Source: Haloarcula salinisoli (GTDB lineage Archaea; Halobacteriota; Halobacteria; Halobacteriales; Haloarculaceae). From it: a DNA stretch of 64,000 nt. The notes under the pieces are model-generated. The model was not told where the DNA came from and searched no databases. It worked only from the letters and a program-made list of their open reading frames with translations. The stretch is from the NCBI RefSeq assembly GCF_019599405.1, contig NZ_RKLQ01000005.1, positions 1 through 64,000 on the forward strand, written 5' to 3'. Within the stretch, counting starts at the first letter, position 1. Every line of letters starts with the position of its first letter. Shown here piece after piece: positions 1-64,000 of the stretch. Position numbers and translations under genes: made by a program.

Positions 1-388
1 CAAATTACCAACGGGAGCAAGTTAGTATGGTAATCGAAGCTGGTCAAACTGAACCCTGGAGCGGGCTGAGCAACGAAACACCTCCCAGAAACCTTCGACT
101 GCTCGTCGCGGCTACTGATCGCCTCCCCCCAAGCCCAGAGAGTCGAACTCCATCGGAAGCTTGGCGTGTTGCGCGAGAGACCACAGGGTACGTGGCCTAC
201 CAAAATACAACCTATAGACTTCAGATGGTGAAGGTCGCACCGTAACTCGTCCAGAGTCTCGACCCTTCTTCTGGAGATATGCGAATTTGCTATTCATTTT
301 GCCAGGGGTTCTTTCGAGAAAGATGAGGGACTGTAACTCAACCGAGACCAGGGCGAAGTCGCCTTCACTCGTATCTCTCAATGTGACC
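1..388. other. no supported gene at left edge
   Basis: Open frames exist on both strands here (27-245 plus, 112-381 minus), but their translations are Pro/Ser/Arg-rich, lack the acidic bias of the surrounding proteins and show no recognisable domain. I see no repeat, tRNA or clear promoter. It may be the remnant or flank of a gene outside the window. Confidence 0.4.
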
Positions 389-736
389 TCATTGTTGCTG
401 TTCAGTCACAAAAGCGTGATAGAGGTGGTATGTCGTCAACATAACGACTAGACTGCCGCACGCAATGTCGCTCCAGAATATCAGCCCAGAAATGTCTCGA
501 TAGAGCGGAAAGGCCAGGAGGAGCACTCCAGCAGATAAATTCACGCCCAGAGCACCGCCGTGCATCGGCTCGTTTTCTACCGCGCCTCGACTGCTGTATC
601 CCGCGACAACGACGAGAACGCCGCCAGCAAGGACATCGGCCCGGAAGAGTTCCACTGTCAGTTCGAGTAGAGACGGTGCTGCCATCACCCAGGTTCCGAC
701 AGCAGCTACGAAGTAATGCCACCGGACTCTATTCAT
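389..736 (-). CDS. small four-helix membrane protein, SPW-repeat-like
   Basis: A protein of about 115 residues with four hydrophobic segments. The segment around residues 10-40 (G-T-W-V-M-A-A-P-S, then a second helix beginning near A-D-V-L-A-G-G) resembles the SPW repeat of small haloarchaeal and bacterial membrane proteins, with APS in place of SPW. The second half repeats the two-helix layout. The ATG at 736 is preferred over an upstream in-frame TTG at 745. It lies 24 bases downstream of the potassium-channel gene on the same strand, so the two may be co-transcribed. Function is unknown; the SPW assignment is by pattern only. Confidence 0.6.
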   Translation of the reverse strand: MNRVRWHYFVAAVGTWVMAAPSLLELTVELFRADVLAGGVLVVVAGYSSRGAVENEPMHGGALGVNLSAGVLLLAFPLYRDISGLIFWSDIACGSLVVMLTTYHLYHAFVTEQQQ

Positions 737-760
737 ACCGTACAAACCACCAACAGTCTA

Positions 761-1750
761 TCATTGGGGCCACTGGCGTTCATCGGATTGAAGAAGACCC
801 AGCAGGCGTCGACGGCGGTCATCCAATGTTTTCATCGCGTCATGGAAGTCCTCGGGAGCGACTGTTGGAACACCCCCGTCATGAACGTCGGAAATCGCTG
901 GCACTGGAGGTGATTCATCAGCCGCTTGGACGAACGCGGTATCGAGCGTTTCGAGATACGTACTGACGCTCGAGCGAGCCTGTCTAATGGCCAGTGCATT
1001 CGGTCGGTGCTGTTCCGGGACACCGAACTGAAGCAGTGTCAGCATCTCGTCGAAGACGGTGATGGCTGTTGCCGGGGCTCGGTCGGTGTCAGGCGTGTAG
1101 AAATAATGGAGAATCGGGTAGGCCTTGTGATTCGACGTGAGCGTGTTTATCTGCGTCGAAATAGTGTTCAGCGGGAGTTCGAGACCGTTGAATTCCTCGC
1201 CGTTCCAGCTCGTCGTTAGGATTTCGGCACTTCGAGAACCGAGCCCCGACAGACTACTTGCAAGTGCCCGTTTCTGCGTGACGGCGCTGAGCACTGAGAG
1301 CACGTAGGTGACGCTCAGAGTCACGAAGAGCATCCCACTCGCGGTGGTGAGCGCCGTAACGACCTGCCAGACTCCATCCCGCGGCGTGAAGTCGCCGTTG
1401 CCCATCGTGAACACGGAATAGCCGACGAAGTACAGCCGTTCGGTCCACGAGATCGGGCCTGCATCTCGCGTATCGATGAGCGCGTTCTCTGCACCGGCGA
1501 ACAGGAACGTCCATCCGGCCCACAGCAACGTGATCCAGGCGACCAGACTACCGACAAGTATCACTGGACCGGCGACCGATAACCATCGGGGGCGGTTACT
1601 AGCGATGCTTCGGAGTCCGTCCCACGTCCAGCCCATCAGTCGACTAGTCATCGGCCCAGCCCCGCCCTCGACCCAGAGTGTGGTCCAGAGCAGGTCGCCG
1701 ACGGCGAGGAGGAGACACAACGTGCCGAGAAGCGCATAGACGTAGTTCAT
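761..1750 (-). CDS. potassium channel family protein (ion channel 2 domain)
   Basis: A 329-residue membrane protein with hydrophobic segments near residues 3-27, 59-83 and 128-155. The pore loop lies between the last two (about 103-120) and carries T-M-G-N-G-D at 115-120, which aligns with the potassium selectivity filter T-V-G-Y-G-D; Asn replaces the usual aromatic residue. The C-terminal 170 residues are soluble, helical and acidic, without an obvious RCK nucleotide fold. The family passively conducts K+ across the cytoplasmic membrane. A role in potassium homeostasis is inferred. The ATG at 1750 is the only sensible start. Confidence 0.8.
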   Translation of the reverse strand: MNYVYALLGTLCLLLAVGDLLWTTLWVEGGAGPMTSRLMGWTWDGLRSIASNRPRWLSVAGPVILVGSLVAWITLLWAGWTFLFAGAENALIDTRDAGPISWTERLYFVGYSVFTMGNGDFTPRDGVWQVVTALTTASGMLFVTLSVTYVLSVLSAVTQKRALASSLSGLGSRSAEILTTSWNGEEFNGLELPLNTISTQINTLTSNHKAYPILHYFYTPDTDRAPATAITVFDEMLTLLQFGVPEQHRPNALAIRQARSSVSTYLETLDTAFVQAADESPPVPAISDVHDGGVPTVAPEDFHDAMKTLDDRRRRLLGLLQSDERQWPQ

Positions 1751-1802
1751 TCGACGATTTCACCGTCACCTTCAGTCACAACAGAACTCTTCGGCGGATA
1801 TC

Positions 1803-2090
1803 TCACTGTTGCATACTATCGAGTATCTCGACCGCTCGGGATTGCATATCGGAATCCAGCACTTCTTCGTCGACAAGCAGTTGGAGCGTGCCGTCACACT
1901 GGGACGTCCCCATGGCTTCGAGAGCTTCCTTGCGGAATTGCGCCTCGATATCGTGATTTCGTACTATCGCGGCTAGTTCATCGCATTCGTTGGCTGTTTT
2001 GAGGGCGTGAATCGCCTCTTTGCGGTCTGCTTCGCTGGCAGATGAATCAGTCGCCTTTTCGACGTACTCGGTTGGGGTTCGTGAGCTCAT
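1803..2090 (-). CDS. small HEAT-repeat-like protein
   Basis: A 95-residue acidic, all-helical protein without membrane segments. Residues about 30-92 form two helical-hairpin repeats with alternating Ala/Leu positions (an R-N-H-D-I-E-A-Q-F-R-K-E-A-L-E-A-M unit, then a V-D-E-E-V unit ending S-R-A-V-E-I-L), as in HEAT or PBS-lyase-like repeats. Such proteins are usually binding scaffolds. It lies 52 bases upstream of the potassium channel on the same strand and may be its leader gene. The partner is unknown. Confidence 0.6.
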   Translation of the reverse strand: MSSRTPTEYVEKATDSSASEADRKEAIHALKTANECDELAAIVRNHDIEAQFRKEALEAMGTSQCDGTLQLLVDEEVLDSDMQSRAVEILDSMQQ

Positions 2091-2413
2091 GGTTTTGTTG
2101 AGGTGTGCGTGGGTGAGAATAGCCTGAGTGCCGCGGTTTGGTTACGCTGAATATCTGTTCGGGACCTAGCCGGAGACAGCTGAACGGCTTCCGTCCGTGG
2201 TACAGTCCAGCGTGTGGATACCGCAGAGGTCGCCTTCGTCGACGATATCTATTTGACGTGCCAGTGCTAAAAGTGTAACTCGTGGTGAATTATCAAAGCT
2301 GAGCCTCTGCGGATATCAGCTAGCAGCAACTATCCACTGACAATAGCCGGTAACCAATCCGCACAGCATCCGTATCAAGTCGCTTCTGTCGGAGGTACTA
2401 ACGGTCTGTTGGT
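2091..2413. other. intergenic region between divergent genes
   Basis: This stretch separates the divergent HEAT-like gene and the Cys-containing gene at 2414. No tRNA or strong repeat is visible. On the minus strand a short open stretch near 2190-2270 reads like coding sequence (D-L-C-G-I-H-T-L-D-C) but has no start or family match. It may be a gene remnant. Confidence 0.35.
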
Positions 2414-2734
2414 ATGACCAACGAGACAGAGACGATCGAAGGCTACGTAATGGACGTCGGCTGTATCAGGAAGAACGCGCGTGACGAACTCCTGCAGAAA
2501 GCCCGGGTCCACACCCGAGACTGCGCGCTCATGGGCCACTGTATCGAGAGCGGCTATGGCATCGTCAGTGACGATGACACCCTCACAGTTCTGGACCCGG
2601 ACGCAACACCGCATGTTGTCGACGTCGTCGAGACCTCGGACACGGCAGAGGGAATTCAACTCCATGTAGAGCGTGAACACCGCGACGGAGCGATGGAAAC
2701 CACGGACGTTACTGAGATCGAGTCGAGGGACTGA
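2414..2734 (+). CDS. conserved Cys/His small protein, function unknown
   Basis: A 106-residue acidic protein. The N-terminal half holds a conserved-looking pattern: G-Y-V-M-D-V-G-C at 10-17, then H-T-R-D-C-A-L-M-G-H-C and S-G-Y-G at about 33-48. The spacing of three Cys and two His suggests a metal- or heme-binding fold, and similar M-D-x-x-C ... H-x-x-x-C-A-L ... S-G-Y-G proteins occur in bacteria as uncharacterised secreted proteins, but here there is no signal peptide. It ends six bases from the 3' end of the convergent Lrp/TRASH regulator. Metal binding is an inference from residues and neighbours. Confidence 0.65.
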   Translation: MTNETETIEGYVMDVGCIRKNARDELLQKARVHTRDCALMGHCIESGYGIVSDDDTLTVLDPDATPHVVDVVETSDTAEGIQLHVEREHRDGAMETTDVTEIESRD

Positions 2735-2740
2735 GGCCGC

Positions 2741-3343
2741 TCACCCGTCGTTGGCAGCCGTCTGGAGCGTCTCGTATTCCTCCTTGAACGCGGATTCACA
2801 CGATGTACAGCAGAGATAGTACCGGCGTTTCTCCACTGTCACCGAAACACCGTCGCCTCTGATAGACTTACCACACTGGACACACTCGATTGCGAGGTCG
2901 GCGTGGTCGATTCCCGGATTCCACACTGAATGCGAAACTTTCCGAATCTCGTAGCGCTCGATACTCTCTTGATTGAGTGTCTCGGTGACTAGCTCTTCGA
3001 GTTCTCGGTCGTTCATGAACGCGTGGACCGTCACTTGTGGCTCGAAGGACTGCACCACGTATTCGACCGCGTCAATGCCAGTAAGAGAGGCCACTAGGGC
3101 GTCAGTCTCTCCGGGCTCGGTTCGTATCTCGATGAGTACCGCATCGCCGACCCGGAGCATCGACCGGTCGATATTGAGTGTAAACCCTTGGATGATACCG
3201 AGCTCTTCAAGTCTGCTGACGCGGTTCGACACTGTCGGTGCCGAGAGGCCAACTTTCTCGCCGATGTCCGTGTACGACTGCCGGGCATCGTCGAGGAGTA
3301 GTCGCAGTATCCGTACGTCCGTATCGTCTAGTTCAGCCATTGC
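2741..3343 (-). CDS. Lrp/AsnC-type regulator with C-terminal TRASH metal-sensing domain
   Basis: A 200-residue transcription factor. Residues 1-55 form an AsnC winged helix (L-D-D-T-D-V-R-I-L-R-L-L-L-D-D-A-R start, recognition helix S-A-P-T-V-S-N-R-V). An RAM/ASNC-like ligand domain follows. The last 45 residues are a TRASH finger with C-V-Q-C and C-C-T-S-C-E-S-A-F. Haloarchaeal proteins with this architecture control copper export. The ATG at 3343 is preferred over one six codons upstream because L-D-D-T-D directly follows it, as in relatives. It is divergent from the Csp-like copper protein at 3503, its likely target; that pairing is an inference. Confidence 0.87.
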   Translation of the reverse strand, partial: AMAELDDTDVRILRLLLDDARQSYTDIGEKVGLSAPTVSNRVSRLEELGIIQGFTLNIDRSMLRVGDAVLIEIRTEPGETDALVASLTGIDAVEYVVQSFEPQVTVHAFMNDRELEELVTETLNQESIERYEIRKVSHSVWNPGIDHADLAIECVQCGKSIRGDGVSVTVEKRRYYLCCTSCESAFKEEYETLQTAANDG

Positions 3344-3404
3344 CGGATATGCGTTTTTCAATCACTCCAATCTGTGACCGGCAGGAGCAAGCTTCTCTAG
3401 ACTG

Positions 3405-3414
3405 GCTTATAAGC
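3405..3414. promoter_or_regulatory. 10-bp palindrome GCTTATAAGC in a divergent promoter region
   Basis: A perfect 10-bp palindrome with a TATA core lies between the divergent Lrp/TRASH regulator (start 3343) and the Csp-like gene (start 3503). It could be the regulator promoter or an operator. A second AT-rich box (GACAAAAATTTC, about 3470-3481) sits roughly 25-30 bases before the Csp start and is the better TATA candidate for that gene. Confidence 0.4.
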
Positions 3415-3502
3415 AGGACCACTGAGTAGGGAAACTGGGCCGCCTCAGAGCCACACCTTCGAAGTGCAAACTGACAAAAATTTCACACCCCACTATCTGT
3501 GT

Positions 3503-3865
3503 ATGTCTCTCGCAGAGACGGCCGGGAAGATCGGCCACCTGGACGACGAAGCGCGTGAGTGTCTCGAAAACTGCTTCGAAGCCACAGAGGTCTGTGAGTG
3601 GTGTGCCGACGAGTGTGCGGGCGAGGGCGAAGAGATGGCACGGTGTCTCCGACTCTGTCGGGACGTCGCTGACATCGCGTCCACCCACGCTCGGTTCATG
3701 GCTCGTAACTCGAACTACGATACGCAACTCGCCCAGCTCAACGCGGGGCTGGCCGAGGAGTGCGCCGAGGAGTGTGGGCGCCACGACGCCGAGCACTGCC
3801 AAGTCTGTGCCGACGTTCTCCGGGAGTGTGCGGAGAGCTGTCGAAACATGGCGTCGGGGAGTTAG
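3503..3865 (+). CDS. Cys-rich four-helix copper-binding protein (Csp/DUF326-like)
   Basis: A 120-residue cytoplasmic protein with 13 cysteines, many spaced CxxxC or CxxC along predicted helices (E-C-L-E-N-C, E-V-C-E-W-C-A-D-E-C, E-E-C-A-E-E-C, H-C-Q-V-C). This is the hallmark of copper-storage four-helix bundles, in which thiolates line the core and bind many Cu(I) ions. The ATG at 3503 follows an AT-rich box. An upstream in-frame start at 3464 would add a poorly conserved leader overlapping the promoter. There is no signal peptide, so it probably stores cytosolic copper. The divergent Lrp/TRASH gene is its likely regulator. Confidence 0.85.
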   Translation: MSLAETAGKIGHLDDEARECLENCFEATEVCEWCADECAGEGEEMARCLRLCRDVADIASTHARFMARNSNYDTQLAQLNAGLAEECAEECGRHDAEHCQVCADVLRECAESCRNMASGS

Positions 3866-3931
3866 CACACTAGCGGCCGTGAGATGAATCAGAACCGTTC
3901 ACAGAGCACCCATTTCTTTTGACACAGACCA

Positions 3932-5719
3932 ATGGACGCATGGAAAACGCTGGCCACCGTCGTCGCCGCGCTCGTCGTCGTCATCGTCGCCGCACAGCCA
4001 CTCTACGTCGTCGCGCTGACGCTGTTCGACTACGGCCAGACGCCCGACGGGACTTACGCGACGATGCAGACGAAAGACACCACTCGGTTTCCGGCGGACG
4101 ACCTCGCACAATTGAGCGCGTATACTGCGCAGGCCGCGCGACCGCCTGGAGCGAACGCCTCGTACGACACTGTCGTTCGCGTCCCCGAGGGCGACTGGCA
4201 GACAGCGCTCGCAGCCTCTAGGTTACGAGCGGCTTCCGACGCCATCGTCCTGTATGGCGATGCGCCGGTCCCAAGCAATGGGAACGGTACCACGGCGCCG
4301 AATGCATCAACAGTCCAGCTGTCTGGGGGCAATCCGGCACAGACAGCCGCCCAAATCGCGACACGAGGGAACAATAGCGACGATGTGAGCTCGGGCAACG
4401 TCATTATCGTCGGCAACGAGTCGCCTCGGTGGGCGCTCCCAGCCGCTGCGTGGAGCGCTTACAGCGGCGATCCGATTCTCTACGCTGATGAGAACGGTGT
4501 TCCGAACGCCACGCAGCGGGCCATCGACGAACTGAACGCCTCACACGCGTACGTCCTCGCGCCGCCTGACCTCGTGAGTCAGAACGCGCTCGGTGAACTG
4601 AATGTCGAGTGGACTCGCGTCAGCGGGTCGACGCCACAGGACCACGCTGTCGAGATCGCGAAGTTCCGCGACGCGTCCCGGGACTTCGGCTGGGGAATCG
4701 ACGAGCGTGACAAGGTCGGGTACTACAACACGATGCTGGTCAATCCGGACCAGCCCGGCCACGCCGTCGCCAGCACGAACCTCCAGTGGGGGAAGGCCGG
4801 TCCGATACTCCTGGCCCACGACGACGGGACGCTCCCGGCCGTCACGGAGAACTACCTATGGCGAATCCAGTCGGGCTGGTTCTCCACGCCTGCTGAGGGC
4901 CCGTTCAACCACGTCTTCGTCCTGGGGCCCATGGAAGAGGTCTCCTGGGTGTCCCAGGCCCGGAGTGACTACGCCGTCGAGATTACGCCCTACCGGCTTC
5001 AGGGTCCCGGCATGAGCCCGCTCGACGCGCTCTCGGCGTCTTGGGCGGCGTTCAGTTTGCTGGGGGCCTCGTTCGTCTACGCACATACGCGGCGTCGTAT
5101 TCCCGAGACGAGCGACTGGACGAAGCTCGTGTGGCCGATGTTCACACTGCTGCTTGGCCCCATTGGCCTAGGATTCTATTGGCTTGCCTACCGTGGCCGT
5201 GAGGTGATCGAGCGCGATGGCCACCAGCGCGTCGTCAGACCGTACTGGCTCCGGGCCGCCTCGGCCACGGCAATGGGTGTCGCCTTCGCCGCGAGCACGA
5301 TGATAGCGGTCGCGTTCGGCCTCACCTACTTCGGGATGCCGCTGGTGGTGTTCGAGAGCCCCGTGTTCATGCTCGGCAGTTCGATGGTGCTCATGATGGC
5401 CATCGTCTACGTCGTCGCCTTCCTCGTCTCGTGGCTCGTCTTCCACATCCCGATGTTCGAGGAGTCGCTCGACCTCGACCGACGCGCGGCGACCCGACAC
5501 GCCCTGCTGGCCGTCGGGGTGAGCATGACGAGCGTCTCAGTTGGGATGATGACGATGATGTACTTCCTGATGATGCTCAATCTCCCGATGATGCCCGGCG
5601 ACGACAACATCCTCTGGTTCGGCGTGATGGTGTTCTCGACGCTCATTGGCTTTCTCATCGCCTGGCCAGTCAACGGCCTGCTCGTCCGCAAGAACGTCAA
5701 ACCCGGAGGTGCACTATGA
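3932..5719 (+). CDS. membrane protein: cell-wall-binding-repeat-like ectodomain plus DUF4396-like membrane domain
   Basis: A 595-residue protein. An N-terminal signal anchor (about residues 7-33) is followed by an extracellular region of about 320 residues rich in Gly/Ala/Asn with repeats such as A-S-D-A-I-V-L-Y-G and N-V-I-I-V-G-N-E-S. These recall cell wall binding repeat 2 (PF04122), where an R-x-x-x-A...V-Y-L-V-G pattern recurs. The C-terminal part has about six membrane segments (from residue 365 on) ending in A-W-P-V-N-G-L-L-V-R-K-N-V-K, like DUF4396 proteins. The next gene encodes a soluble Tat-exported relative of the ectodomain and overlaps by ATGA, so they are translationally coupled. 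The family names are pattern-based. Confidence 0.7.
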   Translation: MDAWKTLATVVAALVVVIVAAQPLYVVALTLFDYGQTPDGTYATMQTKDTTRFPADDLAQLSAYTAQAARPPGANASYDTVVRVPEGDWQTALAASRLRAASDAIVLYGDAPVPSNGNGTTAPNASTVQLSGGNPAQTAAQIATRGNNSDDVSSGNVIIVGNESPRWALPAAAWSAYSGDPILYADENGVPNATQRAIDELNASHAYVLAPPDLVSQNALGELNVEWTRVSGSTPQDHAVEIAKFRDASRDFGWGIDERDKVGYYNTMLVNPDQPGHAVASTNLQWGKAGPILLAHDDGTLPAVTENYLWRIQSGWFSTPAEGPFNHVFVLGPMEEVSWVSQARSDYAVEITPYRLQGPGMSPLDALSASWAAFSLLGASFVYAHTRRRIPETSDWTKLVWPMFTLLLGPIGLGFYWLAYRGREVIERDGHQRVVRPYWLRAASATAMGVAFAASTMIAVAFGLTYFGMPLVVFESPVFMLGSSMVLMMAIVYVVAFLVSWLVFHIPMFEESLDLDRRAATRHALLAVGVSMTSVSVGMMTMMYFLMMLNLPMMPGDDNILWFGVMVFSTLIGFLIAWPVNGLLVRKNVKPGGAL

Positions 5720-6936
5720 CCGATAAAAGCAGACGACAGCTCCTGCGAGACCTGGCAACGATTCCGGCCGCGGCCGGCCTCGGTGGCATCGCGATGGCCC
5801 AGAGCGACGACGACGGGCAGCAAACCGGCCCTGAGACAGCCGATTTCGACGAGTGGACGGCCACGACGATGACCACGCGGTTGGCCGGCGAGAACATCTA
5901 TGAGACGGCAGCTGCCTATTGCCAGAGCGTCTATACGGCCATCAACGAACCGACCTACCCGGGGGCGCTCACCCTTGTCAACGACAGCGTGCTCGAAGCG
6001 GCGCTCCCGGGTGTCGGACTCATCCACCACCCCATCGACGGCGCCGTACTGCTGACACGGCAAGATGAACTGCCGCAAGCCACTCGCGACGAAATCGAGC
6101 GCGCGCATCCGGAGGGGGTCGGGATGGACGGCAACGTCCAGGTGTATCTCATCGGGAGCGAGCGCTACATCAGCGACGCGGTCAGGCAGGAAGTCGAAGC
6201 GATGGGGATGGACGTCCGTCGCATTCCCGGTACCAATCCAGTTCGCGTCGCCGCGAACCTCGACCAGTACGTCAGCTCGATGCACGGCAACCACGAGGAC
6301 GAAGTGATTATCGGGAGCCTGGACGCCCCGGACCGCTCCATCCCAATCCAGTCCTGGAACGCCCATGGCGGCGACGGCTTCCTCTGGGTCGAAGCCGATT
6401 CGATTCCCGAGGAGACGGCCGAGCAGCTCGAAGCCCGCTACGACTATGCCTACATGTACCTCGTCGGCGACGAGTCGGCAATCAGCTCTGAGGTAGCCCG
6501 AAACCTCAGCGCGTACGGGCACGTCACACGGATTCCCGACGCCGGCGACCCCTATAGCGTGAGTGCCGCGTGGGCCGGGTTCAAAGACCTCGGCCGGAAC
6601 CAGGGCTGGTGGTTCGGCGAGTGGTCCCGAAACATCGGATGGGGGCTGGCTGAGCCCGGACATAACTTCATCTTCTCGAACCCGAACGACTGGCAGACGG
6701 CCATCCCAGCCAGCGTCGAGAGCCACCGCGGCAAACACGGGCCGATGCTCGCCGTCAGGCAGGACGAACTCCCCACGCCCGTCGAGAACTACCTGCGGAA
6801 GTTCTTCGAGCCGACCGACGCGGCGCCGTACGACCGCAAGTACAACCACGGCTGGATCGCCGGGCCACCAGAGACGATTAGCCGGGACGTCCAGGCTCAG
6901 GTCCACGGCATTCTGGAGGGAGGTGGGCCGTCGTGA
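5716..6936 (+). CDS. Tat-exported protein with cell-wall-binding-repeat-2-like domains
   Basis: A 406-residue protein starting at an ATG that overlaps the previous stop (ATGA at 5716-5719). Residues 1-29 are a twin-arginine signal (S-R-R-Q-L-L-R-D, then a hydrophobic stretch ending A-M-A-Q). The mature part has repeated modules of the type V-Q-V-Y-L-I-G-S-E-R-Y-I-S and N-P-V-R-V-A-A-N-L, resembling PF04122 repeats. It parallels the ectodomain of the preceding gene, including a shared D-F-G-W-G/N-I-G-W-G and W-Q-T-A pattern, so the two are probable ancient duplicates. It probably acts at the cell surface with its partner. The substrate is unknown. Confidence 0.75.
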   Translation: MTDKSRRQLLRDLATIPAAAGLGGIAMAQSDDDGQQTGPETADFDEWTATTMTTRLAGENIYETAAAYCQSVYTAINEPTYPGALTLVNDSVLEAALPGVGLIHHPIDGAVLLTRQDELPQATRDEIERAHPEGVGMDGNVQVYLIGSERYISDAVRQEVEAMGMDVRRIPGTNPVRVAANLDQYVSSMHGNHEDEVIIGSLDAPDRSIPIQSWNAHGGDGFLWVEADSIPEETAEQLEARYDYAYMYLVGDESAISSEVARNLSAYGHVTRIPDAGDPYSVSAAWAGFKDLGRNQGWWFGEWSRNIGWGLAEPGHNFIFSNPNDWQTAIPASVESHRGKHGPMLAVRQDELPTPVENYLRKFFEPTDAAPYDRKYNHGWIAGPPETISRDVQAQVHGILEGGGPS

Positions 6937-7400
6937 GACGAGTTGTCGCACGCTACGACGACCCAGCCGATGCGACGGAAGCAGAAGAAGACCTCCGTAA
7001 GGACGGCTACGATCCGGAACGCCCGGATATCGAGAATCCGTTCTTCGATCCTTCGGCTCGGCCACCGGAAGCACGTGGCCTGCTGTGGGGTGGTCTCGTC
7101 GGCGGCGTTCTCGGTGCGATACTCCTGTTAGCGATGGCCATGGATATGATTTGGTTCCCGCGTCTCAGTCCGATACTGTCAGCTGGGCGGCTTGCGCTCG
7201 TTACCTTCGGGTTCACCATCGGCATTGCCATCGGTGGCTTCATCGGCGGTGTCTGGGGATTGTCCAAAGACGTTCCGGAAGCCGAAGGGCCCCGTGTCGC
7301 AGTGAGTGTCTCTGATGCAGAGGTCGACGAAATCGAGGACCGCTTGCGGACGCACGATGCTACTGTGGTTGAAGATACCGTCACATCACACGGTGACTAG
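6933..7400 (+). CDS. two-TM membrane protein with soluble flanks, unknown function
   Basis: A 155-residue protein starting at GTG, overlapping the upstream stop by four bases (GTGA). Residues 1-45 look like a small alpha/beta module (R-R-V-V-A-R-Y-D-D-P-A-D-A-T-E-A-E-E-D-L, often seen in heat-induced stress YflT-like domains). Two Gly-rich membrane segments (about 50-70 and 85-110) and a second small module (V-A-V-S-V-S-D-A-E-V-D-E-I-E-D) follow. It is the third gene of the coupled operon with the two surface proteins. Function is not recognised. Confidence 0.7.
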   Translation: MRRVVARYDDPADATEAEEDLRKDGYDPERPDIENPFFDPSARPPEARGLLWGGLVGGVLGAILLLAMAMDMIWFPRLSPILSAGRLALVTFGFTIGIAIGGFIGGVWGLSKDVPEAEGPRVAVSVSDAEVDEIEDRLRTHDATVVEDTVTSHGD

Positions 7401-7675
7401 CAAAAGGGAACAAAGCAAGCGTGGTAGCCGAATTTAACCGCCGATAGACGGTGAGGCCGATCTTCTCAACGAATATGGCTAATCTCGAAGTAGCTCTCTA
7501 TTGACAATCGGCTTCTTGGCGTAGTCAATATCTCGGGACACTCACTTGATCGGTAAACTGCCTGGGGCCAAGTAGTTCGAGAGACTACGTCTTCCGAACG
7601 GCCCTGAGGTACCCAGTCGACTCGTTCTATGGACCCCAACATTTACTGTTCCGAGTTTCGTAACTCTATACAACT
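7401..7675. other. intergenic promoter region of the wHTH/PIN pair
   Basis: No gene is visible in these 275 bases. AT-rich elements (TTTACTG near 7640 and CTATACAAC just before the ATG at 7676) suggest a promoter with a very short leader for the downstream pair. Confidence 0.4.
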
Positions 7676-8293
7676 ATGTCATACGACACGGACCACGTCC
7701 GGAACGCCGGCCGAACCCCTGAACGTATCACAGGGATTCAGGCGTTCACGGACTTGGTGGATAACGCTGCTCTTGCTGGTCTCTATACGAGTATCCGAAA
7801 CAGAGAGACCGCGACCGGCCCTGAACTCGTCGACAAGGCGGCTGTCTCGAAGAAGACGGTCTACGACTATCTCCACAAACTCGAGCGTGCGGGCCTCATC
7901 ACCGAGGCCGGTGCGGAGAACGGTGCTGCCACGTATACCGCCGAGGACTTCGAAATGACCCTGACGGTACGGGACGTAGCCGTCTCCATCACACCGGCAC
8001 TGGTCGAGGTACTGAGCCGGCGGGACGAGTATTCCGTTATCGACCGCATCCTCGAAGAGCATGGACTCCTGACGTTCGCTCTCGCACACGATCTCGTGAG
8101 GGCTCACAACGAGGGAGATATCACCATTCGACAGATCGGCGATCTCACGGGGCTCTCCTCCGGGATGACTTACGACCTTGTCGACGCAATCTATGCGATT
8201 CGAGGCTTCGGCGAGAAACCCTCTAGTCCGGAGACGTATACGCCAGACAACGTCGGCAGTGAGCAACCCGACACAGACTCAACTGAAGAATGA
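7676..8293 (+). CDS. winged-helix protein, probable antitoxin/regulator of a PIN toxin
   Basis: A 205-residue acidic protein. Residues about 20-75 form a winged helix (A-L-A-G-L-Y-T-S-I-R, then S-K-K-T-V-Y-D-Y-L-H-K-L-E-R-A-G-L-I). The C-terminal half has a second helical region with a possible second HTH (I-R-Q-I-G-D-L-T-G-L-S-S-G). Its stop overlaps the ATG of a PIN-like gene (ATGA, 8290-8293), the layout of a VapBC-type operon in which the DNA-binding partner represses the operon and neutralises the nuclease. The antitoxin role is inferred from order and overlap. Confidence 0.75.
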   Translation: MSYDTDHVRNAGRTPERITGIQAFTDLVDNAALAGLYTSIRNRETATGPELVDKAAVSKKTVYDYLHKLERAGLITEAGAENGAATYTAEDFEMTLTVRDVAVSITPALVEVLSRRDEYSVIDRILEEHGLLTFALAHDLVRAHNEGDITIRQIGDLTGLSSGMTYDLVDAIYAIRGFGEKPSSPETYTPDNVGSEQPDTDSTEE

Positions 8294-8874
8294 GTGTGGG
8301 GGAGCAGCGAGAGATATACACGGCGAATATCGTCGATACCGTCGTTTTTCGGAGCCTCGGGAAACACCCAAACCCACATCTCGACACGCTCAGAGACGCT
8401 GTCGAGACAGCCCAAACAGAGCTCTGGGTACCAGAACTTATCTACGAGGAGCTGGCAGACCAGGGACCGGGCGGTACAGTATCTAACCCATATCTGGATC
8501 ATGGAATCGAAGAAGGTTGGATTCGTCTTGCAACGCCACGTCACCCCGAAGACGACACGGGTGACACCGAGTCTGGGACTACTGTTGCTGCGGAGGCGTG
8601 GCGAGAGGCAAACCATTTTCTCGATCAGCAAAGCAAGTACCCGACAACGAATAATTGGCGAGATGGGTCAGTGGTAGCGTTAGCAGTTCATCTCTTCGAG
8701 ACAAACAAACGGATACGCATCATTACGCATACCGCCGACAAATTGTTGGCGAAAGCCTGTGCGATCATCCCACCGGAATTTGGCTACTACGAGGTTAAAT
8801 CACGATACTATCACCCGCCCCGGACTGCGAAGGAGACGTTCCCTACAGTCGATAGCCTTAGTTGGGATGGATAG
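8290..8874 (+). CDS. PIN-domain-like protein, probable toxin
   Basis: A 194-residue protein. The PIN-like layout is visible: an N-terminal acidic residue in N-I-V-D-T-V-V-F (about 14-21), a central E/D pair in W-V-P-E-L-I-Y-E-E-L, an Asp in W-R-D-G-S-V-V-A-L-A (about 127), and a final Asp in T-H-T-A-D-K-L-L-A-K-A (about 150). PIN proteins are Mg-dependent RNases. It is translationally coupled to the upstream wHTH gene. The assignment rests on acidic-residue spacing and gene pairing, not on overall similarity. Confidence 0.7.
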   Translation: MSVGEQREIYTANIVDTVVFRSLGKHPNPHLDTLRDAVETAQTELWVPELIYEELADQGPGGTVSNPYLDHGIEEGWIRLATPRHPEDDTGDTESGTTVAAEAWREANHFLDQQSKYPTTNNWRDGSVVALAVHLFETNKRIRIITHTADKLLAKACAIIPPEFGYYEVKSRYYHPPRTAKETFPTVDSLSWDG

Positions 8875-9184
8875 TAGGTTGCTAACTCGTCACCGGACGC
8901 AGGCGGATCTCTGGTGTCGATGGTGATTACTGTATTCTGGGAGACATAATTACAGTGGTTATGCTGATAGCCGATTCCATCTCGGGAAATAGTATCGCGG
9001 CATATGGTATATCGATATCGCATAAGCTCGAAAGTGACTTCTGCAGGCCTTGAATAGGCCGAATCCGAGTTATTATCGCTTCGGGGTAAGTGCTTACGTT
9101 TACTCCAATAAGCGTACTTTGTCTGATCAAAATCCCACGGATGAATAGAACTATATCCTGTTCTCGACCGTGACTCCGAGGGGA
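8875..9184. other. intergenic region between two toxin-antitoxin-like modules
   Basis: These 310 bases lie between the convergent PIN gene and the AbiEii-like gene. They are AT-richer than the flanks and hold no convincing ORF. At the right edge, GGGGATTAGCTCAGTTGGTC (about 9180-9199) resembles the 5' end and D-arm of a tRNA but does not continue as one. Confidence 0.4.
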
Positions 9185-9880
9185 TTAGCTCAGTTGGTCA
9201 ACTTGCGATGATAGATACTCTTGTAGTGAACTGACCGTCTCTGCTGAGACAGCTGATGCCCCAAAGTCACTGCGATAACCATGTTTGAGTTCTTCACTCC
9301 CAAGAATCTCTAATCCACGCTCCAATTGCTCCCGTAGAGCATCTTCGTCCCCTCGCCGGAGGTGAGCTGTCACCGAATCGAGTGCAATTTCTTCAGCGAC
9401 CGCCAAGACATCCCGAAGATCTGTTTCACGACCGCTGTGGAGCTTTGCTGCCACGAGAACCGCCCCATCGATAACTCTGGCCGTCGTTGTTACCGTTCCG
9501 CCGCTAACTTCCTGTTGTTGGCTATGGTCGTACAGGTAGTCGAACGACCATTGTGCCTCAGTCTGGCGACAGCCCAGTCCATTTACCAGTAAATCAAAGC
9601 CAATTGGCTGCTGGGGTGTCAGCCGTTTTTCGTACTCGATTACCTCGGTGTCGTAGAACCATTCCTTTGCATGGCTGTCCGTTTTCTCGAAGTCTCGCTG
9701 TTCGAGGAACTCGACGAATTTCGACTTGGAGTCGGGTGCAACGACGATATCGAGATCTGTTGAGAAGCGCGCATTGAACGCTGACACAGCGTAGCCGCCG
9801 ACAAGGACGTATTCAAGGCCTTCTTTGGAGAGTTCATCGAGTAGTTCGATGAGGGCATCACTCCGGTTGTGAAAACTCAT
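9185..9880 (-). CDS. nucleotidyltransferase, AbiEii-like toxin candidate
   Basis: A 231-residue protein with the minimal nucleotidyltransferase signature: Y-V-L-V-G-G-Y-A-V at about 24-32, then T-D-L-D-I-V-V at about 41-47 (the catalytic DxD pair), followed by an Asp in G-F-D-L-L (about 95). AbiEii-type enzymes transfer nucleotides to RNA and inhibit growth or block phage. The upstream partner is an HTH protein whose stop overlaps this start by four bases (9877-9880), as in AbiE type IV toxin-antitoxin operons. An alternative is a non-toxic MNT-type enzyme. The 3' end overlaps the tRNA-like fragment at 9180. Confidence 0.75.
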   Translation of the reverse strand: MSFHNRSDALIELLDELSKEGLEYVLVGGYAVSAFNARFSTDLDIVVAPDSKSKFVEFLEQRDFEKTDSHAKEWFYDTEVIEYEKRLTPQQPIGFDLLVNGLGCRQTEAQWSFDYLYDHSQQQEVSGGTVTTTARVIDGAVLVAAKLHSGRETDLRDVLAVAEEIALDSVTAHLRRGDEDALREQLERGLEILGSEELKHGYRSDFGASAVSAETVSSLQEYLSSQVDQLS

Positions 9881-10551
9881 GGCTGCACCCGCTCCGTCTC
9901 CCGGTAAGTGACACCGAGGTCAAGATCATCATACATCCGGTCGAGCATCGCGAGCGCCGACTGGAACTGGGTATAGTTCTCGTTCATGTATTTGATTGTC
10001 TCTGCCCTCGGAATCACCGGATAGCCTTCGACGTAGTCCATTTCGAGTGACGGTTGTGGGTCGAGGACGATCTGGAGCGGTCCTGTGAGCTCGTCTCGGG
10101 GCCTGCGGTCGAATGTGGTAGGAAGGTCGAACGACTCGAAGAAGGACTCCCAGGCGCCGACGTCTTGCTCACGAACGGCGATGAACAGTGGATAGTCGTC
10201 GGGGTTGCGACCGACTTGATAGCCCCCCTGTGTCCAAACATAGACGGCGTCGATTCGAGCGAATGCGAATGGCCAGTCGCTGAACTGTGGAATTACGTAT
10301 GCCTCCTCGATAGAGGGGGGACTGACGCTCGCGCTGGCTGCAATGAGCTCCCGTGCGGCGCTTCTCACGCGGTCGTCAACGACAGAGAGACCAGCGTCAT
10401 ATCGGACGTACCCTGCGTCTTCGAGACGGTTGACGGCCTGTCTCACCGTCTCGTATGGCGTGTGGAGGGCTTGCGAAACCCGTCGGATAGAGTCACCACT
10501 CTCTATCGCGAGGATGATTTGTGCCGCTGTCTCGTCGAGAGTCTCGTACAT
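9877..10551 (-). CDS. HTH protein, AbiEi-like antitoxin candidate
   Basis: A 224-residue protein. Residues 1-60 are a winged helix (D-S-I-R-R-V-S-Q-A-L, then P-Y-E-T-V-R-Q-A-V-N-R-L-E-D-A-G-Y-V). The C-terminal part is a mixed alpha/beta domain with W-P-F-A-F-A-R-I-D and Y-P-L-F-I-A-V-R-E, suggestive of the AbiEi C-terminal domain. It is coupled by ATGA overlap to the nucleotidyltransferase. The expected role is autorepression of the pair and neutralisation of the enzyme. The start is the ATG at 10551; an AT-rich promoter lies just upstream (around 10570-10600). Confidence 0.7.
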   Translation of the reverse strand: MYETLDETAAQIILAIESGDSIRRVSQALHTPYETVRQAVNRLEDAGYVRYDAGLSVVDDRVRSAARELIAASASVSPPSIEEAYVIPQFSDWPFAFARIDAVYVWTQGGYQVGRNPDDYPLFIAVREQDVGAWESFFESFDLPTTFDRRPRDELTGPLQIVLDPQPSLEMDYVEGYPVIPRAETIKYMNENYTQFQSALAMLDRMYDDLDLGVTYRETERVQP

Positions 10552-10652
10552 CTGGTAGTTACCAATAATTTGGGAACAGTAAAAAGAATTACTATAGTAC
10601 CGATCTACACTCTGACCCTCCTATCTCATTATCCACTTGTCACAGACCTCTA

Positions 10653-10727
10653 TCTGAGAAACTTAGACGGGCATCTTAGGAAGTTATCTAAGAATCTTAG
10701 ACAACTTTCTTAGATACGTTTCTTAGA
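10653..10727. repeat. iteron/dyad array upstream of the ParA gene (candidate centromere or operator)
   Basis: Copies of the heptamer TCTTAGA lie just before the ParA-like gene. Exact copies start at 10695, 10708 and 10721 (13-bp period). A perfect inverted copy (TCTAAGA, 10687) forms with 10695 a 7-1-7 dyad at 10687-10701. A 6/7 copy lies at 10674 (TCTTAGG), and a degenerate dyad with the same geometry lies at 10653-10667 (TCTGAGA/ACTTAGA). The 13-bp spacing, somewhat more than one helical turn, suits cooperative binding by the small partner protein. The site could be a parS-like centromere, an autoregulatory operator, or both. Confidence 0.75.
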
Positions 10728-10788
10728 TGTCAAAGATAGATATGTTGTCTGACGAAGATTCTTATCCAAGAAAGTTGCATACGTGTCT

Positions 10789-11658
10789 ATGCTGAGTTAT
10801 ACCGTGTACTCGGAGGCCGGGGGTGTCGGGAAGACGTCGCTGACTGCAAATCTGGCCGTCGCCCACGCTCGTGCGGGGCTGAAGCCGCTCGTGGTCCCAC
10901 TGGATCCACAAGATGGCGACCTCTCACGACTGCTAGGCGTCGATACGAACCGTGCCGACAGCAGCGCCGACAACCTCGTTCGACACATGGTCAACAGCCC
11001 ACGAGGGCCGTTCGAGGAACTCATTCGAACCGCAGAGGGTGTCGATATCGTCCCGGAACACAACATGCTCTCGGACCTCTCCGACCATCTAGCACGCGAG
11101 CAGTCCAAGGCTGAAGACCTCGGTGATGCGTACAATATCTACGCACAACTCCAGCGGGTTCTTCGAGAAGGCGATGTCGGTGACCACTACGATGTCCTCC
11201 TCTGTGACCCACCGGCCACTGAATCGGATCACCTCTACAACGCTATTTACGCTACGCGGAATCTCGTTATCCCAGTGGAACCATCGTGGAAAGGGCAGGC
11301 CTCCGTTGAGGGGCTGGCAGACCTCGCCACCAACTTCGCTGACCAGCTGAACATCGACGTTGGGGTGCTCGGTGCCATCCCAAATGGCGTCAAGAACACA
11401 TCTGACCAACGAGAGATGCTGGAGGACATCGAGTTCCCAACCCCAGAGATAATCGGTGATCGGACCTCGCTCATGGAGGGGTGCTGGAAACAGCAGTGTT
11501 CAGCGTTCAGGTACGTTCGAGAACATCGGAGTCGGCGGCGAGACTACGAGATCGAGACGCTGGCGCAACTTGATCGTATCGCTCGGTTCCTCGAGGCCGA
11601 GGTCGGTCTCGAAGCACCGAACGCGCCCGAACCAGGGGCACTGGAGGAGCCAGCATGA
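10789..11658 (+). CDS. ParA/MinD-family partition ATPase
   Basis: A 289-residue protein. The deviant Walker A motif is at the N-terminus (S-E-A-G-G-V-G-K-T-S, about 7-16), Walker A' lies near L-D-P-Q-D-G-D, and Walker B lies near V-L-L-C-D-P-P-A. ParA ATPases bind DNA with ATP and position plasmids through a small centromere-binding partner. The ATG at 10789 is preferred because M-L-S-Y-T-V-Y-S is the usual start; a GTG two codons upstream (10783) is possible. The stop overlaps the partner gene (ATGA). The upstream heptamer array is the probable binding site of the complex. Confidence 0.9.
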   Translation: MLSYTVYSEAGGVGKTSLTANLAVAHARAGLKPLVVPLDPQDGDLSRLLGVDTNRADSSADNLVRHMVNSPRGPFEELIRTAEGVDIVPEHNMLSDLSDHLAREQSKAEDLGDAYNIYAQLQRVLREGDVGDHYDVLLCDPPATESDHLYNAIYATRNLVIPVEPSWKGQASVEGLADLATNFADQLNIDVGVLGAIPNGVKNTSDQREMLEDIEFPTPEIIGDRTSLMEGCWKQQCSAFRYVREHRSRRRDYEIETLAQLDRIARFLEAEVGLEAPNAPEPGALEEPA

Positions 11659-12062
11659 CGGGATTCAAGAGCGGAGCAAGTGACGATGATCCGCTCGGTA
11701 GCGGCGACAGCGATACTGAGGCGGATACAACTGGCTCTTCCGACATTACGGAGGCCCAGTCGTCGACTCTTTCATCTGGCAGGTCAGAGCTAGACCGCTC
11801 TCAAGACAAGAGCAGCAGCTCAAGCCCGGAACTGCCGTGGATTTTCGATCGTTCGAGTATTACTGATGGCCGGGAGAAGACTGTCCAGCTCCATCTCCAG
11901 CAATCGACACTCGATACACAGCGTCAGGCGAAATCTGACGTTGAGTCAGCACTCGGAGAGACAGTCAAGAAGGCTGACCTTCGGGAAGCAGCCATCATCG
12001 TTGGACTGCAGCAAGTCGACGACGTCACCGATATCCTCGAAGAGTGGGGCTACGGTCGCTGA
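11655..12062 (+). CDS. small partner of ParA, probable centromere-binding protein
   Basis: A 135-residue protein. Residues 1-60 are a low-complexity Ser/Asp/Glu-rich tail. Residues about 60-130 are more ordered (D-G-R-E-K-T-V-Q-L-H-L, then E-A-A-I-I-V-G-L-Q-Q-V-D-D-V), consistent with a strand plus helices as in RHH-like ParB adaptors. ATGA overlap with the ParA gene gives translational coupling. The DNA-binding role is inferred from position and size; no ParB HTH or CTPase motif is present. Confidence 0.75.
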   Translation: MTGFKSGASDDDPLGSGDSDTEADTTGSSDITEAQSSTLSSGRSELDRSQDKSSSSSPELPWIFDRSSITDGREKTVQLHLQQSTLDTQRQAKSDVESALGETVKKADLREAAIIVGLQQVDDVTDILEEWGYGR

Positions 12063-12586
12063 GTTCTGCGGAGCGATTGTTTTGTACCCTTGTTTCGATG
12101 TAATAACTCTCGGTTCACAACCTCGGAGGATAGATTTGATGCGTGCCTTCGAATCAGTTCGAAATGAACTGGAAATAAATCATAGTTGACCTCTTGTACC
12201 CCGTCAATATCGACGGCACCGACAGGGCGCTCCGACGACTCATACAACGGCATAGATGTGTCCGTAGACGTTGCCGCAGATTATGACTGATGGGTCACGG
12301 TCGGTTCTCCAACGACTTCAGAGGCTGTGGAGATCGATATCGACCATTGGAAACACGATTACCTTGCTCCATATGGCAGTTGACGCGGGATGGGCGAGAT
12401 TCTTGTTTGAGTATTTGGGTTGGCGGTTGTAGCTCGATACTTGGACAACTCTGAGGGGATGGTTTGCGTGGGGTACTCTCATATCGATGTCGGCGAGTTA
12501 GGTGATGGCGCTACCAAGGTACCCAAGGAGCCCAACAGTATATCGCGGTAACTCTCATTACGAGTGTGAGGGGTACACCGCCGCGT
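12063..12586. other. gene-free stretch between convergent genes
   Basis: These 524 bases lie between the ParA partner and the FmdE-like gene. No ORF has haloarchaeal coding character. A short inverted repeat (TTCGAATCAGTTCGAA-like, near 12147-12163) is visible. I found no iteron array or Orc box that would make it an origin. Confidence 0.4.
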
Positions 12587-13240
12587 TCATACCCCTTCGA
12601 CGGAGAATAGGGTGGCGTCTCTGAGAACAGCCTGCACGCGGCGGTGCCAAGCGTCAGCGAAGGCCTCCCGTTGCTGGTCGCTTGCCGATCCGTCGAGAAT
12701 CCTCTGGAGGTTCCCGATTGCGGGTCCACCGCTAGGAACGTCGCTGACGTGGTAGGCCACTTCGACGGTCTCGTCCGTGTCGGTTCGCCGGAACCGGAAC
12801 GTCGGGTCCGCCGTGTCCGGGTCGAACCCGTCGAAGCACAGGAGGTCGCGGCGGCCGCCATAGCCGCCGGCGAGCCCGCTGAATCCGTCATCGCCGGTCG
12901 CGCCAGTCACGTACGAGATGATACGGCTCATCACGCCGTACGCAGCATCCTCCTGCGGGCCGGCCGTCTGGACCTCGATTTCGCTCCGGACTGGATAGTC
13001 GTCGGGATACAGGGCGTCGAGCCCGAGCTGGACGATCCGGTAGGCGCCCGAGGCAGTCGGACAGGAGTGTCCTGCCTCTTTCACCGCGTCTCTATAAGCG
13101 ATGACGAACGGCTCGCCCGGTTCGAGGACGTCGAGGGCCTCCGCGACGGGGTCGCGGATTTCGATCGGCTCGACGTCGTAGTCGACCTGCCAATTGGTTC
13201 TCGTCTGGGTCGTGTCAGTCGCAGTCGAATTCGATGTCAT
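12587..13240 (-). CDS. FmdE-like protein downstream of a heavy-metal P-type ATPase
   Basis: A 217-residue acidic protein. The core motif G-H-S-C-P-T-A-S-G-A-Y-R (about 57-68) followed by a hydrophobic helix resembles the G-H-x-C-P motif of the FmdE family, whose Cys/His residues bind Zn or other metals. A Gly-rich stretch (G-L-A-G-G-Y-G-G) lies near 123. It follows the P-type ATPase by 28 bases on the same strand and is probably co-transcribed with it. It could serve as a metal donor or sensor for the pump; this is inference. The enzymatic formylmethanofuran role is unlikely in a haloarchaeon. Confidence 0.7.
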   Translation of the reverse strand: MTSNSTATDTTQTRTNWQVDYDVEPIEIRDPVAEALDVLEPGEPFVIAYRDAVKEAGHSCPTASGAYRIVQLGLDALYPDDYPVRSEIEVQTAGPQEDAAYGVMSRIISYVTGATGDDGFSGLAGGYGGRRDLLCFDGFDPDTADPTFRFRRTDTDETVEVAYHVSDVPSGGPAIGNLQRILDGSASDQQREAFADAWHRRVQAVLRDATLFSVEGV

Positions 13241-13268
13241 GAGTTGTGGTTGTGATCGTGTCTCGTGG

Positions 13269-15188
13269 TCAGTAGCGGAGCAGTCGCATCCCGTTGAGGA
13301 TGACGAGGAGGACGCTGGCCTCGTGGACCAGCATTCCCGACGCGAGGGTGACGTAGCTGGTGAGCACGCCCGCGAGGAGGACGGTCACGGTCAGCACCGC
13401 GATCCCGACGTTCTCGAGGACGTTCCAGCGCGTCGCCTTGCTGAGTTTGACCGCGTACGGGATGCGTTCGAGGTCGTCGGCCATCAACGCCATGTCAGCC
13501 GTTTCGATAGCGGTGTCCGTTCCCGCAGCACCCATCGCGATGCCGACATCGGCAGTGGCCAGCGATGGCGCGTCGTTGATGCCGTCGCCGACCATCGCGA
13601 CGACGTGGCCGTCGGCCTGGTAGCCCTCGATGACGGACTGCTTGTCCTCGGGGAGGAGTTCGGCACGGTACTCGTCGATACCGACCTCCTCGGCAACGGC
13701 AGCGGCCGTCCGATCGTTGTCGCCGGTGAGCATCACCGTCTCGATGCCAGCGTCTTGGAGCGCCGCGACGACCCCAGGAGCGGCCTCCCGGAGCTCGTCC
13801 CGCATCGCAATCGCGCCGATGATGTCCCCGTCCCGAACGACGTGGACGACTGTCTCGCCGCGCCCCTCACGCTCGCGGACGTAGTCGGCGACCCGATCGG
13901 GGACATCGACGTCGCGGTCGTCCAGCAGCGCGCGGTTGCCGACGACGACTTCCTGGCCATCGGCATGGGCGATGACGCCCTTGCCGGCGACCACGTCGAA
14001 GTCGTCGGGATCGGGGACCGACCTGCGCCCCACGTCCGTATCGTCCGCTTGGGCGACCGTCGCTCCACCGTCCGTCGCAGCCGTCTGGCGTTCGCGGGCC
14101 ATGTCGACGATGGCGTCCGCGAGGTGGTGTTCGCTCTTCTTCTCGGCGGTCGCTGCGAGCGAGAGGACGTCGGCGGCGGCGACGCCGAACCCCTCGATGT
14201 CGGAGACGGTGGTCTCGCCCTTCGTGAGCGTCCCCGTCTTGTCGAAGGCGACGAGATCGATCTTGCCGGCGCGTTCGAGGTGTTCGCCGCCCTTCATCAG
14301 CACGCCCGACCGGGCGGCGTTACCGATGGCCGAGACGATGCTGACCGGTGGCCCGATGACCAGCGCGCCCGGACAGCCGATGACCAGCAGCGTCAGCGAC
14401 AGGATCGCGTTCTGCGTGACCGCGTACGCGCCGATAGCCAGGGCAATGACGGCCGGCGTGTAGTACTTCGCGAACCGGTCGATGAGACTCTCCGTGGGCG
14501 ACTGAGCCTCCTGGGCCTCCTCGACGCGACGGATGATCCGTTCGAGAGTCGTATCCGATCCCGCTCCCGTCGTCCGGATTTCTAGCGCGCCCTCCTGGTT
14601 GACCGTCCCGGCGTACACCTCGTCGCTGTCGGCCTTGTGGACGGGCGCGCTCTCGCCGGTGACCGGCGCCTGGTTGACTGCGCTCTCGCCGTCGACGACG
14701 GTTCCGTCGACCGGGATCTTCCCGCCCGGCTTTACGACGACGACTTCGCCCTCTTCGACATCGCGGGCGGAGACCTCTTGGAGTGTCCCGTCGCGACGGA
14801 CGGTCGCCGTGTCGGGCGTCATCTCCAGTAGCTCCTGAAGTGCCGTCCGGGTCTTCCGCATCGTCCGGCCTTCGAGGTAGCTGCCAAGGCTGAACAGGAA
14901 GACGACGGCGGCGGCTTCCCAGTACTCCCCGATGACGATAGCACCGATGGCGGCCAGCGTCACCAGCGTCTTGATGCCGAGCGTCCGGTTGGTGACCTCG
15001 TGGTAAGCGGTCTTGGCGATGTCGTAGCCACCCACGACCGTCGCGAGGACGAGGATGGCGGCGCTTGCCATCTCGAAACTCGTGAGGTAGCCGAGACTCC
15101 AGCCACCGCCGTACAGCAGGCCGCTCGTCGCCGTGACGATGGCCTTCCGGTGGTTCCGGTAGTACTGCGTGATCGATTGTTTGTTCAT
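13269..15188 (-). CDS. heavy-metal translocating P1B-type ATPase with a CPG metal-site motif
   Basis: A 639-residue pump lacking its own HMA domain. Visible motifs are T-G-E-S (177-180, actuator), C-P-G (272-274) in the metal-binding membrane helix, D-K-T-G-T (316-320, phosphorylated Asp), S-E-H-H (nucleotide domain, normally S-E-H-P) and G-D-G-I-N-D near the C-terminus. The usual CPC is replaced by CPG followed by A-L-V-I-G-P-P-V-S, which is closer to Zn/Cd/Co pumps (A-L-V-I-S-T-P-V-S) than to Cu pumps. A free HMA protein is encoded four bases upstream and probably delivers the ion. Substrate is uncertain: Zn, Cd, Co or Cu. Confidence 0.9.
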   Translation of the reverse strand: MNKQSITQYYRNHRKAIVTATSGLLYGGGWSLGYLTSFEMASAAILVLATVVGGYDIAKTAYHEVTNRTLGIKTLVTLAAIGAIVIGEYWEAAAVVFLFSLGSYLEGRTMRKTRTALQELLEMTPDTATVRRDGTLQEVSARDVEEGEVVVVKPGGKIPVDGTVVDGESAVNQAPVTGESAPVHKADSDEVYAGTVNQEGALEIRTTGAGSDTTLERIIRRVEEAQEAQSPTESLIDRFAKYYTPAVIALAIGAYAVTQNAILSLTLLVIGCPGALVIGPPVSIVSAIGNAARSGVLMKGGEHLERAGKIDLVAFDKTGTLTKGETTVSDIEGFGVAAADVLSLAATAEKKSEHHLADAIVDMARERQTAATDGGATVAQADDTDVGRRSVPDPDDFDVVAGKGVIAHADGQEVVVGNRALLDDRDVDVPDRVADYVREREGRGETVVHVVRDGDIIGAIAMRDELREAAPGVVAALQDAGIETVMLTGDNDRTAAAVAEEVGIDEYRAELLPEDKQSVIEGYQADGHVVAMVGDGINDAPSLATADVGIAMGAAGTDTAIETADMALMADDLERIPYAVKLSKATRWNVLENVGIAVLTVTVLLAGVLTSYVTLASGMLVHEASVLLVILNGMRLLRY

Positions 15189-15192
15189 AGTG

Positions 15193-15408
15193 TTAGGCGG
15201 GCTGGGGAGTGTACCCCTGGTTTTCGATGGTCTCTGCGAAGGCGTCGGGGTCAGTGACGCTGTCGTCGTACTCGATCTCGACGCGGCCGGTCGCGTAGTG
15301 GACTTCGACGTGCTGGACGCCGTCGACGTTCGACAGGGCGCGTTCGACGGTACTCGCGCAGGTCGGGCAGTCGAAGTCGAGGACGCGGAATTGGGTTGTG
15401 TCGCTCAT
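15193..15408 (-). CDS. free heavy-metal-associated (HMA) domain protein
   Basis: A 71-residue ferredoxin-like metallochaperone with C-P-T-C at 14-17 (D-F-D-C-P-T-C-A-S-T-V-E) and a typical E-V-H-Y-A-T-G-R-V-E strand. HMA proteins carry Cu(I), Zn or related ions through the two Cys. It is the first gene of the operon with the CPG-type ATPase (four-base gap), so it appears to be a detached N-terminal metal-binding domain of that pump. The Asp two residues before the first Cys is common in Zn/Cd-type HMA domains. Confidence 0.88.
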   Translation of the reverse strand: MSDTTQFRVLDFDCPTCASTVERALSNVDGVQHVEVHYATGRVEIEYDDSVTDPDAFAETIENQGYTPQPA

Positions 15409-15414
15409 TACAGT

Positions 15415-15450
15415 TTGAGATAGTGCCCGTACCTCAATAAGTATTTTTTA
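15415..15450. promoter_or_regulatory. divergent promoter/operator between the HMA-ATPase operon and its regulator
   Basis: A spaced inverted repeat, TTGAG (15415-15419) and CTCAA (15433-15437), is followed by a TATA-like run (AAAAATACTTA read on the minus strand, about 15439-15449). The TATA lies about 30-40 bases upstream of the HMA start at 15408. The repeat sits between TATA and start, where repressor binding would block transcription. The divergent ArsR-like gene at 15610 is the likely repressor. Confidence 0.5.
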
Positions 15451-15609
15451 GATGATATGTTTGAATTCGGATACGGGTCGTTGGAACAGTCAAACGGGTC
15501 GTCTAGGGCTTTCGCTATCGCGGGTCCATCCTGTACTGGATACCTCGACAGACACCTACCCGACTCCTGCCCCGCTACCTTTTCCCGCGTGCTCGCGCTC
15601 AGTTCTCGT

Positions 15610-16134
15610 ATGAGTGATTCCGATACCGACCACCGTCTCGACGACATCGCGGTGCGAGACACTCGGATTTCGGACGCCATCGACGAGCCGATGCGGGCGA
15701 TGGTCCTCGACATTCTGTCCGAGGAAGCCCTAACTGCGACCGAGGTCCACGAACGCCTCGACGATCGCGGCATCGACCGGACGGAGAACACGGTCCGCCA
15801 TCACATCAACGAGCTCCGGGATGCGGGCCTCGTCGACGTCGTTCGCTTCGAGGAGGGGCGTGGTGGGACGACGAAGTACTACCACGCGAACACGATCGTC
15901 CTCTCGTACTCACTACCAGATTCGGCCGACGCCGCCGTCGAGGAGATGATCGACGCTGCCCAGCCCCAGATCACGGACGCGCTCACTACGCTCACCGACG
16001 AGTACGACGACGCTATTGAGGAGATCGTCGAGGATATGCAGCCCTGCGAGCACTGCCAGACCCAGAAGTACGAGACGTACGTTCTTCTGACCGTCCTGCG
16101 ACGTGCGTTCGTTCGCGCCCACAGAAATTCCTGA
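15610..16134 (+). CDS. ArsR-type winged-helix regulator with C-terminal CxxC metal site
   Basis: A 174-residue regulator. Residues about 20-80 are a winged helix (D-E-P-M-R-A-M-V-L-D-I-L, then N-T-V-R-H-H-I-N-E-L-R-D-A-G-L-V). A helical linker and P-C-E-H-C-Q near residue 148 follow, suggesting metal sensing. The ATG at 15610 is preferred to in-frame codons upstream because it directly precedes conserved acidic sequence. It is divergent from the HMA/CPG-ATPase operon, which it probably represses until the metal binds. The stop is 29 bases from the convergent amidohydrolase gene. Confidence 0.83.
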   Translation: MSDSDTDHRLDDIAVRDTRISDAIDEPMRAMVLDILSEEALTATEVHERLDDRGIDRTENTVRHHINELRDAGLVDVVRFEEGRGGTTKYYHANTIVLSYSLPDSADAAVEEMIDAAQPQITDALTTLTDEYDDAIEEIVEDMQPCEHCQTQKYETYVLLTVLRRAFVRAHRNS

Positions 16135-16163
16135 GGGGGAACCACCCCTACGCTGGCAGGGTC

Positions 16164-17630
16164 TTAGAAGGAGAACCGATCACGCGCGGATTGCATCGCG
16201 AGGCGAGTCAGGAGTCGCGCAGGGCCACGCTTTGGGAGGTCCCGTACAGTCTCGATGCTGGTCGGCGGTTCACTACCACCAATGTCTAACTCCCAGCCTG
16301 TCTCGTCCATGAAGCGTTCGACAGCCTGATTTACTCGCTGTCGCACGTCGTCCGAGTCCATTGTCTCGGGCACACCATTCCGGAGGACGACGTCGCCGTC
16401 AACGATCACTGTCTCGACGTCGGCCGGCACCGCGTTGTTCACGACCTGTGCAGGAATATTGGTCCGTGGCGTGAACTTCGGTTTGTCGACGTCGAGGAGG
16501 ATAATATCCGCGCGCTTTCCCGCTTCAATACTGCCGATCTCGTCGCCCATCCCCAGCGCGCGTGCGCCTTCAATAGTGAGCATTCGTATCAGTTCCATCG
16601 AGTCGAACTGCCCGGCTGAACGCTTGAGATTTGCCGCCAGCCGAGCTTGCCGCGCTTCACCGAACATGCTGTACGAGTCGTGCCAGTAGTGGTCGTCAAT
16701 CCCTACTCCGACGTCGACGCCGGCGGCTCGAAGCTCGGGAACGGGCGTCCACTGCGTCTCCCCGTCCGGATTCCAGTAACAGAAGACGGACGGGCAGTGC
16801 GCAACAGCCGCGTCCGCCTCGGCGGTTCGCTGGATGTCCTCTTCGTCGGCGAGGCGGAAGTGAGCAGCGACCAGTCGGTCGTCCAGGAGTCCAACGTCGT
16901 CGAGCAATCCCACCGAGTCCTCGCCACCGTTCGCTCGTGCCATCGTGTTACTCTCCTCGAGTTCGAGCAAGTGCGTGTGGACGAGCAGGTCCGGGTACTC
17001 TGCGGCGAGGGACGCGGTCCGTTCCCACAGCTGCCTGGTACACGACCAGTCGTCGTGCGGGCAGATCGTCGCCCTGATTCGGCCCTCGTACGTGTCGTGG
17101 TACGTTTCGACGAACTCGCGAGCACGGGAGAACTGCTGATCGACTGGTTGGTCCCAGAAGAGGTCCGAGATCGCCGGGCCGAAAAATCCGCGGAGCCCTG
17201 CTTCCCCGAACGCCTCTGCACCTGCGGCAGGCCGTGCGTCCATCGAGTTCACGGTCGTGACACCGCCCAAGAGGAAATTGAGCGCTGCGAGCTCGACGCC
17301 TGCCTCGACGAGGTACTCGAATTCGCCGTTCCCTAATCTGTTAAACAAGGCCGTCCCACTCCCAAGCATCTCCGTCAGCTCGAGTTCGCTAAACGCACCG
17401 ATGAGCGGTGTCATCTCCAAGTGCGTGTGGGCGTTCACCAACCCCGGCATCACCAGTTTCCCGTTCCCGTCGATAACGGTGGACGCTTCTAATTCTCCGT
17501 CTCCTGCACGTGATGGTCGGACTTCTTCGATACAGCCATCGGTGATGCATACTGTGCCGCGCTCGTACAGGCGGTTCCGCTCGTCGGCTGTGAGAACGAG
17601 TGCATCATGGATTGCCAGATCGACAGCCAT
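16164..17630 (-). CDS. amidohydrolase of the MTA/SAH deaminase (TrzA/AtzA/SsnA) type
   Basis: A 488-residue cytosolic metal-dependent hydrolase. N-A-H-T-H-L-E-M at about 66-73 is the HxH metal motif; V-H-T-H-L-L-E and a Cys-His in A-H-C-P-S follow; G-I-D-D-H near residue 315 supplies the catalytic Asp; A-G-K-R-A-D-I closes the barrel, as in deaminases acting on S-adenosylhomocysteine, methylthioadenosine or related purines. The usual A-H-C/G-V-H metal His appears as A-A-H-F. The substrate cannot be read from sequence. It sits alone among metal genes, with a short AT-rich upstream region. Confidence 0.8.
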   Translation of the reverse strand: MAVDLAIHDALVLTADERNRLYERGTVCITDGCIEEVRPSRAGDGELEASTVIDGNGKLVMPGLVNAHTHLEMTPLIGAFSELELTEMLGSGTALFNRLGNGEFEYLVEAGVELAALNFLLGGVTTVNSMDARPAAGAEAFGEAGLRGFFGPAISDLFWDQPVDQQFSRAREFVETYHDTYEGRIRATICPHDDWSCTRQLWERTASLAAEYPDLLVHTHLLELEESNTMARANGGEDSVGLLDDVGLLDDRLVAAHFRLADEEDIQRTAEADAAVAHCPSVFCYWNPDGETQWTPVPELRAAGVDVGVGIDDHYWHDSYSMFGEARQARLAANLKRSAGQFDSMELIRMLTIEGARALGMGDEIGSIEAGKRADIILLDVDKPKFTPRTNIPAQVVNNAVPADVETVIVDGDVVLRNGVPETMDSDDVRQRVNQAVERFMDETGWELDIGGSEPPTSIETVRDLPKRGPARLLTRLAMQSARDRFSF

Positions 17631-17958
17631 CGTAAATTAGGAAGTGGATGTGACAGTTACCGTACTGGACAACCGAGCAGGCCGGCGAAGGCTGTTCTTC
17701 CAGGTGGTGTTCCCCTCATTTGGGATATCATCGGTCTCTACTGGTCCCATTAGCCTCTAATACGTCGGCGTGATTTAATCAGATTCCCCTTTTGAATCTG
17801 AAGTCGGATTCCGTGGAGCTTGTGGAGGTTTGCAATGTTTTCCCCTCTTCACGATAGATCATCTATGGCCGACGGTTACGATGCCATAGTACTGATACCC
17901 TCATAGGCAGTATATTCTAATCAAAACCGCAATAGATGATCCCTACAATGATACACCT
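17631..17958. other. intergenic region upstream of the permease
   Basis: These 328 bases lie between divergent genes. The region holds a 7-7-7 inverted repeat (17780-17800, separate entry) and AT-rich promoter-like sequence (TATTCTAATCAAAACC near 17910-17930) about 35-45 bases before the permease start. No ORF is visible. Confidence 0.5.
17780..17803. promoter_or_regulatory. inverted repeat containing TTTTGAATCTGAAG, candidate metal-regulator site
   Basis: CAGATTC (17780-17786) and GAATCTG (17794-17800) form a perfect inverted repeat with a seven-base loop, extending into TTTTGAATCTGAAG. It lies about 160 bases upstream of the permease start. Similar TTTGAATCTAAAG-like motifs occur upstream of the CopZ-like gene at 44824 and other metal genes in this window, suggesting a shared operator. 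Confidence 0.45.
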
Positions 17959-19353
17959 ATGCAGGCGACGATAATCGACGGAGTTCTTGAATCCCTTCGT
18001 ATCGGTGTCGGATTTCTCTGGACGGCGGCGTGGGCGATCATCATGGGCCTCACGATTACGAGTCTGGTCCAGGTCTACGTCTCGAAGGAGCGGATGGCAC
18101 AGGTGCTGGGTGAGGGCGATCTAACTGGACTTACCAAGGCGACTGTGTTCGGAGCAGCAAGCAGTGGCTGTAGCTTCGGCGCCGTCGCCATCGGGAAGGG
18201 CCTGTTCAAGAAGGGGGCGCACGCGGTGAACTTCCTCGCGTTCATGTTCGCGTCGACGAACCTCATCGTCGAACTAGGGCTGATGATTCTCATCCTGCTT
18301 GGCTGGGAGTTCCTCGTCGCGGAACTGCTCGGCGGCCTGATTCTCATCGCCGTCATGGCCGCCATCGTCCACCTTACGCTTCCCGAAAACCTGTTTAACG
18401 AAGTCCGCGAGAAGCTCAACGAGCGCGACCGCCAGGCGGGCGTCACGGAAGATCCCACCTGCGGGATGGAGGGGAAAGACGAGTACACGCTCACGACCGA
18501 CGGCGGTGAGACGCTCAAATTCTGCTCGGAGGGCTGTATGGAGACCTATCGCCAGGAGACGTCGAGTAGCGGCGGGTGGCGTGACGAGTTGCTGTCGTGG
18601 GGTGGCTGGTACAAGGTCGGGAATCAGTACCGCAAGGAGTGGTCGATGATCTGGAAAGACATCGTCGCCGGCTTCCTTATTTCTGGGTTCGTCATCGTCT
18701 TCGTCCCGCAGTGGGTGTGGAACACGCTGTTCATTCAGGGCGACGGCCTGCTCGTGACTGCCGAGAACGCCGTCATGGGCGTCATCATCGCCGTCCTCAG
18801 TTTCGTCGGCAGTATGGGCAACGTCCCGTTCGCCGTCGCGCTGTGGGGCGGTGGCGTCAGCTTCGCCGGGATCATCGCGTTCGTCTACGCCGACCTCATC
18901 ACCGTGCCCGTGCTGAACGTCTACCGGAAGTACTACGGCTGGAAGATCATGCTGTACATCCTTGGCGTCTTCTTCGTGACGATGGCGTTCACTGGCTTCC
19001 TCATGGAGTTGCTGTTCGACGCCCTCGGCATCGTACCAGATCTGGCCGGTGGCGAGACGGCGACCGAACAGACGTACTTCGAGCTCAACTACACGTTCTA
19101 CCTCAATATTATCGCCTTCGCGCTCTCCGGGTTCCTCCTGTATGTCTACCGACGTGGAATCGGCGCACCAGGTCAGTATCGTGATCCGGTGTGTGGCATG
19201 CGGACCGACGATGAGGGGCCGAGTGCGTCCAATGATGGGATGACGTACTATTTTTGCTCAAAGAAATGCAAGCGTACGTTCGAAGAAGAACCAACGGAAT
19301 TTACTAATCAAAGCCCGCAAATATCGAGCCACGATCACGATCATGACCACTGA
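17959..19353 (+). CDS. membrane permease (DUF318/PF03773 type) with two YHS/TRASH metal-binding modules and a His tail
   Basis: A 464-residue protein. Membrane segments occupy about residues 10-35, 75-135, 230-350 and 375-395, with permease-type motifs A-S-S-G-C-S-F-G near 57 and G-S-M-G-N-V-P-F near 283. Between the two membrane halves lies a YHS-like finger (D-P-T-C-G-M ... F-C-S-E-G-C, about 167-190). A second one follows the last helix (D-P-V-C-G-M ... F-C-S-K-K-C, about 411-437), and the protein ends in His-Asp repeats. The permease family moves oxyanions or metals (ArsP is a member). Here the metal fingers suggest export of a thiophilic metal. Confidence 0.82.
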   Translation: MQATIIDGVLESLRIGVGFLWTAAWAIIMGLTITSLVQVYVSKERMAQVLGEGDLTGLTKATVFGAASSGCSFGAVAIGKGLFKKGAHAVNFLAFMFASTNLIVELGLMILILLGWEFLVAELLGGLILIAVMAAIVHLTLPENLFNEVREKLNERDRQAGVTEDPTCGMEGKDEYTLTTDGGETLKFCSEGCMETYRQETSSSGGWRDELLSWGGWYKVGNQYRKEWSMIWKDIVAGFLISGFVIVFVPQWVWNTLFIQGDGLLVTAENAVMGVIIAVLSFVGSMGNVPFAVALWGGGVSFAGIIAFVYADLITVPVLNVYRKYYGWKIMLYILGVFFVTMAFTGFLMELLFDALGIVPDLAGGETATEQTYFELNYTFYLNIIAFALSGFLLYVYRRGIGAPGQYRDPVCGMRTDDEGPSASNDGMTYYFCSKKCKRTFEEEPTEFTNQSPQISSHDHDHDH

Positions 19354-19478
19354 TGATCGCACTGTGGTTCATCCGCTGTGATGGGGTTCATCATCACAGT
19401 TTCAATCCGCAATTGTCACACCTACTGCGCTCAAATAGACGGTATGAATAGTCAAATCCCGCAACTCGGGGCTGTCAT

Positions 19479-20074
19479 ATGAATCGCCGTCGAGCAGATA
19501 CTGTCGTCGGTGTGCTTCTCGGGTTCGTTCTCCTGGCCGGCGGGGTACTCAGTGCGGGCCTATCAACAGCGTCGGGCTATCGAGCAATCGATGGGGTCAA
19601 TGATGGGTTCATCTATGGGAACGATGCACGGCCCAGACCCCCTCTGGTACGTGGTTGGAACCCTGCTGGTTGCTGGCGTTATCGGTGGCGTCTATTACGT
19701 GGTCCGGGGAGAACTCACCGATCCAGAAGTGGCCGACACAACGGCGCCTGTCGATCCTGCACAGACATCGGCGGCAACAGCTACGTCGATGGATGATGAC
19801 GCTGCACCGGCGACGTCTATCAATCCTGAATCGGACCCCCAAGCACGCGTTCTCGATCTCTTACCGGATGATGAACGACGCGTCCTCGAACCCGTCCTGA
19901 ACTCCCCCGGAATCACGCAGATTGAACTTCGGGATCGATCTGAGTTCTCGAAGAGTAAAGTAAGCCAGACCGTGAGTTCACTCGAGGAGAGGTCTGCTGT
20001 ATCGGGAACGACAGGGTCGGACCTATCGTGTGTATCCGAGTGATGACCTTCGGCAGCAACAACCGGGAAAATAG
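19479..20074 (+). pseudogene. membrane-anchored winged-helix protein gene broken by two frameshifts
   Basis: Three consecutive frames carry one recognisable protein. From 19479 (frame of M-N-R-R-R-A-D) comes an N-terminal membrane helix up to about 19552. From about 19558 a second frame reads A-Y-Q-Q-R-R-A-I-E-Q-S-M-G and then a second helix (P-L-W-Y-V-V-G-T-L-L-V). It continues to a MarR-like wHTH (L-P-D-D-E-R-R-V-L-E ... S-K-S-K-V-S-Q). At about 19993 a third frame is needed for the wing and C-terminus (L-L-Y-R-E-R-Q-G-R-T-Y-R-V-Y, stop 20072-20074). Restoring both frames gives a plausible protein of about 198 residues. Either it is a decaying gene or the assembly holds two indel errors. 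It sits between a metal permease and Met/His-rich protein genes. Confidence 0.75.
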
Positions 20075-20242
20075 TCGCTATCTATCGGGCGCTCTCCCTC
20101 TCGAATTCCGTAGGTATGAACGGTCTCCCTCGAGCAAAACGGTTAGAAGATGTTATAGACGTTCTCGAACGTTCTCCTGTATGGATTCACACCCATGTCG
20201 ATAACTCCCGAGCAGGCCTACGAGTAACCGAGGAGAGAGACA

Positions 20243-20563
20243 ATGACCAACTTCAAACTCGGCCGGTGGCTGCTCGTGGCGCTCGCGATTGTCGGACTCG
20301 CGTTCGCCGCACCGGCAGTCAGCGCACACGACAACGCAACGACCGCTGACGACGCGCCTACGGACAATGCCACCGCAGATGAATGGGCCACTTGGATGGA
20401 GGCACAGATGACCGAACACATGGGCCCGGGTAGCGTCGAGTGGATGGAGTCGCACATGGGTGTGACCGTCGACGAGATGGCCCAGGACATGGCTGACGGG
20501 GAATACCACGACGGGGCTGACGACGGCTACAACGGCGGGATGTACGGGCAGGGCCACTGCTGA
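20243..20563 (+). CDS. secreted Met/His/Asp-rich small protein, possible copper binder
   Basis: A 106-residue exported protein. The signal peptide covers residues 1-28 (basic start, hydrophobic core, A-V-S-A-H-D). The mature chain is acidic, with repeated W-M-E and H-M-G/H-M units (W-M-E-A-Q-M-T-E-H-M, W-M-E-S-H-M-G) and a His-Cys C-terminus. Met/His clusters bind Cu(I)/Cu(II) outside the cytoplasm. Small proteins of this kind often accompany SHOCT proteins and cupredoxins, as here. The metal role is inferred. The start ATG at 20243 is well placed for the signal peptide. Confidence 0.72.
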   Translation: MTNFKLGRWLLVALAIVGLAFAAPAVSAHDNATTADDAPTDNATADEWATWMEAQMTEHMGPGSVEWMESHMGVTVDEMAQDMADGEYHDGADDGYNGGMYGQGHC

Positions 20564-20620
20564 CGGCTCTGGCCGTTTCGATCGCTCCAATCGAACACCA
20601 CAACTCACCAACGCAAGATA

Positions 20621-20974
20621 ATGACGCAACTCACCACTCACATCGGACGCACTGCTCGGCGACTCGCGATCCTCGCCGTCCCGCTGCTAGTTGCGGCGAC
20701 TGGACCGGCTGTTGCCCACGGTAGTGGGAGCTACGGCGGCGGCATGATGGGGGGCGGCTGGGGCCTCTTCGGTGGAGCGATGGGGCTCTGGGGGTTCCTC
20801 TGGATGGGGCTCCTCATCGCCGTTCCGCTCTACATTGTCTATGCGCTCCTCAATCGAGGCTCCGGTGGGAACGAAGAGCAGTCGCTGTCGGTTCTCCGTG
20901 AGCGCTACGCCCGCGGAGAGCTCTCGGATGACGAATTCGATCGGCGGCGAGAACAGCTCGAACGCACCGGATGA
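20621..20974 (+). CDS. SHOCT-domain membrane protein with Gly/Met-rich stretch
   Basis: A 117-residue protein. A signal or first helix covers residues about 12-33, then S-Y-G-G-G-M-M-G-G-G (about 37-46), a second helix about 52-78, and a C-terminal SHOCT motif (L-R-E-R-Y-A-R-G-E-L-S-D-D-E-F, about 91-105). SHOCT is a short oligomerisation module at the end of membrane proteins. The exposed Met/Gly patch recurs in three other SHOCT proteins in this window. Function is unknown; the metal-island context suggests an envelope copper response. Confidence 0.8.
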   Translation: MTQLTTHIGRTARRLAILAVPLLVAATGPAVAHGSGSYGGGMMGGGWGLFGGAMGLWGFLWMGLLIAVPLYIVYALLNRGSGGNEEQSLSVLRERYARGELSDDEFDRRREQLERTG

Positions 20975-21069
20975 CTGGAGCAGCTGCTGTTCCAGCCGAT
21001 ACATCATATTCCCAACGGCCGCCGTTGCGGCACCCAACCGTTAACCCCGTAGACGGGGTATGATACTTC

Positions 21070-21486
21070 ATGGAATACACAATACAGACTTCAGTCACCG
21101 GTGAGTTCGACGACGTCGTCGACACGACGATTGCGGCGCTCAAAGACGAAGGATTCGGCGTCCTCTGTGACATCGACGTCCAAGCGACGCTCGAGGAGAA
21201 ACTCGGCGAGGAGTTTCGACAGTACTGCATCCTCGGTGCGTGCAACCCGGGGCTGGCACACGAGGGCCTGAACGAAGAGATCGAACTCGGCGCACTCCTC
21301 CCGTGTAACGTCATTGTCTACGAAACCGACGGCGGCGAGGTCATGGTGAGTGCCGTCGACCCACAACAGCTCGTCGGCATCGCCGACAACGAGGCACTCG
21401 ACTCGATCGCGAACGAGGTCCACGACCGGTTCGAACGCGTTCTCGCCAGCGTCGCGGACGAACTCGAATCATCGACCGAGATCTGA
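21070..21486 (+). CDS. DUF302 family protein
   Basis: A 138-residue soluble protein with a DUF302 fold pattern: F-D-D-V-V-D-T-T-I-A-A-L-K-D-E-G-F-G-V at about 13-31 (amphipathic helix and strand), G-A-C-N-P near 59, and L-L-P-C-N-V-I-V-Y near 78. DUF302 proteins often neighbour thiol and metal genes, and the two conserved Cys suggest a redox or metal role. It is three bases upstream of the next SHOCT gene, forming an operon. The exact activity is unknown. Confidence 0.88.
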   Translation: MEYTIQTSVTGEFDDVVDTTIAALKDEGFGVLCDIDVQATLEEKLGEEFRQYCILGACNPGLAHEGLNEEIELGALLPCNVIVYETDGGEVMVSAVDPQQLVGIADNEALDSIANEVHDRFERVLASVADELESSTEI

Positions 21487-21489
21487 ACC

Positions 21490-21843
21490 ATGACATCATC
21501 AAACCAACTCGACACCACAACCATCGTCCTCCTCATCCTCGGGGCGATCATCGTCCTCCCCTTGCTCACGATGGGGATGGGATTCGGCGGGATGATGGGA
21601 TACGGTGGAATGATGGGTGGATACGGGACGACCAGCGGCTGGTGGCCACTCGTCGGGATGCTCGTCCAGCTGGTCTTCCTCCTCCTCCTGCTCGGTGGCG
21701 GATATCTCGTCTTCCGTCGCGTGACGGCATCGCAGTCGTCGCGGAATCCCGCAATGGAGGAGCTGCGTATGGCATACGCCCGCGGAGATCTCACCGAGGA
21801 AGAGTTCGAGGCGCGTCGGAACAAGCTCGAACGCTCGGAGTGA
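21490..21843 (+). CDS. SHOCT-domain membrane protein, second copy
   Basis: A 117-residue protein. The first helix (about 10-30) runs into a Met/Gly-rich loop (M-G-F-G-G-M-M-G-Y-G-G-M-M-G-G-Y, about 30-46). A second helix covers about 52-76, and SHOCT lies at the end (M-A-Y-A-R-G-D-L-T-E-E-E-F, about 94-106). It has the same layout as the protein at 20621, and is coupled to the DUF302 gene by a three-base gap. Met-rich loops of this type can bind Cu(I); that use here is inferred. Confidence 0.8.
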   Translation: MTSSNQLDTTTIVLLILGAIIVLPLLTMGMGFGGMMGYGGMMGGYGTTSGWWPLVGMLVQLVFLLLLLGGGYLVFRRVTASQSSRNPAMEELRMAYARGDLTEEEFEARRNKLERSE

Positions 21844-21966
21844 CGGTCCGACCACCAACCTCCGGCGTTACTCACGTCCGGCCCCTTGGAATCCGAAATC
21901 TGTGACCCTCACAGCTTTCGGATGTGAATAGAAGTGTGCTAAAAGCATAAGACCATACTAGCTACT

Positions 21967-22275
21967 ATGACGGAAGTTATCCTGTTCACACAGGAGACTT
22001 GTGGAGCGTGCGCAACGCAGCGAGAGAAAAACGAGGGTATCGAAGATGCGTATCCGGATGTCGAGTTCCGGGAGGTCGACATCCAGACCGATCTGGAGAC
22101 GGCCGAGGAGTACGGTGTCCGAAAGACGCCAACGACGCTCGTGTATGCAAACGGGGAACAGACGGCCGAGTTCATCGGCATCGTCGACCGGGACGAATTG
22201 GAGGCTGCCATCGAGAGCGCCGGCCAGCAATCGCCCGGACTCACGAACCGGCTCGCCAGCATCATCCGTGGATAA
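21967..22275 (+). CDS. thioredoxin/glutaredoxin-like protein
   Basis: A 102-residue protein of the thioredoxin fold: I-L-F-T-Q-E-T-C-G-A-C near the start (CGAC, about 12-15), E-F-R-E-V-D-I-Q-T-D, and the cis-Pro motif K-T-P-T-T-L-V-Y near 53. CxxC oxidoreductases reduce disulfides, which copper and other thiophilic metals generate. It lies 19 bases upstream of the cupredoxin-SHOCT gene and is probably co-transcribed with it. A T-T-G-G-A-A-T-C-C-like motif lies just upstream (about 21887). Confidence 0.85.
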   Translation: MTEVILFTQETCGACATQREKNEGIEDAYPDVEFREVDIQTDLETAEEYGVRKTPTTLVYANGEQTAEFIGIVDRDELEAAIESAGQQSPGLTNRLASIIRG

Positions 22276-22294
22276 CAGAAGCCAACCAGCTACA

Positions 22295-23041
22295 ATGACA
22301 GACTACAGTAGACGCCAGTTCCTGGGAGCGCTCGGTGCTGGCACAGTCGCGAGTGCGGGATTCACCCAACCAGTCGCCGCACAGGAGACGCCCGTCGTGA
22401 AGATGGGCAACAACTACTTCGACCCGATCGGGCTCCACGTCGAACCTGGCACGACCGTCCGCTTCGAGATAGCAGCCGGAGCTCACTCGGCGACGGCCTA
22501 TCCGGACCGCGTTCCCGCCGACGCCACCGCCTTCGACAGCGGGACCATCTCGCAGGGGAGCTTCGAGCACACGTTCGAGGTGCCCGGAACGTACGACTAC
22601 TACTGCATCCCTCACAAGACGGTCGGCATGGTCGGTCGCATCGTCGTTGGTAGCCCTGGCGGTCCAGCTGAAGACAGCCCGATCCCGGACGGCGAGGTCC
22701 CAGACAGCGAAACGATCGTCCAGAACGGCGCCGTTGCCGTCGGCTCGGACGTCGACGGCAGTGGGAGTACCGATGGCGGAATGATGGGTCCAGGGATGAT
22801 GCACGGCCGGAACGGTGGATGGTTCGGTGGGCTGCCGTTCGTCGGCGGGGCACTCGGGATGCTGGGGCTGGTCGGCGGCTTCCTCTACTGGGCAATGGGT
22901 CGAGGCGATGCACCTCCAGAGAGTGACGATTCCGCTATGGAAACCCTCCAACGTCGTTACGCACGAGGCGAGATCGACGAAGAAGAGTTCCAGAAGCGTC
23001 GTGAACGGTTGGAGACTGGGAGTGAAGACCCATCTCGGTAA
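22295..23041 (+). CDS. Tat-exported cupredoxin (plastocyanin-like) fused to a SHOCT domain
   Basis: A 248-residue protein. Residues 1-28 are a twin-arginine signal (Y-S-R-R-Q-F-L-G, ending A-A-Q). Residues about 30-120 form a type I copper domain with ligands His (A-H-S-A-T, about 64), Cys and His (Y-Y-C-I-P-H, about 107-110) and Met (V-G-M). A Gly/Ser/Met-rich linker (G-G-M-M-G-P-G-M-M-H-G), a membrane helix (about 180-202) and a SHOCT motif (R-Y-A-R-G-E-I-D-E-E-E-F) follow. It thus displays a copper site outside the membrane, joined to the SHOCT module of its neighbours. The role may be electron transfer or copper capture. Confidence 0.88.
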   Translation: MTDYSRRQFLGALGAGTVASAGFTQPVAAQETPVVKMGNNYFDPIGLHVEPGTTVRFEIAAGAHSATAYPDRVPADATAFDSGTISQGSFEHTFEVPGTYDYYCIPHKTVGMVGRIVVGSPGGPAEDSPIPDGEVPDSETIVQNGAVAVGSDVDGSGSTDGGMMGPGMMHGRNGGWFGGLPFVGGALGMLGLVGGFLYWAMGRGDAPPESDDSAMETLQRRYARGEIDEEEFQKRRERLETGSEDPSR

Positions 23042-23325
23042 GGCGCGGTGTCGTCGCCATTTCTACACGCCTGAGGTCCCTCGCTCAGGAGTCCTTCGAA
23101 GACCTGTTCCTACGCCGCGGCACTTCTCCGCGGAACGTAAGCCGCACTCATCGGTGCCCAGAGAACGAGGGACACAGCAGCAACCAGAGTCCACCGAACC
23201 GTTTGCCCGATCAGACGGTCGTAGTGAAATCCGAGTCAAACTATCCAATTGAGCGAAGCTGGATATAGTGCTGTTTGGGTCTTCTCCCCTACAGTTACCG
23301 GAGTAAGTAGTCTACTGGCCTGATC
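23042..23325. other. intergenic region with two hairpins
   Basis: This stretch lies between convergent genes. It carries the hairpin at 23070-23089 and two perfect CCGCGG palindromes (23115-23120 and 23128-23133) that can pair across a seven-base loop. No ORF is supported. The structures recall subterminal ends of IS200/IS605-type elements, but no TnpA or TnpB is nearby. Confidence 0.4.
23070..23089. terminator. hairpin downstream of the cupredoxin gene
   Basis: CCTGAG (23070-23075) and CTCAGG (23084-23089) form a six-base stem with an eight-base loop, 29 bases after the cupredoxin stop. No T-run follows directly, so a role in RNA ending or stability is only possible. Haloarchaeal termination usually depends on T-rich tracts. 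Confidence 0.35.
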
Positions 23326-24078
23326 TTACTTCTCCTGTGTAATTCGGTAGTAGACGCCGATTGTGAGGACAGCTACGAGGAGGAGGTATCCAGTAGCCCA
23401 CACCAATGAGAGAGTCGTATCTACGTCCGTTGTGAGTCCGGTATCGACCATCACACGGACGGGCCAATAGCCGGGGAGTAGTTTCATCCACCATTCGGGC
23501 TCGGACTGGATGAACAGCGGATCCTGGAAGAGTCCGATATCGAGCATCGGGAGAATCAGCATTAGCCACATCCCGGCTAGGCGGTCGAAAACGGCCCCGA
23601 CGAGCATCCCGATGAGACCATACGTGACCGAGACGACGAGCATCGCTGCGACGAACCACCAGAGATGCTCAGGCTGGAAATCGACGAGCATCACGCCGAC
23701 TGAGACGCCGGTGACGATGAGAGTGATTGCTGCGAGGACCCCAAACCGGGCAGTGATTACCTGTCGTGCACGATAGCCGGCGACTGCCAGACGCCCATCC
23801 GTGTCTTTGGCTTCTCGCATCAGGAACAACCCAGCGAGTCCCGCGATGAGGGCGCTCGTAATCGGCGTCATAATCACGCCGTGGACCTCAGGCATCCCCC
23901 GCATCACCGTTACCGTCTCACCGTCGACGAGCGTCCGAACCGGCATCTCGACATCTTGGGTGACTGCGAACGCCAACGTGATGAACGAAACCGGTAAGAC
24001 GACCAGTAGAGCGACGAGGACGTAGTTTCGCGCCTGTTCTTTGATGCCGATTGTGAACGCCGTTGTCGTACGGTTCAT
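23326..24078 (-). CDS. ABC-type transport system permease, second subunit
   Basis: A 250-residue membrane protein with six predicted helices: an N-terminal one at about 15-35, then a large extracellular loop, and helices near 65-85, 110-130, 140-160, 170-190 and 220-245. It resembles ABC-2 exporters (I-T-S-A-L-I-A-G-L-A-G-L-F-L-M-R-E near 70). The ATG at 24078 overlaps the stop of the upstream permease gene (ATGA at 24075-24078), so it is chosen over an ATG three codons upstream. Last gene of the ATPase-permease-permease operon. The substrate is unknown. Confidence 0.82.
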   Translation of the reverse strand: MNRTTTAFTIGIKEQARNYVLVALLVVLPVSFITLAFAVTQDVEMPVRTLVDGETVTVMRGMPEVHGVIMTPITSALIAGLAGLFLMREAKDTDGRLAVAGYRARQVITARFGVLAAITLIVTGVSVGVMLVDFQPEHLWWFVAAMLVVSVTYGLIGMLVGAVFDRLAGMWLMLILPMLDIGLFQDPLFIQSEPEWWMKLLPGYWPVRVMVDTGLTTDVDTTLSLVWATGYLLLVAVLTIGVYYRITQEK

Positions 24079-24812
24079 GCCGACCACCCACCATTGGTGC
24101 GCATCGTTATCCCGAACACTGCGGTGACGAGTACAAGCAGGACTAGCAGGTATCCGGCGACGAAGCCGAGATCACCCGTCGTATATGTGCCTTGGAACAT
24201 CGCCTCCTGAAGGAGTTCCTTTGGATGATAGAGCGGGAAGTACTCCACGAACTCGGGAACGTCGGCGGTCAGCGGACTGTCGCCACTGAGGAACGCATCC
24301 ATCATCGCAAGGAACACCACGACGAGCGAGCCTTCGAACAGTCGTGGAAGGAGCGCCCCGACGAGTGCGCCAAGAAACGCATAGACGAGGCCGGCAAGTA
24401 CGAGGAATACGAACGTCAGGACAGGGGCTTCCGGTGAAATCGTCAGCCAGAGAACGCCGTAGTTTACGGCAGCCACGACGACGGTCACACCTCCGAGCGT
24501 CGCTAATCGAGTCGCAAGCAGTGTTCGGGGTGGATAGCCTGTCTGAACGAGTCGCCGATCGGCTGCACGCGCACTAATCATCTGCGCGAGTCCCATCAGG
24601 CCGGCAATGATGGCGACCCCGAATATCGCTCCGAGGAGGCGACCTAGCTCGATCGGAATCGCCTCGACCGTCGGCATACTTGGTAACCCAGCCATTGCTT
24701 GTCCCCAGCCTTCGATAACGACAACCGGAAGGAGGAGTGCCAGGACAACATTCAGGGGGGTTCTGAGGAAGGTGGAGACGTTCGTCCGGATCCCCGTCCA
24801 AACCCTATTCAT
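24075..24812 (-). CDS. ABC-type transport system permease, first subunit
   Basis: A 245-residue ABC-2-type membrane protein with six predicted helices. The segment L-M-G-L-A-Q-M-I-S-A-R-A-A-D-R-R-L (about 78-95) and a long loop before the last helix parallel its downstream partner, suggesting an ancient duplication and a heterodimer. Its start overlaps the stop of the ATPase gene by four bases (24809-24812). The cargo of this exporter is unknown. Confidence 0.82.
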   Translation of the reverse strand: MNRVWTGIRTNVSTFLRTPLNVVLALLLPVVVIEGWGQAMAGLPSMPTVEAIPIELGRLLGAIFGVAIIAGLMGLAQMISARAADRRLVQTGYPPRTLLATRLATLGGVTVVVAAVNYGVLWLTISPEAPVLTFVFLVLAGLVYAFLGALVGALLPRLFEGSLVVVFLAMMDAFLSGDSPLTADVPEFVEYFPLYHPKELLQEAMFQGTYTTGDLGFVAGYLLVLLVLVTAVFGITMRTNGGWSA

Positions 24813-25537
24813 CGGTCTCTTCCCCCCCGTTCACTGGCCGTTGCATCAGTCTCGCCTTCCTGGTCAGTCACGTCGTAGACCTGTCCATCACGTACCTCGT
24901 AGATGCGGTCGAGACGACTTTGCTCTTCGATCAGGTGTGAAATCATCGTGACAGCTGTTCCGTCGGCAGCGAGTTCCTCAGCGAGATCCCAGAACGTTAG
25001 ATACGTTTCCCAGTCAAATCCGGTGTAAGGCTCGTCCAGCATGAGGACGTCGGGGTCGTGCATCAGGGCGATACTCAGATTGATTTTCTGCCGGTTTCCA
25101 CCGCTGAGTTGGTCGATTCGGTAGTCAAGGTACTGCTCGAAATCGAGTTTCGACGCCAAGTGGTGTTTGGCCTCGTCGATTTCTTCGGCGGTCATTCCGT
25201 ATCCGGAACCGAACAATCGGAACGTCTCTCCGACCGTCAAGCGGTCGTAAAGCAGTGGTTCCTGCGGACACCAGCCAACGGTTCCCGTCCGTTCGACTGT
25301 TCCGCCATCCTGTTCGAGGACACCGACGAGGATGTTCATGAGCGTGGATTTTCCCGACCCGTTTGCGCCGACGATGCCGACGATTTCCCCCGTCCGAATT
25401 TCGAGATCTGCACCGGTCAAGACGGTCACAGATCGTGTGAATGGGAGTCTTGACCCGTACGTTTTTTCGATTCCCTCAGCACGAACGAGTATCTCACTAC
25501 TGTTCCCTTCTGGCGTAGTAGCTGTGGATGATCCCAT
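24809..25537 (-). CDS. ABC transporter ATP-binding protein
   Basis: A 242-residue ATPase. Walker A is G-A-N-G-S-G-K-S-T (about 58-66), the Q-loop is W-C-P-Q-E-P, the signature is L-S-G-G-N-R-Q (about 143-149), Walker B is V-L-M-L-D-E-P (about 161-167), and the switch His is in I-S-H. The N-terminal 15 residues are disordered and Ser/Thr-rich. It is the first gene of a three-gene exporter operon with two ABC-2-type permeases. A CTTTCAAATCCAAAAC motif (25579-25594), similar to motifs upstream of other metal genes here, lies 42 bases upstream. The substrate is not predictable. Confidence 0.9.
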   Translation of the reverse strand: MGSSTATTPEGNSSEILVRAEGIEKTYGSRLPFTRSVTVLTGADLEIRTGEIVGIVGANGSGKSTLMNILVGVLEQDGGTVERTGTVGWCPQEPLLYDRLTVGETFRLFGSGYGMTAEEIDEAKHHLASKLDFEQYLDYRIDQLSGGNRQKINLSIALMHDPDVLMLDEPYTGFDWETYLTFWDLAEELAADGTAVTMISHLIEEQSRLDRIYEVRDGQVYDVTDQEGETDATASERGGRDR

Positions 25538-25766
25538 AGTCAGCTACATGTACACGCTCCTAATTCACTGCGATTACTCTTTCAAATCCAAAACAACACT
25601 GTCAACGCGACCCTGAATAGTAGTATTTCCTCCGCACTATCCTGTGATGGCCGAGTTTTCGGACTTATCGAATCGAATACCCCTTCTGATTAGATGGGCC
25701 TCCGAGTTGGTCTACAACAGATGTCATACGACGGTCTCGGGAATCTCGCCGTGGTCAACACGACAG

Positions 25767-25791
25767 CCCTACCGGATTCAGTCCGGTAGGG
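25767..25791. terminator. perfect nine-base-pair hairpin overlapping the end of the YHS-MaoC gene
   Basis: CCCTACCGG (25767-25775) and CCGGTAGGG (25783-25791) form a perfect stem with a seven-base loop. The minus-strand reading of the right arm encodes the last residues (P-L-P-D) of the YHS-MaoC protein and the stop lies in the loop. The location suits a 3'-end structure for that transcript, though archaeal terminators more often rely on T tracts. Confidence 0.5.
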
Positions 25792-26416
25792 GATCGATCA
25801 GAACGGTGGCTGCCCCATCGAGAACGAGGCTTCCACTATCATCTTCGATCTGTGTTGTGAGTTTGTATCGGTCGTTATCGAGAACGTCGGTGATATCACA
25901 TCGGGCCGTCAGGGTGTCATCAATGCTGACTGGTCGGCGGAATTCCAAATTCTGGGAAATATAGATCGTGACTCCGGGAAAGCACGCGAGTGCAGCACTT
26001 ATCATTCCCGAGACGAGCGTTCCATGAGCGATGCGGTGGCCAAACCGGGTCTTTTCAGCGAATGCCTCGTTGAGATGGACCGCGTTTGTATCTCCGGTCG
26101 CCTCTGCAAATTTCCTAACATCCTCGTCTGTGATCGTCTTCGAGAAGCGAACACTATCTCCCGTGCTAAGTGAAGATGGGTCGGTTATCGAGAGATCGAA
26201 CTCTCCAGTGGCTCGACCGTATGGCACTCGGGGGAGCGTCATTCCTCCCGATTCAACGAGATGCGGATGTGGCGTTTCGGTATACTTCTCAGGTACTTCC
26301 TCGAACACTGCTCGACAGTCTTCCGAGCAGAAGTGATACACTTTGTCGTCGTGTTCGATAGTCGGGTCGGCAGTTTCTTGTGAGACTTCCATCCCACAGA
26401 CGGGGTCAACAGGCAT
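25778..26416 (-). CDS. fusion protein: N-terminal YHS metal-binding domain plus MaoC-like hot-dog dehydratase domain
   Basis: A 212-residue protein. Residues 1-45 are a YHS domain (D-P-V-C-G-M-E-V, then Y-H-F-C-S-E-D-C). Residues about 75-210 are a MaoC-like hot-dog domain with V-R-K-F-A-E-A-T-G-D-T-N-A-V-H and the hydratase motif R-I-A-H-G-T-L-V-S-G (Asp/His catalytic pair). MaoC enzymes hydrate enoyl-CoA. Fusion to a metal finger is unusual and suggests metal-dependent control or a moonlighting role. It lies 12 bases downstream of the Lrp/TRASH gene on the same strand, so it is probably co-transcribed. Confidence 0.85.
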   Translation of the reverse strand: MPVDPVCGMEVSQETADPTIEHDDKVYHFCSEDCRAVFEEVPEKYTETPHPHLVESGGMTLPRVPYGRATGEFDLSITDPSSLSTGDSVRFSKTITDEDVRKFAEATGDTNAVHLNEAFAEKTRFGHRIAHGTLVSGMISAALACFPGVTIYISQNLEFRRPVSIDDTLTARCDITDVLDNDRYKLTTQIEDDSGSLVLDGAATVLIDPLPD

Positions 26417-26428
26417 TGATCTGTAGTT

Positions 26429-27022
26429 CTACTTTTCTTGGGGATTCTCGTGCTCTCCTTTGAACGCGGTCTCGCAGTCTTTGCAACAGAACTGCTGGAG
26501 TGATCCACCAACGCGGGTAGCTAGTCCGTCTTCGCTGATAGTGATTCCACAGTGTGCGCACGTAAGTACGGATTCAGTACCGTTGGCATAGGCTGAACAG
26601 GTGGCACTTGACAGCAGTTGCACGTCGTATCGTCGCACGTCACTCAGTGGTAGACTGTGCTGCACCCAGTTTCCGACCGTAGTCCGCGGCGGTGTCGCAA
26701 CAACCACGACCTCGCCCTCAGCAGTTGTGAATACGTGTTCTACGTATGGGGCCTTGAGGATCGATTCTCGAAGTGAATCTGTCTTCCCAAGTTCAGACCG
26801 GAGCCGCACCATGACGTGTATCCGGTTTTCGTACTGTGTGAGGTCGAGATCAACGGTGAATCGACGAATGACATCATCTTGCTCCAGCTGACGGACGCGT
26901 GCTGAAACGGACGGGGCTGAAAGATTTACTGCCTCAGCAATAGTGCTGTATGGTCGTCTCGCGTTCTCCGCTAAAAGACGGAGGATTTCGCGATCCGTGT
27001 CGTCAAGTTCTGGTTGGGTCAT
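26429..27022 (-). CDS. Lrp/AsnC-type regulator with TRASH metal-sensing domain
   Basis: A 197-residue regulator. It starts at the ATG at 27022 (M-T-Q-P-E-L-D-D-T-D-R-E-I); the open frame extends upstream but that part is low-complexity and unlike Lrp proteins. An AsnC winged helix (to about 60), an RAM-like domain (about 60-135), and a TRASH finger (C-A-H-C, then F-C-C-K-D-C-E-T-A-F) follow. It is the second of three such regulators in the window. It heads an operon with the YHS-MaoC gene, and a free YHS protein gene lies just upstream. Metal response is inferred from family. Confidence 0.87.
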   Translation of the reverse strand: MTQPELDDTDREILRLLAENARRPYSTIAEAVNLSAPSVSARVRQLEQDDVIRRFTVDLDLTQYENRIHVMVRLRSELGKTDSLRESILKAPYVEHVFTTAEGEVVVVATPPRTTVGNWVQHSLPLSDVRRYDVQLLSSATCSAYANGTESVLTCAHCGITISEDGLATRVGGSLQQFCCKDCETAFKGEHENPQEK

Positions 27023-27104
27023 CGAAAGGCGGAATGGGGGTGAGGGGATCGGGTGAATGGGGGTGGGTGTGGGGGAGCTACGACGCAGGTGTGGGGTGTG
27101 ACGG

Positions 27105-27245
27105 TTAGACGTAATCCTCCGGTGTCGAGGTGAACGTCTCCTTGCAGCCCTCGGCACAGAAGTAGTACGTCTGACCGTCGTACTCAGTTGTGGCCGCCGG
27201 ATCACTTTCATCGACGTCCATTCCACAGACTGGATCAGTTGCCAT
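27105..27245 (-). CDS. 46-residue free YHS-domain protein
   Basis: A complete small gene: ATG at 27245, TAA at 27105-27107. The protein is almost only a YHS domain: M-A-T-D-P-V-C-G-M-D-V at the start and Y-Y-F-C-A-E-G-C-K-E-T-F (about 27-38). YHS domains bind copper or related metals through the two Cys pairs. It matches the modules embedded in the permease at 17959 and in the YHS-MaoC protein next door. It lies 82 bases upstream of the Lrp/TRASH start on the same strand. A candidate regulator site (CTTTGGATTGCTAAG) is centred about 59 bases upstream. Confidence 0.85.
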   Translation of the reverse strand: MATDPVCGMDVDESDPAATTEYDGQTYYFCAEGCKETFTSTPEDYV

Positions 27246-27296
27246 TCGGTTTCACCCCACATCAATGGTACGAGGGCCTGAACCAAGCAATTTGTT

Positions 27297-27311
27297 CTTA
27301 GCAATCCAAAG
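27297..27311 (-). promoter_or_regulatory. CTTTGGATTGCTAAG, candidate metal-regulator site
   Basis: Read on the minus strand, CTTTGGATTGCTAAG is an imperfect inverted repeat (CTT...AAG) resembling the TTGGATTCTAAG before the CopZ-like gene at 38138 and ACTTTGAATCTAAAGT before the one at 44824. It lies 52-66 bases upstream of the free YHS gene, where an operator or activator site is expected. Confidence 0.45.
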
Positions 27312-27471
27312 TCGGGATACATAGCGATTTGAGCCGTGCTGCACGGTTTGGCTTTTCTGACTCCACAATCAACGGTTAGTACCTCACAATCCCGAACTAT
27401 CGTTCGAGTATACCAACGGATTCCTATCTGTGTCCTATATAAATACTGGAGTCTGAACCAATTCTAAACCT

Positions 27472-27510
27472 ATGGGTCACGATCCACCACACGACAATCA
27501 CGAGGAGTGA
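27472..27510 (+). other. promoter-proximal 12-codon frame, possible remnant of a His-rich gene start
   Basis: ATG at 27472 opens a 12-codon frame (M-G-H-D-P-P-H-D-N-H-E-E, stop). A TATA-like box (CCTATATAAATACTGG, about 27434-27449) lies about 30 bases upstream, and a CCAATTCTAAACC motif is in between. The His/Asp/Glu-rich sequence recalls the N-terminus of the CPH-type ATPase at 45154 (M-D-D-H-K-D). Either it is a truncated gene whose body was deleted or a small leader peptide. No further coding follows before 27594. Confidence 0.4.
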
Positions 27511-27594
27511 AGACCCCACAGGTCCATCCAAATTCGTGGATGCTCAAGCGTCGACGTGACGATCCGATTCTTTCTTGCGCCGTGCAAGTAGCAG

Positions 27595-28476
27595 TCAAGT
27601 AGTCTCTAGTTCCGCAACGAAGATAACGTGTCGCAGGAACGGCAGCGCGTGGTGAGCCTTCCGTACCTGCTCAGTAATCGCTAGGGGATCGAGATCATAC
27701 GCTCCTAACAGTCGTTCAATGAGAGCCCGGAGCGGGCTCGTGAGTAGCTGGAGGTACAGCGTCGTCCACTTTCGGAAGCGTCCGACGCTGTGTTTCGTGA
27801 TATCTTCGACCGCTTTGAGCTCAAAGCTTGTCTCGTCGAGAGCAGCTTTGTATCCTTCAACAGTACCCAAGGACGGCATATCCCACGCATCCGCAAATGA
27901 ATCGACCAATCTCCGTTCCGTTTCAGTCACGTCTGACTGCATCACGAGATCGGAGACTACGAGAACCGCCTCGGGTTCGAGGGTATCTGCGACTGTAGCG
28001 AAAACGCGATTCCGCTCGGAGAGGTATACGAGCGCGTCGATGGCTGTACACGCGGTAAACGAGTCCCTGGTAAACGGGAGTTGTGTCGCGTCACCGATGA
28101 TGAACTCGGAATCGAGGTGCTTACCCCGTGCGTTCTCGGTTGCCATCTGGATGTTGTACGGAACGAGGTCGACACCAGTGACGTTGAAGCCGAACTGATA
28201 GGCGAGGTGGAGGGCTGGACCCCCCCGACCGCAGCCGACATCGAGGAGGCGCACTCCGTCGGTTGTGGGTAGATGCGACGCGACCCTTGAGCCGACTTCC
28301 GTGACGAGGCGACGTTGACTCGAACCGGCTATATGTGGCTGGTACCACTCCGAGTAGCCGAGATTGAGGAACTCGTCAGTATCGAACAGGAGGTCGAACG
28401 CCCGCCAGATATCGGCTCGCTCGCCGCGGTAAGAAAACTGGTCGGTGATTCGGTGGCGGAGAGTACTCTGATCCAT
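27595..28476 (-). CDS. class I SAM-dependent methyltransferase
   Basis: A 293-residue enzyme. Motif I is L-L-D-V-G-C-G-R-G-G-P (about 76-86), the Asp of motif II is in V-T-G-V-D-L-V-P (about 101), and G-D-A-T-Q-L-P-F (about 127) follows, as in small-molecule methyltransferases such as UbiE/Erg6-like enzymes. The C-terminus (L-Y-L-Q-L-L-T-S-P-L-R-A-L) is helical and may bind a substrate or the membrane. It lacks the conserved Cys set of ArsM. The ATG at 28476 is chosen because motif-bearing sequence starts after it; the gene upstream (Cys-rich) ends seven bases before. The substrate is unknown. Confidence 0.82.
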   Translation of the reverse strand: MDQSTLRHRITDQFSYRGERADIWRAFDLLFDTDEFLNLGYSEWYQPHIAGSSQRRLVTEVGSRVASHLPTTDGVRLLDVGCGRGGPALHLAYQFGFNVTGVDLVPYNIQMATENARGKHLDSEFIIGDATQLPFTRDSFTACTAIDALVYLSERNRVFATVADTLEPEAVLVVSDLVMQSDVTETERRLVDSFADAWDMPSLGTVEGYKAALDETSFELKAVEDITKHSVGRFRKWTTLYLQLLTSPLRALIERLLGAYDLDPLAITEQVRKAHHALPFLRHVIFVAELETT

Positions 28477-28483
28477 CGGCCAC

Positions 28484-28855
28484 CTACTCGAGTTCGGAAA
28501 CCTCCGAATAGCAGTACTCGGATTCGTCGCAGTACGCGAGGTCGGCACACCCGCGAGGACGCTGGTAGTCGATTCCCTTGTGCCGCCGGAGATACGTCAC
28601 GTAGCCGTCGTCCACGCGGTCTAGGATGTCATGACAAATCCACTTCTCCCCGAACCAAGTGGCGCCCAGATTTCGGTACGGACACAGGAAGATCGTCCGT
28701 TCGACCGAATCGATCTGTGGCGTCTCGACGATCCGGACACCGACAAGACGATACGCGATACGAAGACGGGTGACGACCGAGTCCGGCGTATTCGCGCCAA
28801 GGAAAAGTACGTACGCGAACACATACCCGAGGCCATGGAGGAGTCGTCGAATCAT
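28484..28855 (-). CDS. Cys-rich protein coupled to the methyltransferase, unknown function
   Basis: A 123-residue protein. After an N-terminal hydrophobic helix (about 5-22) it carries five Cys in a soluble domain: F-L-C-P-Y-R-N-L-G, W-I-C-H-D-I-L-D-R-V, P-R-G-C-A-D-L-A-Y-C and Y-C-Y-S-E-V at the end. The spacing could bind an Fe-S cluster or another metal. It precedes the methyltransferase by seven bases, so the two are probably one operon and act on the same compound. I do not recognise the family. Confidence 0.7.
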   Translation of the reverse strand: MIRRLLHGLGYVFAYVLFLGANTPDSVVTRLRIAYRLVGVRIVETPQIDSVERTIFLCPYRNLGATWFGEKWICHDILDRVDDGYVTYLRRHKGIDYQRPRGCADLAYCDESEYCYSEVSELE

Positions 28856-28907
28856 CGTTCAGGCTGTCGACTGCCGTCCCAAAGTATCTTGACCAGATGT
28901 TCTCTGT

Positions 28908-29402
28908 TCAGATCTCGGTGTACACGTCACCTGTCTTTCCGCCGCCGAGTTTGTAGACGGTGAATGTGTCGGACTTCGTCCCGCCCATCCCCGGCGATCC
29001 AGCCGGCATCCCGGGCAACGCGATGCCGTCAATCGCCGGCTCTTCCTCGAGCATCGTCGCGATAACCTCGGCAGGAACATGTCCTTCGACGACGTACTCG
29101 TCGAGGACGAGTGTGTGACAGCTCTGTAGATCCGATGGAATACCGTGTTGGCGCTTGAGATCCGTCACGTCCTCGGTTTCGGTTTCCCCGAGCGTCGTGT
29201 CGAGCTGTTCCCGCAGGTACGACGCATATTTTCCACAACAGCTACAGCCTGGTGAACTGTATTGTTGGGCGTTCGTCACCGCTAGCGTTCCCTCGATATC
29301 CCACTCATCCCCACTCGATGACCCCAAACAACCGGCGGTTCCGAGTGCGACTGTCGTCGCACCGACCCGTAGTAGTTCGCGACGAGTTACGGCCCGTTCC
29401 AT
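28908..29402 (-). CDS. DUF411 metal-binding lipoprotein (Tat signal)
   Basis: A 164-residue exported protein. The N-terminus has a twin-arginine motif (T-R-R-E-L-L-R-V) and a lipobox L-G-T-A-G-C, giving a lipid-anchored protein. The mature part is DUF411: S-S-P-G-C-S-C-C-G-K-Y at about 50-60, Q-S-C-H-T near 94, then D-E-Y-V-V-E-G-H-V-P-A and G-M-P-A-G-S-P-G-M. DUF411 proteins accompany copper resistance genes and bind metal through the CxCC and Cys. The ATG at 29402 is preferred to an upstream in-frame TTG. Confidence 0.87.
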   Translation of the reverse strand: MERAVTRRELLRVGATTVALGTAGCLGSSSGDEWDIEGTLAVTNAQQYSSPGCSCCGKYASYLREQLDTTLGETETEDVTDLKRQHGIPSDLQSCHTLVLDEYVVEGHVPAEVIATMLEEEPAIDGIALPGMPAGSPGMGGTKSDTFTVYKLGGGKTGDVYTEI

Positions 29403-29858
29403 ATGCTCGTCACTTGGCTCGGAAGTATTCAATTGTACGTCGACCTTTCCTGTGTATTGAGAACGGATTCAAGCACGACGGGGAAGGTGACTTTCAGTTC
29501 TGAGGAGGAAACCCCAAAGGTCAGAGTCCCGTATTCGTCTCTATGTGGCGACCCTCATCGGTCGAGGGTGCTGCCGTGACGGTTTTCCGTCAACGAGCAT
29601 ATCGGCCTTAAATTGCGCCCAACATGACCCAGAGCATGACTCGTCGCACCGACTCCGACACTTCACTCCTCGAAACTGTGGGAAATACGCTCTCGTCGAA
29701 CTGATGCGACTCCAAACGACGTCTCCACTCTTTTCGAAATAGACGTGCTATAGCGAGTTACTTGCGATAAAAGCCTCAAGTCACCACCCCAGAGACTGTT
29801 CTCCCGGTTTCGATTCTTAACAGAAAGCACGGTAAATCGTCGTTACGTATAGATATGT
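29403..29858. other. gene-poor region upstream of the tandem UspA gene
   Basis: These 456 bases contain no supported gene. A short frame at 29625 (26 codons: M-T-Q-S-M-T-R-R-T-D-S-D) has plausible composition but no family. AT-rich sequence near 29820-29850 (ACGTATAGATATG) is the likely promoter of the UspA gene. Confidence 0.4.
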
Positions 29859-30857
29859 ATGAACTCCCCCAGCCATCTAGAAGTTCGAGAAGGTGCGGAC
29901 ATCAACCTGTACAACCAGATCCTCATTCCACTCTACGGAGCTGATATAAGGGACTCAGTGGTCCAATATGGCCTATCACTTGCAGAAACGTATGATGCGG
30001 CTCTCCACGTGTTATATATTCAAGATGAGGAACGCACGGAGGTGGAATCCGATCAAGTCACTAAACAAGAGGAATGGGACGCAGCAGCGGTAATTGAACC
30101 CGTGGTGGATCAGGCCCACTCGCTCGGACTCAATGTGATACCAGCAGTGGATAGTGGGCACTCTCCAGGTGTTATTCGGGAATACGCTGAGGAGAATGAT
30201 ATCGATTTGCTTGTCCACCAGAAACCTACACAGACTAGATTAGCACGAATTCTCCGGAGAGACGTCTCCAGCCACATCATTCAAAATATCTCTCTTCCTG
30301 TCTTGACGATACCTGATATGGATCCCTCTGATCCGGTAGGAGAGTTATCTACTAGTCAGTTCACAGATATTCTCGTGCCTACGGATGGATACGACGAGGC
30401 ATCTGTGGCCTTCAAACATGGGCTACAAATTGCTAAACGGTATGATGCAACCCTACATGGACTTTTTATCATTTCCGAACAGTCCTATTCGAGTCGGCCT
30501 GGATTCACGTGGGAAGAGGTCACTGACTCTTGGGAACAGCGGGGAACTCGGCTCTTGGAGGACATTACGGAGAAGGCAGCGACCTTGGACGTTCCTGTCC
30601 GAACTACGTTGAGCTTTGGTCAACCTCAGCAGGAGATTCTCAAATACACTGAGGTGACTGACATCGACCTTGTTACAATGGGGACACGAGGATTGACTGG
30701 CATTCGTCGGCTATTACAGGGAAGCGTCGCAGCTCAAGTGATCGAGGAAGCAGATTACCCCGTTCTAACGATTAACCGAAGGACAGCTGAATTGAAAAAA
30801 CACCCGTACACCTTTCTTCGAAAGACAAACCAGAATCGGAAGTCAAGGCTATATTGA
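29859..30857 (+). CDS. tandem universal stress protein (two UspA domains)
   Basis: A 332-residue protein with two UspA folds: residues about 20-150 (Y-N-Q-I-L-I-P-L-Y-G, then D-L-L-V-H-Q-K-P) and about 165-310 (F-T-D-I-L-V-P-T-D-G, then D-L-V-T-M-G-T-R-G-L-T-G with G-S-V-A near 286). The second half keeps the ATP-binding G-x-x-G...G-S pattern; the first half has lost it. The gene has lower GC and fewer GC-ending codons than its neighbours, suggesting separate acquisition. UspA proteins aid stress survival. Confidence 0.85.
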   Translation: MNSPSHLEVREGADINLYNQILIPLYGADIRDSVVQYGLSLAETYDAALHVLYIQDEERTEVESDQVTKQEEWDAAAVIEPVVDQAHSLGLNVIPAVDSGHSPGVIREYAEENDIDLLVHQKPTQTRLARILRRDVSSHIIQNISLPVLTIPDMDPSDPVGELSTSQFTDILVPTDGYDEASVAFKHGLQIAKRYDATLHGLFIISEQSYSSRPGFTWEEVTDSWEQRGTRLLEDITEKAATLDVPVRTTLSFGQPQQEILKYTEVTDIDLVTMGTRGLTGIRRLLQGSVAAQVIEEADYPVLTINRRTAELKKHPYTFLRKTNQNRKSRLY

Positions 30858-31121
30858 AATATTATTTGTAATATACTAATTTCAGTCTTAAATTCGGAAA
30901 TTCTAATTGCGTATTAATCCCCGTTTCTTCTACCAAACCAAAGAGTGTTAAGTTCGTTCTGCTGAATAAAGCGCGCGTACTGACCAGAAGGAAAACCAAG
31001 AAACGACAGGGCTACTCCTAAAAATCGTGTTTGTCTTCACGTTTAGGTGCATCAGATGGACGTTAGTGCGAGCAACGCGAAAAGTTAACTGGCAAATGGC
31101 TCCACGGACTGAGTTGTTGAA

Positions 31122-31409
31122 CTAGTCGTCCATGCCGGATGGGGTTTGGCCCGTAGTCGATCCCGACGGTGCCGACCCTGCGGCAAACTTGTAAACGGCG
31201 ACGAGTCCCCAAATCACCAAGCCGAGCAGGATGATGCCCGCCCTAATGTCGATGGGGACCACTGCAGCGTGTTCGATTGCTCCCTCGCTATCGACTGGGT
31301 GCCCGGCTCCCAGTAGCATGTCGAGCAGGCCGATCACGACGACGCCCAAGACAACCAGGCCACCGCCGACGTACATGGCGATTTGGTCTGCCGTTGATAA
31401 GTCACTCAT
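31122..31409 (-). CDS. small membrane protein co-encoded with a DoxX protein
   Basis: A 95-residue protein with two membrane helices (about 12-33 and 54-78) and an acidic, Ser/Gly-rich tail. It starts six bases after the stop of the DoxX gene upstream on the same strand, so the pair is one operon. It may be a second subunit of a quinone-linked membrane complex, as DoxX proteins often have small partners; that is inference. No family was recognised. Confidence 0.7.
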   Translation of the reverse strand: MSDLSTADQIAMYVGGGLVVLGVVVIGLLDMLLGAGHPVDSEGAIEHAAVVPIDIRAGIILLGLVIWGLVAVYKFAAGSAPSGSTTGQTPSGMDD

Positions 31410-31415
31410 TGGTAG

Positions 31416-31949
31416 TCACCCGAGGAGTTTCCGTAATCGCGTGTTCTCGAACAGTTCCATCTCACGCAGGCGGTTATCGACTGCCAGGACGCCGCCCGCT
31501 CCAAGTGCCACAATGGTTCCGAAGACCATGATCCCAAGGAGTTCACCCGTGACCATACCGTTGGCCCAGCCGCCACCGTAGCCGTTGATGAAGTAGAAGA
31601 ACAGCATCATGAAGGCACCAAAGAAGGCGGCGGTCCTCGTGAGGACACCGAGTATCAGCCCGAGACCGATGGCGGTTTGCCCAAGCGGTACCGCCACGTT
31701 GACGAACGCCAACAGGATGCCGTCGCTGAACGGCGTGACGAAGGGGGCGAGAATCGTGCCCTGAGCGGCTCCGCCGACGAACCAGCTGGCGTCGAAGGGC
31801 CACGCCCAGATTTTGTCAAGGCCAGCGTGGAGCATCCACCACCCGGCGGTCAGCCGGAGCAGCAGGATCCAATACGACAACCAGGCTCCCGAGACCGAGA
31901 ACGACGTCTCGGTTCCGAGAAAATTCGTACGGATGGATTGAGTTGACAT
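31416..31949 (-). CDS. DoxX family membrane protein
   Basis: A 177-residue protein with four membrane helices. L-R-L-T-A-G-W-W-M-L-H-A-G-L-D-K near the start is the DoxX signature helix, F-V-N-V-A-V-P-L-G-Q-T-A-I-G-L-G-L-I-L-G and A-A-F-F-G-A-F-M-M-L-F-F-Y follow. DoxX proteins are linked to quinone or thiosulfate oxidation and redox stress in the membrane. The ATG at 31949 is preferred to one four codons upstream. A second DoxX protein lies at 42840. Confidence 0.87.
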   Translation of the reverse strand: MSTQSIRTNFLGTETSFSVSGAWLSYWILLLRLTAGWWMLHAGLDKIWAWPFDASWFVGGAAQGTILAPFVTPFSDGILLAFVNVAVPLGQTAIGLGLILGVLTRTAAFFGAFMMLFFYFINGYGGGWANGMVTGELLGIMVFGTIVALGAGGVLAVDNRLREMELFENTRLRKLLG

Positions 31950-32273
31950 GGCATACTTCACCTCACGGCTGATTTTGTCAGATGTAGTAAAAAAGATTGA
32001 TGGTGTTCGTGATTTCTAAGAGTCGGGGCTCATTTCAGGAACGCGGATATCCGAGGTGAGTTGGATGATTCTCAAGAAGGAATTCGGTCACCCTCAACGC
32101 ACTGATTGTGTGCTGGGGCATGTAAGCAGGAGCACCGATGAAGCTGAGCCCACCGATTTCTGGATTTCGGAAAATTCTGTTTGAGGGACTGAATTCATCT
32201 ACTGATCTAATCCTTTGTACTTACCGATCCTCTCAGTAGCTAACAGATTCTGAGAATTTAACTCGAGTGGATA
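31950..32273. other. intergenic region between DoxX and the FAD reductase
   Basis: These 324 bases are upstream of DoxX and downstream of the FAD reductase. Nothing is supported as a gene. Minus-strand fragments near 32030-32110 read like a C-terminal coding end but have no start. The DoxX promoter should lie in the first 50 bases, where TAGTAAAAAAGA is AT-rich. Confidence 0.4.
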
Positions 32274-33449
32274 TCAATCAATTAACTCCCACTGGTTAGT
32301 CATTCCTCCATAGACACGGTTTAAAACTCGTCGTCTCGAGAAAATACGGGCAAATAAAACAGGGTGGCGGAGGAGACGCAGTAGAACTGCACTCGGAGAC
32401 CGGTCAACGTCTTCAATATCGATCCCGGCAGCGGCACGAATTGCTGCTCCCAGAACCTTGGGATTACGAGTTTCAAGAAAGTATCTCACAACTGTGGCGA
32501 AAATGTACTCCGTTTTCATCCTCTGATATAATCTATCAGGATAATTGTGTAATTGGCTTCTGTTAGCCAGCTCTGCGGCCAAGAATCCCGATTCAACGGC
32601 CTGTGAGATCCCCTTTCCGGTGAGTCGGTTTGCTATACCTGCAGCATCACCCACTCGTACGACTGAATGCTCCGGTAGATGGGTTCTGTCGGGATCAAGG
32701 CTTGGTCCCTCGGGAATGATTGCGACGTTCGTCCGTTCCTGCGACGGGACTGGCCACCCATTCCGCTCACAGGCTTCCCTCAATGCCTTCATATAATCAT
32801 TAGGCCGGTCACTGACCGTCCAGCCGATACCAACGTTGGCTCGTTGCGATGTCTTCGGGAATGCCCACGAGTACCCTGTATAGTTCTCCAGAATTATCCG
32901 GCTGTTCGGGTACAACTCGGTGAAGTCCCCTTCGACATCACTGTTAAGCGCTACCATATATCCTGAATACTCGTTGGTTGTTCCGAGCGCTTTACTAGAG
33001 AGTGATGGCTGACCGGTTGCATCAACGACGAGATCATACTCATCGGTGAACTCGTGGAAATCTGTCCGTGTGATAGACTGGTTTTCGTGGATGTCAACAC
33101 CCTTCTCTGAGAGTTGTTCTGCCCAGGACTGCTCAACGACATTTCGGTCCGTTATATATGTATCCGCAGCAGGAAAGGTGCCGGCTCCAGTGCGGTGGCG
33201 ATCGGCGTCGATTCCGTCATACACCTCCACTTCCATCGCTGGCAGCGGGTTGAGAAAGCCGTTCTCTACAGTCGGTTCGAGTGGGATCTTCGATACCGCT
33301 GTCATCGCTTCTCCGCAATTAACGCCTTTGCTATCGTAGGACTGCCGCTCATATAGTTCGACGACGAATCCAGCGTCGTCGAATCCAGCAGCTGCTGCAA
33401 GCCCGGCCATCCCTCCACCTATTACCGCAATTTTGGACGTTCGAGTCAT
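32274..33449 (-). CDS. geranylgeranyl reductase family FAD-dependent oxidoreductase
   Basis: A 391-residue flavoprotein. The Rossmann motif is at the N-terminus (I-A-V-I-G-G-G-M-A-G-L-A-A-A-A-G), with E-L-Y-E-R as its acidic end. V-V-D-A-T-G marks the second nucleotide-contacting strand, and V-G-D-A-A-G-I-A-N-R-L-T-G-K-G-I the FAD-binding G-D motif (about 275-290). The family reduces isoprenoid chains of archaeal lipids or other unsaturated substrates. The ATG at 33449 is preferred because the glycine-rich loop begins five residues later. It follows a DUF63 gene by 28 bases on the same strand. Confidence 0.85.
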   Translation of the reverse strand: MTRTSKIAVIGGGMAGLAAAAGFDDAGFVVELYERQSYDSKGVNCGEAMTAVSKIPLEPTVENGFLNPLPAMEVEVYDGIDADRHRTGAGTFPAADTYITDRNVVEQSWAEQLSEKGVDIHENQSITRTDFHEFTDEYDLVVDATGQPSLSSKALGTTNEYSGYMVALNSDVEGDFTELYPNSRIILENYTGYSWAFPKTSQRANVGIGWTVSDRPNDYMKALREACERNGWPVPSQERTNVAIIPEGPSLDPDRTHLPEHSVVRVGDAAGIANRLTGKGISQAVESGFLAAELANRSQLHNYPDRLYQRMKTEYIFATVVRYFLETRNPKVLGAAIRAAAGIDIEDVDRSPSAVLLRLLRHPVLFARIFSRRRVLNRVYGGMTNQWELID

Positions 33450-33477
33450 CGGTTTTTGCCAATCTTTGAGGCCATCG

Positions 33478-34479
33478 TTAAGCTCCCAACAGCATCCGAA
33501 GTGACCCACGAACGCCCATCGGGAGTCCGATCGCTCCGATGAAGAACGTCATAAGCCACCACCACGTGTGATTCATCTCCTCTTTCGCATCGGCGAGATA
33601 CCACACGATGCCGACAGTCACGACGAGTTTCAGCACGAACGTCGATCCGGAGAATCCAGTCGCCTGGTACACGAGATTCGTCACGACCAGCTTTGGGGAG
33701 TAGCCGAGGAACGTCACACCGATGAGATTCTGCGCAGCGTCCCACAACTGGCCGAAAACGGCCAGCAGAATTAGCGGGTGTCGAAGGTGGGTGATATTGG
33801 CGAAACTCGTGCCCCAGTAGTAGAGTGCGGTTACGCCGAGCGCTATCCCCGTCGTCGCGACAGGAACCCATAGGCGGAGTGGGGTCGATGTCGAGAGGCC
33901 GTGCCAAACAGCCCACCAGACGGCCCCGACAGCCCACACCGACCCGACGAGCCCGACTGTTAGCGGGATAGATCCGATATTTTGGTCACGCAAGAGTGCG
34001 CCGACGCCGAGCGCGAGGATGGTGACAGCGGTGACGACGATGTAAATCGATGGCGTGATGAACCACACCGCGTAGTCGCCGAGCAGTCCGATATCCTCGA
34101 GGGCGCGCATCGCCCCACCTGCGATGATGATCGGAGCGAACCCGTAGGCCAGTCGTGCGTCGAACGTGACGTCGAGTTGGTCGAGATACGCCCGTAGTCC
34201 GGGGAGGCTGTATACGACTGCCGCGAGGTAGATTACCGTGTTCACCGCGTTGTAGCCCTGGACAGCACGAATCCCCTCGTGCGTGACTGGTTGACCGGCC
34301 GCATCGGCGACGACTGGTCCCCAGAGATACTGCCAGATGAACCGGTCGTAGACCAACGTCGGAAACACGAGGAGGCCCCCACCGATGAGGACGAGCGGGG
34401 CCAGCAGGTACAGCGCCCACCACTCGCGTGAGCCGGTCTCCGGAAGGGCAGTCTCGACGCGCCGGGTGACAGTACTCAC
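33478..34479 (-). CDS. DUF63 family membrane protein
   Basis: A 333-residue protein with about eight membrane helices. A-G-G-A-M-R-A-L-E-D-I-G-L-L and I-T-P-S-I-Y-I-V match the DUF63 pattern (R-x-x-E-D, then x-P-x-x-Y). It starts with GTG at 34479, overlapping the stop of the upstream wHTH gene (GTGA); an upstream in-frame ATG would overlap that gene by 52 bases. DUF63 is an archaeal family of unknown function. Confidence 0.83.
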   Translation of the reverse strand: MSTVTRRVETALPETGSREWWALYLLAPLVLIGGGLLVFPTLVYDRFIWQYLWGPVVADAAGQPVTHEGIRAVQGYNAVNTVIYLAAVVYSLPGLRAYLDQLDVTFDARLAYGFAPIIIAGGAMRALEDIGLLGDYAVWFITPSIYIVVTAVTILALGVGALLRDQNIGSIPLTVGLVGSVWAVGAVWWAVWHGLSTSTPLRLWVPVATTGIALGVTALYYWGTSFANITHLRHPLILLAVFGQLWDAAQNLIGVTFLGYSPKLVVTNLVYQATGFSGSTFVLKLVVTVGIVWYLADAKEEMNHTWWWLMTFFIGAIGLPMGVRGSLRMLLGA

Positions 34480-34700
34480 GACTCGTTCACCTCTAAGCGC
34501 CACGTCGTGCTTTTCGAGCGCCCCCACTGTTCGAGTGAAACGATTGTGAGTTCGTCCTGGAGCTGGCTGAGGTACTGCGCGACTGCCTTGGGAGATCCGT
34601 CGAGATCGCTGGCAATCTCGCGAGCCCGGAGGTATGTCGGTTCGCTACTGGCTGTCTCGACGAGGTACCTTCGAACCGTGTGCCGGGAAATATTCGACAT
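34476..34700 (-). CDS. small winged-helix protein, DUF7123-like
   Basis: A 74-residue protein: a compact wHTH (T-Y-L-R-A-R-E-I-A-S-D-L, then S-P-K-A-V-A-Q-Y-L-S-Q-L) ending in W-G-R-S-K-S-T-T-W-R, the pattern of haloarchaeal DUF7123 proteins. The start at 34700 leaves 17 bases to the stop of CopA and avoids a long overlap. It overlaps the DUF63 start by four bases and may be in one operon with CopA. DNA binding is inferred. Confidence 0.78.
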   Translation of the reverse strand: MSNISRHTVRRYLVETASSEPTYLRAREIASDLDGSPKAVAQYLSQLQDELTIVSLEQWGRSKSTTWRLEVNES

Positions 34701-34717
34701 TGATCTAGAGGTGACGG

Positions 34718-37324
34718 TTAGCGAAGAAATCCGAAGAGCTTGTAGTCGTGATCGGGGGTGTACCGCCGGAACAGGAGACTGTTCGTCAGCACCGACACCG
34801 ACGAGAACGCCATTGCTGCTGCAGCGAGCACGGGCTGGAGGAGGCCGAGCGACGCTAACGGAATCATCGCCGTGTTGTAACCGAGCGCCCACACGAGGTT
34901 CTGTTTGATCTTCTGGAGTGTCGCGTCTGAGATTCGGATCGCCTTTACCACGTCGAGCGGGTCGTCTCGCATCAGCGTGACGTCTGCAGCTTCGATGGCG
35001 ACGTCGGTGCCGGAGCCGATTGCTGTCCCGACGTGTGCGACCGCGAGTGCCGGAGCGTCGTTGACGCCGTCACCGACCATCATCGCCTGCCGGCCCTCGT
35101 CTTGAATACTGTCGACCGCGTTGGACTTGTCCTCAGGAAGGACTCCTGCGCGGACGTTCTTCGGGTCGATACCCACCTGTTTAGCGACCGCACGGGCAGT
35201 TCGCTCGTTGTCGCCCGTAATCATCATCACGTCAACTCCCCGCTCCTGGAGTGCTGTGACAGCCTGCTTGGAGCTTTCCTTCACTGTGTCGGCGTCGGCG
35301 ACCACACCCACGAGCTCCCCCTCGTAGGCGACCAGCATCGCCGTCTTCCCCTCGTTCTCGAGGCGTTCCATCGTCTCCTCAGCGGGAGAGGGGTCGATCC
35401 CGTTGTCCCGCAGCAGCTTGCGGTTGCCGACCAGCACCTCGCTGTCACCAATGACTGCTTTGATCCCGTGGCCCGGAACGTTCTCGAAGTCGTCAGGCTC
35501 AGTCACGTCCAGGCCGCGTTCTTCGGCCCCTTCGACGATTGCACGGGCGAGCGGGTGTTCGCTGCCGCTTTCAGCTATCGCCGCCAGTCGAAGCACATCA
35601 TCCTCTGAGAGGCGCTCACGGGTGCTGAGCTGTCCACCATCTGGGGTCGGCTCGCCACCGTCAGTCACCACATTTCCATCGCTATCAAAGACGACCACGT
35701 CGGTGAGTTCCATTTCCCCTTCGGTGAGTGTGCCCGTCTTGTCGAAGACGACTGTATCGACGTCTTTCGCTCGTTCGAGGATGTCACCGCCCTTGAACAG
35801 GACGCCGTTCTGGGCACCAATCGTCGTCCCGACCATCGTCGCTGCGGGCGTCGCCAGCCCCAGCGCACAGGGACAGGCGATGAGGATCGAGGACGCGAAG
35901 ACAATTATCGCGAACTCGAAGACTGAAACGGTCCCACCGACCGGGGCCGGGCCGCCAGCAACCTGACCCCACAGCGGGAGCCAGTCGACGAAGCCAGCGA
36001 GAGCCTCGGGGAACAGGAACCAGACGACACCCCAGAGAAGGGCGTTCGCGATGACCGCAGGCACGAAGTACGCGGAGATGCGGTCGGCGAGATTCTGGAT
36101 GTCGGGCTGGCGCGACTGGGCCTCCTTGACTGTCTGGACGATCTGTTGGAGGGCCGTGTCTTCTCCAACCTTCGTCGCCTCCACGACAAGGACGCCGTTC
36201 TCGTTAATCGTCGAGCCGACGACCTCATCGCCCTCCTCTTTCTCGACAGGCACAGATTCGCCAGTGACCATTGACTCGTCGACGGCAGACTGACCGTCGA
36301 CAACGACACCGTCTGTGGGAATCTTCTCACCTGGACGAATTTTCATCCGGTCACCAGTTGTGACCTCTTCAAGCGGAACTTCTTCTTCACTGCCGTCCTC
36401 GTGGACAATGGTCGCCGTTTCGGCTTCCATTTCGAGGAGCTTTCGGAGGGCCTCACCCGCTTGGCCCTTCGACCGAGCTTCGAGATAGTTACCCAACGTG
36501 ATGAACACGAGGATGAGGGCTGCCGTGTCGAAATAAAGTCCACCTGCAATGAGTTCAGCAAGGACTGCCACAGAGTATAGATAGGCCGTTGTTGAACCGA
36601 TCGCAATCAGCACGTCCATATTGGCGCGGCCATTCTTCACGATCGCCTTGTACGAGTTCTTATAGAACGGCCAGCCGAGGATCGCCTGTACCGGCGTGGC
36701 GAGGAGGAACTCAACCCAGCCAAGTTCCACACCGAAGACGGCTTCAGGGACGATCGCGCCACCGAGCAGATAATTGTCGATGAGGAAGAAGAGCAACGGT
36801 GCCGATAACACTGCCCCAAAGAGGGTCAACCTGAGTTGCTTCCGAGTTTCGGCTTGACGGGCGGCATCTCGTGCGTCCTGGCCCGACTCTTCGTCGGCAC
36901 CATCTTCGCGGACGGGCGAGTAGCCAGCCTCCTCGATAGCATCGTACAGCGCACCAATAGATACTTCCGCAGGATTGTAGGTGACCTGTGCTTCGTCGGT
37001 TGCGTAATTGACCTCCGCATTAACGACGCCCGGAATATTTTCAAGAGCGGTTTGGTTGGTCTCGGCGCAGTTGGCACAGGTCATATCGGAGATGGCAATC
37101 GTTACCGTCTCAGAGACTGCGCCGTACCCGGCCTCGTCGATCGCGTCGTAGATTTCTTTGAGCGATACCTCTTCAGGGTCGTAGGTGACGGAACCCTCGT
37201 CGGTGGCGAAGTTCGCATCCGCCTCCGATACCCCGTCGAGCGATTCGAGAGTGTCCTGGATCGTCGCCGAACAGTTGGCGCAGGACATTCCCGTGATATC
37301 AAGATGGATTGTTTGGCTTGTCAT
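34718..37324 (-). CDS. copA: copper-exporting P1B-1 ATPase with two HMA domains
   Basis: An 868-residue pump. Two N-terminal HMA domains carry C-A-N-C at 15-18 and 83-86. Then come the actuator T-G-E-S, the membrane C-P-C (about 484-486, in [11 protein letters not shown]) that defines Cu(I)/Ag(I) pumps, D-K-T-G-T (about 527), S-E-H-P in the nucleotide domain, and G-D-G-V-N-D near the end. It exports cytosolic Cu(I) using ATP. An Lrp/TRASH gene lies just upstream on the same strand (94 bases) and a copper chaperone gene diverges from that regulator. The promoter should be within GTTCTACTATACGGGG before the ATG. Confidence 0.95.
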
Positions 37325-37418
37325 GCTTGTTCTACTATACGGGGTCTAGGTTTAGGCGATTTACTGCTTCGAGAGGCGGGGTTTCGACTGCAGGAAAATT
37401 TGGATTCCAAAGACAGCG

Positions 37419-38009
37419 TTACGCTCCCTCTTCGAGTCGCTGATACCGATCGTCGAACCGTGTGAGACAGGACGGACAACAGAAGTGATAGATCTCTCCG
37501 TCGATTCTCGTCGTTTCACCTTGATTATCAACGGTATTGTTACATTCAGCACAGGTGAGTGCAAATTCGACGCCATCAACGGACGGCGTCCATTCAAGCT
37601 CGTCAATTAGCGTGACGGTGTAATCTGCTACATCGATCTCGTTAAAGAGTCCATCTACCCACTGACGTACGTTCTGGGCTTCAACACGGGCATAGAACCA
37701 AAGATCTCCTTCGGAGGTCGTGAAGACGTGTTCAACGCCATCTGACTCTCGAGCCCGCTCGCGGGCGGCCTCCAACGACGCTGAGCCGATTTCGGCCTGA
37801 ATAAATACCGGTACACCAGCTCGGAGATGAGCCCGGTTGACGTCAATCGTGAAGTTGTTAATGATGCCAGCTTCCTGTAATCGCTTTACCCGGTCAGACA
37901 CGGCTGGCCCCGACAAGTCGACCTCCTCGCCAATATCGCTGAACGGGCGGCGGGCGTCATCAGCGAGTAACGAGAGGATTTCTAAGTCGGTTTCATCCAA
38001 ATTGCGCAT
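37419..38009 (-). CDS. Lrp/AsnC-type regulator with TRASH domain, probable CopA regulator
   Basis: A 196-residue regulator: AsnC winged helix (L-D-E-T-D-L-E-I-L, then S-G-P-A-V-S-D-R-V), RAM-like domain, and a C-terminal TRASH finger (C-A-E-C, then F-C-C-P-S-C-L-T-R-F). The ATG at 38009 is chosen over an upstream one since L-D-E-T-D follows it. It lies upstream of the CopA gene on the same strand and divergent from the CopZ-like gene at 38138, so it is well placed to control both. Proteins of this kind activate copper export in haloarchaea. Confidence 0.88.
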   Translation of the reverse strand: MRNLDETDLEILSLLADDARRPFSDIGEEVDLSGPAVSDRVKRLQEAGIINNFTIDVNRAHLRAGVPVFIQAEIGSASLEAARERARESDGVEHVFTTSEGDLWFYARVEAQNVRQWVDGLFNEIDVADYTVTLIDELEWTPSVDGVEFALTCAECNNTVDNQGETTRIDGEIYHFCCPSCLTRFDDRYQRLEEGA

Positions 38010-38089
38010 ACGACCGCTTCGTCTCGCAGGATACATTATTGTTGCCCACAACACACCTTCGAAATCGGTGATCTAGGGCTGCGACAACA

Positions 38090-38101
38090 TTGGATTCTAA
38101 G
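38090..38101 (+). promoter_or_regulatory. TTGGATTCTAAG, candidate metal-regulator site before the CopZ-like gene
   Basis: This motif lies 37-48 bases before the CopZ-like ATG, near the expected BRE/TATA position. It resembles CTTTGGATTGCTAAG before the free YHS gene and ACTTTGAATCTAAAGT before the second CopZ-like gene. Confidence 0.45.
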
Positions 38102-38137
38102 CAGAAAACCACATAGAATACTCGCCCCTATCTACGA

Positions 38138-38341
38138 ATGGATATGACTCAGACAATCACCGTCGAAGGAATGACCTGTGAACATTGCGAGCAGACCGTC
38201 GAAGAGGCACTCGAAGAAGTTGAGGGGGTTACGTCCGCTACTGCGGATCGTGACTCAGAATCCGCGACGGTCGAGGGGTCCGCTGAACGGGATGAGCTTG
38301 TGACTGTGGTCGAAGACGCTGGATACGATGCCTCTGCGTAA
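38138..38341 (+). CDS. CopZ-like copper chaperone (HMA domain)
   Basis: A 67-residue HMA protein with the Cu(I) site M-T-C-E-H-C (about 12-17) and E-Q-T-V-E-E-A-L-E. The His in CEHC is uncommon in Cu chaperones but also present as C-G-H-C in the paralogue at 44824. It would carry Cu(I) to CopA (34718), encoded across the Lrp/TRASH gene. The start is 38138, or 38144 two codons later. Aconitase follows 71 bases downstream on the same strand. Confidence 0.9.
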   Translation: MDMTQTITVEGMTCEHCEQTVEEALEEVEGVTSATADRDSESATVEGSAERDELVTVVEDAGYDASA

Positions 38342-38412
38342 CAAATCCCGATTCTCGTCGAATCGGATTCGGAGAGGGATTGATACGACTGCCAATCCCA
38401 GGTGTAGATACT

Positions 38413-41196
38413 ATGACTGATACACTTCCGTTCGATGCCGTCCGCGAGCTCGACGTCGACGGGACGACGTACAAGATGGCCGATCTTCGAGCACTCGAAG
38501 AGCAGGGGCTCTGTGACCTCGACACGCTCCCTGTGAGCATCCGTATTCTGCTTGAGTCGGTGCTCCGGAACGCCGACGGCGAAACTGTTACTGCAGCGGA
38601 CGTCAAGAATGCTGCTGGCTGGGAGCCAGACGTACCGGACGCAGAGGTTCCGTTCTCTCCATCACGAGTCGTCCTACAGGATCTCACTGGCGTGCCCGCA
38701 GTTGTCGACCTGGCGGCCCTTCGATCCGAAGTCGACCGCAAAGATCGGGACCCAACCCTGGTCGAACCAGAAATCCCTATTGATCTTGTAATCGACCACA
38801 GCGTCCAGGTCGACTACTTCGACTCCGAGGACGCCTACGAGAAGAACGTCGAACTGGAGTACGAGCGCAACGCCGAACGGTATCGCGCGATCAAGTGGGC
38901 GCAGAACGCCTTCGAGAACTTCAACGTCGTCCCGCCGGGGACCGGCATCGTCCACCAGGTGAATCTCGAGCATCTGGGCCGGGTCGTCCACGCCCGCGAG
39001 CGAGACGGCGAGAACTGGCTCCTACCGGACACACTCGTCGGTACGGACAGCCACACCCCGATGATCGGTGGCATCGGTGTGGTCGGCTGGGGCGTCGGCG
39101 GCATTGAAGCGGAAGCGGCGATGCTCGGTCAGCCGGTCACGATGAAACTCCCCGAGGTCGTCGGCGTCCGCCTCGAAGGCGAATTACCCGAGGGCGCGAC
39201 AGCGACGGATCTCGTGCTCCACATCACCGAACGGCTCCGCGAGGTCGGCGTCGTCGACCGGTTTGTCGAGTTCTTCGGTCCTGGTGTGGAGAATCTCACA
39301 GTCCCCGACCGAGCCACGATCGCCAATATGGCGCCCGAACAGGGCTCGACGATCAGTATGTTCCCGGTCGACGAGCAGACGCTCGAGTATCTCGAACTCA
39401 CCGGGCGTGACCCCGCCCACATCGACCTTGTTCGCGAGTACCTCGAAGCGCAAGGGCTATTCGGAGAACAGGAACCGGAATACACCGAGGTCGTCGAGTT
39501 CGATCTTTCGACTGTTGAGCCGAGTCTCGCCGGACACAAGCGGCCACAGGACCGGATTCCGATGGGGGACGTGAAACAGAGCTTCCGGGGACTTCTCCAC
39601 GGGGAGTTCGAAGACGACCTCGATGATGTCGACGAAGACGCCCTACAGCGGTGGCTCGGCGAAGGTGGTGCAGCTGGTGCGGAGACCGACGGCGGTGTTC
39701 AGGTCGAACCCGAATCGGAACTGCACCCGTTAACCAAACGCGTCGAGGTCGACCTCGACGGTGAGACAGTGGAAATTGGACACGGAGACGTCCTCGTCAG
39801 CGCCATCACGAGCTGTACGAACACTTCGAACCCGTCGGTGATGATCGCTGCTGGTCTGCTTGCCCAGAACGCCGTCGAGAAAGGTTTAGATGTCCCGCCG
39901 TACGTCAAGACGAGTCTCGCACCCGGCAGTCGCGTCGTCACGCAGTACCTCGAGGAATCGGGCCTGCTTCCGTATCTCGAAGAGCTCGGGTACGCGGTCG
40001 TCGGCTACGGCTGTACTACTTGTATCGGGAACGCCGGACCACTTCCCGATCCCATCGAGCAAGCGATCGACGACCACGACCTCTGGACGACGAGCGTCCT
40101 CTCCGGGAATCGGAACTTCGAGGCGCGTATTCACCCGAAGATCCGCGCGAACTACCTCGCGAGCCCGCCGCTCGTCGTCGCCTACGGCCTCGCAGGGCGG
40201 ATGGACGTCGACCTCGAGAACGAGCCGCTAGGCACCGACGAGGAGGGGGGATCGGTGTATCTGGCGGACATCTGGCCCGACGCAGCGGACGTGCAGGCAG
40301 CAATCCACGAGAACGTCTCTCCTGGGATGTTCGAGGAGAAGTATGCCTCTGTGTTCGAGGGTGACGAGCGGTGGGCTGCTCTCGACGCGCCCACAGGTGA
40401 CGTCTACGAGTGGGACGACGACTCGACATACATCCGAGAGCCGCCGTTCTTCCAAGACTTCCCCCTCGAGAAACCCGGCGTCGCCGATATTGAGGATACA
40501 CGCTGCCTGCTGACACTCGGCGATACCGTTACGACCGACCACATCAGCCCTGCTGGCCCCTTCGGATCTGACCTCCCTGCCGGCCAGTGGCTGCTCGATA
40601 ACGGCGTTGAGCCGCACGAGTTCAACACCTACGGCGCGCGCCGGGGCAACCACGAGGTGATGATGCGGGGAACGTTCGCCAATGTCCGCATCGAGAACGA
40701 GATGCTCGACGATGTCGAGGGTGGCTATACGATCCACCACCCAACCGACGAGCAGACGACCGTGTTCGAAGCCAGCCAGCGCTACCGCGAGGAGGGAGTC
40801 CCGCTCGTCGTGATGGCGGGCGAAGAGTTCGGTACCGGCTCCAGCCGGGACTGGGCGGCGAAAGGAACGGACCTACTCGGTGTTCGCGCAACCATCGCCG
40901 AGAGTTACGAGCGCATCTACCGCGACAACCTCGTCGGCATGGGTGTGCTCCCCCTGCAGTTCGATGATGGCGACTCGTGGGAATCTCTCGGTCTGGATGG
41001 GTCGGAGATCTTCACGATCCACGGCCTCGATGACGGGCTCGACGTGATGGACGAACTGACCGTTATCGCCGAGCGTGCGGACGGGTCGACTGTCGAGTTC
41101 CCGGTCACAGCACAGGTCGGCACGCCGGCCGCCGTGACCTATATCGAACACGGCGGCATCCTCCACTACGTCCTTAGACGGCTCCTCACGCGATAA
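38413..41196 (+). CDS. acnA: aconitate hydratase, AcnA type
   Basis: A 927-residue Fe-S enzyme converting citrate to isocitrate. The three cluster Cys are visible: S-C-T-N-T-S-N-P (about C468) and G-C-T-T-C-I-G-N (C534, C537). R-I-H/D-H-S motifs include S-V-Q-V-D-Y-F near 135 and G-T-D-S-H-T-P-M; the swivel domain has G-E-E-F-G-T-G-S-S-R-D-W-A-A-K-G near 805. The ATG at 38413 is preferred to one 11 codons upstream. Placement behind a copper chaperone is notable: copper destroys exposed clusters of dehydratases, so this may be a spare or copper-responsive copy; that is inference. Confidence 0.93.
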   Translation: MTDTLPFDAVRELDVDGTTYKMADLRALEEQGLCDLDTLPVSIRILLESVLRNADGETVTAADVKNAAGWEPDVPDAEVPFSPSRVVLQDLTGVPAVVDLAALRSEVDRKDRDPTLVEPEIPIDLVIDHSVQVDYFDSEDAYEKNVELEYERNAERYRAIKWAQNAFENFNVVPPGTGIVHQVNLEHLGRVVHARERDGENWLLPDTLVGTDSHTPMIGGIGVVGWGVGGIEAEAAMLGQPVTMKLPEVVGVRLEGELPEGATATDLVLHITERLREVGVVDRFVEFFGPGVENLTVPDRATIANMAPEQGSTISMFPVDEQTLEYLELTGRDPAHIDLVREYLEAQGLFGEQEPEYTEVVEFDLSTVEPSLAGHKRPQDRIPMGDVKQSFRGLLHGEFEDDLDDVDEDALQRWLGEGGAAGAETDGGVQVEPESELHPLTKRVEVDLDGETVEIGHGDVLVSAITSCTNTSNPSVMIAAGLLAQNAVEKGLDVPPYVKTSLAPGSRVVTQYLEESGLLPYLEELGYAVVGYGCTTCIGNAGPLPDPIEQAIDDHDLWTTSVLSGNRNFEARIHPKIRANYLASPPLVVAYGLAGRMDVDLENEPLGTDEEGGSVYLADIWPDAADVQAAIHENVSPGMFEEKYASVFEGDERWAALDAPTGDVYEWDDDSTYIREPPFFQDFPLEKPGVADIEDTRCLLTLGDTVTTDHISPAGPFGSDLPAGQWLLDNGVEPHEFNTYGARRGNHEVMMRGTFANVRIENEMLDDVEGGYTIHHPTDEQTTVFEASQRYREEGVPLVVMAGEEFGTGSSRDWAAKGTDLLGVRATIAESYERIYRDNLVGMGVLPLQFDDGDSWESLGLDGSEIFTIHGLDDGLDVMDELTVIAERADGSTVEFPVTAQVGTPAAVTYIEHGGILHYVLRRLLTR

Positions 41197-41264
41197 TCTC
41201 TCTCAACTGACTCTATTTCTGGAAGCACAAGCAACACGAATAACTTTGAGTCCAAATTAGCGTT

Positions 41265-41765
41265 TCAATCGTGCGTAGACTCTGTTCGGATGATGCCCGC
41301 TACGTTATCCATCTGAGCTGAAACGTGTGCACTCTCACCAGCAACATGCGTAATTAAATCGTCCAGAGTGATCATCCCGATAACGCTCCCGTCTTCAACA
41401 ACCGGGACGTGTCGAGCACCCGCTTCGTTCATTTGTCTCAGGACTTTTGGAATCTCAGCATCTGCTGGCACAGTAAGTGGGTCACGCGTCATCACGTCAG
41501 CAGCTCGTACGTCGTCTCCACTAGTCTCGGCTGTGAGCACACTTAACTCGCTTTCCTCGGTGAGCAGGTTAGCAATCAGGTCTCGGTCGGTGATGATACC
41601 AGAGATCTGATCGGATTCTTCGACGACCACGTACCTGGCACACCGCGATTGGGAGATCATCGTGTGAGCGATCTCGGCAACCGTGGCGTCAGGCGTGACA
41701 CGGGCGACCGACTCATCAGCAATACGACCAATGTCCATCCGGAGGTCAGTTGGTCTGGTACCCAT
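41265..41765 (-). CDS. two-CBS-domain protein
   Basis: A 166-residue protein made of paired CBS domains (about 12-70 and 85-145): A-R-Y-V-V-V-E-E-S-D-Q-I-S-G-I-I-T-D-R-D-L and A-R-H-V-P-V-V-E-D-G-S-V-I-G-M-I-T-L-D-D-L. CBS pairs bind adenine nucleotides and sense energy state. There is no attached effector domain, so it may regulate a partner. It is convergent with aconitase and divergent from the UspA gene at 41950. Confidence 0.88.
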   Translation of the reverse strand: MGTRPTDLRMDIGRIADESVARVTPDATVAEIAHTMISQSRCARYVVVEESDQISGIITDRDLIANLLTEESELSVLTAETSGDDVRAADVMTRDPLTVPADAEIPKVLRQMNEAGARHVPVVEDGSVIGMITLDDLITHVAGESAHVSAQMDNVAGIIRTESTHD

Positions 41766-41917
41766 GCTAATCAGTACGACTCATAACAGGAAATAGCTTA
41801 GCATCAGCTGGTCGTCATAGAAATCCTCCACTCTTCAACCCTGAGAGACGACAATCTCCAAACTTTGTGAAGTTACAAAAAGTGTTACCAGCTACGCCAC
41901 TATCCAAGAGCGCTGGC

Positions 41918-41925
41918 TTTTATAA
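41918..41925 (+). promoter_or_regulatory. TATA box TTTATAAT for the UspA gene
   Basis: TTTATAAT lies about 25-32 bases before the ATG at 41950, the spacing expected for a haloarchaeal promoter giving a leaderless or nearly leaderless transcript. Confidence 0.6.
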
Positions 41926-41949
41926 TCTAGTCTCAATAAGTAAAGAGAA

Positions 41950-42399
41950 ATGTACGATACGGTTTTGCTCTCGACTGACGGGACAGTTGCTTCTGAGGAA
42001 GCTGAATCCCATGCTATCGCGCTAGCAGAGGCCCATAATGCCGATCTTCATGTTCTGTATGTAGTCGATGAGGACGTCGTAACAGCATACAGCGGTGACG
42101 AGTACGTTGATGAAGCCGAGGGCCCAGAACATGGCCTCGAAGAACTTGGAACGGAAACAATCGCAGACATCCAATATAAAGCGAAGGAGGTCGGTGTCAA
42201 TGTTGTCAAAGCAATTGAGCACGGCCGACCGGCTGAGACGATTGTACGGTATGCTGATGTCGAAGATATGGATCTACTTGTACTTGGAACGAAACACCGG
42301 CCGGAAGAATACCGGGCCTTGCTCGGAAGCGTGACCGACCGCGTCCTTCGATTGACGACCCGCCCAGCGACCGTCGTGAAGACGGAAGTCGACGAATAG
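41950..42399 (+). CDS. universal stress protein (UspA family)
   Basis: A 149-residue single-domain UspA protein. M-Y-D-T-V-L-L-S-T-D-G is the canonical first strand, D-L-L-V-L-G-T-K-H near 113-121 and L-G-S-V-T-D-R-V-L-R (about 128-137) form the ATP-binding region (the glycine-rich motif is partly altered, K-H-R-P replacing R-G-x-x-G). It has its own promoter and ends 11 bases from the convergent SHOCT gene. Confidence 0.9.
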   Translation: MYDTVLLSTDGTVASEEAESHAIALAEAHNADLHVLYVVDEDVVTAYSGDEYVDEAEGPEHGLEELGTETIADIQYKAKEVGVNVVKAIEHGRPAETIVRYADVEDMDLLVLGTKHRPEEYRALLGSVTDRVLRLTTRPATVVKTEVDE

Positions 42400-42410
42400 G
42401 GGAAGAACAG

Positions 42411-42809
42411 TCAGTAACGGCCGCCGTCAGGCGTGAGTCGGGCGCGCCGGCGTTCGAACTCCTCGTCGTCGATTTCGCCGCGAGCGTACCGTTCCTGGAG
42501 GACAGCGAGTGCGCTATCCTCGGTGGGGCCGTCCGATGGCGACCGCGTTGTCAGCCAGTAGACGATGTAGACGGGAAGGGCGATCAGAAGTGCCATCCAC
42601 AGCAAACCGATCAACATCATCCCCCAGCTCCATATTCCCCACCCGGCCATGTGACCATCATTCCACATCCCGTCATGCCAGTCCCACATCACTGTATCTG
42701 GAACAGCAGCGTGCGTCAGAGTCATTCCAATGATGACGGCTAGCGTCAGTGCTCCGATGACGATGAGTCCCAGAGAACGAATCCCGCGTGCTTGAATTGG
42801 ATTTTGCAT
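42411..42809 (-). CDS. SHOCT-domain membrane protein, third stand-alone copy
   Basis: A 132-residue protein: an N-terminal helix (about 12-32), a Trp/His/Asp-rich external loop (M-W-D-W-H-D-G-M-W-N-D-G-H-M), a second helix (about 60-86) and a C-terminal SHOCT (R-Y-A-R-G-E-I-D-D-E-E-F, about 110-121). Its loop has Trp/His/Met in place of the Met/Gly runs of the copies at 20621 and 21490. It lies 30 bases downstream of the DoxX gene on the same strand, so they are probably co-transcribed. Confidence 0.8.
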   Translation of the reverse strand: MQNPIQARGIRSLGLIVIGALTLAVIIGMTLTHAAVPDTVMWDWHDGMWNDGHMAGWGIWSWGMMLIGLLWMALLIALPVYIVYWLTTRSPSDGPTEDSALAVLQERYARGEIDDEEFERRRARLTPDGGRY

Positions 42810-42839
42810 TATTGTACTCCTGAAGAGAGTTCGGCGTGG

Positions 42840-43400
42840 TTAGCCGAGGATGTATTCGAGGGCGGGGTAGCGCTCAACGAGCGTCTCGCCACCGACGTCG
42901 TAGTTCTCGATGTACTGGTCGAGGCCCAGGATGCGGCCCGCGGCGAACGCGGCGACCGCGAGGAACACGAGCATGTACGCGAAGTCCCCGTTGATGAACC
43001 CGTGGCTCATGTCCCAGTTCCCGAAGTAGAACATGAGCATCATGAGCGCGCCGAAGAACGCCGCGAGGCGGACGAACGCGCCGACGAGCAGGCCGAGGCC
43101 GATGAACAGCTCGCCCCACGGGACGGCCACGTTCGCGAACTCGACGAACCACGGCGTACTCCCCATCCACGCGAACATCCCCGCGAGCGGGTTGCCGTTC
43201 GTCGCCGCGACGTTCGTGAGGTAACCGCCCGCGGCGAACTCGCCGGTGATCTTCGTGAACCCGGAGTACGCGAACGCGTAGCCCATCATGAGACGGAGCG
43301 CGAGCACGAACCACGCACTGAGACTGTGAACTTTCCCGCCGACGGTCAGACCGCCGACTCTGCTCTCGAGCTGATTCATGCCGGAGTCGAGTGTGGACAT
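42840..43400 (-). CDS. DoxX family membrane protein
   Basis: A 186-residue protein with four helices. L-R-L-M-M-G-Y-A-F-A-Y-S-G-F-T-K-I near residue 37 is the DoxX signature; V-P-W-G-E-L-F-I-G-L-G-L-L-V-G and A-A-F-F-G-A-L-M-M-L-M-F-Y-F parallel the DoxX copy at 31416. It uses a very narrow, GC-rich codon set compared with its neighbours, suggesting a different origin. Divergent from the ArsR-like gene at 43515. Confidence 0.88.
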   Translation of the reverse strand: MSTLDSGMNQLESRVGGLTVGGKVHSLSAWFVLALRLMMGYAFAYSGFTKITGEFAAGGYLTNVAATNGNPLAGMFAWMGSTPWFVEFANVAVPWGELFIGLGLLVGAFVRLAAFFGALMMLMFYFGNWDMSHGFINGDFAYMLVFLAVAAFAAGRILGLDQYIENYDVGGETLVERYPALEYILG

Positions 43401-43514
43401 AGTTATTGCACCTTCAACTATCAGTACGGAGGCAGAGACGATATAACGGCGAGCCGGCGTTCTGGGTCAGAAAATCGGCGGGCTATATTACGCTCCTGTC
43501 GCGAGTAGAGACGT

Positions 43515-43865
43515 GTGACTGAGGAGGCCGACCCGTCGGAAATCTTCGCGACACTCGACGACGAGTACGCCCGCGACATCCTCGTGGCGACGAAGACCGA
43601 CCGCCTGTCTGCGAAGGAGCTCAGCGAGGAATGTGACATGTCACGCCCGACCGTCTCGCGCCGTGTCACCCGCCTCGTCGAGCAGGGCCTCCTCGAGGAG
43701 TATACGCACGTCGACCCCGGGGGACGGCACTACAGCGAGTATGAGGCGCGCCTCGAACGCATCGAAATCCTCCTGCAGGCGGAGGGCTTCGACGTCAACA
43801 TCGACATCCAGCCTGACCCCGCCGACCGGATTACGACCATCTTCGAGGAAATGCGGGGAGACTGA
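43515..43865 (+). CDS. ArsR-type winged-helix regulator
   Basis: A 116-residue wHTH protein starting with GTG. D-D-E-Y-A-R-D-I-L and M-S-R-P-T-V-S-R-R-V form the helix-turn-helix, G-L-L-E-E-Y the wing approach, and a C-terminal helix probably dimerises. No Cys-based metal site is present. The membrane-protein gene follows after three bases, a common haloarchaeal pairing of wHTH and small membrane protein. It may regulate its own operon or the divergent DoxX gene. Confidence 0.83.
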   Translation: MTEEADPSEIFATLDDEYARDILVATKTDRLSAKELSEECDMSRPTVSRRVTRLVEQGLLEEYTHVDPGGRHYSEYEARLERIEILLQAEGFDVNIDIQPDPADRITTIFEEMRGD

Positions 43866-43868
43866 ATC

Positions 43869-44144
43869 ATGGACCACACGCTATTCGTCATCGGCAAACT
43901 GTTCACGACCGCGTTAGCACTGGTCATCGCATATCAGGCCTATCGCGGGTACCAACGACATCACACGCAGTTACTCCTGTACGTCGCCGCCGGCTTCGCA
44001 TTGGTCGGGCTTGGCGGCCTCCTTGAAGGCGTCCTCTTCGAACTCCTCCAGGTGTCGATCTTCGAAGCAGGATTCGTCGCAGCACTCGTCACCGCAGCCG
44101 GGATGCTGTCTATCCTCTACGCCCTGTATGCCCCGAATCCATAA
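43869..44144 (+). CDS. small three-helix membrane protein paired with the wHTH gene (DUF7521-like)
   Basis: A 91-residue protein with three hydrophobic helices (about 8-24, 33-58, 65-86), three bases after the ArsR-like gene. The layout matches haloarchaeal membrane proteins that follow such regulators. Its function, perhaps passing an envelope signal to the regulator, is unknown. Confidence 0.8.
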   Translation: MDHTLFVIGKLFTTALALVIAYQAYRGYQRHHTQLLLYVAAGFALVGLGGLLEGVLFELLQVSIFEAGFVAALVTAAGMLSILYALYAPNP

Positions 44145-44281
44145 GGATTCAGGACGCCCATTCGACAAGCGGCCTCTGCGCGTCGTGCCCGGTTCGAAGC
44201 CGCTACTGTTCGGACTCCCCTCGTTCTCGATAGTGTAGCGTCGCAGTGGGAGTTATATCCATATCGGTCGTACCATATCGT

Positions 44282-44677
44282 ATGATTCGAACACTCGTCG
44301 GTGTCCTCGGCGCTATCTCAGCGCTGTTCCCGGACGAAATCGTCGAGCTCTTCGAGAAACTCGCCATTTCGAATCCAGACGAGGGAACAGTGAGAGGGTG
44401 GATACGTCCAGCAGTCCGGTCGGAGGGTGTTCTGATAGCTGCGCTTTCACTCTTTAACGGGCGAGCATACGCATTGCTGATGAATCTTACCGGCGTGTTC
44501 GGTGCGATAGTCCTCTTATTTCCCGACCTGTATCAGAGATTTGCCACCGCGTTCCTGTACGAGCGTCCAGAGTCGATAGAATGGAACGAGCGATTCCGCT
44601 TGGGCATTCGGGCTATCGGCGCACTCTATGTCTTTTTAGCGGCGAAGACGTACAGAGAGCGTCACAACGATACTTGA
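44282..44677 (+). CDS. small membrane protein, unknown function
   Basis: A 131-residue protein: an N-terminal hydrophobic helix (L-V-G-V-L-G-A-I-S-A-L-F-P), an amphipathic stretch, a central helix (about 60-84) and a C-terminal helix (about 106-122). The ATG at 44282 follows a TATCGTATG context and is preferred over one 12 codons upstream that lies in the likely promoter. No family was recognised. Confidence 0.68.
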   Translation: MIRTLVGVLGAISALFPDEIVELFEKLAISNPDEGTVRGWIRPAVRSEGVLIAALSLFNGRAYALLMNLTGVFGAIVLLFPDLYQRFATAFLYERPESIEWNERFRLGIRAIGALYVFLAAKTYRERHNDT

Positions 44678-44737
44678 GCCACCTCGCTATTGACACCTGG
44701 CGCATCCGATGTCTAGTTCGTTACGGCCGCAGGTATC

Positions 44738-44753
44738 ACTTTGAATCTAAAGT
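44738..44753. promoter_or_regulatory. ACTTTGAATCTAAAGT, 16-bp imperfect palindrome before a CopZ-like gene
   Basis: The outer arms ACTTT and AAAGT are exactly complementary around GAATCT. It is 71-86 bases upstream of the CopZ-like ATG at 44824. Related sequences lie upstream of the permease (17790), the free YHS gene (27297), the ABC exporter (25579) and the first CopZ-like gene (38090), which suggests a shared metal regulator. Confidence 0.5.
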
Positions 44754-44823
44754 TTGAGCCCCACGATATCAGTATGATCGAAGGGGAAATCCGCTAAAGA
44801 GAGGAGGCCGTGTGTATCCCTGT

Positions 44824-45021
44824 ATGACGACGACGATCATCGTGGAAGGCATGACGTGCGGTCACTGTGAGCAGACGGTCGAAGAGGCCCTCGAAGAGGT
44901 ATCCGGCGTGACTGACGTGACCGTCGACAGGGAGAGCGAACAGGCGAGCGTCGATGGTGAGGCAAATGTCACAGCTCTCGTGGAGGCCGTCGAAGACGCC
45001 GGGTACACCGCTTACGCCTGA
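44824..45021 (+). CDS. CopZ-like copper chaperone (HMA domain), second copy
   Basis: A 65-residue HMA protein with M-T-C-G-H-C (about 9-14) followed by E-Q-T-V-E-E-A-L-E-E-V. It is nearly identical in its first 25 residues to the chaperone at 38138. The ATG at 44824 is preferred to one four codons earlier. It lies 133 bases upstream of the CPH-type ATPase on the same strand and probably supplies it or shares its regulation. Confidence 0.9.
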   Translation: MTTTIIVEGMTCGHCEQTVEEALEEVSGVTDVTVDRESEQASVDGEANVTALVEAVEDAGYTAYA

Positions 45022-45153
45022 GAATCGCGCGGACCACTCCGAGACAACGGCCAACCGTTGTCTTTGAAGCTTCGCTACGCTGGTCCTGCTGTACAGTTTC
45101 AGTGGGGAAGATTCAGGGGGCCAGCGGATCCACCTCTACAGAGAATATGGGCT

Positions 45154-47436
45154 ATGGACGACCACAAAGATACAAATGAGAATCCCCCTGGAGGGGAACA
45201 CCAGCAGGACGACAGCAGTCACCAGCACGAACACGGCGAGCAGGATGAATCGGACGCCGAGTCGGACGAGCAGCGGGTAGAACAGGAGCTACTGGAAGAA
45301 GAGGCACACCCTGCTGCGGAGAGTGAGACGGTGCTCGACGAGCAGCACGAGCACGCTGGACACGAGGGCGAAGGACACGACCACGGTTCCCATGAGGGCC
45401 ACGGTGAGGGGCATGGCGGGATGCACGAGGGCCACGAGCAGATGTTCCGCCGGCGCTTCTTCGTCTCGACGCTCCTGTCGATCCCAGTCCTGCTATACAG
45501 CGAAATGCTGCAGGAGTGGCTCGGGTTCTCCGTCCCCGCGTTCCCGGGCAGCGAGTGGATCAACCCCGTCTTCGCGGTCATCGTCTTCGCGTACGGTGGG
45601 ATGCCGTTCCTCCAGATGGCGGTGCCGGAGCTGAAAGACCGGTCGCCGGGGATGATGACGTTGATCTCGATGGCGATCACCGTCGCGTTCGTCTACAGTC
45701 TCGCGAGCGTGGTCTTCCCGACGCAGTCTGCGTTTTTCTGGGAGCTCGTCACGCTGATCGACATCATGCTGCTGGGCCACTGGATCGAGATGCGGTCGGT
45801 CCGGCGGGCCTCCAGCGCGGTCGACGAACTGGCGAAACTGATGCCAGACACCGCCGAGCGTATTACCGACGACGGAGAAACCGAGGAGGTTCCCGTCAGG
45901 GAGCTCTCGGAAGGCGATCTCGTGCTCGTCCGGCCGGGCGCAAGTGTCCCTGCTGACGGCACCGTCGAGGAAGGTGATTCGGACGTCAACGAGTCGATGA
46001 TCACTGGCGAGTCCAAGCCCGTCTCGAAGGAGCCTGGCGACGAGGTCATCGGCGGCACCATCAACGGCGATGGTAGTCTCCGCGTCCGTGTTGGCGCGAC
46101 GGGCGAGGAGACGACGCTGGCGGGCATCATGCGTCTCGTCGAGGAAGCCCAGCAGAGCAAGTCCAAGACGCAGGTACTGGCCGACCGGGCGGCAGGCTGG
46201 CTGTTCTACGTCGCGCTCGGGGCGGCAGTCGTGACGGCGATTGCGTGGACCGTCGCGGTCTCGTTCGACGCGACCGTCATCGAGCGAGTCGTGACGGTGC
46301 TCGTCATCGCCTGCCCGCACGCCCTCGGGCTCGCCATTCCGCTGGTCGTCGCGATCAACACGTCGCTCGCCGCTCGCAACGGGATGCTCGTTCGCGACCG
46401 CATCGCGATGGAAGACGCACGGAATCTGGACGCGATCATCTTCGACAAGACAGGGACGCTTACCGAGGGCGAACACGGCGTCGTGGATATGGCGACCGTC
46501 AACGGCGTCGACGAGGACGACGCGCTCGGGCTGGCGGCAGCCGTCGAGAGTGACTCCGAACACATGATCGCGCGAGCGATTCGCGAGGCCGCCGACGAGC
46601 GAGACCTAACTACTCCCGACGCGACCGCCTTCGAGGCGATCAAAGGGCGAGGGGTTCGCGCAAACGTCGATGGAAACGAGGTGTACGTCGGTGGGCCGAA
46701 CCTGTTGACCCAGCTCGATAGCGAGATCCCCGCCCATCTCCAGCGCTTCGCTGACGAGGCGGGACAGAACGCTCAAACGGTGGTGTATCTCGTTCGTGAC
46801 AGTGAGTTGATCGCCGCGTTCGCGATGGCCGACGTAATCCGTGAAGAGAGTTTCCGCGTCGTCGACGCCCTCCACGATCTGGGAATCGAAGTGGCGATGC
46901 TGACTGGCGACTCCCAGGACGTCGCCAACGCTGTCGCTGACGAACTGGGCATCGACACGGTGTTCGCCGAGGTCCTCCCCGAAGACAAAGACGAGAAAGT
47001 CCAGGAACTCCAAGACCAGGGGAAGCTCGTGGGGATGGTTGGTGACGGTGTAAACGATGCGCCGGCGCTGACGCGAGCCGACGTCGGGATCGCCATCGGG
47101 AGCGGCACCGACGTCGCCGTCCAGTCGGCGGATGTCATTCTCGTGCAGAACAACCCGATGGATGTAGTGCGACTCGTGAAACTCAGTAAGGCGAGCTACC
47201 GGAAGATGCAGGAGAACATCGTCTGGGCCGCCGGCTACAACGTGTTCGCGATTCCGCTCGCAGCAGGCGTGTTGGCACCGATCGGGATTCTGCTGTCTCC
47301 CGCTGTGGGTGCGCTTCTGATGTCGTTGAGTACAGTAATCGTCGCCATCAACGCGCAACTGCTCCGCCGGGTGGATCTATCCATCCCCGAGCTTCCAGGA
47401 GTGACACCATCCACTAGCACCCAAACTGCAGACTGA
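45154..47436 (+). CDS. copB: copper-translocating P1B-3-type ATPase (CPH motif) with His-rich N-terminus
   Basis: A 760-residue pump. The first 100 residues are His/Asp/Glu-rich ([17 protein letters not shown]) in place of HMA domains. T-G-E-S marks the actuator, C-P-H is at about 387-389 in the metal helix, D-K-T-G-T at about 431-435, S-E-H-M in the nucleotide domain, and G-D-G-V-N-D near the end. CPH plus a His-rich tail defines CopB-type copper or silver pumps. The ATG at 45154 is preferred; upstream in-frame sequence is unlike pump N-termini. Confidence 0.93.
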
Positions 47437-47840
47437 AACTCTGCCTGATCGCTTTAGGAGGGGTTTTTCGATTGCATACGGTTGGTATTCGGAATCAGAA
47501 AATCGGTGCAGTTTGGATAGATGGCACTCTGTAAACCGATTTAACGGGCTATAGATGCCAGTTTTCCCACTCACGCCGCGCCTCTTCTTGAGAAGCTGGT
47601 TGTCCTCACACGAGTTATCTCAGCATAGTTGATTCCAGAATCTCCCGACCAGTTTCTCACCCTCAACGTCGAGCAGGATGATTGAGTCATCATCAATGAA
47701 GGTGTTAGCTATGAGTGAACGAAGCGTAGCTGCGAGACTTACAGAGTACTTGTTTGTGCTGACCGATTCAACAGCAGCGGTTCCTGCGCAAAGAGGATGG
47801 GATCGCGCCGCTTGTGTGACTGGCTGATGGGATAGCTCAC
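47437..47840. other. intergenic region upstream of the transposase
   Basis: These 404 bases include a 38-codon frame at 47711-47827 (M-S-E-R-S-V-A-A-R-L-T-E-Y-L-F) with coding-like composition that stops 13 bases before the transposase, possibly the severed start of a gene. I could not find terminal inverted repeats matching the far side of the transposase. Confidence 0.4.
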
Positions 47841-49427
47841 ATGACTTCTCAGGAGCACCGATTGACCGACGCCTACCTTGTCGGGTTGACACTCACAGAG
47901 GCACTCAAAGCCGATCAGTCCCTCTGCACGGCTCTTCGAACTCTGGAGGGGCCGTTCGATTCGCTCAATGACGGCTACCCAGAGTGGCATCCAGCACCGC
48001 ACTCGTTCGAGGGGATGGTACGCTTGTTACTCTACCGCGAACTCACTGGCGAAAGCTACCGTTCGCTCGCCCAGTATCCCGAACTCGCAGTTGTCTTCGA
48101 CTTGGAGAAAATCCCCGACGAATCGGTGCTCTCGCGGACCTGGCGTAACCGGTTCGACGAGGCGACCCGGGAGTTCGTCACCACAGCCGCCCACTACGTC
48201 ATCAAGGAAGTCCACGATCGCGACATCTCAGCGCCGGAGGTGCGGCCTAAGGCAGAGATCGTCGACGATGAGCAAGAAGCCGCAGATCCAGTAGAAGACA
48301 AATCCTTCTCACAGGAGGAGATCATCCAGACAACGCGCCTCGCGCGTGATCACGCCTTCGGTCACTTCGACTCTGGTCGGGCGTCGAACGCCTCGTACGA
48401 GGACACACAATTCTTTGAGCTACAGACGTTCATGGGGATGGTCCACTGTGGAACTGCGCAGGGAGCGACTCGCTTCCAATATCGCCATGGCGAAGAGTAC
48501 AGCCCCCATGGTGATACCCACCTCCGCGCCGTCAAGCAGTTCGATCCCGAAGAACTCGTGAACGGATTCAACGAGACAACGGATCGCTTGCTCTCCGTGA
48601 TCGCCTCGGAAGCATCCTTTCGAAGGCCGGTCACCGCTGCAATCGATATCACGACTATTCCCTATTACGGAGAGGTCGAAGGAATGCCGATGGTCAGCGG
48701 GACCAAGGACAGAGACGGTCGAGCATTCAAATTCGCAACCCTCTCGATCATCGGGCAGAACATCCCGCTCGTTCTGGCGGTTGAGCCGGTCCGTGAGAGT
48801 TCCGAGTGGGATGAGAACCCGTCGAATCAGATCCATCGTACTGTGCGACGGCTCGTTCGACGAGCGAAAGAACAAGTTCCGATCGAGACGGTGCTGTGTG
48901 ATCGAGAGTTTGACTCGATACAAGTGTTCCAGACACTCTCAAACCTCGATGTGAACTACCTCATTCCGAAGCGAGTCTCAAGCTCCGAACGGGATGTGCT
49001 CGAACAAATGGAGGGAGACGACCAAGAGGTGGCTGTTGAGTCGGCTTCTATCCATGTAGAATCTGGATCGCATCCAATGCGGCTCCTGTACGTGCCGTCG
49101 ACGAGTGGGGAGGGAACGGCCGTCTTCGCGACGAATCTACGAGTCGGTCCTGAGGAAGCCGAGACATTCTGTCAGCGCTACAGCCGCCGGTGGCAGATCG
49201 AGAGTGAGTACAAATCGATCAAAGGTGATTTTCTCGCGAAGACCTCCTCGAAAGACTACCGCATTCGTTTGTTCTACTTCGTTTTCGCGGTCCTCTTGTA
49301 CAATATCTGGCGGCTCACCGACTTCCTGCTGAAAGCGAGTGTGGGAGGTGAGATGGACTACGCACCTGTGATTACTGCGGGTGAGTGTGTTGAGCTCGTT
49401 GCCTCGTCGTTGATTCCACACGACTAA
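47841..49427 (+). CDS. IS4-type DDE transposase
   Basis: A 528-residue transposase. The catalytic triad can be placed: Asp in A-I-D-I-T-T-I-P-Y-Y-G, Asp in V-L-C-D-R-E-F-D-S, and Glu in Y-S-R-R-W-Q-I-E-S-E-Y-K-S-I-K (the IS4 Y-x(2)-R-W-x-I-E signature). An N-terminal dimerisation/DNA-binding region (about 1-120) has R-S-L-A-Q-Y and S-V-L-S-R-T-W. It is full length and uninterrupted, so possibly active. It separates the copper pump from the recombinase-conjugation block and may have helped assemble the region. IS ends were not identified. Confidence 0.88.
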   Translation: MTSQEHRLTDAYLVGLTLTEALKADQSLCTALRTLEGPFDSLNDGYPEWHPAPHSFEGMVRLLLYRELTGESYRSLAQYPELAVVFDLEKIPDESVLSRTWRNRFDEATREFVTTAAHYVIKEVHDRDISAPEVRPKAEIVDDEQEAADPVEDKSFSQEEIIQTTRLARDHAFGHFDSGRASNASYEDTQFFELQTFMGMVHCGTAQGATRFQYRHGEEYSPHGDTHLRAVKQFDPEELVNGFNETTDRLLSVIASEASFRRPVTAAIDITTIPYYGEVEGMPMVSGTKDRDGRAFKFATLSIIGQNIPLVLAVEPVRESSEWDENPSNQIHRTVRRLVRRAKEQVPIETVLCDREFDSIQVFQTLSNLDVNYLIPKRVSSSERDVLEQMEGDDQEVAVESASIHVESGSHPMRLLYVPSTSGEGTAVFATNLRVGPEEAETFCQRYSRRWQIESEYKSIKGDFLAKTSSKDYRIRLFYFVFAVLLYNIWRLTDFLLKASVGGEMDYAPVITAGECVELVASSLIPHD

Positions 49428-49758
49428 CCGGCTGATCCCCCTGAGTCCGCCGTTTGGGAGTGACAACCCTAATCAGGAGCGGCAGAATCTACGCAATTTC
49501 GCACGTCCGCCCAGTAGATGCGATCGGTAAGGATCCAAATCAGGACTGGTCGGTGAGAAGAACCACGAAGTGATGTTAATTCGATCTGAAACTGGGCTAT
49601 CCTCCGAAACTGTGCTCGGTTCGCTACTACGATTCTGTATAGCGACATAAAGTTTATCTGATTTCATGCCCGGTACGCATATTCTGTTGTTGGTTGTGGT
49701 GACTGTGATGGTCAAAAAGACCGACAAAATTATACTATAACCAACTATATCGCTGCAT
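49428..49758. other. intergenic region with recombinase promoter
   Basis: These 331 bases follow the transposase. GGTCAAAAAGACC (49710-49722) is a short inverted repeat, and TATACTATAA (49731-49740), 19-28 bases before the recombinase ATG, is a good TATA candidate. No gene is supported. The right IS end should lie in the first 100 bases. Confidence 0.45.
49710..49740 (+). promoter_or_regulatory. recombinase promoter with GGTC-N5-GACC repeat and TATA box
   Basis: The inverted repeat GGTCAAAAAGACC directly precedes TATACTATAA, which lies 19-28 bases before the ATG at 49759. A repressor on the repeat would occlude TFB/TBP binding. Confidence 0.5.
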
Positions 49759-51027
49759 ATGCCGAAATCGCCTGATTCAGATTCACTCACCAATCAGGAC
49801 GAGCCCTCCTGGACGCTGCTGGACCGCGACGGCCTCGTCGACGCCTACTGGGACGTCGTCGCCCCCGCCATGCGGGCCGACGGACTCGACCCCGAGACCG
49901 AGCAGCCGACCTACGAATGGCTCAACGAAAATGGGTTCCGCCGCTTCATCTACACACTGCAAGAACACCACGATACCACCGTCACGGAATTCTGCAAGCA
50001 GGACCTCGAACTCGAATCCCAAGGGTACGACTGGGAGATTGACCACGCCGACACTGTCGAAGCACTGGAACGCTACCTAGACCGCCAGCAACAGCGCAAG
50101 TCCTGGAGTGAGTCCACCATCGACGCACATCGGAGTCGTCTCGGGCGGTACGTGCGTGCCTACGCCGATGTGAACGACGCAGATGACCTCCTCTCGCCGG
50201 TCGCCAGAGAGTCAGCGATACCTGCGCACGAAGCTGTCGACGCCTGCTGGGCTACGTTCGACGAGCTGGACCAAGAGGTTGCCCGAGAGACGTTACGGCG
50301 CATCTACATCACCGTCTCGGACTGGTACACGACACTGGTCAGCCGTCGCGAAGCGGCGTTGAATCCCACCGACGGACTCGACTACAACTGGAGCGGAGAC
50401 GACGCCGGGACGACGTCGAATCCTCCCCTGGGGCCCGACCACGTCGCAGCTCTGTTCGAAGCCGCCGAAGACACTCGTGAGAAGTTACTCGTCGTGGCGC
50501 TCTGCGGGTGGGGGCTCCGGTCGGGCGAGGTTGCAGCCCTTCATGCCGACCAACTCGTGTTGGAGGACGATGCACCCCGCATCGAGTTCGAGAGCCGCAA
50601 AAACGGTCCAGGGTCGGTCGCCCTCATCTACGGCCAGGACGTCGTCGAAACTCGAACCGCACAGTTTTCTGATAACGAAGACTGGAGCGGGTACCTGTTT
50701 CCGTCGCCCCGGTCGTCGAGTGGTCACCGAACCGGCGGAACCATCCGCAACTGGTTCGACGAGCTCGCCGAACGAGCTGCGCTCCCAGCAATGATCGATG
50801 GCCGTCGGCCGGTCCCCCAGATGGCCCGGCGGTTCTGGTACGACCGGTATTCTTCCACTGTCGAAGAGCTGGTCGAGCACCAGATTCAGGAGGTCGCTGA
50901 GGAACAGGGGAGTGCCTCTGCAAGCGTGGTCTGGGAAGATTACCTCTCAGAGGATCGTCGCCGCGAACTCCGACGAGAGTTCATGCGAGAAAAGCTTGCA
51001 CTTGCCTTCGAGAGTGAGCCGAACTGA
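49759..51027 (+). CDS. tyrosine recombinase / phage-type integrase
   Basis: A 422-residue recombinase. The N-terminal half holds the core-binding SAM-like domain (E-S-T-I-D-A-H-R-S-R-L-G-R-Y near 120). The catalytic half shows R254 in G-L-R-S-G-E-V, K281 in S-R-K-N-G, R357 in P-Q-M-A-R-R (Gln354 where His is usual), and the nucleophile Y395 in W-E-D-Y-L-S-E-D. It would cut and join DNA at an attachment site. It directly precedes the conjugation operon on the same strand, so it is the probable integrase of that element. Confidence 0.9.
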   Translation: MPKSPDSDSLTNQDEPSWTLLDRDGLVDAYWDVVAPAMRADGLDPETEQPTYEWLNENGFRRFIYTLQEHHDTTVTEFCKQDLELESQGYDWEIDHADTVEALERYLDRQQQRKSWSESTIDAHRSRLGRYVRAYADVNDADDLLSPVARESAIPAHEAVDACWATFDELDQEVARETLRRIYITVSDWYTTLVSRREAALNPTDGLDYNWSGDDAGTTSNPPLGPDHVAALFEAAEDTREKLLVVALCGWGLRSGEVAALHADQLVLEDDAPRIEFESRKNGPGSVALIYGQDVVETRTAQFSDNEDWSGYLFPSPRSSSGHRTGGTIRNWFDELAERAALPAMIDGRRPVPQMARRFWYDRYSSTVEELVEHQIQEVAEEQGSASASVVWEDYLSEDRRRELRREFMREKLALAFESEPN

Positions 51028-51481
51028 ACGGGTAAATACAGCCCTTGAGCCGGGTCCTTCTTCCATGACAGTTCTTCGACTGGGGACAGGAGCACCTTCT
51101 GACATTGCGATTAACATCTTTGCTTTATATACAAGGCTAACTGAAGTCGAACTTTCATTTCCATGCTTATATTTGGGGTTGGATTCTATCAAAAATATCT
51201 ACTTTTCAATATATACAGATTGCAATGTTAGTACCAAAATAATTTACGAGGGTGGTTGGAGCTGCTAAGGGGCTGAGCTCTATATTACTACGTAATATAT
51301 AGGCCACCTTGCAGATTTTCACCAAACTTTTTAGGATGAAACGAAGTACCCGACCACAGGTGATGCGAGCGAGATGATGACGCTATAGTAAGATACCGAA
51401 CATACTGAATCACGGCATCTGGCCGGGCGTGACCTCGACCGCATCGCGTTGCGAGCAACTACCACCTGATAAGAGACATCT
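51028..51481. other. AT-rich regulatory region before the conjugation operon
   Basis: These 454 bases are markedly AT-richer than the flanks and hold no supported ORF. They contain the palindrome at 51281-51299 and promoter-like sequence (GCTATAGTAAGATAC near 51382). The operon's start regulation probably resides here. An origin of transfer could also lie here, but no nic-like site could be recognised. Confidence 0.5.
51281..51299. promoter_or_regulatory. 8-bp-arm palindrome TATATTAC-TAC-GTAATATA
   Basis: A perfect inverted repeat with eight-base arms and a three-base spacer lies 183 bases before the first conjugation gene and 254 bases after the recombinase. It is a candidate operator or recombination/transfer site. 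Confidence 0.5.
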
Positions 51482-51946
51482 ATGAGCAACAGCACTCCCG
51501 ATTCGAACGCGTCGTCCACGACCACACTTCGTAAACTCGCTTCACACGCCAAGCTACGAGCATCCCAGGCGGCCGCGAACCCCACATTCCGGCGGGCAGT
51601 CCAGTTCTCGTTAACCCTGTTCCTGTTTAGCGGGACTGCGATGGCCCAAACAACGATTGGAGATACCTACTGTGGGACCAGCGTCGAGGGGCTCCTCGAT
51701 GTCACGTTCGGGGCCCTTGTCGGGCTTGGACTCCCAGCGACGATGTTCTACGTCGGTCGCTCTGGACTCTCGTATATGCGAGCGTCGGGTAATCCCAACC
51801 AGCAAAATGAGGCCCGCAAGGACCTCATTCTGTCGATGACTGGCTTTGGGGTAATTCTCCTGGCGATTGTCTCGCCAGAACTCATTGACAAATTCGCTAG
51901 TGCAGCGAGTGTCCAGTTCAGCGACTGCGTGAAACCACTCAGCTAA
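51482..51946 (+). CDS. VirB2/TrbC-like pilin candidate
   Basis: A 154-residue protein. A long signal region (basic residues about 17-42, then F-S-L-T-L-F-L-F-S-G-T-A-M-A-Q ending at about 56) precedes a mature chain of about 98 residues with two membrane helices (about 68-94 and 118-138) joined by a short polar loop (N-P-N-Q-Q-N-E-A-R). Two Cys flank the helices. This is the layout of VirB2/TrbC conjugative pilins and of the small pilin-like subunits of archaeal DNA-transfer machines. The identity is structural, not by direct similarity. First gene of the operon. Confidence 0.68.
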   Translation: MSNSTPDSNASSTTTLRKLASHAKLRASQAAANPTFRRAVQFSLTLFLFSGTAMAQTTIGDTYCGTSVEGLLDVTFGALVGLGLPATMFYVGRSGLSYMRASGNPNQQNEARKDLILSMTGFGVILLAIVSPELIDKFASAASVQFSDCVKPLS

Positions 51947-51958
51947 TCATAAGCACGT

Positions 51959-53674
51959 ATGTCTGTTCCACTCCGGGTGTTGGTGCCGGTGTTGGTCTGT
52001 CTGGTAGTGACGACGCCGACAGTCGTTGCTTCGGGAGTGGGACTACAGACTGAGCGAGTATCGCCCACCGTCCAGCAGCAAGCGGAGAATCGGACAGCGA
52101 ACGGAACACCGACGCTCCGAGCAGCCCAACAGCCGGCTGCTAATCGCACCGAGAGTGCCCACTCACGCCCACCGAACGTGACGTCCTGGAACGACCGATA
52201 TGTCGAGGGCTACACCACCGGCGGGATCAATTTCTCTGCCCGGCCATCACACGTGAGTTGGGAGTCGTGCTGTCGGTTGCAGTCCTCGACAGAAATCGAC
52301 GGGCCCCTGTTCAGTGAGGTCTATATCGAGATTTTCTCGATTACGCCCTCGACCGTTGTCCATTCCCGAGCGGGCACGCAGCGCTACGGAAGTCCAAACG
52401 GCACCGCCCGGGCGGTGTCGAATTTCCGCATCAATGACCGGCTGCTCAATTCCACAACGAGTCCAGTCGGGGCGAATCTCACCAGTCTTGGTGGTCAGGT
52501 CGTATTACTGGCCAACGGGACTGTCGTGGACACCTCGTCGTCGTTGACACCCGAACTCCAGTTCCGTGGCCTATCGGGTACAACGAATCTGACGGTCCGG
52601 CTGACACTCACGGGGATCGTACAACCCGCCGACAACGAAGTTCGGTCGTACACGATGACGGTGACTGACTCGGAAACGGTCCGAGTCCAGGAACTCTCCG
52701 GACTCGGGGTGTCAGGCCAACTGGCCTGGCATAACGAGACTGGACCAACTCGTAACGAGAGCGCGCTGACCCTGTCTCTGCCTGGACTGTGGCAGCGAGT
52801 GCAGTTCGACAACGGACTGCGTGCCCACAGCCAGTGGTCCTACTACACCCGCAACGGCGATGGGTGGACCGAGTGGGAGACGACGGCTACGCAACCTGGC
52901 GCCGTCGCGCCGGAATGGCAGCCGATTGCCCCCTACGAAGTGCATGCGGTGCCGGTGACTGCGGGTCCGGAACTCACCTACGAGTGGCTCGACGCAACGG
53001 ATACTGCGTCGACGAACTCCCGTGACGTGCCCGTCGACCTCACATATCCAGAGGCAACGATGGCACCCCAGCCGCCGCTCCCACCGGAAATCGAGTTAGA
53101 CCGAGCGGGCAACTCGACGACTTCAAACCGATTCACGCTCCATAGTTCCCGGTCGCTTCGTGGCGCCGGCGAGTTCACCGTCTATGGTCTCGTCCGTGGT
53201 CGGTCAGTGAATGTCTCGGTGAACACCGCTGATCCGCCCACTGCCCACGAAGTGAACCTCACCGCGGAGGTACTGAACACGAGTGACGCCGGAACTCGAC
53301 TGCGGGTGTCAGCACGCCCAAGAGCAGGTGCGCCGCTCGAACAGGGGCGGATTATCCTCACGACTGAGGAGACGCGTGTTACCCGGCAGTTACGGCCGGC
53401 CGATGATGGGACTGTGGTCGTCGAACTGGATCAATCCGGGGTACGGAGAGGGAGACTGCGATACGAGCCGCCTGCTCCGTGGTGGAATCAGTCCCGGACG
53501 TATCCAACGCTGGCGACGAACGGGTCGTTCATCGACACCGCGAATCTGCCCGCCATTCGCGAGATTATCGATTTCATCGTGATTACTGGGCTGGTGTTCC
53601 TGCCGCTGTATCTGCTGCTGTACGGCTTTGACATCCTCACCAGAGGGAAATTTCTCGGCTGGTACGAACCATGA
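51959..53674 (+). CDS. secreted, C-terminally anchored surface protein of the conjugation operon
   Basis: A 571-residue protein. Signal peptide about 1-25, a Ser/Thr/Asn-rich, beta-type ectodomain with many N-x-S/T glycosylation sites, and one C-terminal membrane helix (I-V-I-T-G-L-V-F-L-P-L-Y-L-L-L, about 540-556) with a short basic cytoplasmic end. It is likely to be exposed on the cell surface, perhaps in adhesion or pilus assembly. No family was recognised. It starts 12 bases after the pilin gene, and its stop overlaps the next gene by ATGA. Confidence 0.7.
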   Translation: MSVPLRVLVPVLVCLVVTTPTVVASGVGLQTERVSPTVQQQAENRTANGTPTLRAAQQPAANRTESAHSRPPNVTSWNDRYVEGYTTGGINFSARPSHVSWESCCRLQSSTEIDGPLFSEVYIEIFSITPSTVVHSRAGTQRYGSPNGTARAVSNFRINDRLLNSTTSPVGANLTSLGGQVVLLANGTVVDTSSSLTPELQFRGLSGTTNLTVRLTLTGIVQPADNEVRSYTMTVTDSETVRVQELSGLGVSGQLAWHNETGPTRNESALTLSLPGLWQRVQFDNGLRAHSQWSYYTRNGDGWTEWETTATQPGAVAPEWQPIAPYEVHAVPVTAGPELTYEWLDATDTASTNSRDVPVDLTYPEATMAPQPPLPPEIELDRAGNSTTSNRFTLHSSRSLRGAGEFTVYGLVRGRSVNVSVNTADPPTAHEVNLTAEVLNTSDAGTRLRVSARPRAGAPLEQGRIILTTEETRVTRQLRPADDGTVVVELDQSGVRRGRLRYEPPAPWWNQSRTYPTLATNGSFIDTANLPAIREIIDFIVITGLVFLPLYLLLYGFDILTRGKFLGWYEP

Positions 53675-54567
53675 CACAGAACCCACACTCATACAGCGAC
53701 CGTATCGACCGACGAACAGCGCTGACCCTCCTCGGCGGTGGCCTTACCGCACTGGCGGGGTGTTCCAATTCCTCGTCCTCAGGGTCTCCAGCATCCCCAT
53801 CTAGCGGAGACAGTGCTGGTAGACAGTCCGGTACAGAAGGCTGGGTCCCGCCAGAAGAGCAGTCAGAGTATATCACTGACAGTAGCTTCGTGGTTGATGG
53901 TCTGGAGTTATCCTTGGAATTAGAGCTCCAGAACTCGGCGGATATCGTCACTCTAGATTTGTTGGATGCACGGGGCAATGAGTACACATTAGCATTTCCC
54001 AAACAGGATAAGGCTACACTCACCCTCGCTGATGGGGCCAACAATGAGTACAGCGAAGATTCGCCGGAAGTTGAGGCGATAACTTCTGGGGAAAATACCA
54101 TCGTCATCAACCTTACTGAGGAGACTGGCAAGGACGATGAACGGATTCACCTTCGGCTTGGCACCTCTGTAGAAGTCCAGCGGGTCACGTGGGGCGAATC
54201 AGTTGAAGGTGTAGATAAGCATGATTTAGTGATTGTCCTCAAAAACACTGGTCCACATCCTACTTCCCCAGGAATCATCCAGTACGCGAATGTCCCTGGT
54301 GACGATGCTTCCGGTCAGACACTATCGTCTGAGTTCTCGGTTATTAAACCAGACAAAACGGGAGCAGCAGTAATCCCTCTCGAGATATGGAAGGGAATAG
54401 GGTGTGGTGATGGCACAGAGCGGACCCTCGAATTTACTATTCCTTCGTTCTGGGCGAATACACTGAGAGTCTCCCAAACTGTTACATATTCTACTAGCGG
54501 CTCAGATTGCGGTTCGCTGACTGGCTCACCGACCGTCGCCAAATCAACCGATTCGAAGTCTGTGTAA
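53671..54567 (+). CDS. Tat lipoprotein of the conjugation operon
   Basis: A 298-residue protein. D-R-R-T-A-L-T-L-L-G-G-G near residues 14-25 and the lipobox L-A-G-C at about 27-30 mark a twin-arginine lipoprotein, followed by a Ser/Gly linker. The mature part is beta-rich (I-V-T-L-D-L-L-D-A-R-G-N and similar). Its codon use is AT-richer than its neighbours, suggesting later acquisition. Coupled by ATGA overlap to the preceding surface-protein gene. Possibly a surface component of the transfer channel; the family is unknown. Confidence 0.72.
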   Translation: MTQNPHSYSDRIDRRTALTLLGGGLTALAGCSNSSSSGSPASPSSGDSAGRQSGTEGWVPPEEQSEYITDSSFVVDGLELSLELELQNSADIVTLDLLDARGNEYTLAFPKQDKATLTLADGANNEYSEDSPEVEAITSGENTIVINLTEETGKDDERIHLRLGTSVEVQRVTWGESVEGVDKHDLVIVLKNTGPHPTSPGIIQYANVPGDDASGQTLSSEFSVIKPDKTGAAVIPLEIWKGIGCGDGTERTLEFTIPSFWANTLRVSQTVTYSTSGSDCGSLTGSPTVAKSTDSKSV

Positions 54568-54643
54568 TAATGAATCAAAGAATCCGATATATAAGATTCA
54601 GCGAATCACAGGCCTGCTGGTATAACAATGGGGAGGGTTACCG

Positions 54644-56497
54644 ATGAGTGAATTTGAGATATCTGAGTTCTTTGAACTCATTCAATATGAGGGGGGTAAT
54701 CAAGGCGGTAGTGGGGATGATAATGACGGAAATTCAGATGGTGGTGACGGCGGTTATGATGGGGGAAATCAAGGCGGTAGTGGAGACGGTGGTGGCGGAG
54801 GTGTTGATGTCAACGTCGATGTTCCGTCTGTGAATGATTTCATCAACGATTTTATCCCTGAATTCCTCAGGAAGTTAGTTGAGGATCTCAAAAACCAAGT
54901 ATTCACGGAGAGTGTACTCAAGAATCCTATCGAGGCTGGGATTGATGCGTTCCTCGAAGGACTAGCAACTGGCATTCAGAACGCGTTCAAGTCGTTCTTC
55001 AGAGCCCTCATCACGCCGTTAGTAGAAACGCCGGCACCTGAGGGAAACACTGTAGCAGGACCGGTCAAGATAGCGTTCCGTGGTGCGAGTAATGACCCCT
55101 GGGGGGCTCTTATTTCGAATCTCTATTTTGAGGGAATTGTCGGTCTGGCCCTCGGCCTTCAGTTCATCACACTAGCTGCCGTGGGCCTGCGGTACAAATC
55201 GATGGATCCAGTGGTCCGTAAGCAGGTCGGCCGACGTGTCGTGATGGCGTTCTTCGCGATTTTCCTGTGGTTGCCGGTTGCGTCTCTCGCAACGCAATTC
55301 TTCGATATTATCGCACGACAAATAGTGTTCGCGGGCTCGGCGTACGATATTGACGAAGTCGTAACCACCCTCTATTCCATCACCGAAATAGGGGTTGCAA
55401 ACCCGGGACTGCTTGCGATACTCGTTCTTGTCGGACTCTATGTGTACCTGAAGGCGATATTCATAGCGATAGTCCGCTGGATACTGATTATACTGCTAAC
55501 GCTGTGTATGCCGCTCGTGGCGGCCTTCTGGCCACTAGAAGTCTGGCCATTTAATCGGTTCTCTGGACTTGCCAAGCAAGTTGCAGGGGCATATCCTGGT
55601 GCTTTAGCCGGGGGTATCCCAGCAGCCGTCCTCTTCCGCATTAGCTTCGAAACAGATGCTTGGGGACTCCCTGACGCACTCACCGCGTTCGTTGCTCTAG
55701 CCACGATATACCTGGCAGCGAAGGCTCAGAAGGAGATGATCGTGCGGAGCAGTCGGACTGCGATGCGAGTGAGTGAACAGACTCTCGGTGGAGCCAAACA
55801 GTCTGTGAAGACACCGGCTGCAGTTGGCGCCGGTGCTGTGACCGCCGGCGCCGGTGTAGCGGCTGGGGCTGGGGGAGCACAGGCCGCGGCCGGCGGCTTC
55901 AGCGCACTGGGGAACGCTGCAAAGGGTCGCATCGGTCGGGCAGCCTACGGCGCCATGAACCTCCATCGCGGTCTGTCGAACGCTAAATTCGGGGGCTCAA
56001 ACGGCTCTGGCTCATCTGAGACCGGAGGAGTATCTGGTCCAGACCCAGCTGACCCAGGCCCTGAGAACGAAATCCGAACTGCCTCAACCTCGATGTCGGA
56101 CCCCGGCGGTTCTCAGTCGCCTGAACCCGCTGGACCTCCCGCTCAAGGCCGTCTGCCTGACACCGGGCGAGGTTCGGCAGCGGAATCAGACGCCCCCGAC
56201 CTTGGCGACACTGTCCAGTACTGGGACCTGCTCGATGAGGGAACCACTGTTGAGGACGGTTCGCCCCCTGATGATGCCCAGCAGGTCCCCTCGGATGTCG
56301 ACAGTGCTGCTGGTCAAGTAGACAGTGCTGACGATGACGACCTCGCAGCTGGGGCCGCTCCGACCACCGATGCTGGCGACGATGGTGACTCGCCTGCAAC
56401 GGGTGGGGCTGCCAACGCCAAAGACTTGTTCGCGACCGATGACGACGTGCTCGGCCCCGATGTGTACCGCCCGCGAGACGACTCACAGAACATCTAA
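54644..56497 (+). CDS. polytopic membrane protein, VirB6/TrbL-like channel candidate
   Basis: A 617-residue protein. Residues 10-65 are Gly/Asp/Asn repeats. About eight membrane helices follow between residues 160 and 370 (for example L-V-G-L-Y-V-Y-L-K-A-I-F-I-A-I-V, and a pair with M-P-L-V-A-A-F-W-P-L-E). The C-terminal 220 residues are Ala/Gly-rich then acidic and disordered. Size, helix count, position before VirB4 and the soluble tail fit VirB6/TrbL inner-membrane channel proteins. A GGGGAGG sequence precedes the ATG by about seven bases, a good ribosome-binding site. Confidence 0.72.
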   Translation: MSEFEISEFFELIQYEGGNQGGSGDDNDGNSDGGDGGYDGGNQGGSGDGGGGGVDVNVDVPSVNDFINDFIPEFLRKLVEDLKNQVFTESVLKNPIEAGIDAFLEGLATGIQNAFKSFFRALITPLVETPAPEGNTVAGPVKIAFRGASNDPWGALISNLYFEGIVGLALGLQFITLAAVGLRYKSMDPVVRKQVGRRVVMAFFAIFLWLPVASLATQFFDIIARQIVFAGSAYDIDEVVTTLYSITEIGVANPGLLAILVLVGLYVYLKAIFIAIVRWILIILLTLCMPLVAAFWPLEVWPFNRFSGLAKQVAGAYPGALAGGIPAAVLFRISFETDAWGLPDALTAFVALATIYLAAKAQKEMIVRSSRTAMRVSEQTLGGAKQSVKTPAAVGAGAVTAGAGVAAGAGGAQAAAGGFSALGNAAKGRIGRAAYGAMNLHRGLSNAKFGGSNGSGSSETGGVSGPDPADPGPENEIRTASTSMSDPGGSQSPEPAGPPAQGRLPDTGRGSAAESDAPDLGDTVQYWDLLDEGTTVEDGSPPDDAQQVPSDVDSAAGQVDSADDDDLAAGAAPTTDAGDDGDSPATGGAANAKDLFATDDDVLGPDVYRPRDDSQNI

Positions 56498-56505
56498 TCA
56501 GACTC

Positions 56506-59500
56506 ATGGCGCAAGCACAACAGAACCCACAGCAGTACAGTACGAACATCATTCACGGCTCACTCGGTGACACGACTGAGTTCTGGGGTGGGTACACGGG
56601 CGGTGAATTGCTCCTGTTTGCAGCCCCGGTAATCCTATTTGTCCTCGTCCTCGGAATGCCGTTCGTCCCTGCCAGTGCGACACTCCCGGCACTCCTTGGA
56701 CTGATTCTGGCCGAAGGAGGGCTGTTCACGCTGCGAGCAGTTCGGCCGAACTACTACCGGCTCACTGAATGGCTCCGTGTCCGAGCCTTCTGGCGGGTCA
56801 AAGAAGAGGAACATACCGTCGAAGACGGGACTCAGGACACTCGGAATGCCACCCGGCTGAAACGCATCATGCCCCACGGAATCGAACGGGCCGACGGCGC
56901 CTACGTCGGGGCCGTCGAGGTCCAGCCAGCCAACATGGCCCTCGAAGACGGTGAGCAGTGGCAGAACGCTGTCCAGTCCCTGACTGAGATGGTTAACTCA
57001 TTGGAAGGTACCGCTAAGATCTACGTCACGACGCGGGATGCTGACAACACGGAGCATATCGAGGCCCACAAAGAGCGGCTCGAGGATGCCGATACACAGA
57101 ACCACTCCATCTTCCGGGGGGTCCTCATGGAGTGGCTCAACCGACACACCGACGATGATGGCGAAATCGTCGCCGAGACCGAGATGCAACGCGAATACTA
57201 CATCATCGTCACGGTCACCGATGCTGAGATTGAGGACCTCGTCAGTGATGACGCGTCTGTTGCGAACTACCTCGAAGACCTTCCGGTGGTGGGTGAGTTG
57301 GTCTCCAGTGTCGGGAGCAACGGACTGACCGCCGGGGAGCGAGAGGAACACAAGGCCAAGAAACTCCACGACCGACTCTCCAGAGTCGCTCGCTCGGTCG
57401 ACAGTCTCTATCGTTGTCGGAGCGAGCCCGTATCGTCGTACAAGCTCGCCCAGCTTACCAAGGACTACTGGGCCTGTGAGCCACGGCAGTTCGGTGATAT
57501 CGAGCAGGCAGCCAATATCTCGCCGATTACGTACTCCGATAGAGAGCTAGCTCGCGCCAGTGAGATGCTCGAGAACCATGCGGCTGCCGAAGGAACGGAT
57601 AGCGAGACGAGAGGTATCGATGAAGCTGTGGAGGCTCCGCACGGTGTATCGAATCCGGGCCACGAACACCAGTCGCTGGTCGCACCCACGGCCATCGACT
57701 GGGCGGAGGATCATGCACTCATCGACCAGGAGACCTACGCTCGAACGTTCTGGGTCGAAACCTTCCCCGAAGAACCGTCGAATGGGCTGCTCGAACGCCT
57801 GCTGCTGGATACGGACCTCCGTGCCGACGTGTCTATTCACATCGATCCGTACGACACGCAGGAGGCACTGGCGGTCATGGAGAACTGGATTTCTTCCCTG
57901 CAGGTCGTCCAAGATGACCAGGGCCAGATTCAGGCGGAAGACATCCAGCAAGATGTGAACCAGGCCAAGTTCATCCGGCAGATGGTCCGGCGTAACCACA
58001 CGTCGCTATTCCGCGCCGGCGTGTTCGTCCGTATCACGGCTGACAGTAAAGAGCAACTCCGAAGGCGGACGAACCAGCTCGAAAGCGTGCTCCGGGACTC
58101 GCCCGCGAACTGTGGCATCAAGCGGGCCACCCGCCGACAAGAGGACGGTCTGGTGACTGTCTCGCCAATTGGGGCGAACGAGCTCGGGAAGGATCGCCTC
58201 TCGTCGATGACCAGCGAAGCCCTGGGGTCGCTCTTCCCGTTCTCGTCGAACTACCTTCGCATGGAGAACGGTATCGAGTACGGAACCCATGGGCACAACA
58301 ACTCCTCGTTGCTGATCGACCCATGGGACCTCGAAACCGGTCACTCTGAGCTCGTGACGGGGATGCCTGGGGGCGGGAAAACCCACGGCACACAAGCTCG
58401 GGCGATGCGGATGATGAAGAAACGGCCTGACGTCAAGCAGGTCTACATCGACCCGGTCGGAGATATGCGCGGCAGCGCGAAAATGCTCGACGCGAAGACG
58501 ATCACCGTCAGCGGTGAGACGCCGCTCAATCCATGCGAGATGCACCCGACGCCGGAGCATATCCTGGAGCAATCTCCAGATATGCAACCCGTCGCAGCGA
58601 AGAAAGACGAAGTCTACGGGGTCATTGAGAACTTCCTCGAAGCCCGTGACGTCCACCTCGAAATGCACAGTGGGCTGATCACGTTCATCATCGACACGAT
58701 CTTTGCGGAATCCGATATCGTGCCCGATGATCCGTCGACGCACACACCCGAGAACTCGCCCAACATGCAGGACTTCCTGGACCTGCTGGACCGACTGCAG
58801 GACAGCCCCGGGATGTTCCCCGGCGCGACCACGGACTCCTCGCGTCAGAAAATCCGGGAATATGCTGATGAGCTCTCGGTCGCGCTGCATCCGTTCCGTG
58901 AGGGCAGTACGTACGGGAATCTCTCCCAGGCGTCGGACATGAAGCTCATTGACGATTCGAGCAAGGCGGTCTATCTCGACCTCCAGCAGGTCGAAGGCAC
59001 TGGCGATGGTCTGGGCAAACAGTCGTTCATCATGCAGCTGCTGCTGTCGACACTGTACCAGCAGGCCAAGAACATGGATTCGAAGGTGGAGATCATCATC
59101 GACGAGGCCCACTACCTATTCAACGACGACGCCAATCTGGCGTTCCTGAACCAAATTGCTCGCCACCAGCGACACGCCGGGCTACGGCTGGTGATGCTCT
59201 CCCAGACGCTCCAGGAGTTCTACGACAACGGTGTCGCCGAAGAGATAGCGGGGATGTGTCCGATAATGGTCCACCATCGCGAGCCGGACCTAGGCGACCA
59301 CACGGCCAAGAAGGCCGGCCTGACCAGCGAACAGCAGTACTACATCCAGACAGCCGAGGCTGGCAAAGAGTCCATCGGCGACGGTCAGGGGTATTCTCAA
59401 GCTCTCGTTCGCGTCGACGAGCACGGCGACTACCCGCTGACTATCCGGACGTCGTGGGAGGAAAAGCGTGTCATCGATCTCGATGCTCACGGTCGCGATG

Positions 59501-59970
59501 TCCTCGACGAACTTGCAGATCAGGTATCTCCGAAGGTCCAGCAGTTCGAACAGTTCGTCTATTCGGAAGCGATGGAACATGAACTGACGCAGGTTCATGG
59601 CCTCCCGCCAGAACAAGCTGAGCGCCTATTGAACGGGCTGAGCGAGGACGAACTGGTAGAGATAGCGTCCGTAGCACTCGACCGTCAGATGACTTCGAAA
59701 GCGGTCGCCGACGGCGGTGCATCAACTGCCGTTGACGAACCCCCATCTGACCCTCAGCAACGAACTTCGTCCTCGACCGACGGCGTGCTGGAACTGACAG
59801 AGCCCGAGACTCCCGACGGGGCGACAGGGGACAATCCACAGCCATCAGAGAGACAGCCTGAGCCTGGTGTCCCGGGTGATGACGAGCGAACGGTGACGTT
59901 CGATCCTGACGGCGACAGCATCTGGCGTACCGAAGACAAGACGACTGCCAGCGGTGATGCCAATGAGTAA
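56506..59970 (+). CDS. VirB4/TraC-type conjugation ATPase
   Basis: A 1154-residue protein. Two N-terminal helices (about 30-70) resemble a VirB3-like segment fused to VirB4. The ATPase part has Walker A G-M-P-G-G-G-K-T-H (about 618-627), Walker B I-I-I-D-E-A-H (D866 and E867), and R-H-Q-R-H-A-G-L-R-L-V-M-L-S-Q-T, the sensor/arginine region of the VirB4/HerA class. The last 140 residues are a disordered acidic tail. VirB4 powers pilus assembly and substrate transfer. The stop overlaps a mini-gene by eight bases. Confidence 0.88.
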   Translation: MAQAQQNPQQYSTNIIHGSLGDTTEFWGGYTGGELLLFAAPVILFVLVLGMPFVPASATLPALLGLILAEGGLFTLRAVRPNYYRLTEWLRVRAFWRVKEEEHTVEDGTQDTRNATRLKRIMPHGIERADGAYVGAVEVQPANMALEDGEQWQNAVQSLTEMVNSLEGTAKIYVTTRDADNTEHIEAHKERLEDADTQNHSIFRGVLMEWLNRHTDDDGEIVAETEMQREYYIIVTVTDAEIEDLVSDDASVANYLEDLPVVGELVSSVGSNGLTAGEREEHKAKKLHDRLSRVARSVDSLYRCRSEPVSSYKLAQLTKDYWACEPRQFGDIEQAANISPITYSDRELARASEMLENHAAAEGTDSETRGIDEAVEAPHGVSNPGHEHQSLVAPTAIDWAEDHALIDQETYARTFWVETFPEEPSNGLLERLLLDTDLRADVSIHIDPYDTQEALAVMENWISSLQVVQDDQGQIQAEDIQQDVNQAKFIRQMVRRNHTSLFRAGVFVRITADSKEQLRRRTNQLESVLRDSPANCGIKRATRRQEDGLVTVSPIGANELGKDRLSSMTSEALGSLFPFSSNYLRMENGIEYGTHGHNNSSLLIDPWDLETGHSELVTGMPGGGKTHGTQARAMRMMKKRPDVKQVYIDPVGDMRGSAKMLDAKTITVSGETPLNPCEMHPTPEHILEQSPDMQPVAAKKDEVYGVIENFLEARDVHLEMHSGLITFIIDTIFAESDIVPDDPSTHTPENSPNMQDFLDLLDRLQDSPGMFPGATTDSSRQKIREYADELSVALHPFREGSTYGNLSQASDMKLIDDSSKAVYLDLQQVEGTGDGLGKQSFIMQLLLSTLYQQAKNMDSKVEIIIDEAHYLFNDDANLAFLNQIARHQRHAGLRLVMLSQTLQEFYDNGVAEEIAGMCPIMVHHREPDLGDHTAKKAGLTSEQQYYIQTAEAGKESIGDGQGYSQALVRVDEHGDYPLTIRTSWEEKRVIDLDAHGRDVLDELADQVSPKVQQFEQFVYSEAMEHELTQVHGLPPEQAERLLNGLSEDELVEIASVALDRQMTSKAVADGGASTAVDEPPSDPQQRTSSSTDGVLELTEPETPDGATGDNPQPSERQPEPGVPGDDERTVTFDPDGDSIWRTEDKTTASGDANE

Positions 59971-60091
59971 GCGAGATTCGACGGTTCAGCCGGGAGAGGC
60001 GGCTGCCAAACCTGTAGCACCGACTGTAGTCACCGACGCCAAGACGCGTAATCGAAAGACCGGGACTACCCAGGAGTGTGGTGAGCGATGA
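59963..60091 (+). CDS. 42-residue mini-protein, coupled on both sides
   Basis: A short frame starts at ATG 59963 inside the last codons of VirB4 (eight-base overlap) and ends at 60091, overlapping the next ATG (ATGA). The product is basic (M-S-K-R-D-S-T-V-Q-P-G at the start, K-T-R-N-R-K-T-G near the end) with a single Cys. The double overlap argues that it is translated. It could be a real small protein or only a translational relay between its neighbours. No family is known. Confidence 0.55.
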   Translation: MSKRDSTVQPGEAAAKPVAPTVVTDAKTRNRKTGTTQECGER

Positions 60092-60675
60092 AGGATACGG
60101 CATTTCAGATACATACAACCGAAGAGAACAAACGATGGCTGGAACACCGTGCCGAGGAACTGGACTGCTCGCTATCGGAGTACGTCCATGAGTTGATCCA
60201 GAAACACATCGACATCGTCAGCGACGACAAAGAGTACCCATACGATGACTCTGAACGATTGCAGACAATCGTCGACGACGTCTACGACGAGACAGACATC
60301 CTGTTACGGGAGTTCTGGGGCGAGAGAGCCGGCGAAACCGCGGCGGAATATCAGCCAGGTCGCCTCCATCTTCTTGTGCTCTGGCGGCTGGTCGCGGGTG
60401 AATACTCGAACGCGGAACGCCAGTTTGCGATGCGACTGGCCCAGAACTACATTGGCGAGGACCTAAATCTGGTTCCCAACGGGCCCCAGACCGGAGAGAA
60501 GTGGAGAGACACGACTGTAACTGGAGAAGTCCATCCAGCCCGGTACAGGAGCCGCTCTTCTGGGAGTGAGAGAGGGCAGGCGGCAGACAAACAGGGCAGA
60601 GACGCCGACACGGACGAGACACTGGGTCCAGCCCAGTTCATGACTGAGGGCACTGGTGGTGATGCCGATGAGTGA
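60088..60675 (+). CDS. RHH-like DNA-binding protein, first of three paralogues
   Basis: A 195-residue protein. The N-terminal 45 residues fit a ribbon-helix-helix (F-Q-I-H-T-T-E-E-N-K-R-W-L, then C-S-L-S-E-Y-V-H-E-L-I-Q-K-H-I). A second module (L-H-L-L-V-L-W-R-L-V-A-G-E-Y-S-N-A-E-R) near residues 93-111 recurs in the next two genes. The C-terminus is disordered. RHH proteins act as relaxosome accessories (TraY/MbeC-like) that bind the transfer origin and help the relaxase. Coupled to both neighbours. Confidence 0.7.
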   Translation: MKDTAFQIHTTEENKRWLEHRAEELDCSLSEYVHELIQKHIDIVSDDKEYPYDDSERLQTIVDDVYDETDILLREFWGERAGETAAEYQPGRLHLLVLWRLVAGEYSNAERQFAMRLAQNYIGEDLNLVPNGPQTGEKWRDTTVTGEVHPARYRSRSSGSERGQAADKQGRDADTDETLGPAQFMTEGTGGDADE

Positions 60676-61057
60676 CGTGAATCCAATTTCGGTACATCCT
60701 GACAGTGCAGCACAGAAACAGCAAATCGTCTCCCAGGCACGCAAACACGACCAGAGTGTCTCGGAGTACTGTCTGATGGCGATAGAACAGCGGATCGCTC
60801 GTGAAACGGAAGCCGAGCGCCTTGATGACCTAGATATAGATAGCCAGTTAGATGACCTGAAAACGGATATTACCGCGGAGATATCTACTGCCACAGATAT
60901 CGATACTCGACAGGAATCGTTGTATGGTATTGCATTGTGGGAACTATTGGGAAGCGAACACTCTCAAGAGGAACGCAGCCAAGCAGTGAAGGAGGCTGCA
61001 GGCACGCTTGAGGACGACCTCGCGAATCTGGCTGCAAAGGATGAGGGTGATGACTAA
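60668..61057 (+). CDS. RHH-like DNA-binding protein, second of three paralogues
   Basis: A 129-residue protein. RHH-like N-terminus (I-S-V-H-P-D-S-A-A-Q-K, then Q-S-V-S-E-Y-C-L-M-A-I-E-Q-R-I), an acidic linker, and the shared module S-L-Y-G-I-A-L-W-E-L-L-G-S-E-H-S-Q-E-E-R near residue 85. The ATG at 60668 overlaps the preceding stop by eight bases, as in the VirB4/mini-gene junction. Probable relaxosome accessory; the role is inferred. Confidence 0.7.
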   Translation: MSDVNPISVHPDSAAQKQQIVSQARKHDQSVSEYCLMAIEQRIARETEAERLDDLDIDSQLDDLKTDITAEISTATDIDTRQESLYGIALWELLGSEHSQEERSQAVKEAAGTLEDDLANLAAKDEGDD

Positions 61058-61557
61058 TGGGGCGTGATTCGAGCATCCAAGTCTATCTCTCTGAAGACCG
61101 GAAGGAGTGGCTCACAGACCAAGCTGAGGCTGCAGATCAATCCCGCTCAGAGTACTGCCGTCAAGTGATAACGGAGCATATCAACGAAGTCCAAAACGAA
61201 CAGCAATACAGACGGTATGGAGTTGACCAGCAGATAGAGCTAGTTCTCGATGAGATTCATGATGATACTATGACTCTCCTTTCCAACTTTCAGTCTGAAA
61301 CCGGGACGACATTGGAGCGCATCCAACGCGTCCGGACAATATACGTCATCGCCCTCTGGCACCTTCTCGAAAGTGATTATCCACTCTCTGAGCGAAAAGC
61401 CGCACTGAAACGCGCTTCGGAGTATGCTGATCGTCATCCGGGCGATGACCCTGTTTTGTCCTCTGTGGTTCCATCTGGCCAGGCTAACACCGACGAATCG
61501 GGTGCAGAGCAAACAGAAGCGACGCTAGCGGACACGACTGGAGCGGATAGCGAATGA
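61057..61557 (+). CDS. RHH-like DNA-binding protein, third of three paralogues
   Basis: A 166-residue protein. The RHH pattern is clearest here (S-I-Q-V-Y-L-S-E-D-R-K-E-W-L, then Q-S-R-S-E-Y-C-R-Q-V-I-T-E-H-I), followed by the shared module I-Y-V-I-A-L-W-H-L-L-E-S-D-Y-P-L-S-E-R near residue 90. It begins with a TAATG overlap and ends with an ATGA overlap with the relaxase. The position directly before the relaxase strengthens the accessory role. Confidence 0.72.
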   Translation: MGRDSSIQVYLSEDRKEWLTDQAEAADQSRSEYCRQVITEHINEVQNEQQYRRYGVDQQIELVLDEIHDDTMTLLSNFQSETGTTLERIQRVRTIYVIALWHLLESDYPLSERKAALKRASEYADRHPGDDPVLSSVVPSGQANTDESGAEQTEATLADTTGADSE

Positions 61558-62342
61558 TGCTCAAAACCGATTTCAGAGAGAGCGGGGCTGGGAACCTTGT
61601 CGACTATATCCAGCGGGACCGTTCGCAAGACGCAGTCGAAACCGTCGATCTCCGAAATCAAACTGGTCGACAGCTCTCCGAGACAGATGTCGACAGGTTC
61701 GTCGAGAAGAGTCGGGAGTTTCAGTTCCAACGCCATATGATCGTCTCGCCGGACCCAGAGGGGCAATATACGCCCGAAGAGGTGAGTGCCAATACTCGGG
61801 AGGTAATGAACCGAGAGTTTGGCCAGCGACCGACCACAGAATACGTCTATGCGGTCCACCGTGACACCGAATTCCCCCATGCACATGTGGCTTTGACGGG
61901 GCGAGAGTCGGAACTGGAGATGGACCGTGCTGAAATCGAACGTCTTCGGGAGCGGGCCTCGACCGTCTACAATGAACCAGACCGTGCCAGAGATGCCACC
62001 CAAGCCAGCACGGACACAGCTGCCCAAACACCGTCACAGACGGTACCCGATGAGACTCGAGAAGAATTGCATGAGCGCGAACTCTCGCTGGAAGAGCACC
62101 CGGAAAAAGACGTTCTACAGGACAGAGCACGCTCCCAGGAGACATCGCCTTCCACACCCTCACCAGAGAACAAACGCGACAAATCCCGCGCTCAGGAGCG
62201 ACAGTCGGAGTCAGTGCTAAGCCGTGAAGCTGACTCAACCGCTGCAGAAGACAACGAGCGGGAACGAGAATTAGAACCTGAGGCAGAGTCAGAACGAGAA
62301 CCGGAACCTGAGCGGGACATGGACCGGACGATGGGCGGGTGA
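61554..62342 (+). CDS. HUH-motif relaxase candidate (MOB-type)
   Basis: A 262-residue protein. Residues 1-115 hold a relaxase-like core: N-L-V-D-Y-I-Q-R-D near 14-22 (candidate nucleophile Y18), R-H-M-I-V-S-P at 60-66 and H-R-D-T-E-F-P-H-A-H at 102-111, matching motif III H-x-D...H-x-H of MOBP-type relaxases, which cut one strand at oriT. Residues about 125-262 are charged, coiled and disordered (many E/R/S), perhaps for contact with the coupling protein. It is coupled to the RHH genes upstream, and the VirD4-like gene starts six bases after its stop. Confidence 0.78.
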   Translation: MMLKTDFRESGAGNLVDYIQRDRSQDAVETVDLRNQTGRQLSETDVDRFVEKSREFQFQRHMIVSPDPEGQYTPEEVSANTREVMNREFGQRPTTEYVYAVHRDTEFPHAHVALTGRESELEMDRAEIERLRERASTVYNEPDRARDATQASTDTAAQTPSQTVPDETREELHERELSLEEHPEKDVLQDRARSQETSPSTPSPENKRDKSRAQERQSESVLSREADSTAAEDNERERELEPEAESEREPEPERDMDRTMGG

Positions 62343-62348
62343 TACACT

Positions 62349-64000
62349 ATGAGCTCGAGTTCTGATTCCTCACACACTCCACCCGGACAACAGTCCGCAG
62401 AGGTGCCCCAGAGTCTCAAGTACGACGATGTCACCTCCTTCCTGTGGGCCGCGGTAATGCTGCTGTTCCCACCTATGTGGGTCGATAGCGACAAGCCGCT
62501 GCACAAACGGTTCTGGGCCTGGCGCTACATCTACAGCGGTTTCTTCCTCGTCAGCGCGATTTTCTTTGCCCCTGAACTACTTGCCGGTGACTACGACTGG
62601 TTGTTCTTGTTCCCGTTTGCCCATGTCGTCGCTGCGTTGTCGCTCGCTGGGCTCTTCGCTGGCTATCCGATGCCTGGCCTCTCGCTCCCGTTGGTGAGCT
62701 ATCAGACCACCGTTGTACTCTACGGTACAGGGATTGTCCTTACGCTCTCTGGCGATGCACTCCGCCGGACGTCGCCGGCGATGTTCGCTCGTAACCCCTG
62801 GGACTCCGAGGACGGTGAATCAGTCGTCCCGCTCGAAGAGGTCGCGAACAAGGACGACGATGCCGACACGCCGCCGACCCTCGATCAGGATATCTCGACG
62901 GCTGTCATCGGTGAGACGGGGAGTGGGAAAACGACGATGATGCGGCTGCTAGCCTACCAGTTCCCCTACGACCGCGATACTGCAGTCATCGCTCACGACA
63001 CTGGCGAAGAGTTCCAGCAGTTCTACACGGACCTCGGGTTCGACGTCAAGCGTATCAGTGCGACCGACAGTGACGTTGTCTGGAATCTGTTCCAAGATGC
63101 TGAGAGTGAATCGGAGTTTCGCGAGGTAGCTGGCGCTATCTTCGGGGAGCCCGACGGCCACAATCCGTTCCATCGGCCAGCGAAGCAGACATTCCAGGAT
63201 ATGCTCATGTACCTCCATCTGGAGGCCCAGCGAAACAACCGCCGGCAGGACCTCTGTCATACAGATATCGTCTCGCTACTCGATCAGGGCCACTACGCAC
63301 TCAAAGAGGCCCTCGACGAGTACGACCGACTCGAGTCTGGCCACATCGATCCTGACAAGGGAAAGGGAGCGCAGAATGTCTACCAGACACTGCGGGAAAA
63401 CGTTCGTCCGGTCTTCGTCGACGACTTCGCCGACTACGGCCAGTTCTCCCTGGAAGAGTATATCAAAAACCCTGATGGGCGCGTGTTGATCATCGACTCC
63501 GACCCGTCGCGAATGGAAACGCTCGGGCCGATGTATCAACTGCTGCTCGACTGGTCGATTCGGTATGCGATGAATTCGCCGAACCCGACGGTCCACATCC
63601 TCGACGAAATCGATGCGCTGCCGTCGCTTACACAGGTGACGAACCTGACGGCCCGTGGACGCAAAAACAAGGCCCGCGCGCTGATCGGTGTTCAGACCAT
63701 CGGCCAGCTCGAAGATACGTACAGTACTATCTCCGGCATCGTGGGCAACTGTCCACAGGGCGTCTACTTCGGTCCCGGTGACGCCGAGTCGACTGAATTC
63801 GTCCTCGATGAACTCGGCGAACGACGACAGCTGGACCGCACTGAAATGGTCGCGATGAGTCACCAGGGGCGCAACGAGTCGGCTCGCTCCCAGTCCCGTG
63901 ATACGTACAAGGAGAAGGACAAGACACCGATCACGTCGGGTCTCCTACGCGACTTTGAACCTGGGGAGTGCATCGTTGTCTCTCGAACGACGTGGTGGCA
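62349..64000 (+). CDS. VirD4/TraD-type coupling protein, partial (runs off the right edge)
   Basis: The open frame runs from ATG 62349 to the window end (550 full codons, no stop). Three or four membrane helices occupy about residues 32-140. Walker A G-E-T-G-S-G-K-T-T starts at residue 188 and Walker B H-I-L-D-E-I-D near 415-421 (D419). L-T-A-R-G-R-K-N-K-A-R and I-G-V-Q-T-I-G-Q follow, as in T4SS coupling proteins. It would bring the relaxase-DNA complex to the channel. The start is six bases after the relaxase stop. The C-terminal end is missing. Confidence 0.88.
   Translation, partial: MSSSSDSSHTPPGQQSAEVPQSLKYDDVTSFLWAAVMLLFPPMWVDSDKPLHKRFWAWRYIYSGFFLVSAIFFAPELLAGDYDWLFLFPFAHVVAALSLAGLFAGYPMPGLSLPLVSYQTTVVLYGTGIVLTLSGDALRRTSPAMFARNPWDSEDGESVVPLEEVANKDDDADTPPTLDQDISTAVIGETGSGKTTMMRLLAYQFPYDRDTAVIAHDTGEEFQQFYTDLGFDVKRISATDSDVVWNLFQDAESESEFREVAGAIFGEPDGHNPFHRPAKQTFQDMLMYLHLEAQRNNRRQDLCHTDIVSLLDQGHYALKEALDEYDRLESGHIDPDKGKGAQNVYQTLRENVRPVFVDDFADYGQFSLEEYIKNPDGRVLIIDSDPSRMETLGPMYQLLLDWSIRYAMNSPNPTVHILDEIDALPSLTQVTNLTARGRKNKARALIGVQTIGQLEDTYSTISGIVGNCPQGVYFGPGDAESTEFVLDELGERRQLDRTEMVAMSHQGRNESARSQSRDTYKEKDKTPITSGLLRDFEPGECIVVSRTTWW

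Follow-up and report, generated by a model that had tools for sequence, protein, structure and literature searches.

A palindromic heptamer array as the probable centromere of a haloarchaeal plasmid partition operon

The window analysed here is the first 64 kb of contig NZ_RKLQ01000005.1 (C5) of Haloarcula salinisoli. The contig is 212,318 bp long and 114 bases are identical at its two ends, which indicates a circular plasmid of ~212.2 kb. An array of TCTNAGA-type heptamers lies between a divergently oriented gene and a parA-type gene, and the latter is followed by the gene of a small partner protein (Table 1). On the minus strand (9185-10551), a nucleotidyltransferase-like gene with a weak NTP_transf_5 match stands directly after the divergent gene, and we take the two to resemble a nucleotidyltransferase toxin-antitoxin pair.

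Table 1. Coordinates and basis of the features of the partition locus and of a related array on the same plasmid
Feature	Position	Strand	Basis or remark
Divergent HTH gene	9877-10551	minus	weak HTH match
Degenerate outlying unit TCACAGA, weaker, extending the 13-bp register upstream	10640-10646	none	sequence
Seven-unit TCTNAGA array, putative parS/operator	10653-10727	none	read directly; homologous arrays elsewhere
First 7-1-7 dyad, TCTGAGA-A-ACTTAGA, imperfect	10653-10667	none	sequence
Second 7-1-7 dyad, TCTAAGA-A-TCTTAGA, perfect	10687-10701	none	sequence
GTCTGAC element, 42 bp upstream of the start codon of parA	10747-10753	+	conserved in most loci
Probable TATA-like box TTCTTAT, ~27 bp before the ATG	10759-10765	+	position and column consensus
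parA-type ATPase gene	10789-11658	+	Pfam AAA_31; ATG start, 289 aa
Partner gene (135 aa), overlapping parA by ATGA	11655-12062	+	ORF and alignment of relatives
Second exact three-unit TCTNAGA array, same plasmid, 90 kb away	C5:100420-100452 (L207:16420-16452)		sequence

Read from the sequence, the heptamers start at positions 10653, 10661, 10674, 10687, 10695, 10708 and 10721. Units one to four are TCTGAGA (10653-10659), ACTTAGA (10661-10667), TCTTAGG (10674-10680) and TCTAAGA (10687-10693), and units five to seven are all TCTTAGA (10695-10701, 10708-10714 and 10721-10727). An earlier note, made from the letters alone, had described an exact 13-bp spacing of TCTTAGA repeats and two dyads of 7-1-7 geometry; three exact copies do follow one another at exactly 13 bp, and both dyads are present, the upstream one imperfect and the downstream one perfect, exactly 34 bp apart. 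The true regularity, which that note had not seen, is a 34-bp super-repeat (8+13+13) with 8 and 13 as the sole steps, in the order 8-13-13-8-13-13. TCTNAGA is itself a palindrome, so that "direct" and "inverted" copies are the same site and orientation carries no information. The note had also held the array to be more ordered than the DNA around it, and rightly so: it is the densest 13-bp self-match both in the 64-kb window and in the whole 212-kb contig, and when the upstream region was shuffled by dinucleotides 1000 times, no shuffle reached the counts observed at lag 13 (13 against a shuffle mean of 0.39) or lag 34 (14 against 0.42). The stricter word TCTWAGA occurs six times in the 64 kb, four of them in the array.

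By profile, the product of the parA-type gene is a ParA-superfamily P-loop ATPase (Pfam AAA_31, 62.5 bits with a cut-off of 27; CbiA, 44.7 bits with a cut-off of 25.4; PHROG 164, ParA-like partition protein, E 8.3e-26). Its ATG at 10789 is the start common to the relatives, and an in-frame GTG at 10783, where the frame opens in the ORF list, is an alternative. The P-loop reads SEAGGVGKT and lacks the signature lysine of the deviant Walker A motif (KGGxxK[S/T]). This lysine is absent from all 142 loci compared, namely the window, 80 relatives from a genome collection, one locus from a viral collection and 60 distant loci that we selected from related genomes, leaving out the remaining places. 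Its position holds alanine in 135 loci and serine in seven, and the P-loop starts with SE[AS]GG instead of KGG, AE replacing SE once; two other ParA/MinD-type proteins of the window's own genome retain the lysine. The P-loop begins at about residue 10 in 142/142 loci, so the protein carries no N-terminal HTH extension, and its 289 residues from the ATG are more than the range of ~200-250 given for type Ib in PMC9178275, which also lists McdA as a ParA-family member without the signature lysine. Because this ParA fails the signature-lysine motif by which type I is defined, we call the system like type Ib rather than type Ib. Upstream of the gene, at a nearly constant distance, GTCTGAC with at most one mismatch is found between -75 and +9 in 111 of 141 loci and in most word classes (~10% expected by chance), and the TTCTTAT box is a probable promoter element of the parA operon.

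The partner gene stands directly downstream of parA in every one of the 142 loci, and its product is annotated as a hypothetical protein even on Haloarcula hispanica pHH126 and Halobacterium pNRC200. The protein consists of a conserved N-terminal MTGFKSGA, an acidic, serine-rich linker and a C-terminal domain with a putative strand, TVQLHLQ (residues 76-82), and three helices. Across an alignment of 50 sequences, the N-terminal motif (MTGFKSGA/MTGMKEGAG, with K5 and G7 invariant) and the C-terminal domain are conserved and the linker is variable. The earlier note had called the partner acidic-tailed; the acidic part is instead the N-terminal linker, residues 9-59, in which 13 of 51 residues are D/E, three K/R and 21 S/T (pI of the protein, 4.2). 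In one relative from Halorubrum californiense (L088) the partner frame turns into VSYTHXMCIRDR, presumably a sequencing-adapter or assembly artefact.

Searches with the window partner returned no family from Pfam, PHROGs or PADLOC at E<=0.001 and no match in NCBIfam at E<=1; 50 relatives gave nothing beyond scattered weak matches to Pfam at E<=1, and two partner profiles matched no ribbon-helix-helix chain among the PDB sequences. In an AlphaFold2 model of the C-terminal domain (mean pLDDT 81), three helices follow a low-confidence segment. CopG bound to DNA is the chain that aligns best (Z 3.9, below the safe level; 1.6 A over 42/42 residues), plant TCP domains tie with CopG, and a chain of a MazEF complex reaches Z 3.0. 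Foldseek searches with the partner models gave nothing at E<=0.001; the full-length model, whose N-terminal half is of low confidence, had three matches with E>4, none of them with Z>=2, and fared worse than the C-terminal domain by itself. The strand of a ribbon-helix-helix protein pairs in the dimer only, and DSSP assigned no strand in the monomer models. Aligned by hhalign with four ribbon-helix-helix proteins of its own genome, the partner scored 13.7. Slices of ParA reached at most 13.2 and controls with shuffled columns at most 19.9, and since decoys scored that high the alignment lends the fold no support. The model of the C-terminal domain thus fits a ribbon-helix-helix fold without proving it.

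The array is not peculiar to the C5 plasmid; it belongs to a family-wide lattice in haloarchaea. Lag 13 was counted 1110 times in the first set of loci against ~40 expected, with lags 26 and 39 next, one row without upstream DNA (L082) having added its whole locus to both the observed and the shuffled counts. The 60 distant loci gave counts of 860, 687 and 409 at lags 13, 26 and 39, and ~10-90 at other lags. The strongest upstream lag was 13, 26 or 39 in 126 of the 141 loci with enough DNA, and among arrays of the TVQLHLQ type the spacings permitted are essentially 13, 8, 9 and sums thereof. The repeated word, on the other hand, changes by clade: TCTNAGA, TGTTCA(tt), TTTCAAAC, TATAGCTATAC, AGTCTAAC, CAGTAATACTG, TCTGTAACAG, TAGTAAC and others. 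The geometry of the lattice is fixed across the haloarchaeal loci and its letters are not. The window's own genome holds three par loci on three contigs with three words, TCTNAGA on C5, TATAGCTATA on C7 and a CTGTAACAG-like word on C6. On a 53.5-kb "viral" contig of IMG/VR (L145), a TCTNAGA array accompanies a par locus of the TVQLHLQ type, and the contig may for that reason be a plasmid or a plasmid-like virus.

The word keeps company with the putative strand of the partner. With strand classes assigned by hand, 37 of the 39 TVQLHLQ loci have TCTNAGA pairs at 13 bp upstream of parA, compared with two of the 103 loci of other types; when one mismatch per unit is allowed, the 13-bp pair is present in all 38 testable TVQLHLQ loci and the 8-bp dyad in 14. 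Whole genomes give the same picture (50 loci chosen, L132 left out; 48 genomes covered): of the genomes with the TVQLHLQ strand, 20 of 25 contain an array of three TCTNAGA units, as against 0 of 23 without it, and an array of three TGTTCA units is present in 15 of the 20 VPLFL genomes, two of the 25 TVQLHLQ genomes and none of three others. Among 145 related genomes, eight have a TCTNAGA array, all of them with a close ParA, and every array place in these eight but one is immediately upstream of that ParA; in G025, a ninth genome where a close ParA is present, the array is weaker.

Word and strand also vary together among diverged loci. In a comparison of the 137 of 142 loci with enough repeats (five were dropped), pairs with 60-70% ParA identity had a mean word cosine of 0.446 when they shared a strand (80 pairs) and 0.004 when they did not (1787 pairs), and at 70-80% identity the contrast was weaker, 0.453 (536 pairs) versus 0.216 (119 pairs); because these pairs and loci are related, the counts are not independent. 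At 60-72% ParA identity, words are best separated by partner positions Q78, T76, A107 and H80, in that order among the 76 ranked, while the interleaved V77, L79 and L81 rank 48, 44 and 64. T76, Q78 and H80 are alternate residues of one putative beta-strand, an alternation that agrees with the pattern expected of a DNA-reading ribbon. After removal of the TVQLHLQ class, strand positions still rank high, though less cleanly (K75 1, Q82 5, Q78 6, T76 16 and H80 31 of 76).

Shared ancestry explains much of this co-variation, because the strand classes come close to being clades in the tree of ParA, where 16 classes require 15 changes, the minimum possible. Nor is the code between strand and word one-to-one: TATAG-like words are common to the RP[IV]FLR, QPMFLQ and VP[YF]FLR strand types, pairs whose strands differ go on sharing words when their ParA identity is 70-80%, and in one case the partner downstream of a TGTTCA array has a TTIELN strand. 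Two TVQLHLQ genomes have a TGTTCA array; in one it lies upstream of another ParA/partner pair (TTIELN), and in the other it forms a 13-bp tandem repeat, the 1.2 kb retrieved there showing neither a ParA nor a partner ORF. At L215:488-622, in a genome that has a TVQLHLQ-type par locus, TTCATTCG units form a 13-bp tandem repeat, and the 1.2 kb retrieved contains no par genes.

We think it probable that the array serves a haloarchaeal plasmid partition operon as its parS centromere, most likely as its operator too, and that it is bound by the partner. The array geometry, the family-wide 13-bp step and the co-occurrence and co-variation of word and partner strand were obtained directly. Their bearing on the earlier note's proposal, that the partner binds here at a centromere or operator, is favourable: the near-restriction of TCTNAGA to TVQLHLQ loci and the change of word with the strand residues support it by comparison. 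The best reading, by analogy, is that the locus works like bacterial type Ib systems with ribbon-helix-helix proteins. We infer that the partner would adopt that fold and that its dimers, one per heptamer, would bind the palindromic TCTNAGA sites through a two-stranded beta-ribbon, with T76, Q78 and H80 of each strand reading the bases. Adjoining dimers 13 bp apart, or sometimes 8 or 9, could then build a regular nucleoprotein filament, from which the N-terminal MTGFKSGA, on its flexible acidic linker, would contact and stimulate the ParA-type ATPase; the copies of the plasmid would thereby be drawn apart across the nucleoid, one to each daughter cell. A word cognate to its partner would let different plasmids reside in one cell without cross-reaction. 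Repression of the operon may be a further role, and autoregulation is likely because most arrays end shortly upstream of the promoter block with the conserved GTCTGAC.

That same arrangement could be read to mean that the array is an operator only, autoregulating the parA operon while segregation uses another site or none. It is true that ~20 bp separate the end of the array from the conserved promoter block downstream, and in close relatives the units keep a fixed register to the ATG (-68, -81 and -94). However, an exact three-unit array occurs 90 kb off on the same plasmid, where about one in a million is expected by base composition; by ORF reading, it lies ~235 bp upstream of an RHH/PIN toxin-antitoxin-like pair and just downstream of a winged-helix-like gene. 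Five of 39 loci, moreover, have TCTNAGA pairs beyond the partner gene, 1.3-1.6 kb from where parA starts, and at least six units over 75-400 bp would seem to exceed what a simple operator needs. Because some arrays thus sit away from any parA promoter, a centromere is favoured, and we regard the pure operator as unlikely. TCTNAGA arrays were also seen on other contigs of three haloarchaeal genomes (L217:798-817, L218:899-918 and L219:881-913); the 1.7-1.8 kb retrieved around them contain neither a ParA nor a partner, and the arrays are possible secondary centromeres.

Iteron arrays are typical of plasmid origins, and in some circular plasmid records parA is found in the first kilobase, as might be expected if the repeats were replication-origin iterons bound by an initiator. 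We hold this to be very improbable, given that the plasmid's Orc1/Cdc6 gene (162702-163844) is ~60 kb from the array round the circle and that the word tracks the ParA partner across genomes. Less credible still, to the point of being nearly negligible, is that the product of the divergent gene, rather than the partner, binds the array. The array does lie between the two divergent genes, one of which has the HTH match, but the word follows partner type across many genera, and pHH126 and pNRC200 have par loci with an array next to other annotated neighbours.

A ParA with a small DNA-binding partner and a repeated parS is known as a kind of system. What appears to be new, judged from the sequences, are the interchangeable words on a fixed 13-bp lattice, together with a partner that is unclassified and a ParA that lacks the signature lysine. 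No publication describing the array, the partner or the partition locus was found in the open-licence literature, a coverage outside which most subscription papers fall. On balance we lean, by a modest margin, towards an undescribed haloarchaeal partition class, defined by a lysine-less ParA (invariant E, then A/S), an unclassified partner, a centromere of fixed lattice and free letters, and about a dozen strand-word specificity types. Haloarchaeal genomes carry many large replicons. If the proposal is true, the specificity types could be read from sequence as incompatibility groups, a few strand residues would predict the DNA word across haloarchaea, and cells could keep at least three such plasmids together, as the window's genome appears to do. 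It would then be possible to test directly, in genetically tractable haloarchaea such as Haloferax and Haloarcula, how recognition is made specific, which plasmids are compatible and what part the signature lysine plays, and the loci would provide a basis for stable vectors.

Among known systems, TP228 ParF/ParG/parH has its site upstream of the operon, as do the haloarchaeal loci, and the spacing of its parH repeats differs from the 13-bp step. This type Ib system, named in PMC9178275, has a small ParA and a ribbon-helix-helix partner with a disordered N-terminus, which the haloarchaeal partner may resemble; the haloarchaeal ParA is longer (289 aa) and without the signature lysine, and the repeat word differs. 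McdA of carboxysome positioning (PMC9178275) is likewise a ParA-superfamily ATPase without the signature lysine, whose motif begins SGG; its cargo and partner are different, and the missing lysine is the common trait.

The delta/omega system of pSM19035, also type Ib with a ribbon-helix-helix partner, shares with the haloarchaeal loci a ParA without HTH, a small partner and arrays of 7-bp sites that overlap promoters, several per plasmid (PMC9499535). One omega dimer binds each heptad (PMC9499535), as would be expected for the haloarchaeal array. In the omega system (PMC9499535), however, the heptads are contiguous and non-palindromic (WATCACW) and gaps between them abolish full ParA activation, whereas the haloarchaeal heptamers are palindromic with 6 bp between them at the 13-bp step; the haloarchaeal arrays do not consist of contiguous 7-bp sites of the omega type, their steps being 13, 8 or 9 bp. 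Omega is moreover a ribbon-helix-helix protein, while the haloarchaeal partner profiles, as stated above, matched no such chain among the PDB sequences. SegAB of Thermoproteota and Euryarchaeota, as presented in PMC12284271, likewise has an archaeal ParA-type gene overlapping a small partner gene, there for a ribbon-helix-helix protein, with a palindromic site near the operon and elsewhere, and the SegB consensus TCTAGA-S-TCTAGA resembles the perfect dyad of the window. SegAB sites are chromosomal, mostly scattered and in many cases inside genes, and share one broadly conserved word (PMC12284271), whereas the haloarchaeal sites form an array at a plasmid operon and use a dozen.

Follow-up and report, generated by a model that had tools for sequence, protein, structure and literature searches.

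Can an archaeon pass on a plasmid by a relaxase-driven mechanism like the single-strand conjugation of bacteria? According to papers of 2019, 2023 and 2025, archaeal conjugative elements have no recognised relaxases and perhaps use another mechanism. A run of ten genes in Haloarcula salinisoli, at the end of the window (the whole stretch of DNA analysed, 64,000 nucleotides), raises the question again, since an earlier note read it as a complete, relaxase-containing conjugation machine encoded by a single operon. The profile searches, the predicted fold of the relaxase and the retained gene order support such a system in this archaeon. Very probably the region enables a haloarchaeal plasmid to transfer itself much as in the single-strand conjugation of bacteria. 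What the computation shows is the identity and order of the parts, the relaxase motifs and predicted fold, a conserved oriT-like site and a circular replicon; nicking, strand polarity, RHH binding, assembly of the pore and the transfer itself are inferred.

Organization of the locus

The ten genes lie on the + strand from 51482 to 64970, in the order pilin, P2, P3, VirB6-like, VirB4, RHH 1 to 3, relaxase and coupling protein (T4CP). The pilin, VirB6-like, VirB4, RHH, HUH and VirD4-like genes listed in the earlier note are all where it placed them and on that strand, but its list left out two conserved envelope proteins (P2 and P3), and the last gene, that of the T4CP, runs 970 bp past the end of the window. 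Of the nine junctions, seven are either overlaps or gaps of no more than 12 bp. The claim of one operon holds as to strand and mostly tight spacing, yet it must be called likely rather than proven because of two larger gaps, of 76 bp upstream of the VirB6-like gene and 117 bp upstream of the first RHH gene. The cluster is not due to chance: some 20 further Haloarcula loci have their genes in the same order, which is kept on other plasmids too; pHH126 of Haloarcula hispanica N601, for one, carries the whole operon.

The contig, NZ_RKLQ01000005.1 (C5), is a circular extrachromosomal replicon of 212,204 bp, with 114 bp identical at both ends. One locus on it holds what is expected of a conjugative plasmid: a relaxase, a T4CP and VirB4, along with a pilin and a VirB6 channel protein recognised by family-level matches, the window copies each lying below curated cut-offs when scored singly. 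For an archaeon with a single membrane and no murein, the machine can fairly be called complete; family scans found no homologues of VirB7, VirB8, VirB9, VirB10 or VirB11 among the ten proteins.

The pore block

The profile searches proposed in the earlier note returned matches to the relaxase, T4CP, VirB4, pilin and VirB6/TrbL families. The VirB2-like pilin (51482..51946, +; 154 aa, two hydrophobic helices) matches PF18895 (T4SS_pilin) with E 7.7e-5, just below the cut-off, and 12 of 12 members of its family match, the best at 4.4e-9; the mycoplasma ICE pilin-like model NF045849 of NCBIfam gives 2.7e-4. P2 (51959..53674, +; 571 aa), an envelope protein with an N-terminal signal or TM segment and a C-terminal TM segment, matches nothing in Pfam or NCBIfam, and its predicted structure (pLDDT 41) is too poor for use; it is also kept in 12/12 pore loci that have no relaxase. 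P3 (53671..54567, +; 298 aa) is a lipoprotein, with a Tat/lipobox (LAGC) in its sequence and a position kept in relatives. The VirB6/TrbL-like polytopic membrane protein (54644..56497, +; 617 aa, five hydrophobic segments) matches PF19590 (TrbL_3) with E 0.002, and one member of its family does so at 7.1e-14.

VirB4 (56506..59970, +; 1154 aa) has Walker A at 619, Walker B at 863 and two N-terminal TM segments that are possibly a VirB3-like fusion. It matches NF045971 (1.3e-46), NF045975 (3.7e-34 over residues 92-910) and TIGR00929 (1.3e-10); phmmer found no match to it among PDB sequences. Could this be an import system of the Ced kind? Profile scores led us to reject this, as the Ced models match VirB4 poorly (CedB 0.024, CedD 0.0019) against 1e-46 for the conjugal VirB4 model, and a relaxase is present, which Ced/Ted import, with its CedB-type ATPase, does not have.

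The relaxase, its RHH neighbours and the coupling protein

Three RHH genes precede the relaxase. RHH protein 1 (60088..60675, +; NikA-like, E 0.057), a candidate relaxosome accessory protein, occurs only in the window plasmid and one near relative (loci L003 and L041). RHH protein 2 (60656..61057, +; NikA-like E 0.041, MbpA 0.023) is kept in relatives, and RHH protein 3 (61057..61557, +; NikA/MbpA-like, NikA-like E 3.1e-5) adjoins the relaxase in almost all cassettes.

The relaxase itself (61554..62342, +; 262 aa) consists of an unusually short HUH domain of about 145 aa and a charged tail. All three relaxase motifs are present: Y18, HMIVS at 61 and H102..H109xH111. It scores 35 bits against PF03432, whose cut-off is 24.6, and 19 of 19 relatives match that family at E 0.01 or better; NCBIfam MobP1 gives 1.6e-6, under that model's own cut-off. 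Y18, R60, S65 and H102 are invariant. Y18 and H102 are so in both alignments A1 and A3, H109 is nearly so in A1, and the third His of the triad is Gln in one cassette lineage. A search of PDB sequences with the relaxase profile gave no match. The AlphaFold2 model (pLDDT 82) is closest to MobA of R1162 (Foldseek 2.6e-4; VIA-align Z 11.4 over 138 residues at 3.6 A), and the top VIA-align matches, from Z 11.4 to 8.2, comprise relaxases and a single viral HUH Rep; no unrelated fold scores above 7.2. A fold unlike that of relaxases, on which the earlier note would have given up its reading, is not what was predicted. Profile, motifs and modelled fold together support a MOBP-type (PF03432, MobP1-like) relaxase, with nicking as its predicted activity.

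On a rival explanation, the HUH protein would initiate replication or be a bystander, and a relaxase-free system like Ced or pNOB8 would move double-stranded DNA or DNA made by HerA/NurA. Archaeal conjugative plasmids have been reported with no recognisable relaxase (PMC9905601, PMC6563490), and the same pore block is found without one in other haloarchaea. In the Haloarcula loci, however, the HUH gene overlaps the RHH gene and directly adjoins that of the T4CP, its product has a predicted relaxase fold, and it tracks with a MOBP-like nick site (below); given also the Ced scores of VirB4, this explanation seems very improbable.

The VirD4/TrwB-type T4CP (62349..64970, +, of which the window holds the part to 64000; 873 aa) has N-terminal TM segments and Walker A at 188. 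Its Pfam matches are PF10412 (TrwB_AAD_bind, E 8e-33) and PF12696 (1e-11), with just 9e-4 for DUF87/HerA; among solved structures in the PDB, TrwB scores 8e-23 and HerA-type entries about 0.005. The possibility that the gene encodes a HerA/FtsK ATPase of repair or virus packaging, at which the earlier note's reading stood to fail, was rejected, the TrwB family scoring far better. No viral contigs carrying T4CP relatives were found. The pattern scan of genome contigs used the T4CP alignment, not the diverse relaxase alignment A1.

A candidate oriT and a repeated element

Just 3' of the T4CP gene, beyond the window, lies a new feature, a candidate oriT (C5:65165-65280), with CGCAAGAC repeats at 65165 and 65230 and a MOBP-like nick word, TTTATCTTG^C, at C5:65270-65279, which puts the predicted nick at 65278/65279. 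The word TTTAYCTTGY occurs once per locus in 23 of 25 loci (1.3 expected), 277-358 bp past the T4CP stop; in its exact form it is absent from two Haloarcula loci (L077 and L078). The kept part, TA(T/C)CTTG(C/T), is one base off the MOBP nick consensus, (C/T)ATCCTG(C/T) (PMC3772185): TATCTTG as against TATCCTG. A two-part oriT pattern has 18 matches in 382 Halobacteria genomes (reversed control, 0), all of them adjoining relaxase/T4CP operons or T4CP remnants, and the same architecture is seen in mobilizable cassettes from other families. An inverted repeat is the usual neighbour of nic; here its mean score is 5.0 against 4.4 in shuffles, not convincingly conserved. The hairpin words GAGCGNNAGCGA and GAGCGNAGCGA do not occur in the window.

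The TTTA of the site resembles a TATA box, and in several mobilizable cassettes the site stands about 60-90 bp upstream of the start of an RHH gene, as it might if it were a promoter or operator and the real oriT were elsewhere. But full systems keep the whole two-part site after the T4CP gene rather than before the RHH genes, with no conserved gene directly behind it, and the CTTGYC half, near the MOBP nick consensus, is as conserved as TTTA. A regulatory role in place of an oriT is unlikely.

Farther on, from C5:65457 and outside the window, the predicted leading region contains a structured, noncoding 77-bp repeated element, also new. It was at first suspected to be the oriT, then dropped because it is multi-copy and missing from other relaxase cassettes and because the MOBP-like nick word and repeats sit between it and the T4CP gene. 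A 103-aa ORF over it was dismissed as spurious because a relative has the frame interrupted. No known RNA family matches at gathering score, and the single match (E 0.19) lies elsewhere, within the pilin gene on the opposite strand.

Modularity and relatives

In many haloarchaea the five-gene pore block comes with a cassette that has no relaxase, and RHH-relaxase-T4CP cassettes also stand alone; VirB4s linked to a relaxase form one clade. This modularity of pore block and cassette is new, and so is the finding of lone relaxase cassettes. An example of a plasmid with the cassette only is pHsi55 of H. sinaiiensis, which shares its host with an operon plasmid of 139,649 bp.

Is the system still functional? 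A type IV secretion system that has decayed, or been turned to protein secretion, would no longer move DNA, and signs of decay exist: one relative has split VirB4 genes in two loci (L074 and L075), and there are T4CP remnants with orphan oriT-like sites. Against this, all ten genes are open in the window plasmid, its closest relative retains all ten with a VirB4 95% identical, and catalytic motifs and oriT-like site are kept together, which makes decay or repurposing quite improbable here.

Relation to known systems

The kind of system is already known. Guglielmini et al. 2011 (PMC3158045) classed Haloarcula marismortui pNG500 as conjugative from in silico analysis, and their passage on this plasmid is a one-sentence listing, without oriT or cassette analysis. 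It has the same operon (pilin-P2-P3-VirB6-VirB4-RHH-RHH-relaxase-T4CP), with a T4CP 75% and a relaxase domain 70% identical, and the same oriT-like site and repeated element, but the window plasmid is larger, its RHH genes number three and its T4CP has a longer tail. Bacterial MOBP systems (RP4, Ti VirD2) and MobA of R1162 share with it relaxase motifs and predicted fold, RHH accessory genes and a TrwB-type T4CP, and its candidate nick word is one base off the MOBP consensus; it differs in that its relaxase domain is minimal and has neither a helicase nor a primase domain attached, in having no outer-membrane core or murein enzymes, and in the place of the oriT candidate after the T4CP gene. 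VirB4 and pilin best match the CD1110 and Mbov ICE models of MPF_FATA (the T4SS of Gram-positives and mycoplasmas), though under equivalog cut-offs, and P2 and P3 are haloarchaeal additions. Ced/Ted and pNOB8/pT33-3 have VirB4 in common with it, and Ced also VirB6- and VirB2-like parts (PMC9905601, PMC12857230), but they have no recognised relaxase, and Ced is chromosomal and imports DNA.

A model for transfer

How might these parts work together? RHH proteins would bind the repeats of the candidate oriT that closely follows the T4CP gene, and the MOBP-like relaxase would use Y18 to nick the coding strand of the operon, at TTTATCTTG^CC, and remain on the 5' end. The TrwB-like T4CP would then pass relaxase and DNA to a single-membrane pore, presumably built of VirB4, the VirB6-like protein, the VirB2-like pilin and the two haloarchaeal envelope proteins. 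The strand would exit 5' end first; the region downstream of the T4CP gene would therefore enter first and the transfer genes last.

More tentatively, and with less than even confidence, haloarchaea may have single-strand conjugation that is driven by a relaxase and starts at a defined oriT. They would have gained it when an archaeal pore block exchanged its DNA-processing cassette, which had no relaxase, for a mobilization cassette (RHH-relaxase-T4CP) that perhaps came from bacteria. Cassette-only plasmids would be mobilized by this system, and the repeated structured element of the leading region would act on the incoming single strand, as an archaeal counterpart of ssi/Frpo.

Relaxase-bearing Haloarcula plasmids break the "no relaxase" rule in hosts that can be cultured, H. 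marismortui and H. hispanica among them. With a precise candidate nick site, a catalytic residue and a minimal mobilizable cassette to work on, the contact-based passage of plasmids in archaea becomes a directly testable question, and a transfer tool for halophiles might come of it. In haloarchaea, probable mobility escapes the standard typing of plasmids: PLSDB labels most such plasmids "non-mobilizable", and of 24 plasmid records to which the relaxase has a match, 22 are typed in this way.

The operon and its replicon

Ten consecutive genes lie on the plus strand of contig NZ_RKLQ01000005.1 (C5) at 51482-64970: a pilin, P2, P3, a VirB6-like protein and VirB4 (the pore block), then three RHH proteins, a relaxase and a TrwB/VirD4-type coupling protein, T4CP (the relaxase cassette). 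The earlier note's run at 51482-64000 was right as to the single strand and the parts it named but not as to its end, since the last gene, encoding T4CP, extends 970 bp beyond the window. C5 totals 212,318 bp, of which the window covers bases 1-64000, and comparison of its ends revealed 114 identical bases at start and end, so the replicon is circular, with a length of 212,204 bp. The nearest kin of the operon are in Haloarcula. Near it, judging from sequence, are look-alikes of heavy-metal P-type ATPases (45058-47436 and 34718-37324), perhaps metal-resistance cargo. Elsewhere on C5, at about 109000-125000, there appears by eye, from ORFs and repeats, to be a CRISPR array region with cas-like genes.

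Identity of the predicted transfer proteins

The relaxase matches PF03432 above its cut-off, as the earlier note's reading of an HUH protein as a relaxase would predict. The family matches all 19 relatives, and an alignment of 19 sequences shows no variation at Y18 (motif I), R60, S65 (motif II) or H102. An AlphaFold2 model built from the alignment (pTM 0.78, mean pLDDT 82) has a predicted fold that puts relaxases on top: with Foldseek, the sole match below 0.001 was MobA, the minimal relaxase of R1162, and with VIA-align, ranks 1-15 were all relaxases, followed by a geminivirus Rep (also HUH) at rank 16 and F TraI at rank 17 (Z from 11.4 down to 8.2; the first unrelated fold, 7.2).

The other assignments (pilin-like, VirB6-like, VirB4 and VirD4-type) also held. 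The pilin, 154 amino acids with two hydrophobic helices, matches T4SS_pilin (PF18895) at E = 7.7e-5, as do 12/12 relatives (best 4.4e-9). The VirB6-like protein matches TrbL_3 at 0.002 in the window copy and at 7.1e-14 in one relative. VirB4 matches two NCBIfam conjugal VirB4 models (1.3e-46 and 3.7e-34, the second spanning residues 92-910) as well as TIGR00929; two hydrophobic segments at its N-terminus may represent a VirB3-like fusion. T4CP matches TrwB_AAD_bind (8e-33) and TraG-D_C (1e-11), and its profile finds TrwB in PDB at 8e-23, versus just ~0.005 for HerA-type proteins. The T4CPs of Haloarcula loci end in a conserved -FM tail (e.g., ASDFM; C5 64950-64970 and relatives, by DNA alignment), a possible interaction tag. 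The three RHH proteins bear a weak likeness to the relaxosome accessory proteins NikA/MbpA. Neither of the envelope proteins, P2 or P3, falls into a family; both are kept in the pore block of relatives.

Distribution and earlier descriptions

The gene order recurs on other haloarchaeal plasmids, as the earlier note had suggested looking for. It is shared by Haloarcula marismortui pNG500, H. pelagica, H. hispanica pHH126 and Haloarcula spp. JP-L23 and CBA1115, by about ten genomes within the window's genus and, in additional named species, by some nine loci. The relaxase profile matches 33/391 Halobacteria genomes (17 of the 24 in the window's genus). Full relaxase-type operons were also seen on big contigs of 0.49 Mb (G084:C1, locus L042), 0.55 Mb (G083:C3, L044) and 3.48 Mb (G106:C1, L043), so the system may also occur in integrated (ICE-like) form or on large replicons. 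Beyond the class sample, two genomes of the same phylum and a different family (G643 and G394, loci L021 and L025) have PF03432 matches, one over the cut-off and one under; these may represent further relaxases of archaea, or else contamination.

Guglielmini et al. (2011, PMC3158045) name pNG500 as the only archaeal conjugative plasmid found by their search and an Aciduliprofundum element as the only archaeal ICE. With pNG500 already called conjugative in 2011, this kind of system is in itself not new. Current public annotation gives several of the proteins the name 'relaxase', and MOBP domains were counted in a plasmidome study of a lake rich in halobacteria. Still, in papers from 2019, 2023 and 2025 no relaxase is reported for the conjugative elements of archaea.

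Pore block and relaxase cassette as separable modules

Relatives of VirB4 with 47-50% identity occur in about 30 more genomes, of other genera. In the 12 such loci inspected, pilin-P2-P3-VirB6-VirB4 was kept in every one, and the relaxase cassette was found in none. Such relaxase-less pore blocks are seen in many haloarchaea (L029-L040, e.g., L029:12417-16635). Where these loci were read, VirB4 is followed by a protein of ~380 amino acids, of no known family, then by a T4CP-like ATPase of about 1000-1070 amino acids and often by a primase-like ORF. In the VirB4 tree, a single branch (support 100/100) sets all relaxase-linked sequences apart from the others, with one change of state. The root is not secure; gain of the relaxase is the simpler reading, because distant relaxase-less VirB4 sequences are also in the tree.

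Conversely, RHH-relaxase-T4CP is found without pore genes on plasmids of Haladaptatus, Haloarcula sinaiiensis, Halobacterium, Haloarcula sp. JP-L23, Halorussus and Halomarina, the layout of mobilizable plasmids that come with a T4CP. Both the full operon and a lone cassette are present in JP-L23 and in H. sinaiiensis.

A candidate origin of transfer

Alignment of the bases 3' of the T4CP stop from 22 loci revealed two direct repeats resembling AAATCGCAAGACGGCGG, then CTTTATCTTGCC (the candidate oriT, C5:65165-65280). TTTAYCTTGY occurs in 23/25 full loci, one copy each, on the operon strand and 277-358 bp past the T4CP stop; in 564 kb, a first-order Markov model expects about 1.3 occurrences, versus the 23 observed. 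The two-part pattern has 18 matches in 382 Halobacteria genomes, where its reversed control has none. Sixteen are on operon-bearing contigs, close to the relaxase, and the remaining two (G051:C20 and G106:C1:958787) adjoin T4CP remnants. This architecture recurs upstream of the cassette in Haladaptatus and Natronococcus, where AAATCGCCAGACGGCGG or AAACCGCAAGACGGCG precedes TTTANCTTGCC by some 45 bp, and less exactly in others, although the relaxases concerned are only about 36-39% identical to that of the window. Conservation of the site within Haloarcula is partly a matter of kinship; cassettes from other families, and the uniqueness of the site across whole genomes, carry more of the argument. 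The putative nick word was searched for and not found in several cassette lineages, so the site is not universal.

MOBP relaxases have the nick consensus (C/T)ATCCTG(C/T) and become attached to the 5' end that the cut creates (PMC3772185); the haloarchaeal word differs from this consensus by one base. By analogy, the putative cut in C5 would lie between 65278 and 65279. No earlier description of the candidate oriT, the proposed cassette swap or the lone cassettes was found among the open-licence PMC papers searched.

A structured element in the predicted leading region

If the cut is MOBP-like, the bases 3' of T4CP would be the first to enter and the transfer genes would come last. This predicted leading region holds one to six copies of a noncoding, structured element about 150 bp long, always in operon orientation (in C5, 65457-65533, 66484, 68730 and 72370, i.e., L003:15458-15534, 16485 and 18731, and L004:2371). 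RNAalifold paired 41 columns, ten with double change, but the covariation term was small. In none of 13 plasmids does the best match underlie an annotated feature. The element was found in most relaxase-type loci tested and in 0/12 relaxase-less loci. Locus L054 lacks it in its own stretch and has copies on the same contig (L055); L078, of relaxase type, has none; and L049-L051 have single copies alongside T4CP remnants. Its range is Haloarcula, near relaxase/T4CP genes, plus one plasmid match in Halorientalis. As a guess, it might serve as a single-strand promoter or origin.

In pNG500, pHH126 and CBA1115 unnamed4 the predicted leading region also has a gene encoding a SOSS-B/RPA-like OB-fold, much as bacterial leading regions often hold ssb (PMC11541004). 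In other relaxase-cassette lineages, a distinct noncoding element lies near the cassette, directly repeated and often able to form hairpins, and unrelated in sequence to that of Haloarcula (L014:15391-15526 and 18860-18919, and loci L060, L017, L016 and L019).
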